Notes under the pieces: generated by a model
Seen by the model: only the letters and a program-made list of their open reading frames with translations
The model's database searches: none
Told to the model about the DNA's origin: nothing
Shown here: positions 1 to 64,000 of the stretch, piece after piece
Numbering within the stretch: position 1 is the first letter of the stretch
How the letters are laid out: the number at the start of each line of letters is the position of its first letter
Assembly (NCBI GenBank): GCA_021323655.1
Contig: JAJPKO010000055.1
Span: 1 to 64,000 of the forward strand
Length of the DNA stretch: 64,000 nucleotides
Direction: 5' to 3'
Origin: Acidobacteriaceae bacterium
GTDB lineage: Bacteria > Acidobacteriota > Terriglobia > Terriglobales > Acidobacteriaceae
Made by a program: the position numbers and the translations under genes

Positions 1-7
1 ACGAGGA

Positions 8-685
8 GTGGAAAAATCTCACGCAATGTGGAAATCTGGGCTGTTTTCGGGTACATTGGCGGTACTGACTCGACACCTGCGTCCGATCAGGAGTCAATCG
101 GATTTTGCTCATTGTTCAGTCATGGCCTCCCCGTCTCCACTAGACCGTTGCTGGGTTTTGAAAGACTCGCCCGCCGCCACGCCGCTCATGCCGGCGATGC
201 GCGCGGCCGTAGAGCAACACTGGCCCGATGTGCAGCGAACTGCTGAGTCAGTGCTCGGAGATGAAGCCTTGGCGGCGGAAATCATGGAAGAGGCGATCGA
301 ACAAGCCGTCGCCTACCTTACCGACCTCCCTCCGGAGAAACACGAAGACGTGAACGGAATTCTCTCGCGGTTCTGGCGGGAGGAAATTGGACGCCGGCGG
401 AAGCAAAACGCACATCTTGTCTTCATCGATTTCTCGGCCGCGGCGGAACCAACTTCTCCCGATACGCCATTTCCGGCTGCGGATGCGGCCATCGACGCCG
501 AGCGGATCCTCCGAGACGCCCCGCCTAAGGTGCGCGAAGCGATCATGATGCGGTACGGCAGTTCGGATTCCTGGATTGACGTGGCCGCGATGACCGCGAC
601 AACGCCAGCCGCGATTCGCATGAGCTGCAAGAGGTTTATCGATCGCATTCGGCGGCAATTGAGGGTTTTGGGCGCGGGGCATTAA
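8..685 (+). CDS. Sigma-70-like RNA polymerase sigma factor (region 2/4-like); true start may be internal
   Basis: ORF with helical region 'DEALAAEIMEEAIEQAVAYL' and C-terminal HTH-like 'IDVAAMTATTPAAIRMSCKRFIDRIRRQL'; followed by an anti-sigma-like ORF. Confidence 0.5.
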   Translation: MEKSHAMWKSGLFSGTLAVLTRHLRPIRSQSDFAHCSVMASPSPLDRCWVLKDSPAATPLMPAMRAAVEQHWPDVQRTAESVLGDEALAAEIMEEAIEQAVAYLTDLPPEKHEDVNGILSRFWREEIGRRRKQNAHLVFIDFSAAAEPTSPDTPFPAADAAIDAERILRDAPPKVREAIMMRYGSSDSWIDVAAMTATTPAAIRMSCKRFIDRIRRQLRVLGAGH

Positions 686-724
686 ACTCCGGCAGAGGCA
701 CTTCACGCGACCGGAAAGGATTCC

Positions 725-1462
725 GTGGACGGACGTCAATCGTTTTTACAGGATGATGACGATGATTCGTTGCTTTTCGAGAAGCTCCAAGAGCACGTCC
801 TCGAAAGGTATCCGAACCCGGAGCGCAAGGGGTGCATCGATCACGCGACCTTGGAAACCTGGGTCTACTCTCCACGAAAACTAGATCTCTCCGATCCCAA
901 GTACCTCCACGTCCTGAAATGCGCCGAATGCACCCGTGAGTTGATCGATCTGCGGAAACAGCGAGATGCGCGAAGGAAGGCGCAAATCGGGAACCAGGCG
1001 GCAAGGGCTGGGAACTGGCTGTGGGCAGGAATCGCTGCGGTCTTGGCGTGCGCCATCGCTATAGGAGGTGTGGCCTATTGGCGCGTGCATTCTCCGAGTT
1101 CATCCGTTGCCACGATCCCAGCAACTCCGATCGCGCTCGCGATCGATTTGAGCCAGGCGGGTACGACGCGTGGCGGCGAGACATCCACCGTCCCCCCGGT
1201 AGCCCTGCCGAGGCGCGTCGTCGCCGCGCACATTCTCCTTCCGTACTTCAGCCCAGGAGGGAAATACGTTGTCTCCGTCACGATGGACAAAGACGGAAGT
1301 CCCGCAAAAGCTGAGACAACGGGGACTGCAAATGTAAACGGCTTCCACGCCGATCTGGCGGTAACCCTCGATCTCCGTAATCTGCCCCAGGGGACGTACT
1401 ACCTCGCGACCACGCACGAAGGGGACAGGGCCTCATACTACTACCCGCTTACAGTGCGATGA
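725..1462 (+). CDS. Putative membrane anti-sigma factor with zinc-finger-like HxxxCxxC motif
   Basis: 'YLHVLKCAECTREL' followed by one TM segment (WLWAGIAAVLACAIAIGGVAYW) and an extracytoplasmic domain. Confidence 0.5.
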   Translation: MDGRQSFLQDDDDDSLLFEKLQEHVLERYPNPERKGCIDHATLETWVYSPRKLDLSDPKYLHVLKCAECTRELIDLRKQRDARRKAQIGNQAARAGNWLWAGIAAVLACAIAIGGVAYWRVHSPSSSVATIPATPIALAIDLSQAGTTRGGETSTVPPVALPRRVVAAHILLPYFSPGGKYVVSVTMDKDGSPAKAETTGTANVNGFHADLAVTLDLRNLPQGTYYLATTHEGDRASYYYPLTVR

Positions 1463-1471
1463 TTTGGGTAG

Positions 1472-1714
1472 TTACCTCCGGAATCGACGCCGAAGATAGG
1501 CGCACAAGGGCGCTACCAGTCCCAGGTGTTTAATGACCACCAATAGGACGATCCCGGAAACGAGCGTTGTCGAGAGTGCTAGATGCCGGAAGAAATAGAC
1601 AACCGCTCCGTGTCCGGCCAGAAGAAGAATGATCGCCCCCGACAAAAGTGCGGGATGCGCGGAAATACGCTTCAGAGAGTTCATAGAGAGAAGGGATGGA
1701 TCTCCGGGGATCAT
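1472..1714 (-). CDS. Small membrane protein
   Basis: 80-aa ORF with two hydrophobic segments. Confidence 0.5.
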   Translation of the reverse strand: MIPGDPSLLSMNSLKRISAHPALLSGAIILLLAGHGAVVYFFRHLALSTTLVSGIVLLVVIKHLGLVAPLCAYLRRRFRR

Positions 1715-1722
1715 GAATTCGG

Positions 1723-2364
1723 CTATCGGGCCGCGGCATATACGTAATTCAAGTTGCTGATACCGACGGCGCCGCTTTCGACGACCTCCATTCCTGCTCT
1801 TTGGACGAGGTCGATCATAGAGGGAAGACTGGCGTGTCCGTGGTGGTGGAAGTGATCGATGATGCTTTTCTGGTGAGCTTCAGGCGGTCCAAAATCAATG
1901 ATCAGCAAGCGTCCGCCTGGCTTCAGCACTCTTCGAACTTCTCGAACACACTCTTCGCGCAGCTTGGCAGGGAGATGATGAAGCATGAGGGTGCTCATCA
2001 CCACATCAAATTGAGAATCAGGGAAAGGCAATGCTTCAACCGCAGCATTCCGGAAATCGATATTCAATCCCGCCTTGTGTCCTTTTTTGATCGCGCGAGC
2101 GAGCATCTGGGGTGAAGCATCAACTCCACACACCATGCCCCTTTCACCAACGTGGCGCTTGGCGGCAATGGCCAGAGTCCCGGTCCCGCAGCCAATATCA
2201 AGAACTTTCTCTCGTTCGGATACACGTGCGAGGCGGAGAGCCTTCTCGCGCATCTTGCATTCGTTCCCGCGCGACAGAAACCAGAGCAGCAGATCATACA
2301 GAAAGGCTCTATGAAGGACCAGACCCTTGGTTGCCGGAACTGATTGTGTTGCCGTTATTCCCAT
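1723..2364 (-). CDS. Class I SAM-dependent methyltransferase
   Basis: Motif I 'VLDIGCGTGTLAIAAK', 'VVMSTLMLHHL', 'RRVLKPGGRLLIIDFG'. Confidence 0.9.
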   Translation of the reverse strand: MGITATQSVPATKGLVLHRAFLYDLLLWFLSRGNECKMREKALRLARVSEREKVLDIGCGTGTLAIAAKRHVGERGMVCGVDASPQMLARAIKKGHKAGLNIDFRNAAVEALPFPDSQFDVVMSTLMLHHLPAKLREECVREVRRVLKPGGRLLIIDFGPPEAHQKSIIDHFHHHGHASLPSMIDLVQRAGMEVVESGAVGISNLNYVYAAAR

Positions 2365-2426
2365 CGATTCACCTCTCGCCCATCCCTATCTGCCCGGGCC
2401 ACGCGTGGGTTCTTCTGGCACGTGGC

Positions 2427-2458
2427 GGACATTTGTTTGAAAGTGGACATCTGTTCGA
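2427..2458. promoter_or_regulatory. 14-bp direct repeat (GGACATTTGTTTGA / GGACATCTGTTCGA), candidate TetR operator
   Basis: Two near-identical 14-mers 18 bp apart in the divergent intergenic region of the methyltransferase and TetR genes. Confidence 0.45.
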
Positions 2459-2555
2459 TTTAGAGCCTAAGCTTGGAGTGGCCGGCGAGGAAGAATAGCC
2501 GACGGAATTTGTGCGTTAACGAACAACTTTCTGAGACTGTGCGGAAATTCGGCAG

Positions 2556-3155
2556 ATGGGGATTCGGAGCATGCCTGCAGGAAAGAGGACCGATCGGCGC
2601 GTTGCGCGGACCAGGAAGGCGTTACTGGATGCGCTTCACTCTCTGATCTGCGAAAAGGATTACGATTCGATCGTAGTGAAAGAGATCCTTGATCGAGCCG
2701 ATGTGGGACGATCTGCGTTCTATACGCATTTCGTCGATAAAGATGACCTCCTGGCTCACGGCATCCACGACATCGTTGGCGGGCTTCCAGCCCGGCACTC
2801 ACAGAGTGACGAGAGTCGCAATGACGGGCCGTTGTGGTTCAGTCAGACGATCTTCGAGCACGTCGATCGCCAGCGTCGAACGACGATCCACAGACTGGGT
2901 CGAAGGGGGGCGGCGATTCTGCACCAGCGTCTCAACCAGGTCCTCGTCAAAATGATTGCCGAGCAACTTGACACCGAGGCTCGGAAGCAGCACAAACGAG
3001 ATGGCGGCATTCCTTCCGATCTCCTGGCGCAGTACCTCGCTGGGACGTTTGTTCTTGTCCTCAATTGGTGGATTGAGAGCAAGAGCCAAATCTCTCCGAG
3101 TGCTGTGAATGATCTCTTTAGTTCGCTGGTAATGCCGGTGCTCGCTTCGAACTAG
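2556..3155 (+). CDS. TetR/AcrR family transcriptional regulator
   Basis: N-terminal HTH 'TRKALLDALHSLICEKDYDSIVVKEILDRADVGRSAFYTHFVDKDDLL'. Confidence 0.9.
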   Translation: MGIRSMPAGKRTDRRVARTRKALLDALHSLICEKDYDSIVVKEILDRADVGRSAFYTHFVDKDDLLAHGIHDIVGGLPARHSQSDESRNDGPLWFSQTIFEHVDRQRRTTIHRLGRRGAAILHQRLNQVLVKMIAEQLDTEARKQHKRDGGIPSDLLAQYLAGTFVLVLNWWIESKSQISPSAVNDLFSSLVMPVLASN

Positions 3156-3453
3156 CGGGTCAATGAACGTAATGCGTGCTCATCGTCTGCTCTGAGCGCC
3201 CTGTGCCCCCTTCATTGGAGTTTCGTCAGAGGAAGGACTCGACCACTACACCACGTGGCCCAAGAAATTTATTTCAATTGTGAGCTGGATCACGAGCAGT
3301 GGGTGATGTAGGTCACTGATTGCCATGTAAAAAACTGCGAGAACAGAGGCAAGAGCAGATGGCATGGCTGACCCCATGGTGAATCTGGGGATCATCTGCA
3401 CGCCGAATCGACCCCAGTCCATGCTTCCCCTGCTTCCCCGAAAGGAAGTCATG

Positions 3454-4911
3454 GAAATGAAGAGCCTTCATCAATTCCTCTTTACGCGCTGTAAAGCTCC
3501 TGTCGTCACAATGGCCTGTGTTGGATTATTCGGAGTGCTCACTCTCAACGGATGCGGAGGAGGCACCGGCACCTCGAACCCGACTCCAACCCCAACACCG
3601 ACGCCTACAGCCAAAACGGTTGTACAGGTGAATATGGGCGACTCGCCCGCGGACTGGATGCTCGCCTTCACGATGAACATCAGTTCGATGTCGCTCACCG
3701 GAAGCAATGGATCTGCGACCGTCGTTTCGTCATCGACCCCGATGGAGATGATGCACCTGATGGGCATGATGCAGCCCCTTGCAATGGTTAACGCTCCGCA
3801 GGGAACCTACACCGGCGCGTCCATCACGATCTCATCGGCGACCGTCATGTACATGGATCCCACTACGAAGGCACCTGTTCAGGCCACAATCTCAGGTCCT
3901 ATGACCGGTAATATCTCCTTCACCAGCCCAATCACCGTAGGCTCGACTCCGATGGCCATGGGCTTCGATCTTGATCTGGCCAGTTCCGTGACGATGGGTA
4001 CGAACGGCAATCTAACCATGAATCCCGTCTTTCACGTCACATCCGGGACTCAGGGATCAGGAAATGCCATGGATCCGGCAAACGGCGGCATCCAGCAGAT
4101 GATGGGATCGATTTCGAGCGTGTCAGGAAACTCGTTCGTGATGACCTCGATGCAGGCCGCGCAGAACTTCACCTTCATGACGAATTCTTCGACAGTGTTC
4201 AGCGGTACGAGCATGAACTCGATGGCGAACGGGATGCTGGTCGTTGTCGATGCGAGCCTTCAGTCCGATGGTTCGCTGCTGTGCACCAGGGTCCAGTCCA
4301 TGATGAACTCCGGTGGCGTGATGGGCGGAGGAATCATCGCTGCTGTCACCGGGGCGCCAGCCACGTCTCTCACGATAATCATGCAGAATGGTGCCGGCAC
4401 CGGAATGATGTCGTCAGCCTTCGCGGCTGGGGTCACGGTCAGTCTGAGCGGTGGAACGAACTATCAGATTGACCAGGACAACATGGATATGGCCGGGCTC
4501 CCGTTCACGCCGGCTTTCGATCAAAACCACATCTACATCGGGCAGAGCGTGATGCCCATAAGTTCCAGCGGAATGATGAGCGGGGGCATGGGCGGCGGGA
4601 TGATGGGTGGCAGTTCCATGGCCGGTACAATTACGGCTTCGGAAGTGGAGTTGGAACCGCAGGGGCTCAGCGGAACCGCCGGCGCTGCAGTTTCGAGCGG
4701 AGCAACGACCAGCTTTACGCTGAATCTGCCTTCCGGCTGTGCATTCACCACGATGACCGGAGCCACGAGTGTGACAGTCTTCCAACAACCTCAGACGACG
4801 GTTGTCGGTACATCTCCGATCGCCAGTGGATCTTCAATGCATGCCTTCGGCCTGTTGTTCTACGACGGCGGGCAGTGGAAGATGGTGGCGTCGAGAATGG
4901 GAGCGAATTAG
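3454..4911 (+). CDS. Met-rich secreted lipoprotein, DUF4382/DUF5666-like
   Basis: Lipobox-like 'GVLTLNGCGGG', TP-repeat linker, Met-rich segments (MMSGGMGGGMMGGSSM); start set at ATG 3454. Confidence 0.6.
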   Translation, partial: EMKSLHQFLFTRCKAPVVTMACVGLFGVLTLNGCGGGTGTSNPTPTPTPTPTAKTVVQVNMGDSPADWMLAFTMNISSMSLTGSNGSATVVSSSTPMEMMHLMGMMQPLAMVNAPQGTYTGASITISSATVMYMDPTTKAPVQATISGPMTGNISFTSPITVGSTPMAMGFDLDLASSVTMGTNGNLTMNPVFHVTSGTQGSGNAMDPANGGIQQMMGSISSVSGNSFVMTSMQAAQNFTFMTNSSTVFSGTSMNSMANGMLVVVDASLQSDGSLLCTRVQSMMNSGGVMGGGIIAAVTGAPATSLTIIMQNGAGTGMMSSAFAAGVTVSLSGGTNYQIDQDNMDMAGLPFTPAFDQNHIYIGQSVMPISSSGMMSGGMGGGMMGGSSMAGTITASEVELEPQGLSGTAGAAVSSGATTSFTLNLPSGCAFTTMTGATSVTVFQQPQTTVVGTSPIASGSSMHAFGLLFYDGGQWKMVASRMGAN

Positions 4912-4940
4912 CCAAAGCAATGACGCGCCGTGTCGCCGGT

Positions 4941-4976
4941 CGGAGTACCCAGTGGTAGAAACTAATGGGTACTCCG
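4941..4976. terminator. Perfect 11-bp inverted repeat hairpin, no T-tract
   Basis: CGGAGTACCCA - 14 nt - TGGGTACTCCG shortly after the stop at 4911. Confidence 0.4.
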
Positions 4977-5034
4977 CAACATGGGATCGTTCTAGGCTTG
5001 AAACCGATAACGCTAAGATTCCCTCCGTCGTGGT

Positions 5035-5805
5035 TTAAGCAACATGGTTCAGCTTCGGAGGCGACTGCATGCGACCCATCTCAGCTTCCATTTGGTTCGG
5101 ATCAATCTGAGGCATTTTGTCCTTCCATCCCTTTAGAATCAACCACGCATTCGCAGGAAGCGAAGTCAGGAATCCGGCGATCATCGCAATCTGCATCATG
5201 AACCAAAAGACAGCCATATTCGGCTTCAGGTGTGGAGATGGGAAGAGCCAGTAATACGTGATCGCCATCCAGGCGAACATGCCAACCTCGAAGAGCGCGA
5301 TGGAGATCGTATCGGCGCGGACGGCCGCAACCAGTCCTTTCCCGAACGGCGAACCTCTCATCGGGACGATCGTAAAGTACTGAAAAGCGACTCCAAGAAC
5401 ATAAGCAAAGAGGAAGTCGAAGATCAGTTTTGTCCCGAACTCGCCTGCAAAGGTCAGCGCCAATGCGGGAACCATCAACTCTGCAATGGCGTCTCCGATG
5501 CTGCAGCCCGCTCCGCAGTGGAACACAGCAATGCTGTTCTGGATCCCGGTTGGCGGATCCTCCTTATGCTTCTCCATCATTTTCTTCATGTCTTCAGACA
5601 TCGGTCTCTTCATAGAAACGGGCAGGGATTTTTGATACAGGTACACCGCAAACGGACCCATGTAGAGAGCCGTGATGGGCCAGACGACATCCATGATCCA
5701 CATCTTCTGAGGTTTCCGAAAGGTCTGAATCAGGATGAACAGAGCACTTGCGAAGCAAATCGCAATCCAGAGCCAGGCAACAATTTCAAGCCATTGAGGA
5801 ACCAT
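5035..5805 (-). CDS. DUF4396-like membrane protein
   Basis: Multi-TM ORF 'MVPQWLEIVAWLWIAICFASALFILIQTFRKPQKMWIMDVVWPITALYMGP'; start approximate. Confidence 0.65.
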   Translation of the reverse strand: MVPQWLEIVAWLWIAICFASALFILIQTFRKPQKMWIMDVVWPITALYMGPFAVYLYQKSLPVSMKRPMSEDMKKMMEKHKEDPPTGIQNSIAVFHCGAGCSIGDAIAELMVPALALTFAGEFGTKLIFDFLFAYVLGVAFQYFTIVPMRGSPFGKGLVAAVRADTISIALFEVGMFAWMAITYYWLFPSPHLKPNMAVFWFMMQIAMIAGFLTSLPANAWLILKGWKDKMPQIDPNQMEAEMGRMQSPPKLNHVA

Positions 5806-5935
5806 AACGTTTGTATGGATGCGCGTCACAGATATGGGGTCGTCTGTAATATGCCTGCTTCTGATACCTTCGAGCCCAGGTCTGCATCTCACATCCAGGG
5901 ATGTCGGAAGTTGTAATTCTTACACCAGAGTGATC

Positions 5936-6141
5936 ATGACGCTTGGAGCAATCGTTGAATCCATACGGGCCGCTCTTGAACGGCAAGCCGACGATGTGCA
6001 GGTGCATCGGGAATCCGGCGAGACTTTCATCGAAATGTTCGTCGGCAAGCAATTGTTCGTGGTGAAGTGCTCGGAATCGGCTCCGATAAGGAGTCACTTG
6101 AATTCAGGCCCAAGCCAGTCATCGAGGAGCAGGAAGGATGA
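5936..6141 (+). pseudogene. Small protein, apparent frameshift near 6050-6075
   Basis: Frame A 'MTLGAIVESIRAALERQADDVQVHRESGETFIEMFVGKQ' then frame B 'VLGIGSDKESLEFRPKPVIEEQEG*', whose TGA overlaps the next ATG. Confidence 0.35.
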
Positions 6142-6305
6142 GCATTCTTCAACACAAGGCCCCAGTGTGCGGCGTGGAGATTGAAGCCGATCAAGCGGCT
6201 GGGGTGTCCGAATACCGCGGCAAGAAAGTGTATTTCTGTTCTCTGGCGTGCAAAGAGAAGTTCGACCGTGCACCCGAGCAATTTTCCAAAGACCTAGAGG
6301 GCTAA
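6138..6305 (+). CDS. YHS-domain protein (55 aa)
   Basis: MSILQHKAPVCGVEIEADQAAGVSEYRGKKVYFCSLACKEKFDRAPEQFSKDLEG; classic YHS pattern. Confidence 0.85.
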   Translation: MSILQHKAPVCGVEIEADQAAGVSEYRGKKVYFCSLACKEKFDRAPEQFSKDLEG

Positions 6306-6310
6306 TCTGG

Positions 6311-6637
6311 ATGGAAAGATGCTACTTTGCGACGAGACCCGATGGTGTGCTTTCGGTGTGCATGGAGGTGCATTCCCGCCAATTCATTGGGTCCTTTATT
6401 CCGCGGTTGGCCGGTGGAGTGCTCAACGAATCTGGAATTCTCGAAATTGGTCAGTTCCAGAGCGCGGAGGAAGCGCGGAAGGTGCTTATCGACCGCTACG
6501 GCGAGCCTGATAAGTGGGTTGAAGGTCACCCCGAAGCGCTCACATGCGGTCGCACGGTCCGGAATTCCTCTAGACTAAGTACATGCACGCGCCGCAGCGG
6601 AAGGAGTCCGCAAATCCTGAACTCGTTGAACGAGTGA
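6311..6637 (+). CDS. Hypothetical protein
   Basis: ORF in the YHS-ECF-copA cluster; start at 6311 inferred; the C-terminal part overlaps the next gene and may be spurious. Confidence 0.4.
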   Translation: MERCYFATRPDGVLSVCMEVHSRQFIGSFIPRLAGGVLNESGILEIGQFQSAEEARKVLIDRYGEPDKWVEGHPEALTCGRTVRNSSRLSTCTRRSGRSPQILNSLNE

Positions 6638-7149
6638 CTGCACAGCGCGAGAAGTTTCTGCGCTTCCTTTCCGCACGCGTCGAGGACCGAGCAGCGGCCG
6701 AGGACATCCTCCAGGTTGCATATCTGAAAGCCATTGAGCGGGGATCAGAGATTCGGGATGAGGAAAGCGCCGTTGCGTGGTTTTATCGCATTCTTCGCAA
6801 TGCGGTTACGGATCACTACCGCCGCCGGGCGTCGAGAGCTAAAGCGCTTGAAGCTGTCGCCATGGAATTGCCCAAAGCCTACGAGCCCGAGATCAAGGCG
6901 ACGGTTTGCGAGTGCATCGGCGATGTTATCGGCGACCTGAAGCCCGAGTACCGAACCGTGATCGAGCAGGTGGACTTAGCAGAAACCCCGGTCGAAGAGT
7001 TTGCCCAGGCGGAAAGCATCTCTCAAAACAACGCTTCCGTGCGTTTACACCGAGCCAGGAAAGCGGTTGCCAGGCATCTGAAGACCGTATGTGGCGCCTG
7101 CGCGGAGCACAAATGCCTTGATTGCACTTGCCGGCGGGCGAGGGTGTAA
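6583..7149 (+). CDS. ECF sigma factor with Cys-rich C-terminal tail (CorE-like, metal-responsive)
   Basis: Region 2 'AAAEDILQVAYLKAIERG...AWFYRILRNAVTDHYRRR', region 4 'EEFAQAESISQNNASVRLHRARKAVARHL', tail 'CGACAEHKCLDCTC'; immediately upstream of copA. Confidence 0.8.
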   Translation: MHAPQRKESANPELVERVTAQREKFLRFLSARVEDRAAAEDILQVAYLKAIERGSEIRDEESAVAWFYRILRNAVTDHYRRRASRAKALEAVAMELPKAYEPEIKATVCECIGDVIGDLKPEYRTVIEQVDLAETPVEEFAQAESISQNNASVRLHRARKAVARHLKTVCGACAEHKCLDCTCRRARV

Positions 7150-7200
7150 GACAGCTTTGGCTCGTGCGTCAGCAGCTATGGAAGTCATTGGAGGCAAACA

Positions 7201-9813
7201 ATGGGCTGCTGCGGAAATCAGCAAACTCTCACAAACGTCGGCGACAAGGATCCTGTCTGCGGAATGACCGTGGATCCGGCGAAAGCTGCCGGTCAGTCCG
7301 AATACCGGGGGACTACTTATTTCTTCTGTTCGACTCGGTGCAAGCAGAAATTCGATGACGCGCCGGAGCGGTTCATTGGTCCTTCGGCGGCATCGCGATC
7401 AGAAAAGGTTGAAATCGATCCCGTTTGCGGAATGCAGGTCAATCCGTCCAAGGCGACTGCGACTGCCGTTCACGATGGACAAACGTTCTATTTCTGCAGC
7501 CAGGGATGCGCGGCAAAGTTCAATGTAGATCCTCGGAAGTATCTGAATTCAAGCGAGGAACCGCAGGAAAAGCGGGCGCGAGGTAACTCATCAGCCGAGT
7601 ACACCTGTCCAATGCACCCGGAGGTGAGACAAGCCGGTCCCGGCAGTTGCCCCAAATGCGGGATGGCCCTGGAACCGACGACAATTTCAGCTCCGAAAGC
7701 CGGAACCGAATATACCTGCCCGATGCATCCGGAGATCGTCCGCTCCGAGCCGGGCTCCTGTCCTATCTGCGGAATGGCGCTCGAGCCCCGGGAGATCTCA
7801 GGTACAGAGTCCAATCCGGAGCTAGCTGACATGTCCAGGCGGTTCTGGATTAGTGTGGTTCTATCTCTTCCCGTGCTGGCTCTGATGGTGTCGGAATTGA
7901 TCCCGGGCATGCCGCTTCAGCACATGCTTCCGTGGCGAAGTTGGGCATGGATCGAACTTGCCTTGGCAAGCCCGGTCGTTCTTTGGTGCGGATGGCCGTT
8001 TTTCGAGCGGGCTTGGCAATCATTCGTTCATCGCAGCCCGAATATGTTCACTCTGATTGCACTCGGAACAGGCTCGGCGTATCTCTACAGTCTCGTTGCG
8101 GCCTTTGCGCCGCAGAGCTTTCCGGCTTCCTTCCGCAACGAAGGTGGCGAGATCGGACTCTATTTCGAGCCCGCGATGGTGATTACCGCTCTTGTGCTTC
8201 TTGGCCAGGTGATGGAGTTGCGGGCGCGTAGCCAGACCAGCAGCGCCATTCGTGCGTTGCTCGGACTCGCGCCGAAGATGGCCCGGCGGATCGATCAGCA
8301 GGGTGCGGAATCGGATATCCCGCTCGAGCAAGTGCAGGTGGGAGACAGGCTTCGAGTCCGCCCAGGTGAAAAGGTCCCAGTGGACGGAAGGGTATTGGAA
8401 GGACACAGTTCAGTCGATGAGTCCATGATCACCGGAGAACCGATTCCGATTGAGAAGGAGAAGAACTCCCGAGTGACAGCGGGAACCCTGAACGGTACCG
8501 GAGGGTTCGTGATGGGAGCCGAACGCGTGGGCTCTGATACGCTGCTCTCCCAAATCGTCAAGATGGTGAGCGAGGCTCAACGTTCCCGCGCACCGATTCA
8601 GCGGCTCGCAGACAAGGTCTCTTCCTACTTCGTTCCCGCCGTCATTCTGATTGCGATCATCACCTTCATTGTCTGGTATCTGGCTGGGCCGCAACCCAGA
8701 TTTGCGCATGCTCTGGTCAACGCAGTCGCAGTACTGATCGTGGCATGTCCGTGTGCTCTGGGCCTTGCTACTCCCATGGCTGTGATGGTCGGTACCGGAC
8801 GCGGCGCTCACGCAGGAATCCTCATTCGTAATGCCGAAGCGCTGGAAGTATTCGGCACGGTCAATACGCTCATCGTGGACAAAACGGGAACCCTTACGGA
8901 AGGCAAGCCCCGGCTGAGTTCCGTGTTCAGTGTTTCGACCTATGGTGAATCGGAGTTGTTGCAGATTGTGGCCAGCCTGGAACGGGCAAGCGAACATCCG
9001 CTGGCGCGATCGATCGCTGATGCGGCCGAAGAAAGGAAGCTAGAGTTTCTTTCTATCGACAACTTCAGTTCGCTCACAGGAAGGGGCGTACGGGGCACAG
9101 TCGCGGGGAAAGAAACAGCGGTCGGCAATCTCGATCTATTCCGCGAACTGAAAATCGATTCCTCCCCATTGAGCACAAAAGCCGAGGAACTGCGCGCGCA
9201 AGGCCATACCGTGATTCTCGCCGCTGTCGAGGGAAAATCGGCCGGTCTGGTCGCAGTCTCTGATCCCATCAAGGAGACAACGCCCGAAGCCATTCGCGGA
9301 CTAAAACGAGCCGGTATCAATGTCGTGATGGTGACCGGCGACCATGCGACCACAGCCAAGGCAGTCGCCGAGCAATTGGAAATCGAATTTGAGGCCGGAG
9401 TGCTGCCGGAGCGGAAAGCCGAAGTCGTAAAGGCCCATCAATCGTCTGGAGCAATCGTTGCGATGGCCGGCGATGGCGTGAACGATGCGCCAGCACTTGC
9501 GCAAGCCAATGTCGGTATAGCGATGGGAACTGGAACAGATGTTGCGATGGAGGCAGGCGGAATTACCCTGATTAAGGGAGACTTGCGTGGAATCGTGCGA
9601 GCACGGCACCTAAGTATTGCGACGATGCAAAACATCCGCCAAAACCTGTTCTTTGCGTTCGTCTACAACGCAATTGGTGTACCGGTTGCGGCTGGTGCCC
9701 TATTCCCCACGCTTGGACTGCTTCTGAATCCGATGATTGCCGCGGCGGCGATGAGTTTTAGTTCCGTTTCAGTGATCGCCAATGCGTTAAGGCTGCGAGC
9801 TATAGAGCTTTAA
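7201..9813 (+). CDS. copA: Copper-translocating P1B-type ATPase with two N-terminal YHS domains and two heavy-metal-binding (HMBD) domains
   Basis: [14 protein letters not shown] motif '[22 protein letters not shown]', 'HPLARSI', '[20 protein letters not shown]'; N-terminal YHS x2 and 'YTCPMHPE...CPxCGMALEP' x2. Confidence 0.95.
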
Positions 9814-9879
9814 GCGGCGGAGGGATAGAACAACGCGGGCTGCGGGTGTCGGAAGCGAATACGAACTAGTGGACTATCG

Positions 9880-10540
9880 CGGTGAATTCGTTATTAGATG
9901 AGCGGCGAGAAGGGTTCGAGTATTTCCAGCGGATGGGTGGTGCGTCGGCGGAGTAAGCGCTGACGTAGCGGCGGAGCAAGCGAGCCAGGTCCGTGACGGA
10001 AGTAAAGATACTGCGGGCAATGACCTCGCGCTCGATTTTGGCGAACCACAACTCGACTTGGTTGAGCCACGGGGAATGGTCGGGGTGAAGTGAAACTGCA
10101 CGCGCGAATGCCGTTGCAGGAAATCGCGAACTAATTGCGTTTTGTGGGCGGAGAAGATTGTCGAAGATGATATGAATCCGCTGCCGGAGCGGGCACAAAG
10201 ACGCGACTTCTTCCAGGAAGGCCACGAAGTCGCGGCTGGTGTGACGCCGCAGTCTTTCCATGGACGCGACCGGTTTTGGTATTTAACGCAGCGTACAGCG
10301 AAAGCGTGCCATGCCGGTAGTACACAAAGCCGTGGGTTTGGCGCGTCCCGGCGATAGCGGCAGAACGAGATCGAGGCGATCCAGAGCCTGAATCGCGGTT
10401 TTTTCATCGACCGAGAACACGGCCGTATGCTGTGGCGGATTCAGGTATAAGGCGAGAATGTCGGCCGCTTTGCTCTCAAATTCCGGATCCGCGCAATCTG
10501 CCGCGCTCTTCGGAGAGTACGATCGGCTCGCGGATGCGGC
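9880..10540 (-). pseudogene. IS630-family transposase remnant, frameshifted
   Basis: Fragments in different frames: 'FSVDEKTAIQALDRLDLVLPLSPGRA', 'YYRHGTLSLYAALNTKTGRVHGKT', 'HTSRDFVAFLEEVA...IIFDNL...HPDHSPWLNQVELWFAKIERE'. Confidence 0.8.
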
Positions 10541-10807
10541 AGCTGCAAAGTAGGCCAAACGAAAGGGGCAAAGAAACGCGTGAAATCCCGCGATTCCTAG
10601 TTTGGGCATTTTTTTGGAAACCACAATCCGAAGGAGACCGAGTACGAGATGCGCGCTCACTCGTTTCTTCCGACAGCATAGTGGAACAATCAACTCACAT
10701 GGAGTGGAGGGCCCGCCCCCGGCTGTCCAAGAAAATCAGTGAAAAAGCGCGAAACACGAAGGTTCAGCGCAAAGTGCGAAGATCGACCATGCTGGCACGC
10801 CGAACGG

Positions 10808-11242
10808 TTATTTCGTCTCAGTGACGCTTGTGGTGATTCGTGCGCGATAGATAGCGACACGAGCTGAGCACTCTTGCGACTGCACCCCATAGCGCTTTAT
10901 AAGTTCGCGAGTTATATCGACCTGTGTTGCATAAGATCGTGCACGATAAGGGAGGGCGACCAATCGTTGCAGTTCTTTCAGTTGCTGTTCGGATTTCTGT
11001 TCAAACTCCATGGCTCGAAAGTCGAAGTAATCAGCGAGCCTTCCGATGTCATCCGGAGTCTTTGCAGCGTGAATCATGTTCCTGACTTCGGAACGGCTGT
11101 ATCGAGGCGGCAGGTCGGGCGCACGAGCATCAAGGAACATCCTGCGCATTTCATTTTTGCTTGCCATTTGTGCGACCGACTGTGAACAGGCTCCGATTGT
11201 GAGAGCCGCGGTAAGTATCGTGCTTTTGATCGAGGGTTTCAT
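10808..11242 (-). CDS. Small secreted helical protein, family A paralog
   Basis: Signal peptide 'MKPSIKSTILTAALTIGACSQSVAQ' and motif 'SRSEVRNMIHAAKTPDDIGRLADYFDFRA'. Confidence 0.6.
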   Translation of the reverse strand: MKPSIKSTILTAALTIGACSQSVAQMASKNEMRRMFLDARAPDLPPRYSRSEVRNMIHAAKTPDDIGRLADYFDFRAMEFEQKSEQQLKELQRLVALPYRARSYATQVDITRELIKRYGVQSQECSARVAIYRARITTSVTETK

Positions 11243-11278
11243 CTCGGTCCGATGGTTCCGGCTGCCTAGCATGCTGAA

Positions 11279-11294
11279 AGCACAGCGCATGCCA
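11279..11294 (-). promoter_or_regulatory. Sigma-54-like -24/-12 promoter (TGGCATGCGCTGTGCT on minus)
   Basis: GG-N10-GC with TGGCA and TGCT, about 38 nt upstream of the 11242 start. Confidence 0.6.
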
Positions 11295-11389
11295 AACGGA
11301 ACATCGGCGTCCCGTCACTACAAGCTCCTCATTTGAGAGAGAATTCTCTGTCCTCCCAATTGAGAAGCGAGAGGGCGCCTTTTTCCGGG

Positions 11390-11405
11390 TGTCCCATTTG
11401 AGGCA
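11390..11405. promoter_or_regulatory. Palindromic UAS (TGTCCCATTTGAGGCA)
   Basis: Matches the recurrent 16-bp palindrome; midpoint 11397.5 is equidistant from promoters at 11279-11294 and 11501-11516. Confidence 0.55.
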
Positions 11406-11500
11406 GTCGGTGGCTGAACTGATCCAGGAAGCCTGATACCGTCCATGGTTTGAAGGCTCGAATGGTTCTGATTCTGCCCGATTTGTTCACGCCGGCAGTT

Positions 11501-11516
11501 TGGTACACGTCGTGCA
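11501..11516 (+). promoter_or_regulatory. Sigma-54-like -24/-12 promoter (TGGTACACGTCGTGCA)
   Basis: GG-N10-GC; 105 bp from the UAS midpoint; upstream of the 11616 ORF. Confidence 0.45.
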
Positions 11517-11615
11517 TATCAGACGGCCAGAAGGCGAGACGCCCTGTGCAGATCACAGTTAGTTGTCGCTCGGAGTAATCCCAGCGAAGGGTGTCGCGCA
11601 GACTGTGGCCACACA

Positions 11616-11894
11616 ATGACCCAGAGTCTGACGAAGAAGGAACTGAAAGTACTGATTGCCAATGCGCGCACTCCCGAGGATCACAGGAGAATTGCGGCAC
11701 ATTACCGGGCCGAGGGGGAACAGCTGAAGGCTAAGCAACGGGAAAATGAAGCGGAACTGGGCCGAATACCTCAAAAACCCTTCGAGCCACCCTGTGCCGA
11801 AGTGGCCGACCATGGATTAGCACTGCCGCCAGTTCATCTCTACCATGAAAAGGCAGCTGAAAAGGCTTTCGCGATGGCCGCGCAGCACGAATAG
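11616..11894 (+). CDS. Family A paralog without a signal peptide
   Basis: 'LTKKELKVLIANARTPEDHRRIAAHYRAEGEQLKAKQ' aligns with family A. Confidence 0.55.
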   Translation: MTQSLTKKELKVLIANARTPEDHRRIAAHYRAEGEQLKAKQRENEAELGRIPQKPFEPPCAEVADHGLALPPVHLYHEKAAEKAFAMAAQHE

Positions 11895-11950
11895 ATGGCC
11901 GAAGAAGCAGGACGGAAGTAAGAGTTCGATTTCGGCGAGGAGATTGAAGG

Positions 11951-12748
11951 ATGCTTACGAAGAGATTGATACAAATAGCGGTTGGGATGATGGCATTGAC
12001 GGGGGCGGCATACAGCGCCCCGCAGCTATCGGCTCAAGCGATCGAGCACGCCACAGAAGCACAGGCGTCCAATTCCGCGAGTGCTACATTCCAATGGAAA
12101 TCACCGGCGCAGTTGCACCGGCTGTTTCCGCTCTCGAAGGTACGCGGCACACTCTTTCTCGACGTCAGCGGCGTCGAATTCGTTTCGGATAGCGGGCAAA
12201 GGCAGAAGTGGACGGCTCTTGACTTCGAGACGTTTACGATCAAGCCGCACAAACTTGTGCTCCACACCTATCACGACCGCGGTCTGGGTCGGCTCGGAGA
12301 AGATTCGAAAGAGTTCAACTTGGCGGAATCGGTGCCCCCATCCGTTGCGGCATGGCTCGCAGGATACGCTGGCCGGCCATCGCGCAATGCTGTCCCCGCT
12401 GCGGTTTCGACCAGCAGCACGGATATTGGCCCCGATCAGCACCTGGTTGCCGTTCATCATCGCGCCGTATTCGGGGGCACGAGCGGAGTTCTACGATTCC
12501 GGCAGGGGGGAATCGACTACATCACGAACGTGCCAGGGGGCAGCCGGAGTTGGCGGTGGGAAGATATTCAGACTCTGTCCGAGCCGAACCCTTACCTTTT
12601 GTATGTCTTCGGATACAAGGATACGTTCACTTTCGATCTGAAAGAGCCGCTTGACCGTACCCTCTACGAGCACGCGACGGCGGCAGTCAGTGCCTATCAA
12701 GAGAATGGGCCTTCAAATGCGGCGCGACTCGAAGCGCCCAAAATGTGA
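11951..12748 (+). CDS. Hypothetical exported protein
   Basis: 265-aa ORF with a signal-peptide-like N-terminus. Confidence 0.6.
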   Translation: MLTKRLIQIAVGMMALTGAAYSAPQLSAQAIEHATEAQASNSASATFQWKSPAQLHRLFPLSKVRGTLFLDVSGVEFVSDSGQRQKWTALDFETFTIKPHKLVLHTYHDRGLGRLGEDSKEFNLAESVPPSVAAWLAGYAGRPSRNAVPAAVSTSSTDIGPDQHLVAVHHRAVFGGTSGVLRFRQGGIDYITNVPGGSRSWRWEDIQTLSEPNPYLLYVFGYKDTFTFDLKEPLDRTLYEHATAAVSAYQENGPSNAARLEAPKM

Positions 12749-12784
12749 TTTGAATCACAGACGAATTCACGAACTGGGCAGAGG

Positions 12785-13198
12785 ATGAGATTAACTGGTA
12801 TGATGCGGCGGACAAAACTCGTGGCAAGCCTACTGGCGTTCGCGCTTGCGGCTTCTCCTGTTCTTGCCGCAATCCCGTGCCAGCAGGCCGCGCAGTTCAA
12901 AATGCAGTGCGGGTCCAGCTGCCCCATGATGGCCAAAGCATCGAGCGGCAAAGCCATCAGTACGTCAGGAACAGGACCCACCAGCGCGACGCCTTCCTGC
13001 TGCCAAAAGTCCTCCCAACCTGCAGCCCCTTCTACCACGCAGGCAGGCCCTGAGCGGCCTTTGTACCTGGGGCTCCATGCGAGCGATGCAGCGATAGTTG
13101 CAGATGATCCGGCTCCGTATCAAGTATCAGTTCCGGCCCTGACGACGCTGTGTGTTGCTCCGCGTTCGCAAGCATCGTTGTGCACATTTCTGATCTGA
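12785..13198 (+). CDS. Small exported Cys/Met protein preceding the Cus operon
   Basis: Signal peptide, 'MQCGSSCPMMAKAS', 'SCCQKSS'. Confidence 0.6.
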   Translation: MRLTGMMRRTKLVASLLAFALAASPVLAAIPCQQAAQFKMQCGSSCPMMAKASSGKAISTSGTGPTSATPSCCQKSSQPAAPSTTQAGPERPLYLGLHASDAAIVADDPAPYQVSVPALTTLCVAPRSQASLCTFLI

Positions 13199-13277
13199 CC
13201 GTATTTCCGCGGTGAACGCAGGCGGACCTCGGCAGGTCCGATCCGATATCGTCTTCAAACACATTCGAGGGGATTTC

Positions 13278-14642
13278 ATGAAAGCCATACGGCACCTCGC
13301 GGCGCTGTTGTTGCTGCCTTCCTCCATTCACCTGGGAGGTATGGGCACAGCGGCCGCACAGGAAACAGAGAAGAGCATCCCGGCGGACTCGCCGTCGAGC
13401 CAGCAGTCTCTCCGGATCGATGACGTGATTCGGGAGGCGCTCGAGAAGAACCCCGAGGCGCAAAGCGCGTTGCACACAGTGAACGCGCTGGAACGGCGCG
13501 TGCCCCAGGCAAGAGCCCTGCCCGATCCCGTAGCTTCGGTTGGGTGGGCCGGCAATATCGCTCCGTTCAGCATCATGTCGGGCGACGCGTCGAGCTACCG
13601 CGGCGTCACAGTTGCGGAACAATTCCCGTATCCGGGCAAGCTGAAGCTGCAAGGGCAAATTGCAAGCAAGGAAGCCGAAGCTGCGCGGGCCGATTACGAG
13701 TCGGTGCGCCGCAGAATCACAGCCGACGTCAAGGCCGCATATTTCGACTACTTCTACTACGACAAGGCGATCCAGACGACCACCAAGAACAAGGAACTTC
13801 TCGAGAAACTCTCGCAGATTGCCGAGGCCCAATACCGCGTCGGCAAGGGCATGCAGCAGGATGTGCTGCGGTCGCAAGTGGAGATCTCGCTGCTCGTCGA
13901 GAAGCTAACGGTCCTCGAGCAACAGCGGGCGACAGCACAGGCTCGAATCAACACGTTCCTCCTTCGCTCTCCCGAATCTCCTTTGCCGCCAGCCGCCGAT
14001 GTGGTGCCCTCGACGCTTCGTTATTCGCTCGACGATCTGTATGCTCTGGCCGCCGACAACGACACTGGTGTCCTGCGCAACCGGAGGATGGTGGAACGTG
14101 GCCGTCTGAGCATGGCCTTGGCCGAAAAGCAATATAAGCCCGATTTCGGCGTGGGATACATGTACCAGCAGCGCGCGGCGCAGCCGGATATGAATGGCGT
14201 GACTTTCAGTGTGAACATTCCTGTGTTCTACCGGAGCAAGCAGCGCCAGGGCGTGGCCGAAGCCGCGGAGGGTCTGCTAAGCGCGGAGAAGATGCGCGAC
14301 AACCGCTTGAACGAGGTCCGATTCGAGTTGAAACAGCAATACCTGGCGGCGCAAGCTTCGCAGAAGCTGGTGAGTCTCTATGCGAAGGGCGTCGTCCCGC
14401 AGTCGTCGCTGGCTCTTGAGTCGGCGATGTCGTCCTACCAGGTGGGCAAGGTCGATTTTCTTTCGCTGATCGCGAACTTCACCACGCTGCTCGATTACGA
14501 AACGGACTACTATCGTCAACTGGCCGATTATCAAACCGCTCTCGCCCGCATCGAAAGCCTGACCGGCGTTGCTGTTGGAGATGATTCGAATACAAATCCT
14601 GGCGCATCTGTTCCGCGGCCGGCAAATGAGGTGCAGCAATGA
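13278..14642 (+). CDS. cusC: TolC/CusC-family outer membrane efflux protein
   Basis: 'ALEKNPEAQSALHTVNALERRVPQARALPDPVASVGW' and coiled-coil repeat architecture; upstream of CusB/CusA. Confidence 0.85.
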   Translation: MKAIRHLAALLLLPSSIHLGGMGTAAAQETEKSIPADSPSSQQSLRIDDVIREALEKNPEAQSALHTVNALERRVPQARALPDPVASVGWAGNIAPFSIMSGDASSYRGVTVAEQFPYPGKLKLQGQIASKEAEAARADYESVRRRITADVKAAYFDYFYYDKAIQTTTKNKELLEKLSQIAEAQYRVGKGMQQDVLRSQVEISLLVEKLTVLEQQRATAQARINTFLLRSPESPLPPAADVVPSTLRYSLDDLYALAADNDTGVLRNRRMVERGRLSMALAEKQYKPDFGVGYMYQQRAAQPDMNGVTFSVNIPVFYRSKQRQGVAEAAEGLLSAEKMRDNRLNEVRFELKQQYLAAQASQKLVSLYAKGVVPQSSLALESAMSSYQVGKVDFLSLIANFTTLLDYETDYYRQLADYQTALARIESLTGVAVGDDSNTNPGASVPRPANEVQQ

Positions 14643-14992
14643 ACACGCAGGCATTCATGGAAACCGAGACCAGGAGAGAGACGTGCACGCGCTCGGAACT
14701 GGTTTTCGCAACACTCGTTCATGTTCCCAACCGCTATCGTCTTTGCCAGTTGACGGCCAAAGGAGCACGTAAACTCCACAAGCCGAATGAGCGGATGCAG
14801 GATACGGTGAACGAAGTCCTGATGATTTTCGACGGTTCGAGCACGGCAGTTTCGGTTCCGAGCGCGCCTCAGCTGATCCCGGAGTCATCATTGCATCCTG
14901 TGTTCCAAGCCAGTCACCTCCCAGATGCAACACCCCTTGTTCTGAGCCAGACAACATTCATGCGGGAAGAGAGGAATTACAGCCATGTTTAG
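14639..14992 (+). CDS. RNA polymerase omega/Rpb6-like small protein
   Basis: 'ELVFATLVHVPNRYRLCQLTAKGARKLHKPNERMQDTVNEVL' resembles the RpoZ/Rpb6 NRxxL...AKxARxL core. Confidence 0.45.
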   Translation: MNTQAFMETETRRETCTRSELVFATLVHVPNRYRLCQLTAKGARKLHKPNERMQDTVNEVLMIFDGSSTAVSVPSAPQLIPESSLHPVFQASHLPDATPLVLSQTTFMREERNYSHV

Positions 14993-16430
14993 GTCTCCGA
15001 AGAAAATCGTCGCACTCGTTCTACTCATCGCGGCGCTGGTGGTTGTCTATATGGGAGCCACTCATCGGTGGTTCGGTTTCGCATCCACTCAGGACGCCGG
15101 CGGACAGAAGGTCCTCTACTGGTATGACGCAATGAATCCGCAGCACCACTACAACAAGCCGGGCAAAGCCCCCGATGGCATGGACCTTCTGCCGCAATAC
15201 GCGGAGCAGACGGCGTCACCCGCGGCCCCCCCGTCGACCTTGCCGCTTACGGACATGGCCAACATGCCGGGCATGTCGACGAAGGGCGGTGAGCGGAAGG
15301 TCCTCTATTGGTACGACCCGATGCATCCCGCTTACAAATCAGACAAGCCGGGGACTGCTCCCGACTGCGGGATGACACTGGTTCCGAAGTATGCCGACGA
15401 CGAAAACATGGCCAAGATGCCCATGGGGACTGTGACGATATCAGCCGAAAAGCAGGTAATGGCGGGCGTGCGCACTGCGATTGTCGATCGCAAGCCGCTG
15501 GTTCGGGACATTCGCACCACGGCACAAATCGTTGCGGACGAGACGAAAATCGCCCATGTCCATGTGAAAGTATCTGGCTACGTCGAGAAGGTTTATGTGG
15601 ACTACGTTGGGCAACTGGTCAAGAAAGGGGAGCCGCTCTTCAGTCTTTATAGCCCCGACCTGGTTTCAACCGAAGAGGAATATCTCATCGCCAAGCGGGG
15701 CAACGCTACACTCGGAAGCGCTCCTTTCCAGGACGTCAGTGCGGGCGCAAAATCTCTGCTCGCATCTACGTTGCAACGCTTGAGCCTGTGGGACATTTCA
15801 GACGAGCAGATACGCCAGATCGATCTTTCGGGGAAGGTCAGCAGAGATCTCACCTTTTATTCGCCGGTAACCGGTTTTGTAACGGACCGCAAGGCGTTTC
15901 CTCAGGCCTCCGTAACTCCCGACACCGAACTCTACACGGTTTCGGACCTGTCTACCGTTTGGGCGAACGCGGATATCTACGAATACGAAGTTCCCTACGT
16001 GCATCTTGGCCAACGTGTTTCCTTCTCTTTGAGTTACTACCCTGGGAAGACCTACACGGGGAAGATTTCGTACATCTATCCGACAGTCGATTCACAGTCT
16101 CGAACCGTCAAAGTCCGCATCGAAATCCCCAACCCCGGCTTCGAATTAAAACCGCAGATGTTCGCCGACGCGCAACTCCGGATCGATTACGGCACGAAGA
16201 TCCTGATTCCGCAAGAGGCGGTACTCGACTCGGGCACGGAACAGCAGGTTTTTGTGGTGCACCCCGGTGGCATGTTTGAACCTCGAAAGGTCACCCTTGG
16301 CCCGGTCGTCGATGGAAATGTTGCGGTACTCACTGGGCTGAAGGTCGGCGAAACCGTAGTTGTGTCCGGAAACTTCCTTATCGACTCCGAGAGCAGGCTC
16401 AAGAACGCGATGAGCGGAATGCAACACTGA
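14985..16430 (+). CDS. cusB: CusB-type RND periplasmic adaptor with two N-terminal HMBD-like motifs (first one degenerate)
   Basis: 'KVLYWYDPMHPAYKSDKPGTAPDCGMTLVPKYAD', 'VSGYVEKVYVDYVGQLVKKGEPLFSLYSPDLVSTEEEYL'. Confidence 0.9.
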   Translation: MFRSPKKIVALVLLIAALVVVYMGATHRWFGFASTQDAGGQKVLYWYDAMNPQHHYNKPGKAPDGMDLLPQYAEQTASPAAPPSTLPLTDMANMPGMSTKGGERKVLYWYDPMHPAYKSDKPGTAPDCGMTLVPKYADDENMAKMPMGTVTISAEKQVMAGVRTAIVDRKPLVRDIRTTAQIVADETKIAHVHVKVSGYVEKVYVDYVGQLVKKGEPLFSLYSPDLVSTEEEYLIAKRGNATLGSAPFQDVSAGAKSLLASTLQRLSLWDISDEQIRQIDLSGKVSRDLTFYSPVTGFVTDRKAFPQASVTPDTELYTVSDLSTVWANADIYEYEVPYVHLGQRVSFSLSYYPGKTYTGKISYIYPTVDSQSRTVKVRIEIPNPGFELKPQMFADAQLRIDYGTKILIPQEAVLDSGTEQQVFVVHPGGMFEPRKVTLGPVVDGNVAVLTGLKVGETVVVSGNFLIDSESRLKNAMSGMQH

Positions 16431-16441
16431 GGAGAATGATT

Positions 16442-16936
16442 ATGAACGCTCGACGCATCGCCATAATAGGCATTCTGATCCTTGTAGCCGGCGCCGCGGG
16501 CTACGGCTGGTTCAGGTTTGTCGCGCACCCTAAACAAGTCGCATGCGGCTATTGCCTGCGGCCGCTGCATGCCAACTTGATGGTGACAGCCGAGATTGAC
16601 GGCAAGAGCGCACAGGTCTGCTGCCCTCGCTGCGCCATCACGGAAGCAAATCAGCAGCGGAAGTCTCTTCGATTGATCACGGTGCACGACTATCGCACCG
16701 GCAAGGCCATATCCCCGGAAACTGCCTGGTTCGTGGAAGGCAGCCGGGCTATGGCCTGCGATCACGATGCGATGCGCATGAATGAAATGAAAGGAACTGA
16801 GGAGCTTGCATTTGATCGATGCTCACCGGGGATCTTCACGTTCGGCGACAAGCAAGAAGCGGTTGCATTCACTCAAGCGAATGGTGGAGCCGTTATTTCC
16901 TTCGGGCAGTTGATGAGTGAGGCGAAATTCCAATGA
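16442..16936 (+). CDS. NosL-like copper-binding protein (putative)
   Basis: TM anchor, 'CGYCLRPLH', 'HDYRTGKAISPETAWFVEGSRAMACDHDAMRM', 'FTFGDKQEAVAFTQANGGAVISFGQL'. Confidence 0.55.
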   Translation: MNARRIAIIGILILVAGAAGYGWFRFVAHPKQVACGYCLRPLHANLMVTAEIDGKSAQVCCPRCAITEANQQRKSLRLITVHDYRTGKAISPETAWFVEGSRAMACDHDAMRMNEMKGTEELAFDRCSPGIFTFGDKQEAVAFTQANGGAVISFGQLMSEAKFQ

Positions 16937-19900
16937 TGAACAAGATTATCGACTTCAGTGATAAAAACCGGTTCCTGATCTTCCTCTTCGTTGCGGTGGC
17001 CATCGTGCTCGGATGGACCGCGATGAGGAACACGAAGCTCGACGCAATTCCCGATCTCTCGGACACCCAGGTGATCGTCTATGCGAAGTGGGACCGCAGC
17101 CCCGACATCATGGAGGATCAGGTTTCCTATCCGATCGCCTCCGCACTGCTCGGATTGCCAAAGGTCAAGGATATTCGCGCCTTCTCCGATTTCGGCTACT
17201 CGTATATCTACATCATCTTCGACGAAGGTACGGACATTTATTGGGCACGTTCCCGGACGCTTGAATACCTGAATTCCGTCACTCCACGGTTGCCCAAAGG
17301 AGTCAATGTCGAATTGGCGAAGGACGTGACCTCCGTCGGTTGGGTCTATCAGTACGCCCTTGTCGATACGACAGGGCAGCACAGTATCGAGGAACTGCGC
17401 TCCTACCAGGACTGGTATCTCCGCTACGCATTGCAGACCGTGCCCGGCGTCGCCGAAGTCGCGCCAATCGGCGGCTTCGTGCGCCAGTACCAAGTCAATG
17501 TCGATCCGAACAAGCTTCTTGCCTACAAGGTCCCGATCAACGCGGTCAGCGACGCCGTACAGAAGTCCAACAACGACGTCGGGGGGCGATTGGTTGAATT
17601 TACCGGCCGCGAGTACATGGTCCGTGGGCGCGGATATATCCGTTCCCTCGAAGATATCGGCAAGACAGTGATCATGTATAACGCGCAAACCGGAACTCCG
17701 GTGCTGGTCCGCGATGTGGCCACAGTAACCTTTGGCCCGGAAATACGGAGAGGCGCAGGTGAACTGGACGGTAAGGGAGAAGCTGTTGGCGGTGTCGTCA
17801 TCATGCGCTACGGAGAAAACGCGCAGAAGGTGATCGAACGCACCAAGGAGAAACTGAACGACCTGAAGTCCACTCTGCCTCCTGGCGTCAAACTTGTCAC
17901 TACTTACGACCGCTCCGAATTGATTGACCGGGCAGTCGAAAACCTCCGGCATACCTTGATCGAAGAACTGGTCATTGTAAGCGTAGTGATCATGATCTTC
18001 CTGTGGGATCTTCGTAGCGCCATTGTTCCGATTATTACCATCCCTGTCACCGTGATTCTGGCCTTCATGCCCATGCAATGGATGGGGATGACCGCGAACA
18101 TTATGTCGCTGGGTGGCATTGCCGTCGCTATCGGCGCACTGGTGGATGCATCCGTAGTCATGGTCGAACAGACCCACAAGAAGCTCGAACACTGGGAAGC
18201 GGAAGGCCGGCCTGGTCCATCGCATGCCGTTGTGATTGCGGCAGTGAAGGAGGTCGGAGGGCCGAGCTTCTTCGCACTGTTGGTGATCGCGGTCGGCTTC
18301 CTCCCCGTCTTCACCCTGGAGGGACAGGAAGGCCGCCTTTTCAAACCATTGGCGTTCACCAAGAACTTCTCCATGGCGATTGCAGCATTGCTGGCGATCA
18401 CGTTGGCGCCGGCGGCCATGCGCTTCATCTTCTCGCGGATGGACGGGTTCAACTTCCGTCCTAAATGGCTTGCAAACATCGTCAACGCGCTCTTTGTTGG
18501 AAAGATCCACAGCGAGGAAAACCATCCGATCAGCAAGCCAATGATGAAGGTCTATCATCCGGTGGTCGAGTTTGTTCTCGATCACAAATGGCTGACCATC
18601 GGATTCGCTCTTCTCGTGATGGCGTTGAGCGTTCCCGTTTACTTCAAACTCGGATCGGAGTTCATGCCGCCTCTCGATGAAGGCACTCTTCTTTACATGC
18701 CATCGACATTGCCTGGCATCTCTGTAACGGAAGCAACTCGTGTGCTCGAAATGCAGGACAAGATGATTCGCGCCTTCCCAGAGGTCGACCGGGTTTGGGG
18801 AAAAGCAGGCCGTGCTGAGAGTTCAACCGATCCAGCTCCCTATTCCATGATGGAAACCACGATCGTTCTGAAGCCACAGGATCAATGGCCGAAAATCGAC
18901 CGCTGGTACTCGAAGTCAATGCCACAGTGGTCTCAGTCGGTTCTACGAAGATTCTGGCCGGATCACCTAACCACGCAGGAATTGATCTATGGTCCCGGAG
19001 GGTTGAATGAGGCTCTCCAGTTGCCTGGGATCTCAAATGCCTGGACCATGCCCATCAAGGCTCGCACCGACATGCTCACCACTGGCATTCGTACGCCGCT
19101 CGGCATCAAGGTGCTCGGCGCCGATCTCGGGCAGATTCAGCAGGTCGGAGAGCAGATCGAGACGGCACTGAAGGACGTTCCCGGAACCACGAGCGTCTTT
19201 GCGGAAAGAACGAGCGGCGGCTACTTCCTCGACTTCGACCTGAAGCGGGATGAACTGGCTCGTTATGGGTTGACCATCGACGACGCGGAAAACGTGCTGA
19301 TGTCGGCCGTGGGGGGCGAGCCTGTCTCTACGACCGTCGAGGGCCGCGAGCGGTATCCGGTTAACGTGCGTTATCTGCGGGATTACCGCAGCGATGTCGA
19401 TGCACTTCAACGCGTGCTGGTGGCAACGCCCTCCGGTGCGCAGATTCCGCTCGGCCAGATTGCCGATATACGCATGAAGACCGGCCCTGGCATGATCCGC
19501 GACGAAAACGGAAGGCTCAGCGGCTACGTTTACGTCGATGTATCGGGGCGTGATATTGGCGGCTATGTGCGCGACGCGAAGAAGGCGGTTGCGGATAAGG
19601 TCAAAATACCTGCCGGTTACGAGCTTGTGTGGAGCGGGCAGTACGAGTTCATGGAGCGCGTAGCGCAACGTCTGAAATTCGTCGTTCCCATTACGCTCTT
19701 CATCGTCTTCCTGCTGCTCTATTTCAACACCGGCTCGGCGATCAAAACCATGATCATTCTGCTGGCGGTGCCCTTCTCAGCCATCGGCGCGATCTGGTTC
19801 CTATACCTGCTGCATTACAACATGAGTATCGCTGTGTGGGTGGGCCTCATCGCGCTGCTCGGAGTCGATGCCGAGACGGCTGTCTTTATGCTTCTCTACC

Positions 19901-20241
19901 TGGATCTTGCTTACCACGACGCGCTAAAGACGGGCGGCATACACTCATGGGACGATCTGCGCGAAGCGATCGTTCACGGAGCGGTCAAGCGACTTCGCCC
20001 CAAAGTGATGACCGTTTCGTGCATGCTCTTTGGACTGCTGCCCATCATGTGGTCTGCCGGAACCGGGGCCGATGTGATGAAGCGCATCGCAGCTCCAATG
20101 CTTGGCGGCATCATCACTTCGTTCTTCATGGAACTGGTCGTTTACCCTCCGATCTTTGGGATCTGGAAGTGGAACTGGGAGGTGAAGCCCGCGCTGAAGC
20201 GTGAAGCGGCCGCCCAGACCGCCGAGGCCACCCATGCATAG
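16933..20241 (+). CDS. cusA: CusA-type heavy-metal RND efflux pump
   Basis: 1102 aa; '[28 protein letters not shown]', '[18 protein letters not shown]', '[26 protein letters not shown]'. Confidence 0.95.
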
Positions 20242-21037
20242 AATCACGAGACAAGGAGTGAGGCTCATCTGCCAGATGAGCCTCACTGCAGCGGTTGCGT
20301 GGCTGTCTCCGGGGTTGGCGCCTGCGCAGACAGCGCCTGCGGTGCAACAACAGTTTGCGGGCATCGACGAATCGTTGATGCATCGGGCCGATGCTCTTCT
20401 TGCCGCTCCGGCAGTTGAAGATAAATCCGTGACAGGTACGCCGGCGAAAGAGGGAAGACCTCCAAGCCAAAGCGCCGCCAGCGCCGCAAATCCGCAAAAG
20501 GCGGATGGCCGTAAGGGGAGTACCGCAGCCCCTCGGCTAGAGCAGTGGCGGCCACTGGTCACGCCTATCCTCCAGGACGAAGGTGTCCCTCCTGAACTCG
20601 CCGCAGTAGTCCTTGTAGAGAGCGGCGGTAATCCGGCAGCGCTTTCCTCGAAGGGCGCCCGCGGCCTCTGGCAACTGATGCCCGACACCGCACGCCGATA
20701 CGGGCTGTCCGTCGATGGCATAGTTGACGACCGGCTGAACGCAGAGAAGTCGACCCATGCGGCCGCCCGCTATTTGAGGGATCTCTATGTTCAGTTCGGA
20801 TCATGGCCTCTCGCACTTGCCGCCTACAACACCGGCGAGCAGAACCTCCAGCGGGCCATCGATCGAAGCCGAAGCAACGAGTTCTCCGTTTTGAGCGCTC
20901 TGGGCCTCGTGCCGCTCGAAACCCGAAACTACGTTCCGGCGGTCTTGACCGCCATGCAATTCACCGGCCGGCCCTTGGTTCCCGACGGCCGCCGCTCACC
21001 GATAACGAACATAGTCTTTGCTCTTGATGGCAATTGA
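20234..21037 (+). CDS. Lytic transglycosylase (SLT domain)
   Basis: '[31 protein letters not shown]', '[16 protein letters not shown]'. Confidence 0.9.
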
Positions 21038-21045
21038 GGGGATTT

Positions 21046-21585
21046 ATGGGACATTCCCGCATCAAATCGAAACATGCCGTTGCCCGGCAACACCATTGGT
21101 ACTCCCACTGGCCCCTATGGGTATTGTTTGGAGTCTTCGCGGCATTGATAAGTATCAGCTTCATACAGATGTACCGCAGCTACGGACCGCAGAAGAGCGA
21201 TACTCCGTCCGTTGTCCTTGCAGCCGGGCAGGATCTTCACATCGATCCTGCGAAGTTGAAACCTGCAGAACTGCATCTGTTCGAAGGAAGCGCTTCAGGG
21301 CAAAAGGTGAAGTTCATCGTGCGGCGGACTCAGGACAATGTTGTTCACGTCTCGCTAGGCACCTGCCGTGTTTGCTACAAGTCGAAGAACCCTCATTATG
21401 TCCAGAAGAACGAGATGATGTGCGGCGAATGCAATATGCCGATGAGATCCGAATCGGAGAAGGGAGCGCCGGGTGACACTCGCTGCACGCTCCCCGAGAT
21501 TCCACACACGGAAACGGGTCACGACATCACTGTGTTGATCCGCGATGTCCTGGCTCAGGCAGCAAAAGTCTCCGGCAAAGGATGA
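21046..21585 (+). CDS. DUF2318-like membrane-anchored protein
   Basis: N-terminal TM, 'TCRVCYKSKNPHYVQKNEMMCGECNMPM'. Confidence 0.65.
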   Translation: MGHSRIKSKHAVARQHHWYSHWPLWVLFGVFAALISISFIQMYRSYGPQKSDTPSVVLAAGQDLHIDPAKLKPAELHLFEGSASGQKVKFIVRRTQDNVVHVSLGTCRVCYKSKNPHYVQKNEMMCGECNMPMRSESEKGAPGDTRCTLPEIPHTETGHDITVLIRDVLAQAAKVSGKG

Positions 21586-21588
21586 AGG

Positions 21589-22080
21589 ATGTCAGTGTGT
21601 CCGGAACGTTTGAGGAAACTCTCAATGGATGTCGAGGAGGGTATGTCTATGATCGTTGAGGCACAAAGCAAAGGCCCTGGCATCAGCGGACTGTATGTAG
21701 GCGCGGCGAACGTGCGGCGGCATTTCCCTCGGAGCGTATCGGCAATCGAACTGCAGTTAGATCACCTCCGAATTCAATGCGGTCTCAAGCCCGAGTTCTG
21801 GCAGGGCCGCCCCGAGATTTACGACTCTCGGCTCTGCGCCTGGCTCGAAGTCAGGCACATGAACAAGGACCGTCATCGGACCAAAGTTCGGTTGGCCATG
21901 ATTCCCGAAGGGGGAAACTCCTTCCGCCTTGAAACGATTTCGATCGCGCGACGCGATCGCGCTCGCAACACGTATGGCTCTTCCGAGCGCGACCTGATTC
22001 GATTCGATGGCGGCGACCACGAGCAGCCGACTACGGGCATTGTCGACGGAATTCTGAACCTTTCTACTCAACGTGAATAA
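21589..22080 (+). CDS. Conserved-looking hypothetical protein
   Basis: 163-aa ORF in tight operon context. Confidence 0.55.
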
Positions 22081-22091
22081 GGGAGATTCTT

Positions 22092-22547
22092 ATGAAAAAC
22101 AATCTTACGCGCCGTAGCATTCTGGCAGGGTTGGCTGCCTTTACGGCCACTGCGGCCAGCTATGCGCAATGGTCCAACCCGCAGGACGATGTGCCCGCCT
22201 ACCATCCCAATGCTCCGTTCAAGGTCGGCGCGCTCCCGCCCATCAAGTCGGGCAACGATCTCACCGGACCGAATTTCCGCTATCCTTGGCAGGTCCATGT
22301 TTACCAGCAGGCGGCCAAAGTCGGAAATGTGCTCTACCAGCTTCCCTGCAACTGCCGCTGTGACCGTTCTGTCGGCCATACCAGCTTGCGCAGTTGTTTT
22401 GAGACTTTGCACGGAACGGCGTGCGACATCTGCGCGAAGTCGGCGTTCTTCGCGTATCAGCAGACCAGACTAGGGAAGAGCCCGGCGCAGATTCGCGCGG
22501 CAATTGCACGGCACGAGTACGAGAGCATCGATCTGGAGAACCAGTAA
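22092..22547 (+). CDS. PCYCGC-motif-like Tat/secreted protein
   Basis: 'NLTRRSILAGLAAFTATAASYA', 'LPCNCRCDRSVGHTSLRSCFETLHGTACDICAKSAFFAYQQ'. Confidence 0.7.
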   Translation: MKNNLTRRSILAGLAAFTATAASYAQWSNPQDDVPAYHPNAPFKVGALPPIKSGNDLTGPNFRYPWQVHVYQQAAKVGNVLYQLPCNCRCDRSVGHTSLRSCFETLHGTACDICAKSAFFAYQQTRLGKSPAQIRAAIARHEYESIDLENQ

Positions 22548-22552
22548 GTTCC

Positions 22553-23836
22553 ATGACCTCTGTCGAATCCATTTTGCGTGTAACGACTGCAAGTATCCTG
22601 CTTTCGGCTGCGGTACTCCACGCCAGTGAGATCTCCGGTTTGGTGACGAACCGGACCGCCGGCAAACCTGCCGCGGGGGATATGGTAACGCTGGTCGATC
22701 CGCAGGCCGGAATGCGCGAATTGGATCGTGCAACCACAGACGCCAAGGGCAGATATACGCTGAATCTTCCCTCCGTCGGTCAGTTCCTGATCCGCGTGAC
22801 GCACCAAGGAGCAAGTTACTTTATTGCCGCTCCCCAGGGCGGCGCTCCCGGCGACATCTCTGTGTTCGACGTAGCTGCGAAACTGGACCGCGTTTCGATC
22901 GAGGCGGACATCCTGGAAGTCGAGGCCGAAAACGGCCAACTCCACGTTGTCGAGAGATACTTTGTTCACAACACCACCTCTCCGCCCCGTACCCATTGGA
23001 GTCCACGGAGCTTCGAAGTCATCCTGCCGCCGGAGGCAGTGATCGCAAGCGCGGCGGCGCAGCGGCCCAACGGCGTGTCCACCAGCATTGAACTCGACCG
23101 CAACGGGACAAAGGGCCACTATAGCTTCAACTTTCCCATTCAACCGGATGAGGGCGACAAGGACACGCTCTTCCAAATCGAATACTTGCTGCCTTACACC
23201 GCCAGTTCGTACACCTTTCATACTGATGTCTCGCTGCCTGCCCAGAGCGTTGGCGTGCTCCTGCCGAAGAGCATGAAGTTTCAGGCGCTGTCCGGGACGG
23301 CCTTCCAGTCAGTGCCCGCAGATCCAGCCGTCCAGACGTTTGTGGCTCGCAACGCTGTTCCTGCCAAGGCGCTGGCATTCACCGTATCGGGTTCCGGGTC
23401 GATGCCGCAGGAGACACAGGCCGACAATGGAGGACAAGTCAACTCGGCTTCCAGCAACCAGCCCGGCGGCGGTATCGGCGAACCTATCGGCACACCCGAT
23501 CCTCTGACCAAATACAAAGGGTGGTTTCTTGGCGGGCTGTTTTTGCTGCTGGCCGCTGCCGCAGCCTTCCTGCTGCGCAGATCTTCACGCGAAGCGTTTA
23601 GCGCTGAGACTGGCGCCACACAACGTACTGCTGTGATGTCGCCCAATTTGGCCTCATTCGAAGCTTCGCTGGCCAGAAAAGCGGCTCTCCTCCGCGATCT
23701 GAAGGAGAAGATGTTCGTACTCGAAAGCCGAAAACTGTCCAGCACGATCAGCCCTGAGGAGTACGTAGAAAAGAAAGCTGCGATAGAAACGGCCATGAGA
23801 CAGACGTGGAACACGACAGAGGAATTGTTCCGATGA
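22553..23836 (+). CDS. Membrane protein with carboxypeptidase-regulatory-like N-terminal domain
   Basis: 'SGLVTNRTAGKPAAGDMVTLVDPQAG...TTDAKGRYTLNLPSVGQFLIRV' plus C-terminal TM 'WFLGGLFLLLAAAAAFLL'. Confidence 0.7.
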   Translation: MTSVESILRVTTASILLSAAVLHASEISGLVTNRTAGKPAAGDMVTLVDPQAGMRELDRATTDAKGRYTLNLPSVGQFLIRVTHQGASYFIAAPQGGAPGDISVFDVAAKLDRVSIEADILEVEAENGQLHVVERYFVHNTTSPPRTHWSPRSFEVILPPEAVIASAAAQRPNGVSTSIELDRNGTKGHYSFNFPIQPDEGDKDTLFQIEYLLPYTASSYTFHTDVSLPAQSVGVLLPKSMKFQALSGTAFQSVPADPAVQTFVARNAVPAKALAFTVSGSGSMPQETQADNGGQVNSASSNQPGGGIGEPIGTPDPLTKYKGWFLGGLFLLLAAAAAFLLRRSSREAFSAETGATQRTAVMSPNLASFEASLARKAALLRDLKEKMFVLESRKLSSTISPEEYVEKKAAIETAMRQTWNTTEELFR

Positions 23837-24540
23837 ACGAAACTGGCTTTTCGATGATCAAGGCCGGCGAATCATGGCGGACCTGCGAATTCTTTGAATC
23901 CTTGCCGAGCGCGGTGTTGAACGACTTTGAGTCGATTGCCTCGTTCTCTTCCTGTCCTCCGAGCACGCAACTATTTGTCGAAAGCCAGAAAGCGTCGAAC
24001 ATCTACATTGCGTACGATTGCCAGGTGAAGCTCTTCACCCGCTCAAGCGACAGCAGGCGCTTCATTCTGCGCATCGCCAAGCCGGGCGAGCTACTGGGGT
24101 TGTCCTCCGTGTTCACCGGTGACCCATATCAGATGACAGCCGAGACGTTGTATGCATGCACTGTGGCATCGGTTCGACGCTCGGATTTTCTGGACTTCTT
24201 GAATCGTTTTCCTGAGGCCTACAAGGGCGTGGCGCGTGAGTTGAGCCTGGGTCAACAGCGAGCCTGCGACCGTCTGCGGATGATCGGACTCGCCCATGGC
24301 ACTTCGGCGAAGATCGGTCGGTTACTGTTGGAGTGGTGCGCCACTGGACGAAAGACGGACCATGGCGCCCGCATCCATCTCGCGCTTACCCATGGGGAGA
24401 TTGCCGAGTGTATCGGCGCGTCCCGCGAGACGGTGACCCGCGTGTTGAGCGACTTCCGGCGGCGGCGAATTGTGGACGTGCACGGCGCGATCCTGACCGT
24501 CATGGACCGTGGGGCGCTCGAGAGCTGTTCCGATGTTTAG
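23833..24540 (+). CDS. Crp/Fnr-family transcriptional regulator
   Basis: cNMP-binding-like fold and HTH 'THGEIAECIGASRETVTRVLSDFRRRRIVDVHGAILTV'; ATGA overlap with the upstream gene. Confidence 0.9.
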   Translation: MNETGFSMIKAGESWRTCEFFESLPSAVLNDFESIASFSSCPPSTQLFVESQKASNIYIAYDCQVKLFTRSSDSRRFILRIAKPGELLGLSSVFTGDPYQMTAETLYACTVASVRRSDFLDFLNRFPEAYKGVARELSLGQQRACDRLRMIGLAHGTSAKIGRLLLEWCATGRKTDHGARIHLALTHGEIAECIGASRETVTRVLSDFRRRRIVDVHGAILTVMDRGALESCSDV

Positions 24541-24550
24541 CGCGGAAGTC

Positions 24551-24570
24551 AAATGCAGAAACCTGCATTT
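24551..24570. repeat. Perfect 8-bp inverted repeat (AAATGCAG-AAAC-CTGCATTT)
   Basis: Directly read, immediately after the Crp-family gene. Confidence 0.5.
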
Positions 24571-24592
24571 CATTGTGGCCCCAGAGGAATCT

Positions 24593-24673
24593 CGCCCCAA
24601 ATGGGGCAGGATGTGCCGGATTTGCGGCACTGCGAATGGCGCCCACCAGAGATCTCGTGCCGGATTTCCCTGC
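24593..24673. promoter_or_regulatory. Three-site UAS array: 24593-24608 CGCCCCAAATGGGGCA, 24614-24629 TGCCGGATTTGCGGCA, 24658-24673 TGCCGGATTTCCCTGC
   Basis: Copies of the recurrent palindrome; first two start 21 bp apart, next 44 bp. Confidence 0.6.
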
Positions 24674-24714
24674 GATAGGTGCGATTTATCTGCTTGATAC
24701 TTCCAAAAACCGTT

Positions 24715-24730
24715 TGGCATCGGACGTGCT
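24715..24730 (+). promoter_or_regulatory. Sigma-54-like -24/-12 promoter (TGGCATCGGACGTGCT)
   Basis: GG-N10-GC downstream of the UAS array. Confidence 0.6.
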
Positions 24731-24839
24731 GTTAGAAGGGGCAGGAAACGAGCGACCAGCACAGAGATCGCGTTCTTGATGGCCTGGTCTGCTTTGACGA
24801 CTTGTCTGATTTTTCATCTCAAGATCAACGGAGAATACT

Positions 24840-25202
24840 GTGAGAAAAACGCCCCTCTTCGTCCTCGCCCTCACCGCTGTCATGATTCCGGCAATCCAGC
24901 AGGTTCATGCCGCTTCCCACCCCCTTGAGGGAGTCATCAGCGACACCATGTGCGGCAAAAAGCACATGCTCCCAGGCAAGACCGATGCCGAATGCATTCA
25001 GGAGTGCGTGAAGGGAAAGACCAGCTATGCGCTCGTAGTCGGCAGCAAGGTCTACACGCTGGACGGCAAACCCGAAACCATCGCTCCCTTCGCCGGTAAG
25101 CACGTGCAGGTTGAGGGTAGCGTCAAGGGGAACACCATCACCGTCACAGCGGTACATGAGGCCAAGGCCGCCATGCCCAAAATGCCCGGCATGCCCATGT
25201 AG
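24840..25202 (+). CDS. Small exported protein with Cys pairs (hypothetical)
   Basis: GTG start; signal peptide; 'LEGVISDTMCGKKHM...DAECIQECVKGKTSYALVVGSKVYTLDG'. Confidence 0.7.
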   Translation: MRKTPLFVLALTAVMIPAIQQVHAASHPLEGVISDTMCGKKHMLPGKTDAECIQECVKGKTSYALVVGSKVYTLDGKPETIAPFAGKHVQVEGSVKGNTITVTAVHEAKAAMPKMPGMPM

Positions 25203-25210
25203 TCGTGTTT

Positions 25211-25244
25211 CGCACTGCCCGCCGTTCCAACGGCGGGCAGTGCG
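25211..25244. terminator. Perfect 16-bp stem hairpin
   Basis: CGCACTGCCCGCCGTT-CC-AACGGCGGGCAGTGCG, 8 nt after the stop at 25202. Confidence 0.7.
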
Positions 25245-25309
25245 GCATCGATGCTTTCAGGGAATTGATTGAGCACGGCTATGAGGACGACAAACCGGGA
25301 TTCCAGGTG

Positions 25310-26205
25310 GAAGAAGGCGGAACCGTTTCGAGGATGTCTACGGCGAATCGCTTGACGAGGAACTACTCATCATGCCGTGGGAGTCTCAACGGCGCCTTCT
25401 CGGGAAGCGGCAGAGAGAACAAACTCCGGTGCCTTCCTTTCCTGTTCTTCGGCCCACGACTGTCGCCCTGGTTCATGCGGCAGGGCGATGGTTGGCCGGG
25501 TTCGTGTGTGCAGTCTTTTCTGCAGGCTGAAAGAGAGGTTGGGGTTCCACGCCCCCAAAAGATGCGGGAGCGTTCATCTGCTCGGCACAACGGTTGGTTC
25601 AGACTTTACAAGTCGCCGACGCAGATGAGCCAGGATCAACAGCCGGGCAGTAAATGGAATGCGCTCAACAGGAGAGTGACGATCTTCTGCTACGTTCCGA
25701 CAATGGCGGGAACACATACCTATACCTGGAGCAGCAAAATGGAGCAAGGTTGGTAGTTCTCGATGTAACTAACCCCGCTCATATCAAGCTGGCTGCGACC
25801 GTTGAGACGGAACTGTCCCATCCCTACGACTTTGTTCAGGCTGTGGGCGGCACCTTCGAGTTGATTCGCTTCCGCGACGGCACCGGGATTGCATTTCTCG
25901 ACTTCCGTTACGCCAAAACGCCTCGTGTAGAGAACAACAGGAACGTTGCTTCTGAGCCCATCGAGAGGCTGGGCGCTTCAGGTTATCTTGCCGTTGCACG
26001 GCTCGGCGGGATCGAAGCGGTCAATTTGCACGGCCGTGATGTGCAGGTAATCGACACCGCGGTAGCACCGCAGCTCCTTGCAACTGTTGCTCATGTGCCC
26101 CGGGAGGCTTCGCGCGAGGAAACGGGTACGACGTTTCTTCTTGGCGACGAGGGTTTCACTGTGATCCGTCGCAAGGACGTCGAAGAACAGCATGCCCCAA
26201 CATGA
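25310..26205 (+). pseudogene. Decayed region including a beta-propeller/LVIVD-like fragment (25654-26205)
   Basis: Coding-like text spread over frames ('NRFEDVYGESLDEELLIMPWESQRRLL', 'ARLVVLDVTNPAHIKLAATVE'). Confidence 0.35.
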
Positions 26206-26420
26206 GTTGAGCATGAGGGGGAGCTAGGATAACCTTGAAGCACCTGCAAAGGCAAGCTGAATGCAATGCGGGGCACAACGGACGGGCGCCTATCTGGACT
26301 CCGGTTGGACGTCCAGTTTTCCGTTGTTTTTCCATTCAACAGGCCGGCGCCTATCCGAATGCGGCCCGAGCCCTGAGGCCGGACTTTATCCGCGCAAATG
26401 ATTTGCTCGGCGCTTGACGG

Positions 26421-26810
26421 TCACATTGCTCCAGCGTCCTTGGCCATCTGCTCGTGCATATCGGCGAGTTCCTGCATCTTGGTAGCCATGTACTTGAAGG
26501 ACTGCGCGAAATACTCACAATGATTTACCGTGCCCGTAGCGAACTTCGATGAACTGGTCATGGGGTTTTTCTTATACGCCTTAGCCATCTCCTGATGCTC
26601 CTTGGCTTGAGCCAGGTAATCCTGCGCCGTCGCATGGTAATACTCCGCAACACGTCGGTGTTCCGCCGGCGTCTTCGCGGAGGCGATCGGGGAGAGAAGC
26701 TGCTGTTTGCTGAGCTTTTCCGGTTTGTGCTTTTGGGCAGTCGAAACCTGCCAAACAGCAGAGAGCATAACCACGAAAACAATTGCAAGAATTCCTAACG
26801 AACGTTTCAT
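26421..26810 (-). CDS. Small secreted helical protein, family A paralog
   Basis: Signal peptide; 'LSKQQLLSPIASAKTPAEHRRVAEYYHATAQDYLAQAKEHQEMAKAY'. Confidence 0.7.
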   Translation of the reverse strand: MKRSLGILAIVFVVMLSAVWQVSTAQKHKPEKLSKQQLLSPIASAKTPAEHRRVAEYYHATAQDYLAQAKEHQEMAKAYKKNPMTSSSKFATGTVNHCEYFAQSFKYMATKMQELADMHEQMAKDAGAM

Positions 26811-27105
26811 CTGGTCCTCCACTGATCACTGAGATTGGAATTGCAGGGATGCTCTAAGTAATGCCCTTGGCCCCTCTGGATCTGATGTGAGCAAACACTC
26901 GCCGGAAGCAAGAGCATACATCAGCCGCAATTGATCGCCGCTGTGTCCTTCAGAGGTGGTTCAACCCTATTTCTGATTCCAAGTATTGTCACAAAAGCGA
27001 TATATTCTCAAAATTTCTGCTTCCATAACCGTGAGTTAAGAAATTCGCCATTTGAATCTTGAAGGGCGAGCAGAATGTAGCTTCAAACTACTGTCTTCCA
27101 AATGT

Positions 27106-28179
27106 TTAGAATTGCATCTGCATCTTTTCGAGCGGCAATTCGACATCGAGTGTCCGCCCCTGCCGATAGACGCTAAGCCTCAGTTCTTGACCTGGCCGTG
27201 AACGCAGTAGGGTTTGGGCGAGTTGGGCAGCGGACGTGAACGGTTCTCCATTCACAGCAACGATGATGTCGCCACCCAACACATATGGCTTGTCGGAGAT
27301 TGTCACCATGCGCGACCCCGCTCTGAGGCCCGCCGCCTGCGCCGGCGAACCGGGAAGCACTTCCTCGACGAGAAAGCCATGCTTCACCGGAAGGCCGAAC
27401 AGTTCTGCAGTTGTCGAAGTCACCTCGCTTCCCGTGAAGCCGAGCATCGGCCTGTAGGGATGGCCCATCTCGATCAGATCGGGAAGGACGGTTTTTGCGA
27501 GATCGATAGGAATGGCGAAACCCATATTCTGCGTGTTCTTGAGGATGGCGTCATTAATCCCGATGACCTGGCCGGTCGAGTTGAGCAGTGGTCCGCCACT
27601 ATTGCCTGGATTGATGGCGGCGTCAGTCTGAATGAAGGAGTCCTGCAGTTCCATCGCGGCGCCGTCGAGGCTACGTTTGACTGCGCTGACAACGCCCACT
27701 GTGAGGCTTTTGTCCAGCCCAGCGGGGTTCCCAATTGCCATGACTTTTTGACCCACCTCAAGGTCCTGCGAGGAGCCGAGCAGCACGGGAAAGAGCTCGT
27801 CCTTCGGCACATCGACCTGCAGCAAGGCGATGTCGAGCTGGGGCGCGGTGCCGACTACGTGTGCGGGCACCTGCCTTGTACCCGCTGTAGCGGTGATGAC
27901 GTCCCGATTCTCGATGATGTGATAGGCAGTGAGAACTCGTCCTTCCCGGTCGATCACGAAGCCGGTCCCTGTGCTCGTTTCAACAGTGTCATTCGCATGC
28001 TGATCGAGTGGAGATTTCACGGTGGTCCTGGCGACAATGTACACAACGCCGCGGCTAGCCTGGCGGAACACCGCGATTGTGTTCTGCTCGTCCGGCGTCA
28101 ACTTCACGCTCTGTGCGTGGACAGCATCTACGCTCGATAGAACCAGAATTCCGGCCTGAATCCAACCTGCAATCCGCAT
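27106..28179 (-). CDS. HtrA/DegP-like trypsin-family serine protease with PDZ domain
   Basis: 'AYHIIENRDVIT', 'LDIALLQVD', catalytic 'INPGNSGGPLLNSTGQVIGIND', C-terminal PDZ. Confidence 0.9.
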   Translation of the reverse strand: MRIAGWIQAGILVLSSVDAVHAQSVKLTPDEQNTIAVFRQASRGVVYIVARTTVKSPLDQHANDTVETSTGTGFVIDREGRVLTAYHIIENRDVITATAGTRQVPAHVVGTAPQLDIALLQVDVPKDELFPVLLGSSQDLEVGQKVMAIGNPAGLDKSLTVGVVSAVKRSLDGAAMELQDSFIQTDAAINPGNSGGPLLNSTGQVIGINDAILKNTQNMGFAIPIDLAKTVLPDLIEMGHPYRPMLGFTGSEVTSTTAELFGLPVKHGFLVEEVLPGSPAQAAGLRAGSRMVTISDKPYVLGGDIIVAVNGEPFTSAAQLAQTLLRSRPGQELRLSVYRQGRTLDVELPLEKMQMQF

Positions 28180-28201
28180 TGTCCCTCGTCCTCCAAACCT
28201 G

Positions 28202-28759
28202 TCAAGCTATCAATCGTGACGTGCCCTCAGCCGCATCGCCACCGACCGCACCACTTCGAAGTTGCCTGCGTCGCGCTGCGGGGAAAGGGGGTCTGCAACC
28301 CACGGGCTCCGCGGGCGCAAGATTCCGACATCCCAGGTTCGCAAGGGCAACACGAACACTCTGCGCGAAGTTCCATGTCCCGCCTGCAGATTCCGCCGCA
28401 TCCAAGGACTTGAACACCATCTTCAGACCAAAGATAACTTCGTGCCCGGGTCCGCAGACCGAGGCATAGTGCGCGTGTCTTTCGCAGGCACATCCCGTTC
28501 GCGCCACCGCTTCGCGTTCGATGGGACGAAGGGTGTCGACGATTTCAAACATCGTCTGTAACACTTGAATGCATGCCGGGCACGAGGCGCCGTCAAACTT
28601 ATCGTGACCATTGTGACGCCCGCTCAACCGCAAACGGTAAGTCATTTGTGCAGTTCGTCCCGATACAACCGCAGCCTCGCCGGGCTGAATGCGGAAACCA
28701 ACGTGAAACTTGGGGACTAACTCACAGAGTGTGAGGGAGTTCTTTTGTCGCGACTTCAA
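28202..28759 (-). CDS. Hypothetical Cys-containing ORF, uncertain
   Basis: Open frame with 'ASCPACIQVLQTMFEIVDTLRPIEREAVARTGCACERHAHY'; no recognised family. Confidence 0.3.
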   Translation of the reverse strand: MKSRQKNSLTLCELVPKFHVGFRIQPGEAAVVSGRTAQMTYRLRLSGRHNGHDKFDGASCPACIQVLQTMFEIVDTLRPIEREAVARTGCACERHAHYASVCGPGHEVIFGLKMVFKSLDAAESAGGTWNFAQSVRVALANLGCRNLAPAEPVGCRPPFPAARRRQLRSGAVGGDAAEGTSRLIA

Positions 28760-28804
28760 ATTCTCCTCCCGGCTATTGCAAAATCTTCCCGGCCGAACAA
28801 CCCG

Positions 28805-29386
28805 CTACTGCTGGATGCTTATCTCTTTCGCGATCTTCCGATGCTCGGACCGCCACTTGCCAGCCGCTCGTTTAATTGAGTTGACATCCCAAGAAACGTT
28901 CGGTGAAGCGGGTCCCGGTCTTGCGACAGTCAGGTCGTGATCGAGTTGGGAAGCGCCAGAATTCAGTTGGGCCTGCAGATGCTCCAGTTTGCTTAGGCGC
29001 CGCTCCAATTCCCTTCGCTGCGCGTCGGTCAGCCCTTTCCTGAACTCCTGGTGAGTCGCCGTCAGATCGGTGAGAGCCGTCTCCAGTTGTTCTCTGAGAT
29101 CCGATAGAGCATCTAAGTCGTTCGACGAGTAACTCACACGGCTGCGGCTCCACGGGCTGCCAATCCGCGGCATCTGGTTAACCGTCCCCTTAAGCCGTTC
29201 TATCGCGTCCATGCACCTGGCGAAAGTCATCCGCTGGGCGGGCGTCGCGATCATGCGTACGGCCTGATCGTAAGCCTCGGTCGACCGGTGATGTCCGATG
29301 TGCATAGTTCCTCCGCGTTGGGCAAGCGCCAGAGACACGGAAGCCAGCAGCAGAATCATTAGGAGTGATTTCACGGTTGTCTTCAC
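28805..29386 (-). CDS. Small secreted helical protein, family B paralog
   Basis: GTG start; signal peptide; 'GSPWSRSRVSYSSNDLDALSDLREQLETALTDLTATHQEF...WRSEHRKIAKEISIQQ'. Confidence 0.65.
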   Translation of the reverse strand: MKTTVKSLLMILLLASVSLALAQRGGTMHIGHHRSTEAYDQAVRMIATPAQRMTFARCMDAIERLKGTVNQMPRIGSPWSRSRVSYSSNDLDALSDLREQLETALTDLTATHQEFRKGLTDAQRRELERRLSKLEHLQAQLNSGASQLDHDLTVARPGPASPNVSWDVNSIKRAAGKWRSEHRKIAKEISIQQ

Positions 29387-29450
29387 TGTGAACTCCTTTC
29401 GCGCGAAGGTCGGAAAAACCGATCTCGCGCTCTTCAAATGCTCCTCGCAC

Positions 29451-29732
29451 TCAGCGGTTCTCGGCAGCGAGATGAAACTGTTCGAGAGGCGATAGACGCC
29501 GGAACTTCTCCCTGTACCACTGTTCAAGCCGGGTGTCGTGCTGGTACCACCAGGCGTCGAATGTTGCCGTCGATACGCGATCTCGCGCATCGCAGGCGTC
29601 CTTACTCCCAAACGTGTCTGTGTGCCGGCGTTCAGCCCGCGTGTTACTTGTCTGCGCAGCGATGAGTGCGAGAGCGCTGATCGCCAGGATGCCGCCAAGA
29701 AGAATGCTTTTGCGTCTCAATGAAAGTCTCAT
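29451..29732 (-). CDS. Small secreted protein, family C paralog (WYRxKxxRxSPxE)
   Basis: Signal peptide; 'RLEQWYREKFRRLSPLEQFHLAAENR'. Confidence 0.6.
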   Translation of the reverse strand: MRLSLRRKSILLGGILAISALALIAAQTSNTRAERRHTDTFGSKDACDARDRVSTATFDAWWYQHDTRLEQWYREKFRRLSPLEQFHLAAENR

Positions 29733-29767
29733 GGCGGTTTCCTCAAACTGATCGCACATTTCTTGAA

Positions 29768-29783
29768 TGCACTCTGCGTGCCA
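29768..29783 (-). promoter_or_regulatory. Sigma-54-like -24/-12 promoter (TGGCACGCAGAGTGCA on minus)
   Basis: GG-N10-GC with full TGGCACG; about 37 nt upstream of the 29732 start. Confidence 0.7.
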
Positions 29784-29889
29784 AATGAAACTCCTTGCGG
29801 ATGTCGGAATTTCGGACCGCAAGTGGCTCGTCAGAAGAGAGATATGCGCAGCGGCACATACTTCAGAGAGGGCGGCTCAACTTCGGCGT

Positions 29890-29905
29890 TGCCTCATCTG
29901 AGGCA
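29890..29905. promoter_or_regulatory. Perfect palindromic-arm UAS (TGCCTCA-TC-TGAGGCA)
   Basis: Perfect 7-bp arms; 116 bp from the -24 GG. Confidence 0.65.
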
Positions 29906-30192
29906 GCGCTGGCTGGAAACGGTCAAACGATCAGAATCATGTCAGCGAACTGAACCGTTGACAAAAAGATCGACGTCGCAGTCCACCGGAACACGACGGC
30001 GAATTCGTTGGGTTGAACACTTTTAGATGGTCAATTGAAGGAACAGGGTCGGAGGCTGGGCCGGCCAGAATTCCCCGATCTGCGGTTCTCATCGAAACAA
30101 GTACCTGGACTTCGATCAGGTAGTGCTGCATCGGCTTTGAATTGCGGCAAATGCCAGGAATTCCGGAGCAATTCGAGCCGCCAGAAACAGGA

Positions 30193-30258
30193 GATTGGCA
30201 GGATTCACTTGCCCCTGTATTGAATACGGAGGCAAGGCTGGAATGTCGACTCTCGACA
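30193..30258. repeat. About 66-bp direct repeat, copy 1 (copy 2 at 34142-34208)
   Basis: 'TTGGCAGGATTCACTTGCCCCTGTATTGAATACGGAGGCAAGGCTGGAATGTCGACTCTCGACATCG' versus the copy at 34142, few mismatches. Confidence 0.8.
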
Positions 30259-30261
30259 TCG

Positions 30262-30425
30262 CACCAGACATTTTGGGAGAAGGTCGACGAAGCCCAAATG
30301 AATAGTTTGGACCGGCGGCTTCGAAAACTCGCGCCATCTGGAAGCTGACCTGAATTCCAGTACTCTGCTCATGAGCCAGATCCTGATGGATGCCAAACCA
30401 GGGCTCGGATCTCCCAAGCTGCTTG
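30262..30425 (+). pseudogene. Degenerate fragment of a family B gene
   Basis: 'CAGACATTTTGGGAGAAGGTCGACGAAGCCCAAATGAATAGTTTGGACCGGCGG...CTCATGAGCCAGATCCTGATGGATGCCAAACCAGGGCTCGGATCTCCCAAGC' parallels 'HQAFWGELNEAQKNGLDRQLRKL...LLMSQILMDAKPGPGSPKL'. Confidence 0.75.
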
Positions 30426-30496
30426 ACGTAACTGGGGCCGAGTGACCCATGCAGGGCATCCATTCAAGTAGCCAGAGCGCCAACTCCGCACAATGT

Positions 30497-33400
30497 CTAG
30501 TAAATCAGTTTCAGCGAGAACTGGACCTGCCGCGATGTACCTGCCGTCTGACTGATCTTGCCAAAGCCGGAGCCGTTGAGAATGTTCGAAGGCAGGCCCA
30601 TGTTGACGATGTTAAACAGATTGAAGAACTCGGCGCGGATCTGCACGTCCATACGCTCCGCTCCGCGCCGCTGCCCGACCGGTGTGTCTTTGATGAGCGC
30701 GAAATCATAGTCGTAGTAGGCCGGCCCGCGGAAAGAGTTGCGGCCCAGCGTGCCAAGACGTCCCTGGTTCGGTCCGGTGCCGTTGGGCACGCGTATGGGA
30801 ATGAAGAAGAAATCGGCGGCGTTGTTGGCGCCCTCCCCGAAGTAGTCCTCGCGTACTTTTCGTGCCGTGGAGAGATGCGGTTTGGCTATCTCGTCGGGAC
30901 GGTCCACCCCTTCGGAGCCGTAGCCGGTCTGTTGAATCCCGGAGAACACCGTGAACGGAACGCCCGAACGCATGCTGGAGATGCTCAGCAGTTCCCACCC
31001 ATAGGTGAACTTGCGGTTCAGCGATTGTAGCCACCGCGCGCTCTCGATGTGCAGGTCTTGGGCCACGCTTAGGCTGAAGTTGTGCGTTGCGTCAAAGTTT
31101 GACGGACCCTTCTCCGGATGGGTATCGAACGGGTTTTGCGAGAGACCGGAAGCGACCGCGCCGGTGGAACCGGTTCCGCCGACCACCATGCTCGAATCGT
31201 CGATTGATTTGCTCCAGGTGTGGCTGGCCTGGATTTCGGGGCCGCCATGTCCTATCGGCCCGGAGAGTGAAGTTTGCAGTGCGTGATAGGTGGAGTGAGC
31301 GTCGGAAGTGATCACGTTCTCCACGCCGAAGCCGCCGATGACATTGCCCGCGCTGTCGAACCGGGTGTAAGGCGCGAAGCCGGGCGAGGCTCCCGGATAG
31401 GCATTGGGAAAACTGGAGCGGGGCAGCTTCTCCGCCGTTGTGCCTACATATGCGGCATGGCCGACCAGATTGCCGAACTTTCGCTCCAGGCCCAGCGTCC
31501 AAGTATACAGCGTGGCGTTGTCAAAACGCGAGTCGATTCCGCTCAGGTTGAGCGCACTGACCACGCGTCCCGGCGTAAGGGCCGCCACGTCTTGTTCGTA
31601 GCGATCCACATCCATCACCGTGTTTGCCGGGACTTCTTTGGGAGCCCATGTCGCAAAGATGTTCTGCCCAGCCGTGGTGTATGTTGGCGGCAACTGCGAA
31701 GGCGTGATCTGGAATCCGTACGGGATCGGAGCAGCCGCATTGGCCACTGCGCGCGGATAGACCACGAAAGGCGTTGAGCCGGTCAAGAGGTTGTCCTGCC
31801 AAATGTTGGGCGGAATGGCCATGATACTGCCGCCCACGTTCGCCGTAAGGTTTGGCGTCACCTGCCAGACCGCCTGTAAGCGCGGCTCGAATGCCAGATA
31901 GTTGGTCTGGTATGCGGGCTGTGGATTGATCACGAATTGTTGCGTTCCGTTGATGGTGCGGAAGCTCGAAGTGCGATGTGCACGCTCGCTGATGGGGGTG
32001 TAGAGGTCCCAGCGCACGCCGTAATTCAGGGTTAGGCGATCTGTCAACTTCCATGTGTCCTGCACGTAGGCGGCGAAGTTGCTGCGGTTGATGGCTGCCG
32101 GCCCAATGTGCTGCCCGCTGGAGAAATAGACCGGCGCAACGGCGATGGTGTAGTCAAACCCGCTGCCGGAGAGGAACGCCGAAACGGTATCCGGCAGCGG
32201 ATCGCCGGGACGAATATCGTGCCTGCCGCTTTGGGAAGGAATGGCCTCCGTTGCGTATGCCGTACCGCCGCCGAAGTCATAGTGGCCGTTGGGGCAGCTG
32301 CCGAGGTAGGTGGTATCGCGGTTGAGCCGGATGTCCACACCGGCTTTCAAGGCGTGCCGGCCTGTTGTGACGATGATGTCCTCGCGCCCCTGAAAAAGGT
32401 TGCCGTGGGCCTGCATGACTGATCCGCCCGCGGAGTTGAACGCCTCGTAGGTTCCGTCATTGAAATTCACCGCCGGATCCGTTGTGTCTGAAGTTGGAAA
32501 TCCCGGCGTGGAGCGAGTAATGTTCATCGAGGATTCGAAGCTGAGCCGAGGCGAGGCCGTGCGCGTCCAGGTACCCACGACGTTGCGCTGGCGGTCGAGG
32601 AACTGGTGACCGAAGGTTGGATCGATCGCGGTCTGATCCGGATTGGTTGTCGGCCCGGTCAGGTTATCCATGGTGAAGCGCGCGAAGAACTGGTCCTTGT
32701 CGGTGATCTTCTGGTCAATCCGCAGCGAAAACTGGTCTGCATCCGTCGCCACGACCGAGGGTGTCGCATAGGTGCGCGCTCCGTACGGCCCGCTGGGATC
32801 GTTGGGTATCGGATACCGCGCGAGGATGGCCGCAATTTTCGGATTGACCGGCACCTTCAGCGTGTCGGTAGAGCCATCGGGGTAGGTTACAACGTCTGTC
32901 CCCGCGCGCTCGGCCGCGCTAGGCACCGGAAACACCTGTGTCGTACCCAGCGCCTGCCGGAACCCCTGGTACTCGATAAAGTAGAAGGTTCGCTTGCGCC
33001 CATCGTAGACATGCGGGAGAACCACGGGCCCGCCGTCGGTGAATCCAAATTCATTGCGCCGGAAGGGCGGAATCCGTCCCGGGTAGACCGGGGTAGGGTG
33101 GTCAAAGTAATTGCGCGCGTCGAATGCCGAATTACGCACAAATTCGAAGAACGAGCCGTGAAAGTCGCTCGCGCCGGATCGAGTAACGATGTTGGTGAAT
33201 CCTGAAGCGCCTCGCCCGACTTCCGCCGGCATCCAGCCGGAACTTGAATGTAGTTCCTGAATCGCGTCGACGTTAAAGTTCTTGAACGTGCTTCCACCCA
33301 TCTCCGGGTCACTGATGTCGGCGCCGTCCATGGCAAAGGTGGCCTCCACGCCGCGCTGCCCGTTGATGGCAAACTGCTGGGTGAAGTTCGTGGCCCCATT

Positions 33401-33949
33401 CACGTCTGTCATGGTTCCGGCCGCCAGCAGGAGCAGGGTGCTGAAGTCACGCCCATTCAAGGGCAGGGAACTTACTGCCTGGCTCGAAAGGGCCTCGCCG
33501 CCGGTGGCACCGGCCTGGTCGTTCAGAATCCTCAGGGTGATCTCCCCGCGGTCGGAGACCTCAATGTCAACCGGCTCGGCGCCCGTTTGCAGGTCAATGA
33601 ACTGCGGGTACTCGGTCTTGCGCCCGCCGGACTCAATGATCAGCCGGTAATGCCCCGGCGCGAGCGAGCCGATGCGAAATGCCCCATTTCCACTGGCCGA
33701 GGTCTGCGTGCTGCTTCCTTCGCCCCTGAGCCTGATCTCCGCACCTGCGAAAGGCGCGCCGCCGGTGTTGTGAATCCTCCCCTGCCACGTGATCGCCACT
33801 GCCGGTGCCTGCGCGCACAGCGTGGCCACGTTCAGCAGCAGCATCAGCAGCAGCGCAAAATGCAGTGCGCTTCCGTGCGCACTTGAGGATTGTGATTTGA
33901 GGATCGTTTTCTTCCTAAATGCGACTGTGTAACTGGCTCTGGCTTTCAT
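30497..33949 (-). CDS. Oar-like TonB-dependent receptor with N-terminal carboxypeptidase-regulatory-like domain
   Basis: 'WQGRIHNTGGAPFAGAEIRLRGEGSSTQTSASGNGAFRIGSLAPGHYRLII', 'SSLPLNGRDFSTLLLLAAG', C-terminal beta-barrel 'RQVQFSLKLIY'. Confidence 0.85.
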   Translation of the reverse strand: MKARASYTVAFRKKTILKSQSSSAHGSALHFALLLMLLLNVATLCAQAPAVAITWQGRIHNTGGAPFAGAEIRLRGEGSSTQTSASGNGAFRIGSLAPGHYRLIIESGGRKTEYPQFIDLQTGAEPVDIEVSDRGEITLRILNDQAGATGGEALSSQAVSSLPLNGRDFSTLLLLAAGTMTDVNGATNFTQQFAINGQRGVEATFAMDGADISDPEMGGSTFKNFNVDAIQELHSSSGWMPAEVGRGASGFTNIVTRSGASDFHGSFFEFVRNSAFDARNYFDHPTPVYPGRIPPFRRNEFGFTDGGPVVLPHVYDGRKRTFYFIEYQGFRQALGTTQVFPVPSAAERAGTDVVTYPDGSTDTLKVPVNPKIAAILARYPIPNDPSGPYGARTYATPSVVATDADQFSLRIDQKITDKDQFFARFTMDNLTGPTTNPDQTAIDPTFGHQFLDRQRNVVGTWTRTASPRLSFESSMNITRSTPGFPTSDTTDPAVNFNDGTYEAFNSAGGSVMQAHGNLFQGREDIIVTTGRHALKAGVDIRLNRDTTYLGSCPNGHYDFGGGTAYATEAIPSQSGRHDIRPGDPLPDTVSAFLSGSGFDYTIAVAPVYFSSGQHIGPAAINRSNFAAYVQDTWKLTDRLTLNYGVRWDLYTPISERAHRTSSFRTINGTQQFVINPQPAYQTNYLAFEPRLQAVWQVTPNLTANVGGSIMAIPPNIWQDNLLTGSTPFVVYPRAVANAAAPIPYGFQITPSQLPPTYTTAGQNIFATWAPKEVPANTVMDVDRYEQDVAALTPGRVVSALNLSGIDSRFDNATLYTWTLGLERKFGNLVGHAAYVGTTAEKLPRSSFPNAYPGASPGFAPYTRFDSAGNVIGGFGVENVITSDAHSTYHALQTSLSGPIGHGGPEIQASHTWSKSIDDSSMVVGGTGSTGAVASGLSQNPFDTHPEKGPSNFDATHNFSLSVAQDLHIESARWLQSLNRKFTYGWELLSISSMRSGVPFTVFSGIQQTGYGSEGVDRPDEIAKPHLSTARKVREDYFGEGANNAADFFFIPIRVPNGTGPNQGRLGTLGRNSFRGPAYYDYDFALIKDTPVGQRRGAERMDVQIRAEFFNLFNIVNMGLPSNILNGSGFGKISQTAGTSRQVQFSLKLIY

Positions 33950-33979
33950 GCAATGTAAGAGTTCCCGGATTCGATTTCT

Positions 33980-34206
33980 GTTAGAGGGTGTTGTTGACTT
34001 CCGGCCGGTAGGCGGAAGAGGTTGGTGAGCATGACTGAGTCGAAGGCTCGGAAATGAAATGCGGCCATGGTCTTTGCCAGCCGTCCAAAGTCTCTGACCG
34101 GTCGGTGGAAGCGCGCGGTCCTGGCGAAGCTGCACTCGACGTTGGCGAGATTCACTTGCCCCTGTATCGAATACAGAGGCAAGGCTGGAACGTCGACTCT
34201 CGACAT
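33980..34206 (-). pseudogene. C-terminal remnant of an IS5-like DDE transposase
   Basis: 'NVECSFARTARFHRPVRDFGRLAKTMAAFHFRAFDSVMLTNLFRLPAG' resembles the VERTFAW...RRLxRDYE...MLRRL transposase C-terminus. Confidence 0.55.
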
Positions 34207-34208
34207 CG
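34142..34208. repeat. About 66-bp direct repeat, copy 2
   Basis: See 30193-30258; the two copies flank the Oar-like gene. Confidence 0.8.
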
Positions 34209-34222
34209 AACTCTTGTCGCCA

Positions 34223-34810
34223 CTACAGCGGGATACTCATTGTCTTTGCGATCTTTGTGTGCTCGGAGCGCCACTCGCCAAGGTCCTTGGTGATAGCATT
34301 CACATCCCATCGGAGCTTGGGCGATCCTGGCCCTGGTTTGGCATCCATCAAGATCTGGCTCATGAGCAGAGAACTGGAATTCAGGTCAGCTTCCAGATGG
34401 TTGAGCTTTCTAAGCTGCCGGTCCAAACCATTTTTTTGGGCTTCGTTCAGCTCCCCCCAAAATGCCTGATGTGCGGCGGTCATGGCGCTAAGCGCCGACT
34501 CGAACTTCTCTTGCTGTTCCGTAAGCTTCCGAAGGTCTTGCGGATCATAGCTTGCACGTCCTCGGCTCCAGGGGCTCCCGGTGCGCTTCATCTGTTCGAT
34601 TGCTGCGCTAACTCGCTGTGTGGCATCCATGCACTCGGCGAATGCAGTGCGTTGCTTGTCCGTGGCCATCATGAGGAATGTTCGTGCGGATTCGTCGCTT
34701 GACCCAACCGGGGCCGAGTGGCCCATGCCGGGCATCCCTTCATGTTGTGCGTGCACCAATGCCGGAATGGCCAGCATGACAGCTGCGAGTAGCCTCATTG
34801 TCAATTTCAT
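34223..34810 (-). CDS. Small secreted helical protein, family B paralog
   Basis: Signal peptide; 'GSPWSRGRASYDPQDLRKLTEQQEKFESALSAMTAAHQAF...WRSEHTKIAKTMSIPL'. Confidence 0.7.
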   Translation of the reverse strand: MKLTMRLLAAVMLAIPALVHAQHEGMPGMGHSAPVGSSDESARTFLMMATDKQRTAFAECMDATQRVSAAIEQMKRTGSPWSRGRASYDPQDLRKLTEQQEKFESALSAMTAAHQAFWGELNEAQKNGLDRQLRKLNHLEADLNSSSLLMSQILMDAKPGPGSPKLRWDVNAITKDLGEWRSEHTKIAKTMSIPL

Positions 34811-34882
34811 CGAAAGAATCTCCATGCGTGTTTATTCAGGATCACTTCAGCTCGGGAACTCCCAATCTCCCCCCATAATGCG

Positions 34883-35335
34883 TCAAACCGCATTCGCGAC
34901 CCCGTTTTGCGGTACCAGTTCCGAAAACACATTACGAATTCTGTGCGTCTGATCCCGGGCCAGCGTCTGCGCGCCCAGAGATGCGGTTACCTTGACCACG
35001 CCAGCGGGGTTGTCCGCAAGAATGAAAGTTGCGTCCTTCCCTTCAGCAATGCAGATCTTGAAAGGGACGAGTAGCCCGCCGTCGTGACCGCTTAACAGAG
35101 CCGGACATGCATCCGATGGGCTCCACACCAGCAAGACGGTGTAATGCTTCCAGTTCATCCCGAGCTGTGCCCAAGGCAGCCCGGCTCTGCGCTCCATTTC
35201 GCGAAGGAGCGGGAATTCAAAAAGGACTTCAAGCCCGTGACGCGCCAGGGCCGCACGCAAATGCTGAATTGTTTCCCGGTAGCTGGCCGTCGTTCGCATC
35301 GAAATGGAGAATCCGTGTGCCATCGTGCTGATCAT
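34883..35335 (-). CDS. DUF302-domain protein
   Basis: 'SYRETIQHLRAALARHGLEVLFEFPL...YTVLLVWSPSDACPALLSGHDGGLLVPFKICI'; paralogous to 43083-43565. Confidence 0.75.
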   Translation of the reverse strand: MISTMAHGFSISMRTTASYRETIQHLRAALARHGLEVLFEFPLLREMERRAGLPWAQLGMNWKHYTVLLVWSPSDACPALLSGHDGGLLVPFKICIAEGKDATFILADNPAGVVKVTASLGAQTLARDQTHRIRNVFSELVPQNGVANAV

Positions 35336-35489
35336 CGATCCTCAAAAACACTCGCGTTTGCCTAATGGGCCAGCGCAACCTGGTCTATCGGGCCACCAAC
35401 TGTCTTGTCCCTGTTCAGAGTTATTGCGTCGTGCCAACCACTTGGGCTCAGTCAACATGCAGATGCCGGTTATTTTCGCGTCCAAACCA

Positions 35490-35774
35490 TCAGCGGGATT
35501 GGGCTTTCAAACGGGCCTCTTCCTGAGGAGACGGACGTGCGTACTTGTCCCGATACCAGTTTTCAAACCGGGTGTTGGCTGGCGCTGTGACCTGACGGGG
35601 TGCTGCCTCGCGATAAGCTGTATTCGCCTGTTCCGCCTTGATCCTTGCTTCTTCAGTCGGAGATGGGCGGCCGTATCCCTCGAACCAAGGATTGCTGGTC
35701 TGTGCAACCAGGACCGTGTTGGCGCTCATCGCCAGAATGCTGGTAAAAAGAATGCCGTTAAGAGTGAATTTCAT
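35490..35774 (-). CDS. Small secreted protein, family C paralog
   Basis: Signal peptide; 'RFENWYRDKYARPSPQEEARLKAQSR'. Confidence 0.65.
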   Translation of the reverse strand: MKFTLNGILFTSILAMSANTVLVAQTSNPWFEGYGRPSPTEEARIKAEQANTAYREAAPRQVTAPANTRFENWYRDKYARPSPQEEARLKAQSR

Positions 35775-35959
35775 GATTGGTCTCCCATGAATAGTTGTCT
35801 ACTCATCGGTTGGTTTGGCCTGTTTTCAGGAGGCCAGAACGAGGTTGGGGCAGTTCTCGAACACCCAGTTGTTTTTGAGGGTGTGGTAGATGACTCCCAG
35901 GAATTTGCGCGCCAGTGCGATGTTTCAGATCCTGGCCCAGCAAGTGAACGATTCTGGCA

Positions 35960-36361
35960 TTACACGCCGGTCGGAGCCAATTTCTCGGGCGCCTCTTTAG
36001 CCATCCGCTCGTGCAGTGTTGCAAGTCCCTGTGACTTGACGGCCATGTCCTTGAAATACTGAGAGTAAGACTCGCAATGATCAATGAAAACTGCTCGGGA
36101 TTTGCCGCCTCTGCTCGGGTTCGCGTTGTACGCCGCAAGCATCTGCTCGTGTTCTTTCGATTGAGTCAGATAATCCTGTGCCTTGGCCCTGTAATACTGG
36201 GCGATGCGCCGGTGTTCCGCTGGCGTTGATGCAATGGCGATCAAGGTGTTGAGTTGATGCTTGCTGAGATGCTCGGGCTTGGTAGGCGCTTGTCCAAGGG
36301 CAGCAACAGTCATGATAAGGGCGAGTGAAAGGACGGAAAAAATGCTAACGGTGCGTTTCAT
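35960..36361 (-). CDS. Small secreted helical protein, family A paralog
   Basis: 'LSKHQLNTLIAIASTPAEHRRIAQYYRAKAQDYLTQSKEHEQMLAAYNANP'. Confidence 0.7.
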   Translation of the reverse strand: MKRTVSIFSVLSLALIMTVAALGQAPTKPEHLSKHQLNTLIAIASTPAEHRRIAQYYRAKAQDYLTQSKEHEQMLAAYNANPSRGGKSRAVFIDHCESYSQYFKDMAVKSQGLATLHERMAKEAPEKLAPTGV

Positions 36362-36401
36362 AGGAATCTCCTTACTTCAAATTGACTTCGCCCTTCTTCA
36401 G

Positions 36402-36417
36402 TGCACTCATCGTGCCA
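36402..36417 (-). promoter_or_regulatory. Sigma-54-like -24/-12 promoter (TGGCACGATGAGTGCA on minus)
   Basis: GG-N10-GC, about 42 nt upstream of the 36361 start. Confidence 0.7.
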
Positions 36418-36532
36418 AATCTTGGTTGGGTTCGGTTTAAGAGGTAAGTTCGTAAGTGGCTCATATCAAGGGGCATACATAGCGCGACGAAAGGGGCGGA
36501 GGTTTTCAAGATTGCCGCTCGTTGCCTTAATT

Positions 36533-36548
36533 CAGGCAGCAGTGGCCG
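36533..36548. promoter_or_regulatory. Palindromic UAS (TGCCTTAATTCAGGCA)
   Basis: Recurrent palindrome, 125 bp from the -24 GG. Confidence 0.6.
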
Positions 36549-36669
36549 GAAAGGGCCAAAGACGTGAGAGAGACTGCGACTGTCTACGCATATCAGTCTG
36601 CCCGATCATGGTTGGAAGGAATGTTTTTCCAGCAGGTTCAGGGAAAAGGGAGAAGAACCCAATTCCGAA

Positions 36670-37034
36670 TTACCGGGGGACAGTAGATTGGATGGGCATG
36701 AGGTTCAGCCGGCCGGCGTGATCGGGAAGTTCCAGATCGAGCGAAATCACCTGCCAGCTTCGGTCCAGCCGGACCGCGTCCGCAAAGAGTCTTCCCTTGC
36801 CGCGAGGTCCGTAGACTGCGAGGGATACACTTGCCTCGCCTTTCGAACCGTGGGTTTCAACTTGGCCGAAGGCAAGATGGCTGCGACGAGTGGTTCCTCA
36901 AGTGTGCGGGTGGCGATGGCGCAGGCCTGGGCCTGAATGAAGGCCCACTTTGCGGGATCGGAGTTGGCCGTCCGAAGGAAAGCCAAAGTGAATCCGGCAA
37001 TGCACGCGGCAAGTCAGAGCAGGATGACGGGCAT
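36670..37034 (-). pseudogene. Coa1-like small membrane protein pseudogene (in-frame TGA plus frameshift)
   Basis: 'MPVILL*LAACIAGFTLAFLRTANSDPAKWAFIQAQACAIATRTLEEPLVAAI' then another frame 'FGQVETHGSKGEASVSLAVYGPRGKGRLFADAVRLDRSWQVISLDLEL'. Confidence 0.55.
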
Positions 37035-37119
37035 GCGATTTCGGCGAAGCAGGGCAAGTTGACCGCGGTGAAACTTCAGTGCAGCAGGAAGCAGTGCCGT
37101 GGCGGGATGTTCGATCTCC

Positions 37120-37353
37120 CTACCTTCCTGCCCACCACAAGACGGCGCCCGCAATTAGCAAAATCCAAAACACCGTGCTGACAAGGAGCCTTGGTAGATC
37201 GCCGGGAGCATCCGTGGACACGTCGCGGTCCTCAGCCCCTTCGCGGCTCTTCGGTGCTATATCGGCTATGTCACCGCAGTAATGACGACCGGGCCGGTCA
37301 TAGCCCCAATTTTCGCCCCAGGCGGGCTGGTCTCCGGCGAGTGTTCCCATCAT
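37120..37353 (-). CDS. Small tail-anchored membrane protein, family D
   Basis: 'WGYDRPGRHYCGDIADIAP...LLVSTVFWILLIAGAVLWWAGR' resembles the 41752-42051 product. Confidence 0.55.
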   Translation of the reverse strand: MMGTLAGDQPAWGENWGYDRPGRHYCGDIADIAPKSREGAEDRDVSTDAPGDLPRLLVSTVFWILLIAGAVLWWAGR

Positions 37354-37431
37354 GTCCTCCTTCCCGTTGCGAGTGATTACTCAACCTCGCCGCATCTCAC
37401 GTCTGACTGTGGCCCGCCCAGGGCAAGCGTC

Positions 37432-38100
37432 CTACCTCGCTTCAGGCGGGGGTAATAGGACAGAACTGGACGGCGGCAACTCCGGGATCGATTCGTCGTC
37501 TTGGGTCATCATCTGAGAGATCGCGCCCTCATGATCCTTGATGACTTCGGAGAATTCGTTCAAGGCATCGCGGTGCGCATCGAGCGCGTCCTGGATTTTG
37601 TTCGGTCCGCCTTCAATGCTGTGATTGTCCTCCGTGATGTACCTATCAAGCGTGTCGGAAAGATCGAACAGGAGCCTCTTCATGCGCTGCTGGTGCTCGG
37701 CCATGGCATTTTGCTTCACCTCGGGACCGCACCAGTGCTCGTAATCCGTGCTGAATGATTGACTGCACCAGCGCTCATAATCGGCCGCGAACTGCTTATG
37801 CTGGCTCGTGATGACGCGTAACGCCGCGAGATCTCCCTTGTAGGTTTTGACCGCGGCTTTATCATGGACAGCACCATTGCCGTCTTTGGAACTAACCACT
37901 GCCTGAAAGTCCGCCTGAAGTCTGGCGAGGACAATATCCATCGCCCGCTGATGGCTCATCATCTCCGTTCCGATAGCCGGTCGCTCCTGCTGTCCGGCGC
38001 CGGGTTGCGGTGTCGCCTGCGCCCGCCCTACGGAGAGAAGAACTATCGCCAAGGACGTTGAAATTACTGCCGAGAAAAACGACTTGTATTTCATTTGCAA
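37432..38100 (-). CDS. Exported hypothetical helical protein
   Basis: Signal peptide and charged helical body. Confidence 0.6.
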   Translation of the reverse strand: MQMKYKSFFSAVISTSLAIVLLSVGRAQATPQPGAGQQERPAIGTEMMSHQRAMDIVLARLQADFQAVVSSKDGNGAVHDKAAVKTYKGDLAALRVITSQHKQFAADYERWCSQSFSTDYEHWCGPEVKQNAMAEHQQRMKRLLFDLSDTLDRYITEDNHSIEGGPNKIQDALDAHRDALNEFSEVIKDHEGAISQMMTQDDESIPELPPSSSVLLPPPEAR

Positions 38101-38297
38101 TTCCTCCCTCTGTGGAGTGATTCCAGTGCGTCGGGATCCGGTCTTCGGTGACGCGATGGGCGCAATAGTCGGTTGGGGCCCCGGTCGTCCTCCCTTCCTC
38201 CAGATCCCGAACTTTGATGAGACAGGCCGGCTCGTTCAATGAGTCATGCGAACCACGTTCAAGTTTCGACGGAACGGACTGTCTCAATCTGCTGTTG

Positions 38298-38651
38298 TCA
38301 ATATCCTCCCCGTCTCGACTCCGCAAGTCGGTGGCGAGAATGCTCGATCTTGGCCTGTACCCGCTGCACTGTGAAGTGCTTGTTGTTCACAGCCAGGGGT
38401 AGCGTCGTACCCGTCATCGGATCGTTGAACAGAACAAGATTCGGGTTTCCGGTCCGGGGCACTCCACGTTGAACGCCCACAAACTGCCCGCCTGGCTTGC
38501 AAATGGCCGCCTTCGCCAACTGCAGAATCAGCATCGTTGTTTCCCGGTAGCTGTGGAGATTGGGCATTGGTTCTGTTCCTGCCGGTACAGACTGCACGTC
38601 CTGTGCCAAAGGGTTGCGGTAGGATTTGGGTTGATAAGGCTTGAAAATCAA
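38298..38651 (-). CDS. Hypothetical protein
   Basis: ORF with 'AKAAICKPGGQFVGVQRGVPRTGNPNLVLFNDPMTGTTLPLAVNN'. Confidence 0.45.
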   Translation of the reverse strand: MIFKPYQPKSYRNPLAQDVQSVPAGTEPMPNLHSYRETTMLILQLAKAAICKPGGQFVGVQRGVPRTGNPNLVLFNDPMTGTTLPLAVNNKHFTVQRVQAKIEHSRHRLAESRRGGY

Positions 38652-38691
38652 TGAGTCAGCTCATTCTTCAGCAGCCGAAGATCGTTTGCAC

Positions 38692-38707
38692 TGCCGCAAA
38701 TCCGCCA
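38692..38707. promoter_or_regulatory. UAS-like palindrome variant (TGCCGCAAATCCGCCA) upstream of the two-component operon
   Basis: 15/16 identical to TGCCGCAAATCCGGCA, the reverse complement of sites at 24614 and 41675. Confidence 0.45.
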
Positions 38708-38713
38708 TTCCTC

Positions 38714-38729
38714 TGGCGCATTTGGAGCA
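38714..38729 (+). promoter_or_regulatory. Sigma-54-like promoter candidate (TGGCGCATTTGGAGCA)
   Basis: GG-N10-GC upstream of the histidine kinase; unusually close to the UAS-like site. Confidence 0.35.
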
Positions 38730-38764
38730 AACAGCAGTGGCTGTAGGGGGACCACTATCGCGAG

Positions 38765-39955
38765 GTGCGGGAATCGGCAGGAATCTGCTTCTACCGCTCT
38801 CGAGGTCCTGAATGGCATCCCGCGTGCAGTGCTAAAATCGCGCTCGTGAGGACATCGGCAAAAGACTGGCAGCGCGCGGCAATTCTGGCAGCGGCAATCG
38901 CGGCCGTGGCGTTGCTGCACTACCACACACCGGTAAGCCACGTATGGATCCACCCACTGTTACAGCGGGCATATTACATTCCGGTTTTGCTTGCAGCCTT
39001 ATGGTTTGGCTGGAAGGGTGGCTTAGCAGCGGCAACTCTGGCGGGAGCCTCCTATATTCCGCACATTATGATGGCGTGGAATTTCGAGCCTCAATACAAA
39101 GCCGCCCAATACATTGAGATCGGAATGTTTTTTGCGATTGCGGCTCTCACCGGCGTGCTGGCAGATCACGAGCGCGCTCAGCGGCATAGGGTCGAGGAGA
39201 CTGCTCGCCGGCTGAGCGAGGTGTATACGCAATTGCAAAAGTCATTCGAGCAACTCCGTCGCGCAGACCGCATGTCCGCGTTAGGGGAGCTGTCGGCAGG
39301 ACTCGCACACGAGGTTAGGAACCCGCTCGGGTCCATCGAGGGCGCAGTCCAAATCTTGGGACGCCGCGATCTGGAAGAGAATACGCGTCAGGAATTCACG
39401 GAGATGGCCTCGCGAGAGGTCGTGCGGCTAAAGGGGCTGCTTACTCACTTCCTCGAATTCGCGCGGCCACAACAGCCGCGCGTCGTCGCGTCGGACATGG
39501 AGTTGTTGCTTCACTCGGTGGCAAAGCTGGCAAGTGAAACAGCAAAGATGGCACAGGTCGAGATCCTGGTTGAGTCAGAGTCAACTTTGCCCCAAGTACC
39601 GATTGACCCGGAACAGATCAGGCAAGTGCTCCTGAACCTTGTCATCAATGCGGTGCAGGCTATGCCGAATGCCGGCCAGATCCGATTGCGTGCAACTCAT
39701 GAGGGAGAGAATATTCGCATCGAGATTGAGGACCAAGGTGTTGGCATCCCTGCGGATGACGTGGAAAGGATCTTCGACCCGTTCTTTACGACTCGCGACA
39801 ACGGAACAGGACTTGGCCTTTCGATTGCTTACCAAATTGTGAGCCAGCACGGCGGGCATATCGCCGCAAAGAGGAACCCGGAACGCGGCATGACGTTCAC
39901 AGTGACACTGCCATTGGCGGCGAGCGCTGCTGAGCCGACTCTCGCAAGGAGCTAA
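38765..39955 (+). CDS. NtrB-type membrane sensor histidine kinase
   Basis: N-terminal TM segments; H-box 'LSAGLAHEVRNPLGSI', N-box 'VLLNLVINAVQAMP', 'GVGIPADDVERIFDPFFTTRDNGTGLGLSI'; alternative GTG start at 38846. Confidence 0.9.
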   Translation: MRESAGICFYRSRGPEWHPACSAKIALVRTSAKDWQRAAILAAAIAAVALLHYHTPVSHVWIHPLLQRAYYIPVLLAALWFGWKGGLAAATLAGASYIPHIMMAWNFEPQYKAAQYIEIGMFFAIAALTGVLADHERAQRHRVEETARRLSEVYTQLQKSFEQLRRADRMSALGELSAGLAHEVRNPLGSIEGAVQILGRRDLEENTRQEFTEMASREVVRLKGLLTHFLEFARPQQPRVVASDMELLLHSVAKLASETAKMAQVEILVESESTLPQVPIDPEQIRQVLLNLVINAVQAMPNAGQIRLRATHEGENIRIEIEDQGVGIPADDVERIFDPFFTTRDNGTGLGLSIAYQIVSQHGGHIAAKRNPERGMTFTVTLPLAASAAEPTLARS

Positions 39956-41368
39956 ATGGCGAACGAATTGATTCTCGTGGTCGACGATGACGCCAGCCAG
40001 CGGCGGCTGGTTGAGTTCTGGCTGAAGGAAGCGGGGTACACCGTCGTCACGGCACCGGATGGCCGGGCCGGTCTCCTGACGTTTACGGAAAAAAACCCCG
40101 CACTCGTGATTGCTGACATCCGCATGCCTGGGCTCAGCGGCCTCGATTTGCTTGGCCGCATCAAGGCCCTGAACGCGGATACGCCCGTCATTCTGATCAC
40201 CGCCTTCGGCACCGTCGGTGATGCCGTGGATGCAATGAAACTGGGTGCGGCCGACTACGTCCTCAAACCGCTCAATGCGGACGAACTCAAAGTCAACGTT
40301 CAGCGCGCCCTGGAACACCGGCAGTTGGTGGACGAGAACCGCTATCTTCGCGATTTCAGCGATACGGCGTTCCGGTTTGAAAACCTGGTGGCCGGCTCAA
40401 AAAGGATGCGCGACGTCTTCAATCTCGCGGCACATGTCGCGCGCCGCGATTCCACGGTTCTCGTTACCGGAGAATCCGGCACAGGCAAGGAACTGATCGC
40501 GAAGGCCATTCACCAGAACAGCCTTCGTGTTTCGAAGCCGTTCATCACGGTGAACTGCGGGGCCATTCCCGAGAGCTTGATTGAATCGGAGCTGTTCGGC
40601 CACCGCAAGGGATCGTTCACTGGCGCCGTCGCCGATCGCGTGGGTAAATTCGAAGCCGCAAACGAAGGCACGGTTTTTCTCGATGAGGTGGGAGAGCTTC
40701 CTATCAATCTTCAGGTGCGCCTGCTGCGCGTGATTCAAGAGCGCGAGATCGATAAGATTGGCTTTCCGAAGCCGATAGCCGTAAATGTGCGCATCATTGC
40801 GGCGACGAACCGGGACTTGCGCACGCAGATTGAGGACGGCCAATTCCGAGAGGACCTCTTTTATCGTTTGAGTGTGGTGACCGTGGAACTGCCGCCCTTA
40901 CGCGAGCGGCGGGATGATGTTCCCCTGCTGCTGACTCACTTTCTGAAGAAGCACTGTTCTCGGTATCAGCTGCCTTTACCATCGATCAGCGACGGCGCGC
41001 TGGAAATCTTGACTCGCTATGACTGGCCGGGAAACGTCCGGGAGTTGGAGAATGTCGTCGAGCATGCGGTTGTGCTTGGCGCTTCAGAAACGATCCGAAC
41101 CGAAGATTTGCCGGCCCACATGCGAAATGCAACATCCCGGATCAGCTCCATCAGCCTCAAGTTGCCCGACGAGGGGATCGACCTTGAGGGAGTGGAGAAG
41201 GAGATCCTGTTGCAGGCTCTTGAGAAGAACCAGTGGAATCAGACACGGACTGCGCGGTATCTGAACATCAGCAGGAAGACGCTTATTTATAGGATGGAGA
41301 AGTTCTCTCTCATACCGACGGCATCCTCCAAACCGCAGGTCGACGAAGAGGGTGAGCACGTCTCCTGA
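39956..41368 (+). CDS. NtrC-family sigma-54-dependent response regulator
   Basis: Receiver 'LVVDDDASQRR...ADIRMPGLSGLDLL'; AAA+ 'GESGTGKELIAKAIH'; GAFTGA 'HRKGSFTGAVADRVGKFE'; Fis-type HTH 'QTRTARYLNISRKTLIYRMEKF'. Confidence 0.95.
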   Translation: MANELILVVDDDASQRRLVEFWLKEAGYTVVTAPDGRAGLLTFTEKNPALVIADIRMPGLSGLDLLGRIKALNADTPVILITAFGTVGDAVDAMKLGAADYVLKPLNADELKVNVQRALEHRQLVDENRYLRDFSDTAFRFENLVAGSKRMRDVFNLAAHVARRDSTVLVTGESGTGKELIAKAIHQNSLRVSKPFITVNCGAIPESLIESELFGHRKGSFTGAVADRVGKFEAANEGTVFLDEVGELPINLQVRLLRVIQEREIDKIGFPKPIAVNVRIIAATNRDLRTQIEDGQFREDLFYRLSVVTVELPPLRERRDDVPLLLTHFLKKHCSRYQLPLPSISDGALEILTRYDWPGNVRELENVVEHAVVLGASETIRTEDLPAHMRNATSRISSISLKLPDEGIDLEGVEKEILLQALEKNQWNQTRTARYLNISRKTLIYRMEKFSLIPTASSKPQVDEEGEHVS

Positions 41369-41674
41369 AGGAGATCCCGAGTCGCTCGAAATTGTTCTCG
41401 CCGTCAATTACTGAATAGAAGAATTTTGCGCGCGTCTTTAGACGGAGGCCAAGAATGCCCTGTCCGAGCATACGGCGCCGCGAAGCCCCTATATGTCCAG
41501 CGCGTTGTTCTCAAGTGTGGCTGGAATGATCCCACCCGTACTGACGCTCGGGTAGCCAATCGAAGGCATTGAATCGAGCCCTGGTTCGCAGTTCACTTTA
41601 TCCAGACGCCACCCCGAGATCCCGAGACATCGCATCGGTCTGATGCGAACCCCTGGTTGAAATGCGCCAACCGG

Positions 41675-41690
41675 TGCCGGATTTGCGGCA
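41675..41690. promoter_or_regulatory. UAS palindrome (TGCCGGATTTGCGGCA)
   Basis: Identical 16-mer to 24614-24629; no clean -24/-12 found downstream. Confidence 0.4.
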
Positions 41691-41751
41691 ATTCAAGCGG
41701 CTTCCAAGCTATCCGAGCGTGGCCTATCCTGACTTTTCGTAGGAAAGCGCC

Positions 41752-42051
41752 ATGTGGAGAAGCGGTGGAGATATGGCACGTTCCGTGCTTATGGACATAG
41801 CGGGAAAAGTACAGATGCTCGCGCGCGAACGATCGATCGGGATGGTTGAGGAGATCCGGCGCGGCTGGGGCTATGACCGCTCAGGTCGCTGGCATCGAGG
41901 CATTGCCGAGGTAGTGCCGATCCGAAAAGAAGCCGGGACGGGTGAGGATGATCCGTTAGCTCCCGCTCGTGGCGTCGTCTGGGGTCTTTTGTTGTCGGTC
42001 GTCTTCTGGCTTCCGATTGGCGCGACTCTCTTTCTGTGGTGGAGGCGATAG
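41752..42051 (+). CDS. Small tail-anchored membrane protein, family D
   Basis: 'RRGWGYDRSGRWHRGIAEVVP...GLLLSVVFWLPIGATLFLWWRR'. Confidence 0.6.
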   Translation: MWRSGGDMARSVLMDIAGKVQMLARERSIGMVEEIRRGWGYDRSGRWHRGIAEVVPIRKEAGTGEDDPLAPARGVVWGLLLSVVFWLPIGATLFLWWRR

Positions 42052-42255
42052 AAGAGGGCGTTCCTGCGAACCGGTCAGTCAAAGGAAATCTCCGCTGCCG
42101 GCCCGCAGTAGGGCGCGGGCGCTGGATGCGCCGCGGCGCCAAGGGCGTTTCCAGGGACGGTACAACTCGGAGCCACCAAGATGAGGGCGATGTGGCCCTG
42201 AAGAAGCCGGGCGGATACAGGTTCCCTGGAAACGCCAAAGAAAGCTGGCAATACC

Positions 42256-42702
42256 ATGCGTTCTGTTCTCACAGTGATTGGCATCATGCTCCTGTCCGAG
42301 ACCATGGTTTTCCCCGCGACGGAGAAAATACCAAACACGCAAGACCTTGCCAGAATGGAAGCGAGGGCTGCACAGGCCAGCGCCGAGAATAGGCTCTTTG
42401 CCTATGCAGAACTGATTCATATCTCGACCGATCTGGTTGTCACCCAAATGCAGGCGGGCGACGAGGAGCAAGCGTCCGTTACGCTCGAATGCGTGCGGAC
42501 CTACGCCTCCAAGGCCGATGTACAGGCCGCGAAGAACACGCGGAAGCTAAAGAACATGGAGAAACTCCTCGAACACAGCGAATTCCGGCTCCGGGAACTG
42601 CAGATGGGCGCCCCGCTTGACATCCGCCCTCTTCTCGAAAAGGCGCTCAAGCAAGTGACAGAGGTCCAGTCCGCGTTGTTGCTGCGCATCTTTGAACGCT
42701 AA
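42256..42702 (+). CDS. Exported helical hypothetical protein
   Basis: 148-aa ORF with signal peptide. Confidence 0.6.
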   Translation: MRSVLTVIGIMLLSETMVFPATEKIPNTQDLARMEARAAQASAENRLFAYAELIHISTDLVVTQMQAGDEEQASVTLECVRTYASKADVQAAKNTRKLKNMEKLLEHSEFRLRELQMGAPLDIRPLLEKALKQVTEVQSALLLRIFER

Positions 42703-42924
42703 CCAGAAAACCTCCAGCGAAAGGTGCCTCCTCGGAAGTTGGTGATCCCCCGGAACCGGAGGCGCTGTGCGCATCACGTTCGTGGCTGCCTTGCATTCTC
42801 TTCTGATTGTTTGGGCTGCTAGCTCGTTGCCTTCTTCTGCCCTCGGCAGATCCACCTTTAACCGTCAAGAGTGGGTCCAAGGCTGGTCCAACTAGGCAGC
42901 CTATGGATGCTTTCGACCACCGCT

Positions 42925-42940
42925 TGCCGCAAATCAGGCA
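42925..42940. promoter_or_regulatory. Palindromic UAS (TGCCGCAAATCAGGCA)
   Basis: Within CTTGCC-gcaaatca-GGCAAG; 105 bp from the -24 GG. Confidence 0.65.
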
Positions 42941-43035
42941 AGAACACCGAAACTCCAGAAACCAGATCCAGTGCCGAAAAACTGGAACTATCGCAAAATG
43001 AACCAGCTAGGCTCACGAAAAGGTTACCGCGCAAA

Positions 43036-43051
43036 TGGCACGCCGCCTGCA
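43036..43051 (+). promoter_or_regulatory. Sigma-54 -24/-12 promoter (TGGCACGCCGCCTGCA)
   Basis: Near-consensus TGGCACG-N5-TGCA, 32 nt upstream of ATG 43083. Confidence 0.75.
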
Positions 43052-43082
43052 TCATGCAGGCGTGAGGTGATTCAGGAACGGC

Positions 43083-43565
43083 ATGACTCCGATGGTGAAA
43101 GGCTTCTCCATTTCGGCTCAAAGAGCAGCCAGTTATCAAGAGGCCTTTCCCTACCTGTGCAGCGGACTCAAGCGGCGTGGTTTTGAAATCCTCAGTGAGC
43201 TGCGGGTAGGTCCGGCATTGGAACACGAGCTGGGATTGAGTTGGACGCATCTTGGATTGCCATGGCGCAGCTATACCGTCCTGGTGGTGTGGAGTCCGCC
43301 GGATGTCTGCCAAGCTGTATTGAGCGACCGCGACGGCGGGTTGCTGGCGCCCTTCAACATCTGCGTTGCCGGCGATGGGAGTTCGACGGTCGCATCGGTA
43401 ATCAATTACTACGGCGCCTTGATCCCGCGGGATGGTCCCGTCGGTATTCGGCTTGTCATTCGAAACCTGACACGCAAGATCTACGAGGTTTTGGAGGAGT
43501 TCGCGAATCAGGAAGAACCGGTAGTACGTAGCGACGTGGAGGTGGCTGAGGTTCACACGATCTGA
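43083..43565 (+). CDS. DUF302-domain protein
   Basis: 'SYQEAFPYLCSGLKRRGFEILSELRV...YTVLVVWSPPDVCQAVLSDRDGGLLAPFNICV'. Confidence 0.75.
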   Translation: MTPMVKGFSISAQRAASYQEAFPYLCSGLKRRGFEILSELRVGPALEHELGLSWTHLGLPWRSYTVLVVWSPPDVCQAVLSDRDGGLLAPFNICVAGDGSSTVASVINYYGALIPRDGPVGIRLVIRNLTRKIYEVLEEFANQEEPVVRSDVEVAEVHTI

Positions 43566-43607
43566 ACGGGCTGAGCGAAACGTTTTTTGTCGCGACCCTT
43601 GCAGGAA

Positions 43608-43678
43608 CCCGGCGTCTGCGGTAGATGGCACCAACAACGGCCAGTCCTACCGAAGTTGTGGAAGGCGCAGACGCCGGG
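43608..43678. repeat. 71-nt hairpin with perfect 13-bp arms
   Basis: CCCGGCGTCTGCG ... CGCAGACGCCGGG, 45-nt loop with inner partial pairing (CCAACAAC / GTTGTGG). Confidence 0.65.
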
Positions 43679-43843
43679 AACTGCGGGTAAGTGACATCTC
43701 AGTCCGCACCAGGTCAGCAGCGAGGTTGCTTGATTGCGCGGGTTGCAAGGGGAAGAGATTCCACCCGCGTCACCACAACGGAAGAGGGTTGTAGACATCA
43801 GGGACAAAGATCCATTTCAGTTTCATTTGGAAAGGGGAAGGTT

Positions 43844-44026
43844 ATGGCAAAGGGTTCGGTTTTGAAAGCGGAAGCACCCGAAACGGCAATTGCTGCCACT
43901 CCGTCGGAAGAACTCGAGGCACGCATTCGGCAGCGAGCCCATGAATTGTACGAGGCCCGCGGCGGGGAAGACGGTCACGATATCGAGGACTGGCTTCAAG
44001 CTGAGGCAGAAATCAACGCCGGCTAG
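43844..44026 (+). CDS. DUF2934-like small protein
   Basis: 'LEARIRQRAHELYEARGGEDGHDIEDWLQAEAEI'. Confidence 0.75.
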   Translation: MAKGSVLKAEAPETAIAATPSEELEARIRQRAHELYEARGGEDGHDIEDWLQAEAEINAG

Positions 44027-44173
44027 ACCCGCGCGCCGGCTGTAAATTGGGCGATTGAAAAACCGGTGTGCATACGATGCGCGGGTTACATGCACGTCAA
44101 GGAGGGAGTTGTCCTTCATGTCGGTTGCTAAGGGCGCCAATACCAATATAGGACCTGATCGGATGGGATCGAG

Positions 44174-45154
44174 ATGAGGGTCATAAAACGGATTGCAGTT
44201 CTCACTTCCGGCGGGGATGCGCCGGGCATGAACTCGGCCATCCGCGCGGTAACACGCTGCGCGCTGGCTCAGGAATGGGATGTTCTTGGGGTGCGGCGTG
44301 GTTACGCAGGTCTGGTCGAAGACGAAGTCGAGCCCCTCACCGGCCGCTCGGTCAGCAACATCATGCAGTGCGGCGGGACCGTGCTCGGCAGCGCGCGATG
44401 CCCGGAGTTCGAGGCAGAACCTACCCGCCGCCAGGCGCTCCGTAACCTCCAACAAAATCGGATCGACGCGCTGGTTGTGATTGGTGGCAACGGATCGCAG
44501 ACTGGCGCTTTGGCTCTTGCCGAGATGGGCCTGCCAGTCGTGGGTGTGGCTTCGACGATCGACAATGATTTGGCCGGAAGCGAGGTCACGATCGGTGTAG
44601 ATACCGCGTTGAACATTGCTCTCGAAGCAATTGATCGTCTTAAGACCACTGCATCATCGCATCAACGCGCGTTTTTGGTTGAAGTGATGGGCCGCAAGTG
44701 CGGTTACCTGGCTTTAATGGCGGGACTCGCCGGAGGCGCCGAGATCGTCGTGATTCCGGAAAGAGAAACTTCACCGGCAGAAGTGGCCCGTCAACTGCGC
44801 GCGGCGTACGAGCGAGGCAAGCGGCACGCATTGGCTGTTGTTGCCGAAGGTGCGCTTTATGATGCCGCCAAACTCGATGCGTGGTTCCGCGAACATGCCG
44901 GGCAGGTGGGCTTCGATACGCGCACCACCACGCTGGGGCACGTGCAGCGCGGCGGCACGCCCACGGCCTTCGACAGGCTGCTGGGCGCTCGCCTCGGTGC
45001 GGGAGCGGTGGCGGCGCTGACGCGAGGGGAGCAGGGAGTTCTTGTGGGCCTCAACGAGGGCAAGGTCACGACAACGCCCTTAACCGAGGTAGTCGGCGTT
45101 CCGAAGATTGTCGATCCGGAGCTATTCCGGCTGGCTTCCGTTCTGGAGAAGTGA
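44174..45154 (+). CDS. pfkA: 6-phosphofructokinase
   Basis: 'VLTSGGDAPGMNSAIRA', 'GGNGSQTGA', 'STIDNDLAGSEVTIGVDTALN', 'GHVQRGGTPTAFDR'. Confidence 0.9.
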   Translation: MRVIKRIAVLTSGGDAPGMNSAIRAVTRCALAQEWDVLGVRRGYAGLVEDEVEPLTGRSVSNIMQCGGTVLGSARCPEFEAEPTRRQALRNLQQNRIDALVVIGGNGSQTGALALAEMGLPVVGVASTIDNDLAGSEVTIGVDTALNIALEAIDRLKTTASSHQRAFLVEVMGRKCGYLALMAGLAGGAEIVVIPERETSPAEVARQLRAAYERGKRHALAVVAEGALYDAAKLDAWFREHAGQVGFDTRTTTLGHVQRGGTPTAFDRLLGARLGAGAVAALTRGEQGVLVGLNEGKVTTTPLTEVVGVPKIVDPELFRLASVLEK

Positions 45155-47022
45155 TGAGCAGCCCAGGCGGGCAAGAAAGGCTTGATATGAGCAGCGTGCA
45201 AAAAGATCCCGTTTGCGGCATGGTGGCATCGCCTGAAACAGGATTGTCGCTGGTTTATGAGGGGCAAACGATCGGCTTCTGTTCCGAGTATTGCAGGGAG
45301 AAATTCCAGCAGAACCCGCGTCGCTACCTGGCCAGCGTCATTCACGTGGATGACGACGCAAAAGAAGGCCGGCGCATTGCGTATTTCACAATGGAGGTTG
45401 CTCTCGATCGGGATATTCCAACGTACTCTGGCGGCCTCGGCGTTCTGGCAGGAGACATGCTCCGGGCGTGCGCGGACCTTCATGTGCCCGTGGTCGGAGT
45501 CAGCATGTTGTGGCGCAAGGGATACTTCGAGCAAGTCCTTGATTCCACCGGGCGGCAGCGGGAGCTGCCGGTCAACTTCAAACCGGGATTGCCTTTACGG
45601 CCTCTCGCTCCGCACGTGGAGGTTTCGATTGAGGGACGCCCGGTCTGGGTTCGTGCCTGGCAGTACGCTCTCGGAGATGCGGACTTCACGCTTCCCGTCA
45701 TTCTTCTGGACACCGACGTAGAGCAGAACAGCGAATACGACCGGAGCCTTACGGATCACCTCTACGGGGGTGACCAGCGATACCGGCTGGCGCAGGAGGC
45801 GATCCTTGGCATCGGCGGTGTGCGAATGCTCCAGACATTGGGTTACTGCGGAATCCAGCGCTACCACATGAACGAGGGTCATGCCAGTCTGCTGGTTCTG
45901 GAATTGCTGAACTGGCAGGGGGGAACAGAGCCTGTTGATTGGGACTTCGAAGATGTCCGGCAACGATGCATCTTTACAACGCACACTCCCGTTCCCGCGG
46001 GCCATGACCAGTTCGATTGGCAGTCTGTGCAACGAGTTGCCGGACCGATGGTTTCAGCGGACGTGCTCCGCATGCTGGGCGGGCAGGAGAAGCTCAACAT
46101 GACACTGCTCGGACTCAACCTCAGCCGGTATGTGAATGGCGTCGCCCAGCGGCACGAAGAGGTATCGCGAGAAATGTTTCCCGGCTATCCCATTCACCAC
46201 ATCACCAACGGCGTGCATTCTGCAACGTGGACTTGTGAAAGCTTCCAGCGGCTCTATGACGAATACATACCCGACTGGCGCAGGGATCCGGCCATGCTCC
46301 GGAAGGCGCTGAATATTCCAAACGAAAAGATAGCGGCCGCCCACGCGGAGGCTAAGGCAAGGATGTTCACTTTCGTGAAGGAGAGAACGGGCCGCACCCT
46401 GTCCGACGAAGCGCTAACCCTAGGATTCGCACGTAGAGCAACGGCATACAAACACGCCGGCCTAGTCTTTACGGATCCAGCGCGTCTCGTTCAGATTGCA
46501 AAAACCGCCGGTCCGTTGCAGTTTGTTTTTGCGGGAAAGGCGCACCCGCAGGACGAGGGAGGCAAACGGGAAATCGAGCATATCGTTAGGTTCGCGCGAG
46601 AGATCGGAGAGGACATTCCAGTTGTGTACCTCGAAAACTACGACCTCGCGATGGCAAAGCTGTTGGTATCAGGAACTGATTTGTGGCTCAATACACCGCA
46701 GCGTCCCATGGAAGCTTCCGGGACTTCGGGCATGAAGGCGGCGCACAATGGAGTTCCCAGCTTCAGTACTCTGGACGGCTGGTGGATAGAAGGCCACATT
46801 GAAGACGTGACCGGCTGGTCGATCGGTTCCTCCGCCTCATCTGACCCGGAGAGAGATGCCGAGGCTCTGCTGAACAAACTCGAAGAGGTCATTCTGCCAG
46901 CGTTTCATCACAATCGTGAGCATTGGATGGACGTCATGCGCCACGCGATTGCGCTGAACGCGTCATACTTCAATACGCACCGAATGGTGCAGCAATACGT
47001 TACCAACGCCTATCTCGGATAG
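45154..47022 (+). CDS. glgP: Alpha-glucan/glycogen phosphorylase with N-terminal YHS metal-binding domain
   Basis: YHS 'KDPVCGMVASPETGLSLVYEGQTIGFCSEYCREKFQQNPRRYL' continuous with 'YFTMEVALDRDIPTYSGGLGVLAGDMLRACADL' ... 'RPMEASGTSGMKAAHNGVPSFSTLDGWW'; start 45154 or 45187. Confidence 0.9.
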   Translation: MSSPGGQERLDMSSVQKDPVCGMVASPETGLSLVYEGQTIGFCSEYCREKFQQNPRRYLASVIHVDDDAKEGRRIAYFTMEVALDRDIPTYSGGLGVLAGDMLRACADLHVPVVGVSMLWRKGYFEQVLDSTGRQRELPVNFKPGLPLRPLAPHVEVSIEGRPVWVRAWQYALGDADFTLPVILLDTDVEQNSEYDRSLTDHLYGGDQRYRLAQEAILGIGGVRMLQTLGYCGIQRYHMNEGHASLLVLELLNWQGGTEPVDWDFEDVRQRCIFTTHTPVPAGHDQFDWQSVQRVAGPMVSADVLRMLGGQEKLNMTLLGLNLSRYVNGVAQRHEEVSREMFPGYPIHHITNGVHSATWTCESFQRLYDEYIPDWRRDPAMLRKALNIPNEKIAAAHAEAKARMFTFVKERTGRTLSDEALTLGFARRATAYKHAGLVFTDPARLVQIAKTAGPLQFVFAGKAHPQDEGGKREIEHIVRFAREIGEDIPVVYLENYDLAMAKLLVSGTDLWLNTPQRPMEASGTSGMKAAHNGVPSFSTLDGWWIEGHIEDVTGWSIGSSASSDPERDAEALLNKLEEVILPAFHHNREHWMDVMRHAIALNASYFNTHRMVQQYVTNAYLG

Positions 47023-47151
47023 CGGACCTCTCGTTCGTCGTCCGACAAACACGAAAGGAATCGAGGCTGCTTGGTACGCAATGACAGTTTTTCATTTCAT
47101 GAATTAGGTTCAGGTTCTCAAAGTGAGTGATCCTGTTACCGAGAGGTCTAA

Positions 47152-49200
47152 ATGCACGACTGGTTTGCGCTCGAAGGATCTCCATCTCCACTCGGGGTTA
47201 CATGGATCGAGGACGAGGCAGCATACAACTTTGCCCTTTATTCAAGGCATGCAACCGCAGTCACGCTGTTGCTCTATTCCGAGATCGACCTCGCGACGCC
47301 AACTTATGAACACCGGCTCAATCCTCTCCTCAATAAGTCGGGCCGAATCTGGCATTGCCGGCTGCGGAAAAGTTCAATTCCAGACGCTCGGTACTACGCA
47401 TATCAAGTCGCCGGGCCCAAGACAGTAGAAGAGGGGCACCGTTTCGACGCACGCAAGGTCTTGCTCGATCCTTACGCGCGCTGTGTGTGCTTCCCAACGC
47501 GGTTCAGCCGTGCGGCTGCATCGAGCCCCGGTTCGAACGCCGGCAGGGCCCCTCTTGGACTCATAACGAGCGGACCGCGCGGTAAATGGGCCGAAGATCG
47601 AGGTCATGCGCATACCTCCGATCTCGTCATCTACGAGTTGCATGTGCGCGGCTTCACCAAAAGGGAGAACTCGGGCGTTCCGATGCCTCACCGCGGCACC
47701 TTCCTTGGAGTGGTCGAAAAGATTCCTTATTTGAAGGAACTGGGTATCACGGCGGTGGAGCTGCTTCCGGTCATGCAGCAGGACCCGCAGGAAGGAAGCT
47801 ACTGGGGCTACATGCCCTTGAACTTCTTTTCCCCCCATCATGAATACGCCAGCGCCGGCAAGCCCTTCGATGCACTGAACGAATTCCGAATGATGGTACG
47901 AGCCCTGCATGAGGCTGGAATTGAAGTGTTACTGGATGTGGTGTACAACCACACCGCTGAAGGGAATGAAGAAGGCCCGACTTACAGCTATCGCGGCATC
48001 GACAACACGACCTATTACCTTCTCGAACCGGATCGGTGCCGTTATCGGAATGACAGCGGCACGGGCAATACTCTCAACTGCGCCAACCCCTATGTGCGCA
48101 AGATGATCCTGGACAGCATGCGGTTCTGGAGGGAACAAATGCGCGTGGATGGTTTTCGCTTCGACCTAGCCTCCATCTTCACGCGGAACGAGGACGGGAC
48201 CATCAACCTCTCTGACCCGCCTGTGATCGCGGAAATAGGCGCCAGCCCGGAACTGGAGAATCTGCGCTTAATTGCGGAGGCGTGGGATCCAGCCACCTAC
48301 CAGTTGGGCCAAGGTTTTCCCGGGATTTCGTGGCTGCAATGGAACGGCCAGTTCCGCGACGATGTGCGCGCCTTTTTGCGCGGCGACGCGGATATGGTTC
48401 CGAAGCTGATGTCGCGTATCTACGGAAGCTGCGACATCTTTCCCGACGATCTCGCGAACTCCTATCGGCCCTACCAGAGCGTAAATTTCGTGACCTGTCA
48501 TGATGGGTTCTGCCTGTATGATCTTGTTTCCTACGGCCGGAAACACAATGAGGCCAACGGTCACGGCAACACAGACGGAACCGATTGCAACCTAAGCTGG
48601 AACTGTGGCTGGGAGGGTGATGTTGGAGCGCCAGCCTCTGTGCTCGAGGTGCGCAGACAACAAGTGAAGAATTTCTGCACACTGCTGTTCCTGTCGAATG
48701 GCACGCCAATGTTCTGTGCCGGGGATGAATTTATGAATACCCAGCGAGGGAACAACAATCCCTACAACCAGGACAACGAGACCACCTGGCTGAACTGGGA
48801 TCTGCTTGACCAAAACCGGGACATATTCCGCTTCTTCAGTAGCATGATCGCTTTCCGCAAAAGCCATCCCTCCATCTCCCGCAGCCGGTACTGGCGCGAT
48901 GACATCCGCTGGTATGGAACTTCAGGTGGTCCTGATCTTGGCCAGGATTCACGTTGCTTGGCATACTTTCTCGATGGCGCGGTCCTCAACGACGCGGACA
49001 TTTATGTCATGATCAACGGCTCTCCGGACCCAGTTGCATTTATCGTGCAGGAGGGCCATCCGGGGGAATGGCGCCGCGTGATCGACACCAGCCTGCCGTC
49101 GCCAAATGACATCTGCGATCCCGGAACCGAGTTCCGTTTATCGGACTCCGGATACGTCCTAAAATCCAGGTCTATTGTCGTTCTTATTCGTCGACAATGA
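47152..49200 (+). CDS. glgX: Glycogen debranching enzyme (isoamylase/GlgX family)
   Basis: 'DVVYNHTAEGNEEGPTYSYRGIDNTTYYLLEPD', 'GFRFDLASIFTRNEDG', 'VNFVTCHDGFCLYDLVSY'. Confidence 0.92.
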   Translation: MHDWFALEGSPSPLGVTWIEDEAAYNFALYSRHATAVTLLLYSEIDLATPTYEHRLNPLLNKSGRIWHCRLRKSSIPDARYYAYQVAGPKTVEEGHRFDARKVLLDPYARCVCFPTRFSRAAASSPGSNAGRAPLGLITSGPRGKWAEDRGHAHTSDLVIYELHVRGFTKRENSGVPMPHRGTFLGVVEKIPYLKELGITAVELLPVMQQDPQEGSYWGYMPLNFFSPHHEYASAGKPFDALNEFRMMVRALHEAGIEVLLDVVYNHTAEGNEEGPTYSYRGIDNTTYYLLEPDRCRYRNDSGTGNTLNCANPYVRKMILDSMRFWREQMRVDGFRFDLASIFTRNEDGTINLSDPPVIAEIGASPELENLRLIAEAWDPATYQLGQGFPGISWLQWNGQFRDDVRAFLRGDADMVPKLMSRIYGSCDIFPDDLANSYRPYQSVNFVTCHDGFCLYDLVSYGRKHNEANGHGNTDGTDCNLSWNCGWEGDVGAPASVLEVRRQQVKNFCTLLFLSNGTPMFCAGDEFMNTQRGNNNPYNQDNETTWLNWDLLDQNRDIFRFFSSMIAFRKSHPSISRSRYWRDDIRWYGTSGGPDLGQDSRCLAYFLDGAVLNDADIYVMINGSPDPVAFIVQEGHPGEWRRVIDTSLPSPNDICDPGTEFRLSDSGYVLKSRSIVVLIRRQ

Positions 49201-49383
49201 GCCGTAAAGCACGGACAGGCCTGCCTGCTCGCGATCCGAAACAGCACATTCTTGGTCGAGGGAGGAGCGGGTCTATCATGCATGTGCTCCTTGTTGCGTT
49301 TGTGTGAGGAGTGCTATACATAGGGCAGGTCGATCCGGCACTTCCCCAAGGTTGCACCCAAGTTGCCGCGGCCCCGCAACCCG

Positions 49384-49830
49384 ATGCTTCGGAAAACCAT
49401 TCTCGTTGTGGCTCTGTTCGCGCTGACGGTCACCCAGGCGCTGGCGGTGAATTGTGATTTGCGCTGCGCGCTGATGGATGAATCGCCGGGAAACGACAGT
49501 TGCAATCCACATGCGTCGATGGCAATGGGACACGAACAGATGGAACATTGTCACGGAATGTCCATGCAAGCAGGTAGTGAATCGACTGCCGAACTGATTG
49601 GACATGATGGCTGTGGAGCTGCGATCTGCAACGTAGGGTTGGTCGCGCTGATGAAGAGCCCCGCTACGGGCGATTCGCTAGCCTCCACGTCGTCCGCGAC
49701 ACATCCAGTGCTCGTGACTCTCCCTGCACCGGCTGGCGGAAGTCTCCGGAGCATGGCGTTACGGCGCTCGTCGCGACAAGCGGGGAATACCCCACTCGAG
49801 TTGCGCCCAGGCTCTTCTCTCCGTATCTAG
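49384..49830 (+). CDS. Small exported Cys/His/Met-rich protein upstream of multicopper oxidase
   Basis: Signal peptide; 'NCDLRCALMDES...MAMGHEQMEHCHGMSM'. Confidence 0.6.
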   Translation: MLRKTILVVALFALTVTQALAVNCDLRCALMDESPGNDSCNPHASMAMGHEQMEHCHGMSMQAGSESTAELIGHDGCGAAICNVGLVALMKSPATGDSLASTSSATHPVLVTLPAPAGGSLRSMALRRSSRQAGNTPLELRPGSSLRI

Positions 49831-49926
49831 CTCAATCTCCTCACTTCGCATTTCACCGGGTTGTCAGGCGTATTTCGCCTCGGCACTTTCCATGTCCACC
49901 CTTTCACCCGATGGGGAGTTGTTCTC

Positions 49927-51411
49927 ATGAGCAGTCGACGAACCTTCATTCAAAAGGCGCTGGGGCTTGGCGCCAGCGTGTTTGCTACTTCAAAGCTATC
50001 GGCCGAAACGTCGGGCCGGCCAGCCTCGCGCATCGCTCGGAGCAACAACCGAAATCGAGACGCGGCCTTCAATATGCCTGTCGTGACCACCGATATTGGC
50101 GATCTGCCGTTCACGATGGACGGAAACGTCAAAGTTTTTCGGCTCGTCGCGGAGGTCGTAAGGCAGCAGATCAATCCGATGAAGTCCATCGATGTTTGGG
50201 GCTTCAATGGCAGCGCGCCGGGACCGACCATTCAAGTGAACCAGGGCGATCGAGTCCGCGTGGTCTTCGAGAACCATTTGCCCGAGCCAACCTCGCTTCA
50301 TTGGCACGGCTTCGAAGACACGATCCCAAACGACGGAATGCCGGGCATCAGCCAGCCGCCGGTCAAGCCCGGTGGCCGCTTTGTCTATGAATTCGACATC
50401 CATCAGGAGGGCACCTACTTCTACCACTCGCACATGGCAATGCAAGAGATGGCGGGCATGCTCGGCGGTTTCATCATGCACCCCAAGGAGCCGTATCGCC
50501 CGCATTGCGACAAGGACTTCCTGATTCATTTACAGGAATACGCGGTCCTGCCCAGCAACACCGTTCCCAACACCATGAACATGGAGTTCAACTGGTTGTT
50601 GTTTAACGGTAAAGCCGGCCCGGCCACCACGCCTCTGATTGTGAGGTTGGGTGATCGCGTGCGCGTTCGCTTCGTAAACCTGGGTATGGATCACCATCCA
50701 ATGCACCTGCATGGGCACACGTTCTATGTGACGGGAACGGAGGGCGGGCGTATTCCGGAAGGCGCCTGGTGGCCTGGCAACACCGTGCTTGTCGGCGTGG
50801 CGCAAGCCCGGGCAGTCGAGTTTGTGGCCAACAATCCCGGCGACTGGATGCTGCACTGCCACCTGCCGCACCACATGATGAACCAGATGTCTTCGGTTGC
50901 CGGAAAGATGACGCGTTCGATGGGTATGCCCGCGGGAGGCGATATGAACACCGGCATGGGGATGCTGCAGGGCGAACCTGGCGCTCCTCTCGGTGAGGAC
51001 TATGGCCCCACGCTCGGCCGCGGTCTTGGCGGGGTCGGGAACACGACGGATACCTCAACCACGAATGGCCCTCTCTCGCAACAGAAGGCGATGGACGCAA
51101 TGCCTGGCATGCAGCACGACATGGGCAACATGCAGATGGACCAGATGTCGCCGGACGACATCGCAAAGAATGCGAACGACGTCCCAAACTTTCCGCAGGA
51201 CGCTTACATGGAAGGGCCAATGATGGCAATGGATGGCGCCGTTGAACGGCCCGAGAATTATGGCCTGAATGCGGGCTGGAGCGGGTTCATGCAGGGAATG
51301 ATGACCTTTGTCCGCGTGCTGCCGCCCGACAAATACGACGAAGTGATTTCGCGCATGAAGAAAGCCAACCGTCCGCATGATCCCTATACTGCCATTCTGG
51401 AGCGTGCCTAA
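49927..51411 (+). CDS. Multicopper oxidase (Tat-like signal, Met-rich C-terminal segment)
   Basis: 'LHWHGF', 'YFYHSHMAMQEMAGM', 'HHPMHLHGHTF', 'WMLHCHLPHHMMNQM'; MPGMQHDMGNMQMDQM insert. Confidence 0.92.
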   Translation: MSSRRTFIQKALGLGASVFATSKLSAETSGRPASRIARSNNRNRDAAFNMPVVTTDIGDLPFTMDGNVKVFRLVAEVVRQQINPMKSIDVWGFNGSAPGPTIQVNQGDRVRVVFENHLPEPTSLHWHGFEDTIPNDGMPGISQPPVKPGGRFVYEFDIHQEGTYFYHSHMAMQEMAGMLGGFIMHPKEPYRPHCDKDFLIHLQEYAVLPSNTVPNTMNMEFNWLLFNGKAGPATTPLIVRLGDRVRVRFVNLGMDHHPMHLHGHTFYVTGTEGGRIPEGAWWPGNTVLVGVAQARAVEFVANNPGDWMLHCHLPHHMMNQMSSVAGKMTRSMGMPAGGDMNTGMGMLQGEPGAPLGEDYGPTLGRGLGGVGNTTDTSTTNGPLSQQKAMDAMPGMQHDMGNMQMDQMSPDDIAKNANDVPNFPQDAYMEGPMMAMDGAVERPENYGLNAGWSGFMQGMMTFVRVLPPDKYDEVISRMKKANRPHDPYTAILERA

Positions 51412-53021
51412 TGCCCAGACAGAGAACGACAATTCCGATATTCACACTTGCGATTGTGATCGCTTTCGGCACGCCAGTGTTGGCGCAGAACCCCGGATCT
51501 TCACCCTCGCCGCAGAGCAAGTGCATGGAGGGCATGGTCATGCCGGGATGCCCTCAGCCAACCAAGAAAGAGCAACCAAATACGAAGCAGAATATGCCCG
51601 GCATGCAGCACGAACGGCACGACATGGGAAATATGCAGACGACCGTGCCTCAGCTGCCGCAGGGTCCGGATACTCATGCCACGATGACGTTGCAGGAACC
51701 CGAAGAGACGGAGCACAAGACGGGATCCAACCTGCCTGCTCCGGAACTTCTAAAGGACGTCGCGTCGCGGCCGGCGATGTCTCTCGCGAACTTTCTCGAA
51801 CTCGCCGATCAAAACAACCCCACGCTTAAAGAAGCGAATGCCCTTGTCCGCCGCTCACAGCAGAAGGCGCGCCAGGCTGGCCTGTATCCGAATCCCTCCA
51901 TTGGATATCAGGGTGAGCAGATCCGTGGTGGTTCTTATGGGGGCGGCGAGCAAGGCGCCTTTGTGCAGCAGACCATAGTACTGGGCGGAAAGCTGGGACT
52001 CCGGCGCAACATTCACGAGCAGGAGATGCGATCGGAACAGGTCGGCGTCGAAGAACAAACCTATCGGGTCCATGCCGACGTGCAACAGGCATTTTACGAT
52101 GCGCTGGCCGCTCTAACCACGGTACATCTACGCCAGCAGTTACTTGGCCTTGCGCTCGACGCAGTAGAAACTGTCCATCAACTGGCCAATGTTGGACAGG
52201 CAGATGCGCCGGACATCCTGCAGACAGAGGTCGAGGCTGAGCAGGCCAAGGTTGATTACAGCTCCGCGCAGCGGGAGTATCTCAAGACCTTCCACGTTCT
52301 GGCTGCACTTGCAGGAAATAGTGATCTCGCCGTCCGCTCACTTGATGGCGATCTGGAGAAGACACCCGATCTCAATACAGAGCAGATGCTGGAATCGGTC
52401 GTTACTCAAAGCCCTACCGTGAAACGGGCGCGCCAAGAGATCGTCGTTGCTCAAGCGCGCCTGAAGGACGCGAAACGCGAACCCATTCCCGACCTGCAAC
52501 TTCGTGCCGGCGAGCAGTACAACGGAGAACATGTGAGCGAAAACCCGCTCAAGCCAACAGGAGCGCAGAGTTTTGCAAGCGCTAGCATCAATCTTCCTCT
52601 CTGGAACCGCAACCAGGGCAATGTGCAGGCCGCCAGAGCTGAAATCGAACGCGCGGAACAGGATCTCGCTCGCGAACAGCTATCGCTTCAACAACAAGCG
52701 GCGCCGATGGCCCAATCGTATGAATCCGCGAAGTTCGAGGCGGACCGCTACAAGACGCAGCTCATTCCACGCGCGACACGGGCATATGAACTGTATCTGA
52801 AGAAGTACCAGAGTATGGCTCAAGCTTATCCTCAGGTGCTCGTCTCCCAGCGGACGCTCTTCCAATTGCGGGTCAGCTATGTGATGGCTCTCCATGAGGA
52901 ATGGCGCAATGCGATAGCGCTCCAGAACTACATGCTGAACGGCGGGCTGCACGCTCCAGTATCGAGCGACACTCCGAGCACAACCATCAATCTTCCCAAT
53001 GCCAGTGGGGCACAGGAGTGA
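51411..53021 (+). CDS. TolC/CusC-family outer membrane protein with Met-rich N-terminal extension
   Basis: 'MEGMVMPGCPQPTKKEQPNTKQNMPGMQHERHDMGNMQ' then OEP domain 'LADQNNPTLKEANALVRRSQQKARQAGLYPNPSIGY'. Confidence 0.85.
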   Translation: MPRQRTTIPIFTLAIVIAFGTPVLAQNPGSSPSPQSKCMEGMVMPGCPQPTKKEQPNTKQNMPGMQHERHDMGNMQTTVPQLPQGPDTHATMTLQEPEETEHKTGSNLPAPELLKDVASRPAMSLANFLELADQNNPTLKEANALVRRSQQKARQAGLYPNPSIGYQGEQIRGGSYGGGEQGAFVQQTIVLGGKLGLRRNIHEQEMRSEQVGVEEQTYRVHADVQQAFYDALAALTTVHLRQQLLGLALDAVETVHQLANVGQADAPDILQTEVEAEQAKVDYSSAQREYLKTFHVLAALAGNSDLAVRSLDGDLEKTPDLNTEQMLESVVTQSPTVKRARQEIVVAQARLKDAKREPIPDLQLRAGEQYNGEHVSENPLKPTGAQSFASASINLPLWNRNQGNVQAARAEIERAEQDLAREQLSLQQQAAPMAQSYESAKFEADRYKTQLIPRATRAYELYLKKYQSMAQAYPQVLVSQRTLFQLRVSYVMALHEEWRNAIALQNYMLNGGLHAPVSSDTPSTTINLPNASGAQE

Positions 53022-53026
53022 GCAAG

Positions 53027-53656
53027 ATGCAGCGAAAGATCATGATTTCACTTGCTGCTATCGTCCTGCTCGCGGTGTTCGCCTGCATTTTTCTTGTTGG
53101 CCAGATGATCCATCGGGGATTTAGCACGAGAGAACAGCCGGGAGTCGTGGAGTCCTCGCTTGCAACCGCCATGCGGGACGCAGCCATCTCTGCGCGCTAT
53201 AAGACCATGAAAAACCCCGTCGCAGTCACCCCCGAGGCCATCCAGGAAGGGATGGATCATTGGGCGGATCACTGTGCCACCTGTCACGCGAACAATGGCA
53301 GCGGCGACACCATGTATGGGAGGACCATGTACCCTCGTCCGCCGGACATGCGCCAGAACGACACTCAACGGAAGTCCGATGGTGAACTCTACTGGACCAT
53401 CAAGAATGGCGTGAGACTGAGCGGAATGCCTGCATTCGGCGCTCCCGGCGATGACGATATGGACAGCTGGAAGCTGGTCGCCTTCATTCGCCATCTTCCT
53501 TCGCTTTCCCAAAGCGAGGAGCAGGGGATGGAAAAGATGAACCCGAAGTCACCGCAGGAAATGGAAGAGGAGCAAGAGGAAGAGAACTTCCTGAACGGGA
53601 GTGCAACTCGTTCGCAATCACAACCTACACATCACCACGGAAAGGAAACGCCATGA
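53027..53656 (+). CDS. Membrane-anchored c-type cytochrome
   Basis: TM anchor, 'CATCHANNGSGDTMYGRTMYPRPPDM', distal Met. Confidence 0.85.
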   Translation: MQRKIMISLAAIVLLAVFACIFLVGQMIHRGFSTREQPGVVESSLATAMRDAAISARYKTMKNPVAVTPEAIQEGMDHWADHCATCHANNGSGDTMYGRTMYPRPPDMRQNDTQRKSDGELYWTIKNGVRLSGMPAFGAPGDDDMDSWKLVAFIRHLPSLSQSEEQGMEKMNPKSPQEMEEEQEEENFLNGSATRSQSQPTHHHGKETP

Positions 53657-53967
53657 ATCGCCGAGTTCTGATTGTAGCTCTGCTGCTGTCTACGGTGTCC
53701 CTGCTGGCGCATGCACATGAAGGCATGATCCATGTCATGGGGACTGTGACCGCCTTGACGGACAAATCCGTTACGGTCCAGACCGCGGACAGGAAGACTG
53801 TCGAGGTTGTCTTGACCTCCGCCACGACTTACGAAAAAGGAACGCAACCCTCGAACTGGAAACAGTTGAAAGTTGGCGACCGGGTTGTCATTCATGCGAT
53901 GAAGGTCAAGGATTCTCTACAGGCGCATAGCGTGCGATTCACCGAATCGACAATGCCAAGTCATTGA
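53653..53967 (+). CDS. Small exported DUF5666-like protein
   Basis: 'MGTVTALTDKSVTVQTADRKTVEVVLTSATTYEKG'; ATGA overlap with the cytochrome gene. Confidence 0.65.
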   Translation: MNRRVLIVALLLSTVSLLAHAHEGMIHVMGTVTALTDKSVTVQTADRKTVEVVLTSATTYEKGTQPSNWKQLKVGDRVVIHAMKVKDSLQAHSVRFTESTMPSH

Positions 53968-54196
53968 CCGCCAGGTCGGACAAAACGGTTCCACCAACAG
54001 CTCGCGGGACTGCCCAACGATGGACATGCGTGCAATGCAAAAGTGGGCGATCGGCGTGAAGCAACAGTCGCAATCTACCACGAGGATGGTCACGGGCTCG
54101 TGCTGGCGATGACGAGCCCGGTCAATCTACCGACACACACTGCGCTCACCGTTTCACGGCGCGAAGCGATGGCCTATGATGCTTCGGCCATGTTTG

Positions 54197-55086
54197 TCAT
54201 TTGCCCCTTATTTTGGCAATCACTCTAGCGGGATTTAGCTTTGGCAGATTGATGTCCAGTTGCGTACTCAACCTCCAACTTCCATTCAGGTCCTTGTCAT
54301 TAAAAAAGGTGGGACCGACCAGAAGACTAATGTCGCTGGTGAAATAGTAGTAGAGACCGCCCCCGGCCGCGCCCAGGGCATTTTTGCCCGACTGGTAGTC
54401 TGCTGCGAAGACAACCTTGCTGTATTCTACTGAGCCATCCTTGCCCGTCACCGGGACAAATGAGTGGTCGAATGCCGTCATAAAGCCGACGTTCTGGTAC
54501 TTGCCGTCGCTCGAGATGAGTGCTGCATGATTACCCATGTATGGCCCAGCCGACACCCGCCCAACCTTTGGGATTGTCTTACCGATTACCGCGTAGGCAA
54601 CGTCGTAATCCAAGCGCGATTCGCCTGGCTTGAGGTCGAATTTCTTGCCCGCACAGAATACGCCAATTTCGAGAGCAGGCTGATACTTGGAGTATGAGCC
54701 TTCTGGGGTGCCGAACTTTGCGTTAAAGAGCCACGGGTGAGGAGTGTTTGCGAAATAGTCGATACCGGTTTCCATTTGGAATTTCCTGAAAGGAAGTACA
54801 CCGATGGTTGGCGAGGTCATGTCTGTTGGGAATGCCGCATTCGAATTTGTGACCGGCGTACTTAGTCGGAAATAGTTGTCAATTCCCAGGTGAAGGACTC
54901 CATAAGGCTGAATATCTTGGGTCATTAGAGTCCAGAACGTTGTCGAAGGGTAGCAAAAGCGACGCGCCCCGCAGCCAGCGAAATGGCGACGATCGCAGTC
55001 AGTGTTCCTCGCATCATCACCCGCCTCGTCAATTGACGATTAGCGATCCTTGTCAATACTGAAAGAGTCCGGAATAAACGAGCCAT
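54197..55086 (-). pseudogene. Outer-membrane-like exported protein with frameshift after the signal peptide
   Basis: 'MARLFRTLSV...MMRGTLTAIVAISLAAGRVAFA' in one frame and 'PSTTFWTLMTQDIQPYGVLHLGIDNYFRLS...' in another, junction about 54930-54960. Confidence 0.6.
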
Positions 55087-55513
55087 CTGGTTGTCCTTTC
55101 CTGGAAAAGTATTTGAGCTGCAACGACACGTTTTCACCGCATGAGTGGTTTGTCTCCACGGATGCAGGGACTCGTTTTGAAACAACACGACGCCTAAGGG
55201 CGGATCAGGCTAATCACCGCGCATGCGTGCCGCATTGTCTTTTCGAGGAAGTGTGGCGAGGAGCTCTAACACCACTGTTGCAAAAGGAACATCAGGATGA
55301 TATGAGGATCATGGAAGAAAGTTGCTCATTATAAATGATTTAGTGAACATGCGCGTGTGATAATCACAAGATACAAAAACAACTCCACTCGGTCGGGGAC
55401 AGACCGTCGCTTGCGACATCCAGATAGATTCAAGAGGCTCCGTAGGCACTGCACCGGAGTCCTTGGAAGCGGATGGAATCACACGATTCGCGTCCGCCCC
55501 AAGCTATCGATGG

Positions 55514-56128
55514 CTACTTCAGTGTGAGCAAATACGTCACGAGGGTGTCGAGATCTTTCGCCGGAACATCCATTGGCGGCATCGTGCTCCCGGAAGGTGG
55601 CGACACGATGAGTTTCTTCAGTTCTTCGACAGTCCTCTTGCTTCCAATCCCGTCAAGCGCGGAAGCGGTATTGCCGGCGCCTGCCACCGAGTGGCATGAC
55701 GAGCAACCGTAAGACTCGAACAACTGCTTCCCGGCAGCGACAGGTGAAGAACCTGAAGTTGCGCCAATGGCTTCACGTGCAGCCGCTTTACGATGGATTT
55801 CGTCATACGCGAGGAACTTCGCGATCTGGTCCGCTTCTCGGCTGTTGAAATGAGAGCTCGCCATTGCCTGCATTTGTTTGACAACAGCCGTCCACTGCGC
55901 GGCAGACAGGCTGGGTTTCAGACTGGTGTCAAGGGTATGGCACATACCGCATTTCGCCTTAAAGGTTCTGTATGCCTGGTGTATTTCCGGCGGGAGGTCG
56001 GACTGGTTGATCTGGATGGTTTCTCGGTTCTGCGTGAATTGAGCGTTCGCTGGTCGCGCACCGGCCAGCCAGAGCAATCCGACCGCTGCGAATCCTAAGA
56101 AAGCAGACTGAATTGAATACCTGTTCAT
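55514..56128 (-). CDS. Diheme c-type cytochrome
   Basis: 'CGMCHTLD' and 'CSSCHSVAGAG'; signal peptide. Confidence 0.85.
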   Translation of the reverse strand: MNRYSIQSAFLGFAAVGLLWLAGARPANAQFTQNRETIQINQSDLPPEIHQAYRTFKAKCGMCHTLDTSLKPSLSAAQWTAVVKQMQAMASSHFNSREADQIAKFLAYDEIHRKAAAREAIGATSGSSPVAAGKQLFESYGCSSCHSVAGAGNTASALDGIGSKRTVEELKKLIVSPPSGSTMPPMDVPAKDLDTLVTYLLTLK

Positions 56129-56146
56129 GGTCTTATCGCTCCTTTG

Positions 56147-57454
56147 TCAAAAGTTGAATGAAATGTCCGCTTGAAACAGCTTGTCGGTGCCCTTGACCGC
56201 CCCAACCGGATCGCTGCCCGCCTGGCTACTGTAAGCAATTCGCCCGATGATGTTGCCCGATTCGGTCAGAGTCTTATTCATGCCAATTGTCCAGTCATGA
56301 AGATTCTGCTTGCCGACCCCTCCGACCCCAGTTATTTGCTGGTTCAGTCGGTCAAAGCGACCTGAAAAAGCAAATCCTTGCCAGACGTAATAGTCAGTAG
56401 CGACGTAATAGTCGTTTCCAACGAAGTTTCCGAACGGCCCTGTTGCTGCGAACGCCCACCCGTCGTGACTGTGCAAATAGCCTGCCAAAACGTCGACCTT
56501 CGACTTGAACATGTAATTTCCGAAAACGCCTTGCCGTCGAATGACTGGGTGGAATGTGAACTGAGCGCCAGTCGGATCAGTATTGACGTTGTCTTTTTTC
56601 CCGTAGTAGCCCAAGTACGTGATACCGCTCTCTGGCGCGTACCAAAAATCCACATCGGCCCAAACGTCCTTAGAGTTCCGATTCGATGAGGTCAGAATCT
56701 CACTTCCATCTGCGTTAACTCCATTGGTCACTTTTGCTGTAGCAGCGAATACTCTCTTGTAACCGCTCGACGCCCACGTGTAGCCGGCGTCAACTCCAAC
56801 CGGAGACTGATCAACGACAAAGTTGGTTGCACTAGGATTTTCAAGCAGTAGGGGAGAGTTCGGAAGCAGGCTGTACACTTGAGCGGCGCGAGTCCCTTCT
56901 CCGATTTGCAAGTGCTCGCGACCTCCGGCGAGATACCAACTGCTATCGGCCCGGCCCCCGCTATACCCAAAATATGCATTGGAGAGGTCGGGATTGGTTG
57001 ATCCTCCTGTCACAATGTCGAACTCGCTGTAGTAGAAGAAATTGGTATCCGGAATCCAGCCGCCGAAATACGCGTTCCATGAGCCTACCTGAAATGATGA
57101 GGTCGAGCTCGGTGGCGTACCCTCACTAGTAGTTCGCTCTGCAGTGTAGCTGAAATCGGTGACCGCCAAAGAAGCGTTATTTGTCAGTGACCATTCCCGT
57201 TCTTTCTGAACCAGCTGGGAGATTCTGTCGGCCGCTTTGCCTTGCTCCAGAGCTGGAGGCAGATGGAAACCGAGCCTCTTGAACATGTATCCCTGCTCGT
57301 TCAGCACCGGAACAATCGTGTGGCACGCGGAGCATTTGAGATTGTAGCGGCGGGCAAACTGAGGGACGGCGGACGCCTGGCGTGGCATGAAAACAGCCAG
57401 CAGCGATACGGCGGCGCAAAATAGAGAGACGACACGGCTTCGCGAAATCACCAT
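56147..57454 (-). CDS. Exported protein with one N-terminal heme c motif followed by a porin-like domain
   Basis: 'FARRYNLKCSACHTIVPVLNEQGYMFKRLGFHLP' then beta-strand-rich porin-like sequence ending 'LFQADISFNF'. Confidence 0.75.
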   Translation of the reverse strand: MVISRSRVVSLFCAAVSLLAVFMPRQASAVPQFARRYNLKCSACHTIVPVLNEQGYMFKRLGFHLPPALEQGKAADRISQLVQKEREWSLTNNASLAVTDFSYTAERTTSEGTPPSSTSSFQVGSWNAYFGGWIPDTNFFYYSEFDIVTGGSTNPDLSNAYFGYSGGRADSSWYLAGGREHLQIGEGTRAAQVYSLLPNSPLLLENPSATNFVVDQSPVGVDAGYTWASSGYKRVFAATAKVTNGVNADGSEILTSSNRNSKDVWADVDFWYAPESGITYLGYYGKKDNVNTDPTGAQFTFHPVIRRQGVFGNYMFKSKVDVLAGYLHSHDGWAFAATGPFGNFVGNDYYVATDYYVWQGFAFSGRFDRLNQQITGVGGVGKQNLHDWTIGMNKTLTESGNIIGRIAYSSQAGSDPVGAVKGTDKLFQADISFNF

Positions 57455-57509
57455 GAACTCCTTGTCTGCACTCCCGCAGGAGTGTTTAGTTCATTCTTGA
57501 CTTACGTCG

Positions 57510-57525
57510 GGCACGTCAGAGGCCA
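57510..57525 (-). promoter_or_regulatory. Sigma-54-like -24/-12 promoter (TGGCCTCTGACGTGCC on minus)
   Basis: GG-N10-GC, about 57 nt upstream of the 57454 start. Confidence 0.55.
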
Positions 57526-57597
57526 AACGGCAGTTCGAGGACCGATGCGGATAAGTCGTGCATATCCATCAAATGCAGCTTCTGCACCTACTCGGGC

Positions 57598-57634
57598 TGC
57601 CTCAAATCCGGCACCTGTTGCCTCATTTCGGGCC
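57598..57634. promoter_or_regulatory. Tandem UAS pair: 57598-57613 TGCCTCAAATCCGGCA, 57619-57634 TGCCTCATTTCGGGCC
   Basis: Two copies exactly 21 bp apart, upstream of the cytochrome/porin operon. Confidence 0.65.
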
Positions 57635-57656
57635 AGAGCGGAATATGGGTAGGAAT

Positions 57657-58013
57657 CTAGATGTGGAGAATACAAAGCGAGAGTCGCACGCGCTCAAGCG
57701 CACGTTCACCTCGCAATACCGCATGGGCGTTTCTGGCTAAAGTCACGCGAGGCTGCGGATCGACCATGACATCGGCGCGCGTGTCCAGACTTAGTGAGTT
57801 CGGCGATTTTCCCGGACTAGCAGGAGACATGGGCGAGGGGAGACTCACCTTGCATGTGTTCGCCGCGCCGAAATGACCGCCATCAGCGCGGTGAACCCCT
57901 CCTGCTTTCGACATCGCCATCATTGGGCAGTCCGGCCTGCAACACCCGCCCACGATTGCTCCGTGAGCACAAGGTGCTGAGTAGAACAAGGGAACCACCC
58001 CGATCAGGAGCAC
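57657..58013 (-). CDS. Small exported Cys/Met protein
   Basis: 'CAHGAIVGGCCRPDCPMMAMSKAGG', similar CPMMA motif to the 12785-13198 product. Confidence 0.5.
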   Translation of the reverse strand: MLLIGVVPLFYSAPCAHGAIVGGCCRPDCPMMAMSKAGGVHRADGGHFGAANTCKVSLPSPMSPASPGKSPNSLSLDTRADVMVDPQPRVTLARNAHAVLRGERALERVRLSLCILHI

Positions 58014-58319
58014 AACGAGGGAGGCGACGAATTTGGACCAACATTTGACGAGAACTAGCCCATGATGCCCAAGATGGCCCGGCTCGGGATGTGATTCACA
58101 TCACCGGCGCTTCGCCCCTTGTATCTAGACGGTTTCTGCGATTAGGCGCTGTAAATCCGGGATGCACAAGAATGTCCCGCGCAAAATGCTCGGCAGCAGG
58201 CAAAGGCCGGGCTCGTCTGACTTGCCGATCGCAGCGACCTCCAAAGCCATCGTGTCTTACTGGGATCTGTGCGATTGCAGTTTTCTTTCGAAGATATAGA
58301 GGTTGTCGACGCAAATTTG

Positions 58320-58672
58320 GAATTCATCATGGATTGCACTCTCGTCGCCATCAAGGAGCCATCGGACTGGAGGCCGGCATCCACGATCACGAGTATCCCA
58401 TTCGCCATCGCGCTCATGCTCGTGCCATCGAAAACCGTGGAAGAGTTGGTCATGAACGTGAAGGTCTGGGCCGCCAGCATCGAGGTCATCGTGAAGGAAC
58501 TGCCTGACACGCTGGCGACTGATCCCATCATCTGTTGGATTCCGCCGTTTGCCGGATCCATGGCATTTCCTGATCCCTGAGTCCCGGATGTGACGTGAAA
58601 GACGGGATTCATGGTTAGATTGCCGTTCGTACCCATCGTTACTGAACTGGCTAGATTGAGATCGAAGTCCAT
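58320..58672 (-). pseudogene. Truncated duplicate of the 3454-4911 lipoprotein gene
   Basis: 'MDFDLNLASSVTMGTNGNLTMNPVFHVTSGTQGSGNAMDPANGGIQQMMGSVASVSGSSF...ATRVQSMMNS' is nearly identical to the product of about 3958-4312. Confidence 0.85.
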
Positions 58673-58804
58673 GGCGATATTGCCCGAAGGGTTGTAAAGG
58701 TTGCCCAACGAACGACAAAGGAATCGAACGAATAGACTGCCGCTTTTAAAGGGCCAGTAAAGCAACGGGAGCGAGGAATTTGATCTGCATGTGAACGGAC
58801 TCCT

Positions 58805-61800
58805 TTACAGTGACGTGTGGACAGCGGAATCATTGTGGGTTGGGTTTGAGTTCTCATCGCGAGGAGCCAGTGTCCCTCGTTTTATCGCCCGCTCTTTCAT
58901 CATCACGAAGAAAACGGGCACAAGGATGAGAACGTGGATAGTCGAAGTGATCATGCCTCCAACGATGGGAGCGGCAATTGGCTTCATGACGTCTGAACCG
59001 ATCCCCGATTCCCAGAGGATCGGGACAAGGCTCGCCAAGACGGCACTAACGGTCATCAGCTTGGGCCGCAAACGTTGCACGGCGCCTTCGATCGCTGCGG
59101 CCTCTACGTCGGCATTGGTCAAAGTCGCTCCGGAATGCAGCTTATGATCCAACGCCTCATGGAGATACACCACCATAACCACGCCGGTCTCCACTGCAAT
59201 CCCAAACAGAGCAATATAGCCGACCGCCACGGCGACGCTGAAGTTGTACTTCAGCAGCCACTGCAGGAGCAGCCCTCCGCTCATCGCATAGATGGTAGGA
59301 AAGATAAGAACGAGCGCCTCCGTGACCGAATGAAAGACCAGATAAAGCAGCAGGAAGATCACAAAAAAAACAACCGGAAGGATCAGGCGAAGCCGTTGCT
59401 TGGCGCGCAGCTCAAGTTCATACTCACCTGACCAATGAAACGAGTAGTTTGCAGGCAGCTCAATCTTTTCATGAAGGAGCTTGTCCGCTTGGGCAACGAA
59501 ACCCCCATAGTCCGTGTTTTTGAGATCGATGTAGATATAACCCGTGAGTGCGCCGTCCTCGTCACGAATCATGGCGGGGCCGTGGGTGAACGATGCTTTC
59601 GCCACCTGTCCGAGCGGAATCTGCGCTCCCGAGGGAGTTCCAATGAGAACGCTTCGCATTCGCTCTGCATTGTCACGGAAATCTCTCTGGTAGCGGACAT
59701 TGATGGGATAGCGTTCGCGGCCCTCGATGTTTTCAGCGATGTTCTGTCCACCGATACCGGACTCCACAGCGGTCTGCACATCGGCGATCGTCAGGCCATA
59801 GCGAGCGGTTTCGTCCCGGTTGACATCAACGTTCACGTAAAAGCCCTGCGCCACTTTCTCTGAAAAAACAGAACGTACCTGCGGAAGTCCCGAGAGCGCG
59901 TTCTGAATCTGCGAGGCAAGCTGCTGAATGCCGTCGACGTTCGCGCCCTGTACCTTCAGCCCAAGGGGCGTTTTGATGCCGGTCAGTTCCATATCCAGGC
60001 GGTTCTCAACCGGCATCGTCCAAGTGTTCGAGAGTCCGGGAAACTGCAGCTTCTCATCCATTTGCTGAATGAGAGTGTCGTATGTCATCCCTGCGGGCCA
60101 CTGCTCCCGCGGCTTCAGCATGACGGTGGTGTCGTACATATCGAGTGGCGCGTTGTCGGTCGCACTGTCGGAACGGCCCACGGCGCCAAAGACACTCGCC
60201 ACCTCGGGAAAAGAGCGAAGGATCCGGTCCTGTTCCTGCAGAAGCACCTTGGCCTGTTCGATGGAGATCCCGGGAAGCGCCGTTGGCATGTACAGCGAGG
60301 AACCCTCGAATAGCGGCGGCATGAACTGACTTCCCAGTCGCAGTGCGAGTGGAAACGTCACGATCAGGAAGATCACGTTGACAGCGATGGTCAGCCAGCG
60401 AAAGCGCAGACAGAACTTCAAAATCGGCAAATAGATGGCTTGCGTTATCCGTGAGATTGGGTTCCGCTGCTCCGGTCGCAATCTGCCACGGATCAGTATC
60501 ACCATCAGTACCGGGACCAGCGTGATGGCAAGAATCGAAGAGGACCCGACCGCTAACGTCTTGGTCCACGCAAGCGGCCGGAACATGCGTCCTTCCTGCG
60601 CTTCAAGAAGAAACACCGGAAGGAAGGACACAACAATGATCAACAACGAAAAGAAGAGCGCAGGACCGACCTGTTTCGCTGCGCCAATGAGAATTCGTCG
60701 ACGTTCTGGCTCCGAGACTGGCCCCTGACCATGTTCCTGGCGCTCGGAGAGATGACGATACCCGTTCTCGACCATCACAATCGACGCATCCACAAGTACG
60801 CCGATTGCAAGTGCAAGGCCGCCAAGCGACATGATGTTCGACGTCACGCCCAGCCAGTACATGGGGATGAAGGAGACGAGCACCGCGATCGGGAGAGCGA
60901 GAATGGCTATCAGCGCGGATCGGAAATGGAACAGGAAGACGATGATCACCAGGCTCACGATGATCGCCTCTTCCAGCAAATCGCGCTGCAGCGTTTTGAT
61001 CGAGGCTTCAATCAGCTCTGAGCGGTCGTATCCGGGCATGATCTGAACGCCCGGAGGAAGCGAAGGCGCGACCTCATGGAGCTTCCGTTTGACGGCGTTA
61101 ATCACTTCAAGAGCGTTCATGCCCTGACGCATGACAATGATGCCGCCAACGGTCTCACCCTCACCGTTCCATTCGGCAACACCTTCGCGAATGTCCGGAC
61201 CGAAGCTCACTGTGCCAAGGTCGCGCAGCATGACCGGTGTGCCGTTCTTGCTGCCGACCGCAACTTTGCCGAGATCGTCGAGAGAGCGTAGATAGCCAAG
61301 TCCGCGAATCATGTACTCTGCGCCGCTCAGGTCGAGGAGGCGCCCGCCGACTTCGTTGGTGCTCATCTTTACTTTGTCGATGACCGTGGAGAGCGGAATG
61401 TCATAAGCCAACAACTTATTCGGATCGAGCTGCACTTGGTATTGCCGAACAAAGCCCCCAATGGTCGCAACCTCGGCCACTCCGGGAACAGTTTCGAGGG
61501 CGTAGCGGAGATGCCAGTCCTGCAAGCTGCGCAAGTCGGCAAGACTTTGCTTCCCGCTCTTGTCCACAATTGCGTACTCGTAGACCCAGCCGGCCCCGGT
61601 TGCGTCGGGGCCAATGACCGGATGGACGTTTGTCGGCAATTTTCCGCTGATCTGCTGTAGGTACTCGATCACCCGCGAGCGCGCCCAGTAGAGGTCCGTG
61701 CCATCTTCGAATACGACGTAGACGTAGGAGTCCCCGAACATTGTCTGGGCACGGACCGCTTTCACATGCGGCGCGGCCAGTAGACTGGTAACAATTGGAT

Positions 61801-61999
61801 ACGTGACCTGATCTTCGATCACATCCGGCGGCTCGCCTTCCCAGCTGGTGTGGACGATCACCTGCACGTCCGAAATATCCGGCAGGGCATCAAGCGGCAC
61901 GTGCTGCAGTGACCAGATCCCGGCGAGCGTCAACAACAGAACAGCGGTGAACACAAGAAATCGATTGTGCGCGCAAGCTTCAATGACTCTTGAGAGCAT
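58805..61999 (-). CDS. cusA: CusA-type heavy-metal RND efflux pump (second copy)
   Basis: 'DALPDISDVQVIVHTSWEGEPPDVIEDQVTYPI', 'LWESGIGSDVMKPIAAPIVGGMITS'. Confidence 0.95.
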   Translation of the reverse strand: MLSRVIEACAHNRFLVFTAVLLLTLAGIWSLQHVPLDALPDISDVQVIVHTSWEGEPPDVIEDQVTYPIVTSLLAAPHVKAVRAQTMFGDSYVYVVFEDGTDLYWARSRVIEYLQQISGKLPTNVHPVIGPDATGAGWVYEYAIVDKSGKQSLADLRSLQDWHLRYALETVPGVAEVATIGGFVRQYQVQLDPNKLLAYDIPLSTVIDKVKMSTNEVGGRLLDLSGAEYMIRGLGYLRSLDDLGKVAVGSKNGTPVMLRDLGTVSFGPDIREGVAEWNGEGETVGGIIVMRQGMNALEVINAVKRKLHEVAPSLPPGVQIMPGYDRSELIEASIKTLQRDLLEEAIIVSLVIIVFLFHFRSALIAILALPIAVLVSFIPMYWLGVTSNIMSLGGLALAIGVLVDASIVMVENGYRHLSERQEHGQGPVSEPERRRILIGAAKQVGPALFFSLLIIVVSFLPVFLLEAQEGRMFRPLAWTKTLAVGSSSILAITLVPVLMVILIRGRLRPEQRNPISRITQAIYLPILKFCLRFRWLTIAVNVIFLIVTFPLALRLGSQFMPPLFEGSSLYMPTALPGISIEQAKVLLQEQDRILRSFPEVASVFGAVGRSDSATDNAPLDMYDTTVMLKPREQWPAGMTYDTLIQQMDEKLQFPGLSNTWTMPVENRLDMELTGIKTPLGLKVQGANVDGIQQLASQIQNALSGLPQVRSVFSEKVAQGFYVNVDVNRDETARYGLTIADVQTAVESGIGGQNIAENIEGRERYPINVRYQRDFRDNAERMRSVLIGTPSGAQIPLGQVAKASFTHGPAMIRDEDGALTGYIYIDLKNTDYGGFVAQADKLLHEKIELPANYSFHWSGEYELELRAKQRLRLILPVVFFVIFLLLYLVFHSVTEALVLIFPTIYAMSGGLLLQWLLKYNFSVAVAVGYIALFGIAVETGVVMVVYLHEALDHKLHSGATLTNADVEAAAIEGAVQRLRPKLMTVSAVLASLVPILWESGIGSDVMKPIAAPIVGGMITSTIHVLILVPVFFVMMKERAIKRGTLAPRDENSNPTHNDSAVHTSL

Positions 62000-63588
62000 T
62001 ACATCCCTCCTGTCGCGTTTACGCGCAGTTGTCTCGTCGCGAGGGTTTGACCATTCTTCTGGACCGTAATTGTGACCTGCCAGGTTCCACCAGAATCTAA
62101 CCGTCCGTTGCCCTCATACAGACCGTTGCCTTTGTCGGCGAGTTTGGCAGTCGTGTTCATTGCTGCCATTCCCATGGCCGGCATCGCAGCCATGTAGAAC
62201 GTGACCGTCACCTCAGCTCCAGCGACGGGAGTTCCATCCGCCCCCGAAAGCTTTACGTGAAACACATTGTTTCCTTTCTGCGGCGGATTGGGATCCGTCG
62301 TGAACTCGATGGCCGCTTTTGCCGCCGCAGGGGCATTGGGTTGGGGTGCATTGGCCCCGGCGCCGGGTGGAGGCGGCGCAAACGAGCCCGCTGCCGACTG
62401 CAGTTGGCTCTCTGAGTCGATCAGGAAATTCGCAGACGTGACGATGGACTGATGCGGTTTGAGTCCCTTTAGCACGACAAACTGATCGCCAACTCGAGGT
62501 CCAACGCCAACCTCCTTCGGCTCCAGATTGCCGTTTCCCTGGTTCAGGAATATGAGTTGCCGCGTACCGGACTGGAAGACGGCTGATGCCGGCACGACCA
62601 ACTGGCGCCCCAGATTGGTCTTGAGGTCCACATTGATGAACATGCCGGGTTTCAGCTTGAGACCTGCGTTTGCGATCGCCAGCCGCACACGAACGGTGCG
62701 TGTCGCCATGTCCACTTGCGGGAGAATGTCTTCGATTCGTCCAGAAAAGGTCTGGCCGGGGTAGGAATCGACAGTAATGGCCGCAACGTCGCCCGGCTTT
62801 AACCGGCCGATGTCATCCTGGAAGATCTGGGCGTAAACCCAGACACGCGAGAGATCGGCAACCGTATAAAGTCGGGTTGACGGCTCCACGTACATGTTGG
62901 GCAGAGCATTCCGTTCCGTGATATATCCGCTCACAGGCGAGTTGATGGTGAGATCGGTAATTGGCTTGCCGTTCTCCTTCAGTTTCGCGATTTCGCTCTG
63001 CGGGATTTCCCATTGTTCGAGGCGCTGCTCGGCTGCCGATGACAAGGTTGCCGCTCCGGATGAAACCCCATCGACGCTGCTTGACTGCAGCAGCTTTTGA
63101 TTCTGCTGAGCCAGCAGATATTCCTGCTGAGTCGCAACCAGTTCGGGACTGTAGACCGTGAAGAGCGGTTGCCCCTTGCGCACAAATTGGTAGGTGGCGT
63201 TGGCGAAGACGTTACGGATATAGCCAGGGAACCGCACCTGCACATACGAGACAAGACGCTCGTCGATATCTACCGTGCCTGTCGCGCGAATGTCATCACT
63301 CAGCGTTTTGTACTCAGCCGTGCCCGTCGTCACGCCGATGCTTTGCATCCTCTCGGGTGTGAGCTGAACCGGCATAAGCTGCGTCTCAGCCTTTTGCTCC
63401 GACATGCTCGAAGTGGGCTTCTGGGCGTCAGCGGGTGGACCGCTTGCCGCTGGTTGCACATCCCCACCCATCGGTAAATTCGAATGTCCCCCGTGCTTCC
63501 CGGAGTACGAACGATAAGCGAGCGCGCCCGCAATCACAGCAATGACTGCGAGCCAAACGAGTGAAGTTCTGATGACGTATTTGTTCAT
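61999..63588 (-). CDS. cusB: CusB-type RND adaptor with C-terminal FixH/YtkA-like extension
   Basis: Adaptor core 'GYIRNVFANATYQFVRKGQPLFTVYSPELVATQQEYLLAQQ'; C-terminal 'NVFHVKLSGADGTPVAGAEVTVTFYMAAMPAMGMAAMNTTAKLADKGNGLYEGNGRLDSGGTWQVTITV'. Confidence 0.88.
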   Translation of the reverse strand: MNKYVIRTSLVWLAVIAVIAGALAYRSYSGKHGGHSNLPMGGDVQPAASGPPADAQKPTSSMSEQKAETQLMPVQLTPERMQSIGVTTGTAEYKTLSDDIRATGTVDIDERLVSYVQVRFPGYIRNVFANATYQFVRKGQPLFTVYSPELVATQQEYLLAQQNQKLLQSSSVDGVSSGAATLSSAAEQRLEQWEIPQSEIAKLKENGKPITDLTINSPVSGYITERNALPNMYVEPSTRLYTVADLSRVWVYAQIFQDDIGRLKPGDVAAITVDSYPGQTFSGRIEDILPQVDMATRTVRVRLAIANAGLKLKPGMFINVDLKTNLGRQLVVPASAVFQSGTRQLIFLNQGNGNLEPKEVGVGPRVGDQFVVLKGLKPHQSIVTSANFLIDSESQLQSAAGSFAPPPPGAGANAPQPNAPAAAKAAIEFTTDPNPPQKGNNVFHVKLSGADGTPVAGAEVTVTFYMAAMPAMGMAAMNTTAKLADKGNGLYEGNGRLDSGGTWQVTITVQKNGQTLATRQLRVNATGGM

Positions 63589-64000
63589 CGCAGTGTCGCT
63601 CCTGTCAGCGATTCGAGATGAGCCAGTGCTACCTCGTGGTCCTCAAGGGTCTGAGCGTATTCGAGCTTCAAATTCAGAACGTCTGTAAAGTAGTTGACGA
63701 TGTGAACGAATTCCTCGCGATTAGACCCGTAGGCGCTCAAGGCGGCCCTGTACGCCGCGTCGGATTGCGGAATCAGGCCCTCACGGTAGTCCTTCAGCAG
63801 TTCCTCGTCGCTCGTTGCCTGCACATAGTCCTGCTGAACCTGAGCAAGCTGTTGCTGGAGATGCGCGTCGAGGGTGCGCTGTGATGCTGAGAGATGTTCC
63901 TGGGCTTCAGCGATCTCGGCGTTCACGCGCTTCTTTCGCGGGAAACGGACATCGAACGTGAACATGTAGTAGTCCCGGTACTTACGGTCGGTGTTCTGGT
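63585..64000 (-). CDS. TolC/CusC-family outer membrane protein (5' end beyond the window)
   Basis: 'EYAQTLEDHEVALAHLESLTGATL' C-terminus; ORF runs to the edge; ATGA overlap with cusB. Confidence 0.75.
   Translation of the reverse strand, partial: QNTDRKYRDYYMFTFDVRFPRKKRVNAEIAEAQEHLSASQRTLDAHLQQQLAQVQQDYVQATSDEELLKDYREGLIPQSDAAYRAALSAYGSNREEFVHIVNYFTDVLNLKLEYAQTLEDHEVALAHLESLTGATLR

Follow-up and report, generated by a model that had tools for sequence, protein, structure and literature searches.

A candidate shared enhancer between divergent sigma-54-type promoters in a metal-resistance island of an Acidobacteriaceae bacterium

Does a palindrome that lies exactly midway between two divergent sigma-54-type promoters act as one enhancer for both? 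This question is raised by a locus at 11.3 kb in the window analysed here, which comprises bases 1-64000 of an 80,398-bp contig from the 4.59-Mb genome of an Acidobacteriaceae bacterium. A first-pass annotation had described one palindrome between the promoters of two paralogous genes, and had taken the symmetry as a sign of a single enhancer serving both directions. Our analysis leads to a related reading, to which we give a probability of about 0.78: one shared enhancer region controls divergent sigma-54 promoters, one for a small secreted protein and the other for an efflux operon, within an island for resistance to metal, probably copper/silver. From sequence alone, this reading proposes a putative regulator, a motif for its binding and a rule of spacing for a metal-resistance regulon of Acidobacteriota, and the shared equidistant enhancer would offer a tidy natural system in which to study how two promoters are served by a single sigma-54 enhancer.

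Geometry of the control region

The palindrome TGTCCCATTTGAGGCA, a strong upstream activating site at 11390-11405 (centre 11397.5, no strand assigned), is common to two promoters of the -24/-12 type: TGGCATGCGCTGTGCT on the minus strand (11279-11294), in front of the small gene A1, and TGGTACACGTCGTGCA on the plus strand (11501-11516), in front of the efflux operon. Sigma-54 promoters were defined by GG and GC elements 10 bp apart within TGGCAC-N5-TTGCW, and both have this structure, each with 10/10 matches to a slightly relaxed consensus. With -24 GG centres at 11292.5 on the minus side and 11502.5 on the plus side, both promoters are exactly 105.0 bp away from the middle of the palindrome, and transcription is predicted to start near 11268 and near 11527, respectively. 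The palindrome, the two promoters and the arithmetic of their distances are thus exactly as first annotated. The count of one palindrome is not, since a weak second activating site, TGGCTGAACTGATCCA (11411-11426, no strand assigned; 8.9 bits, with a per-position chance of 4.4e-4), is placed 21 bp plus-ward of the strong one, 126 bp from the minus promoter and 84 bp from the plus promoter. The control region is therefore more than strictly one palindrome, and it shares this feature with most promoters of the regulon described below, where sites occur as pairs spaced by 20-22 bp, in many cases a strong site with a weaker one distal to it.

A pattern search of the whole 4.59-Mb genome found the narrow pattern TGYCYCANNTGRGRCA at only two places, both inside the window, and the looser pattern TGCCNNANNTNNGGCA at 12, six of which lie in the 64-kb window. 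The window contains 10 perfect -24/-12 sites (TGG[CT]A[CT]N6TGC[AT]), where Markov shuffles of both strands would give 0.66, and a palindrome of related type stands upstream of nine of the ten. A motif model trained on ten other window sites, from which 11390-11405 was held out, gave this palindrome 17.3 bits, a score reached by nine window sites against 0.13 expected; the site deviates from the regulon consensus in one half, which reads TGTC instead of TGCC. Judged by these statistics, the presence of the palindrome midway between divergent promoters is not a chance occurrence. The one perfect -24/-12 match that lacks a strong upstream activating site, at 47894-47909 (plus) of the window, is located inside a glycogen-debranching-type gene.

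An island-wide regulon with quantised spacing

The motif TGCC-N-S-A-WW-T-S-N-GGCA occurs at about 12 sites before nine sigma-54 promoters of the 64-kb metal-resistance island. Distances between site and promoter cluster near 94, 105 and 115 bp, in steps of one helical turn. Helical phasing was quantified by a Rayleigh test on 40 distances from the window and its relatives, with both promoters of the 11.3-kb region omitted and with sites picked anywhere within a range of at least 60-160 bp, irrespective of their precise spacing (p ~1e-12, for periods of 10.5 and 11 bp). Both promoters at 11.3 kb stand at a spacing found across the regulon and are perfect matches, in agreement with their initial description as sigma-54-like.

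The same regulon includes, on the plus strand, sites 24593 and 24614 with the promoter 24715-24730 (24593-24730; 116/95 bp), sites 41654 and 41675 with the promoter 41774-41789 (41654-41789; 114/93 bp), and site 42925 with the promoter 43036-43051 before a DUF302-like gene (42925-43051; 105 bp). On the minus strand, site 29890 serves the promoter 29768-29783 (29768-29905; 116 bp), the letters of both being identical in one relative (L156) at 117 bp; site 36523 stands before the promoter 36402-36417 of the family A gene A4 (36402-36538; 115 bp); and sites 57598 and 57619 accompany a weaker promoter at 57510-57525, with 8/10 matches (57510-57634; 82/103 bp). A second divergent pair at 38593-38828 consists of the promoters 38593-38608 (minus) and 38813-38828 (plus) with the sites 38692 and 38714, at 93/115 bp both ways. 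DUF302-like paralogues were seen at 34886-35335 (minus) and 43083-43565 (plus), and the site-linked sigma-54 promoter of the latter is conserved in four relatives (L014, L016, L017 and L018).

In the window and its relatives, 77 strong sites were counted, with a promoter at an allowed distance on one side in 56 cases, on both sides in 4 and on neither in 17. Good motif sites also occur in the same genome outside the island, at 1501-1516 of L003 (21.6 bits) and 1501-1516 of L013 (22.1 bits), with no sigma-54 promoter at an allowed distance from either; they are either chance matches or distant members of the regulon.

A putative sensor kinase and activator

A single kinase/NtrC-type activator pair was recognised in the window, at 38846-41368. 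It consists of a membrane histidine kinase (38846-39955, plus; Pfam HisKA and HATPase_c), the putative sensor of the regulon, and an NtrC-family sigma-54 activator (39956-41368, plus), the putative regulator of the sites, in which Response_reg (PF00072), Sigma54_activat (PF00158) and HTH_8 (PF02954) all score over cut-off. The Walker A motif and the receiver Asp are present in the activator, and GSFTGA at residue 219 is a one-residue variant of GAFTGA, the loop by which such activators contact sigma-54. RpoN is also encoded in the genome (PF04552 match, 199.7 bits).

Activators 83-92% identical to this one were found in L014-L019, where the motif and its spacing, modelled from the window only, mostly recur; the exception is L019, with no site in the stretch examined. 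Of 301 genomes of the family, 13 contain the activator, which is missing from the one congener sampled, and no plasmid-borne relative was found at ≥60% identity. The compound site-plus-promoter pattern gave 26 matches in the 13 activator genomes versus 38 in the 288 without activator, many of the latter resembling coding Zn-ribbon sequence. Among close relatives that have the sites, the recognition helix YLNISRKTLIYRMEKF is invariant; it differs in L020-L022, in which no site accompanied by a promoter was detected. This correlation of co-occurrence and spacing suggests that the island activator acts on the sites. Binding by some other regulator, with the position of the motif relative to the -24/-12 sites being incidental, would accommodate the 17 strong sites without a promoter at an allowed distance; but fixed helical spacing to sigma-54 promoters, together with co-occurrence with the island activator, is what is predicted of a sigma-54 activator site, and we regard this alternative as very improbable.

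The plus promoter and the efflux operon

The plus promoter had been assigned to a family A paralogue at 11616-11894. Comparison by tblastn with the intact L154 and L155 orthologues showed that this gene, A2 (plus), is a relic, with homology over ~11563-11916 spread over more than one frame and containing in-frame stops. Membership of family A holds for A1 on the other side, while the plus-side copy is frameshifted and interrupted, and the view of A1 and A2 as two equal paralogues was rejected because A2 is broken.

The conserved target in the plus direction is the operon located behind the broken copy, not a paralogue of A1. All its genes lie on the plus strand. It is headed by a secreted-type protein (11951-12748; 'sec' family) and its conserved neighbour, a small Cys/Met-containing secreted-type protein (12785-13198), for which 'dsb' is a working name only. 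These are followed by a TolC/CusC-like outer-membrane efflux protein (13281-14642; Pfam OEP, 3.2e-44), a CusB-like membrane fusion protein with heavy-metal binding domains (14985-16430; HlyD_D23, 5.3e-75, and HMBD, 7.6e-18), a NosL-like metal-binding protein (16436-16936; NosL, 3.8e-5, barely above the curated cut-off) and a CusA/CzcA-family RND pump (16933-20241; TIGR00914, 1075 bits versus a cut-off of 701). The latter has methionines at the three positions where a Cu(I)/Ag(I) pump would be expected to have them, its metal specificity being a prediction. Copper is likewise suggested by CopA (7201-9813), the heavy-metal binding domains of CusB, the CusA methionines and a multicopper oxidase; the assignment is drawn from the regulated genes only, because no metal-binding domain was recognised in the sensor kinase.

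DNA surrounding the plus promoter can be aligned to positions 11494-11625 of L113, from the relative G286 (75% over 76 bp). In G286, the promoter drives the orthologues of the gene at 11951 and onward in identical order (secreted, small Cys/Met, TolC, CusB, NosL-like, CusA), and the two CusA proteins are 98% identical. Orthologues of the 11951 gene or its operon stand behind site-linked sigma-54 promoters in six relatives (G286, G184, G308, G164, G268 and G339); in one of them, G268 (L155), promoter and operon are separated by an intact family A gene. As far as sequence comparison goes, A2 is this same gene in a broken state.

The plus-promoter orthologue of G286, the closest one, has strong sites at 93 and 114 bp, where the window has the weak site at 84 bp and the strong site at 105 bp. 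If these are the same pair, the 84/105 arrangement would correspond to the 93/114 arrangement; the match is drawn from the 21-bp spacing and the order of the sites, because the intervening DNA has diverged. Such a shift, by about one helical turn, and the broken state of A2 would also be consistent with a site kept mainly for A1, next to a plus promoter that is being lost, its proximal site decayed to the weak 11411 copy and its first gene broken. We consider this unlikely, as the plus -24/-12 elements are still perfect within a homologous stretch, the highly conserved efflux operon downstream is intact, and a sigma-70 scan of 11516-11951 revealed no alternative promoter that could serve it.

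The minus promoter and A1

A1 (10808-11242, minus) is a small protein with a signal-peptide-like N-terminus, assigned to family A by alignment. Its AlphaFold2 model is predicted to be all-helical (mean pLDDT 82), and the predicted leader measures ~26 nt, from the start at 11268 to the ATG at 11242. The relationship of A1 to A3 and A4 is real, weak by pairwise score and clear in the multiple alignment. For the family as a whole, nothing scored above cut-off in Pfam or NCBIfam, a fold search with the A1 model gave no match with E ≤ 0.001, and no close orthologue of A1 was detected among 100 relatives. A4 (35972-36370, minus) stands behind the site-linked promoter 36402-36417. A3 (26424-26822, minus), which is 86-92% identical in L114 and L156 and weakly matches LIC_10421 family models, differs from A1 and A4 in that no activating site could be recognised upstream of it.

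None of the relatives examined has the two-sided arrangement, so the minus promoter cannot be confirmed by conservation. Since only the plus promoter has a demonstrable orthologue and the minus target A1 is not conserved, site 11390-11405 could drive the plus promoter alone, the minus -24/-12 match being a coincidence or a relic. Several observations make this improbable. The minus promoter is a perfect match, and the chance that such a match also falls at an allowed distance on a site's other side, calculated as density times positions tested, is of the order of 1e-4; for this reason the minus promoter is probably real, although no orthologue of it was found. Relative to the minus promoter the weak site has the canonical position, whereas the plus promoter has it on the wrong side, in reversed order; the layout of a strong site at 105 bp and a weak one at 126 bp is shared by the 43036 promoter and by L116, L117 and L131. 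Lastly, other members of A1's family (A4, A5 of L113, and those of L154 and L155) stand behind such promoters. Just past A1, a broken DDE_3 (IS630-like) transposase remnant (9869-10261, minus) may mark the rearrangement that put A1 beside the efflux promoter.

Symmetry and the second divergent pair

The exact midpoint was rejected as evidence of design. Spacing in the regulon is quantised (~94/105/115 bp), so that any two promoters of one spacing class that flank a site will necessarily stand at equal distances from it. A shared enhancer region remains the simplest reading of the locus, as originally proposed, but the symmetry is no mark of special design. Of the four strong sites with promoters on both sides, the window accounts for three (11390, 38692 and 38714), and the fourth, in L116, has only a weak second promoter. 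Two-sided arrangements with two strong promoters, absent from the relatives examined, were found in only two regions for the 77 strong sites, both in the window. The expected conservation of spacing was thus borne out for the motif and the spacing classes, which recur in relatives, but not for the exact two-sided symmetry, which was observed in no relative examined.

The 38593/38813 pair was rejected as independent confirmation of the symmetry, given that relatives conserve its minus promoter alone, the plus (kinase-side) promoter being specific to this genome. At the kinase-side position, relatives keep the sigma-70-like TGCTAAAAT with a GTG start codon directly after it, which suggests sigma-70, possibly near-leaderless, expression of the kinase gene. 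In the relative G184, a divergent sigma-54 pair at L118 8620-9053 has separate activating sites for each promoter (8717 and 8963), none of them shared.

Proposed mechanism

In the shared-enhancer reading, the island histidine kinase would sense metal stress and phosphorylate the adjacent NtrC-family activator, dimers of which would bind the strong site 11390-11405, aided by the weak site 11411-11426. The activator would then form an ATPase ring and, we infer, loop over 105 bp, or ten helical turns, to sigma-54 polymerase in either direction. Leftward, this would switch on A1, a small secreted-type helical protein; rightward, it would switch on the Cus-type efflux operon, whose first gene, the family A copy, has decayed. 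Secreted protein and pump would thus be turned on together. A much more speculative extension, which we hold to be unlikely, is that the ring on the equidistant enhancer loops to one promoter at a time and acts as an arbiter that divides or alternates output between A1 and efflux, with the weak site setting the bias.

Comparison with known systems

The operon resembles the Cus/Sil copper-silver efflux systems in its TolC-, CusB- and CusA-type genes and in the methionine positions of the pump. CusSR of E. coli is an OmpR-type system working with sigma-70, whereas control here is predicted to involve sigma-54 and an NtrC-family activator. In our incomplete coverage of the literature, no description of sigma-54 control of copper efflux in Acidobacteriota was found.

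Classical NtrC/NifA-type sites lie ~80-150 bp upstream of their promoters (PMC4987338). The sites described here are similarly palindromic, often paired and placed on -24/-12 promoters; they differ in the unusually strict helical quantisation (94/105/115 bp) across one regulon and in a site pair that would be read in both directions.

A shared sigma-54 control region is a known idea. In E. coli and Salmonella, ZraR controls the divergent sigma-54 promoters of zraP-zraSR from one spacer (PMC4987338, PMC8249747; promoter coordinates in PMC4591121). New here are the regulon, the motif and spacing rule, and a strong site that would be read at equal distance in both directions. As in ZraSR, a kinase and an NtrC-family regulator would respond to metal or envelope stress, and a regulator-binding spacer would be common to divergent sigma-54 promoters. 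Conversely, the 11.3-kb pair does not include the regulator, and its plus promoter faces an RND efflux operon; the island regulon comprises at least nine promoters, whereas E. coli ZraR was called a single-target regulator on the basis of genomic SELEX (PMC8249747). Membership of the ZraR/ZraSR family was rejected, as the curated equivalog cut-offs were not reached (ZraR, 423 versus 760; ZraS, 212.5 versus 479). The ZraSR trait of regulator genes on one side of the divergent pair is lacking at 11.3 kb, and at 38.6 kb the sigma-54 promoter facing the kinase is not conserved in relatives. One further likeness to ZraSR is a CpxP/ZraP-type protein among the targets, at 34226-34825, with an LTXXQ match slightly under the curated cut-off.

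Follow-up and report, generated by a model that had tools for sequence, protein, structure and literature searches.

The locus

The window (the whole stretch of 64,000 nucleotides that was analysed) carries on its forward strand an open frame, 45154-47022, in which a YHS domain at the N-terminus is followed in-frame by a full-length alpha-glucan phosphorylase. The gene belongs to a cluster for copper resistance in a soil bacterium (Table 1). An initial annotation had already read the frame as a fusion, and the profile matches bear this out: PF04945 (YHS) scores 40.7 bits against a cut-off of 30.3 at residues 17-59 (counted from 45154), and TIGR02094 scores 546 bits (cut-off 191.7) at residues 75-621 of the same count, spanning profile positions 1-599 of 600.

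Table 1. Features of the window that are referred to in the text
Feature	Coordinates	Strand	Evidence and remarks
Standalone YHS protein	6138..6305	+	PF04945, 47.7 bits
CopA copper P-type ATPase, two N-terminal YHS domains	7201..9813	+	TIGR01511, 604.5 bits
CusB/CusA-like heavy-metal RND efflux genes	14985..20241	+	named from sequence
Sensor kinase and sigma-54 response regulator (ZraS/AtoS-, ZraR/AtoC-like), upstream	38765..41368	+	NCBIfam
DUF2934 small protein, upstream of phosphofructokinase	43841..44026	+	PF11154, 48.5 bits
ATP-dependent 6-phosphofructokinase (PFK)	44174..45154	+	TIGR02482, 378.5 bits (cut-off 371.35); 32 bases upstream of the fusion gene
YHS-alpha-glucan phosphorylase gene	45187..47022	+	611 aa; start moved from 45154; Pfam and NCBIfam profiles exceed their cut-offs
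YHS domain, residues 6-48; candidate metal ligands D7, C10, C32, C36	45202..45330	+	PF04945, above cut-off
Linker between YHS and phosphorylase domains	45331..45369	+	variable, low identity; poorly predicted
Alpha-glucan phosphorylase domain, residues 62-611	45370..47019	+	TIGR02094, 546 bits; phosphorylase fold, Z 33.5
EASGTSGMKAAHNG motif with pyridoxal-phosphate lysine K517	46711..46752	+	aligns with plant phosphorylase EASGTSNMK
GlgX-like glycogen debranching enzyme	47152..49200	+	TIGR02100, 611 bits, just under cut-off 641
Multicopper oxidase, downstream of GlgX	49861..51411	+	TIGR01480, 153 bits, below cut-off

The start assigned at 45154 has to be moved. In every close relative that was compared, an ATG lies 5 codons before KDPVCGM; since the relatives all share that position and AAAGG precedes the corresponding ATG of the window at 45187 (MSSVQKDPVCGM), the latter is most likely the true start. 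The correction leaves the YHS domain within a 611-residue protein. Its codons are, moreover, under purifying selection: for pairs with estimable dS, dN/dS of the YHS segment is 0.05-0.27 (0.053 for Aulosira versus Nostoc, 0.19 between two cyanobacterial plasmid copies, and 0.057 for the window gene versus its closest relative, G439, a pair with dS near saturation). The YHS segment is therefore translated, and translation beginning after it is ruled out. A chance frame or mis-start is ruled out by the conserved ATG, by purifying selection and by conservation across phyla, and a one-off fusion or assembly error by the occurrence of relatives across six bacterial phyla. The fusion is genuine; it is translated and has been conserved.

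The gene lies, as first described, between those of PFK and GlgX, the one ending at 45154 and the other beginning at 47152; PFK and the YHS-phosphorylase probably share an operon. The GlgX-like protein also has Pfam CBM48 and alpha-amylase matches. The genome yields four YHS matches, all of them inside the window, at 6153-6284, 7246-7380, 7414-7548 and in the fusion gene, which confirms the description of an island with the same domain in a standalone gene (at 6138) and, in two copies, in CopA. The standalone copy has no aspartate at the ligand position (the alignment gives KAPVCG there), whereas the other three keep it. Proteins encoded at 3364-4911 and 58142-58765, at opposite ends of the metal region, share the stretch SSVTMGTNGNLTMNPVFHVTSGTQGSGNAMDPANGGIQQMMGS; the second looks truncated.

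The phosphorylase domain

What was at first named a glycogen phosphorylase is a short enzyme of the TIGR02094 alpha-glucan phosphorylase family and not one of the classical GlgP/MalP type, the profile of which (TIGR02093) gives 85.8 bits, under its cut-off of 552.9. The motif around the pyridoxal-phosphate lysine (EASGTSGMK) and the phosphate-site motif (RRxxxYK) are both intact. K517 is invariant across 39 sequences, and it, R416, R417, K422 and H266 are all invariant and align with plant phosphorylases. The predicted fold resembles that of solved glycogen phosphorylases (545 residues aligned with 9l6i at the Z score of Table 1). The structural match to classical phosphorylases starts near residue 55 of the model, which corresponds to about residue 70 of the human enzyme. 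In eukaryotic phosphorylases the N-terminal segment carries control, and it is the place of that segment that the YHS domain therefore occupies.

N-terminal extensions are found elsewhere in the family: the DUF3417-type alpha-glucan phosphorylases (of Thermococcus, and long forms encountered here) also have one, but theirs is DUF3417, longer, and not YHS. The YHS-less TIGR02094 phosphorylases, among them a paralogue in the window's own genome (G000:C50:5643-7304), are 46-60% identical in the catalytic domain and have the same catalytic motifs, but they have no YHS domain and less often have metal efflux genes nearby. The pairing of YHS with a glycogen or alpha-glucan phosphorylase was not found in the openly accessible literature, and the architecture is apparently undescribed so far, though both families are known.

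The YHS domain and its precedent

The fusion's YHS domain has the ligand pattern D-x2-C ... C-x3-C. The four candidate ligands, Asp7, Cys10, Cys32 and Cys36, are invariant in 17 of the 17 bacterial homologues aligned, from six phyla, while most other YHS positions vary among the same 17 sequences. (In the larger alignment of 44 phosphorylases, 20 are labelled fused and Pfam calls YHS in 19.) An archaeal homologue from a Euryarchaeota MAG (L087 10004-11761) keeps a YHS-like segment from which every metal-binding cysteine is gone (KDPLSGS...YFDSETH).

Our literature search turned up a single characterised enzyme in which a YHS domain is regulatory: in this adenylyl cyclase of Mycobacterium phlei, micromolar copper activates the full-length enzyme but not the catalytic domain alone, with D178, C181, C204 and C208 as proposed ligands (PMC4626032). 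Like the fused phosphorylase, it is an enzyme with one YHS domain, the same pattern of an aspartate and three cysteines, and a short linker, and it is a proposed copper sensor. It differs in that its YHS domain is C-terminal, in that its catalytic domain is a cyclase, and in that it produces a signal and mobilises no reserve. Copper activation was measured in the cyclase; the YHS-phosphorylase shares with it only the ligand pattern. From this one enzyme (PMC4626032) and from genomic context we infer a metal-dependent regulation of the phosphorylase.

The YHS domain may have the small fold of the TRASH/L24e type. Its AlphaFold model has a pLDDT of 80. Its best Foldseek match is the YHS region of toluene monooxygenase (probability 0.99 but E 0.18, over 29 columns), and L24-like proteins match more weakly. 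Linker residues 50-57 fall below pLDDT 50, and because of that low confidence the model defines no contact between the YHS domain and the catalytic core. The low-confidence linker would also suit a YHS domain that is a structural zinc site or a module for stability or assembly, holding its metal permanently on an ordinary phosphorylase that happens to reside in a stress island: ribosomal L24e and the toluene/phenol hydroxylases also contain YHS/TRASH-like domains, and no sensing is known there (PMC4626032). We consider this rather unlikely, given that the YHS-less relatives, including the paralogue in the same genome, are full-length phosphorylases and that, as described next, a metal context is enriched for the fused form.

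Metal-resistance neighbourhoods

Neighbourhoods were scored for a strict set of markers within 10 kb: P1B ATPases with a metal motif, CusA, CusB, multicopper oxidases and four-helix copper proteins. Such markers lie near 14 of 20 bacterial YHS loci and near 9 of 53 YHS-less loci (Fisher p 3e-5, a value that overstates the evidence because the loci are related and their flanks differ in length; the difference itself is large). The YHS-less control loci were chosen by similarity to the fused enzyme and thus represent the nearest neighbourhood, not a random draw. (A looser marker count, 12/14 versus 16/55, was replaced, since its marks confused related pumps.) Some fusion loci are without nearby metal genes.

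CusB/CusA homologues adjoin other YHS-phosphorylases as well, and the sensor kinase/sigma-54 regulator pair recurs near the homologues in G016 and G028. GlgX is near the fusion gene at five of the six acidobacterial loci from the genome search (the window, G016, G028, G006 and G439), and PFK is present at the window, G439 and Blastocatellia loci. In Nitrospira (L030 7966-8838), a second, truncated YHS-phosphorylase N-terminus lies ~1.5 kb upstream of the complete gene; a different frame at the 3' end of this fragment resembles the C-terminus of CusA, an arrangement that has the look of a recombination scar.

The recurrence of the domain in one island invites other readings. The YHS-CopA copper ATPases have the same small N-terminal domain as the phosphorylase and lie in the same island, but they are membrane pumps, and the function of their two YHS copies is putative. 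That company, the strict conservation of the thiol ligands and the repression of housekeeping glgP by copper in Synechocystis (PMC4182526) would fit a YHS domain acting as a metal trap or protective lid that spares the enzyme from copper, or as a cytosolic copper buffer, with no allosteric control. This seems unlikely to us: one site per 611 residues makes a poor sink, and the island already has a small standalone YHS protein. A targeting role, suggested at the outset, would have the YHS domain serve solely to dock the enzyme, through protein contact, onto CopA or some other partner with a YHS domain. It can appeal to the YHS domains of CopA and the standalone gene, and to three proteobacterial loci (L085, L105, L073) at which small standalone YHS genes lie 0.4-1.5 kb from YHS-less phosphorylases, so that the pairing also occurs as neighbouring genes. 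No evidence for targeting of glycogen breakdown was found, neither a contact surface nor a co-fusion, and it is not obvious why a soluble phosphorylase should be placed at a pump; we regard the idea as most improbable.

Distribution and origins

Full-length bacterial fusions were found in Acidobacteriota, Cyanobacteriota, Nitrospirota, Planctomycetota (anammox bacteria and Gemmata), Omnitrophota and Myxococcota, and archaeal ones in Bathyarchaeota, Borrarchaeota and one euryarchaeote. The fusion is rare. In evenly drawn genome samples, and with the seeds included, it is present in 3 of 396 Acidobacteriota, 1 of 292 Cyanobacteriota and 3 of 198 Nitrospirota genomes, that is, in about 1% or fewer. 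In Acidobacteriota a clear score gap separates fused proteins (199-215 bits) from the rest (97 bits or less). Two observations on particular genomes may be added: a Borrarchaeum (G456, contigs C89 and C78) has two phosphorylases for which the match extends into the YHS segment, and a contig titled Bordetella parapertussis (L055, CALQCC020000020.1) has a phosphorylase that equals that of the acidobacterial G054 in every statistic seen, its bin name being probably wrong.

Four of the cyanobacterial fusion copies are plasmid-borne, three of them on plasmids that are typed as conjugative and that also carry copper genes. Leptolyngbya boryana and Stanieria, both culturable, are among the hosts of such fusion-bearing plasmids. 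Carriage by phage was considered and dropped, the only match in a viral contig having no phosphorylase match. Thirteen of the 15 bacterial fusion genomes checked have a separate, YHS-less phosphorylase in addition, which marks the fused one as an accessory enzyme next to a housekeeping one.

In a tree built on the catalytic domain alone, the bacterial fusions cluster together (support 91/81), with one YHS-less member among them, and the archaeal fusions make up a second group (support 100/99), nested among YHS-less enzymes. The YHS-less member comes from a Clostridia MAG (L040 3335-4993) and has a pyruvate-kinase-like gene directly upstream. The AU test on a quick tree rejects a clade that unites all the fusions (p 1e-114), and the careful tree, too, requires two separate YHS groups. 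The archaeal linker is much shorter than the bacterial one. With a joint clade rejected, the pairing of YHS and phosphorylase probably arose at least twice, two fusions being the simplest reading of the sequences; one ancient gain followed by many losses is less parsimonious. In the window genome, the YHS-less paralogue groups with ordinary acidobacterial enzymes and the fused enzyme with those of other phyla. Plasmids, second phosphorylases and tree placement together point to the YHS-phosphorylase as an accessory gene that has moved horizontally.

A proposed role

Phosphorylases, a textbook case of allostery, respond to AMP, glucose and phosphorylation. The reading that we favour, with a probability of about 0.5, is that a transition metal, most probably copper, bound to the N-terminal YHS domain gates the activity of the fused protein, an accessory alpha-glucan phosphorylase. 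Under metal stress, the YHS domain would bind metal at D7, C10, C32 and C36. Acting through the short linker, which meets the catalytic core at its N-terminal edge, the metal-bound domain would then turn the enzyme on, or up, and the activated phosphorylase would free glucose-1-phosphate from glucan with no ATP spent. With the adjacent GlgX and PFK, the product would feed glycolysis and so pay for metal efflux and repair. The link to metal drawn in the initial annotation gains from conservation across phyla, from the invariance of the candidate ligands, from the enrichment of copper and heavy-metal efflux genes and from the second, archaeal origin. What counts against metal gating is the membership of a YHS-less enzyme in the bacterial clade, the loss of the cysteines in the archaeal L087 protein, the low-confidence linker, the fusion loci that have no metal genes nearby, and the fact that the precedent is a different enzyme with its YHS domain at the other end.

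We prefer activation to inhibition, since the enzyme is an additional copy found in the company of resistance genes. The opposite sign, metal switching the enzyme off and sparing glucan stores for as long as metal is present, is served equally well by the same anatomy, and in Synechocystis the transcripts of housekeeping glgP and glgX do fall at high copper (PMC4182526). But an additional phosphorylase would serve no purpose among metal-resistance genes if metal were to shut it down, and the only characterised YHS enzyme found is activated (PMC4626032); we hold an off-switch to be very unlikely. For activation by metal, the Synechocystis observation can be turned around: where copper lowers glgP and glgX expression (PMC4182526), a separately controlled, metal-tolerant phosphorylase would have its use.

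Significance

The structural facts are firm, and the regulatory claim stands at about even odds. The recurrence of the fusion in scattered bacteria and archaea suggests that some cells couple the mobilisation of their sugar reserves to toxic metal. A broader proposition is that direct allosteric control of glucan breakdown by a toxic metal has evolved at least twice, through fusion of a metal-sensor domain to a phosphorylase, and that the bacterial form crosses phyla in the company of metal-resistance clusters; to this we would give a little less than an even chance. Metal gating, if true, would add a new kind of input to the control of a central enzyme, and it would explain why carbohydrate genes (for phosphorylase, GlgX, PFK and phosphoketolase) travel in heavy-metal resistance islands.
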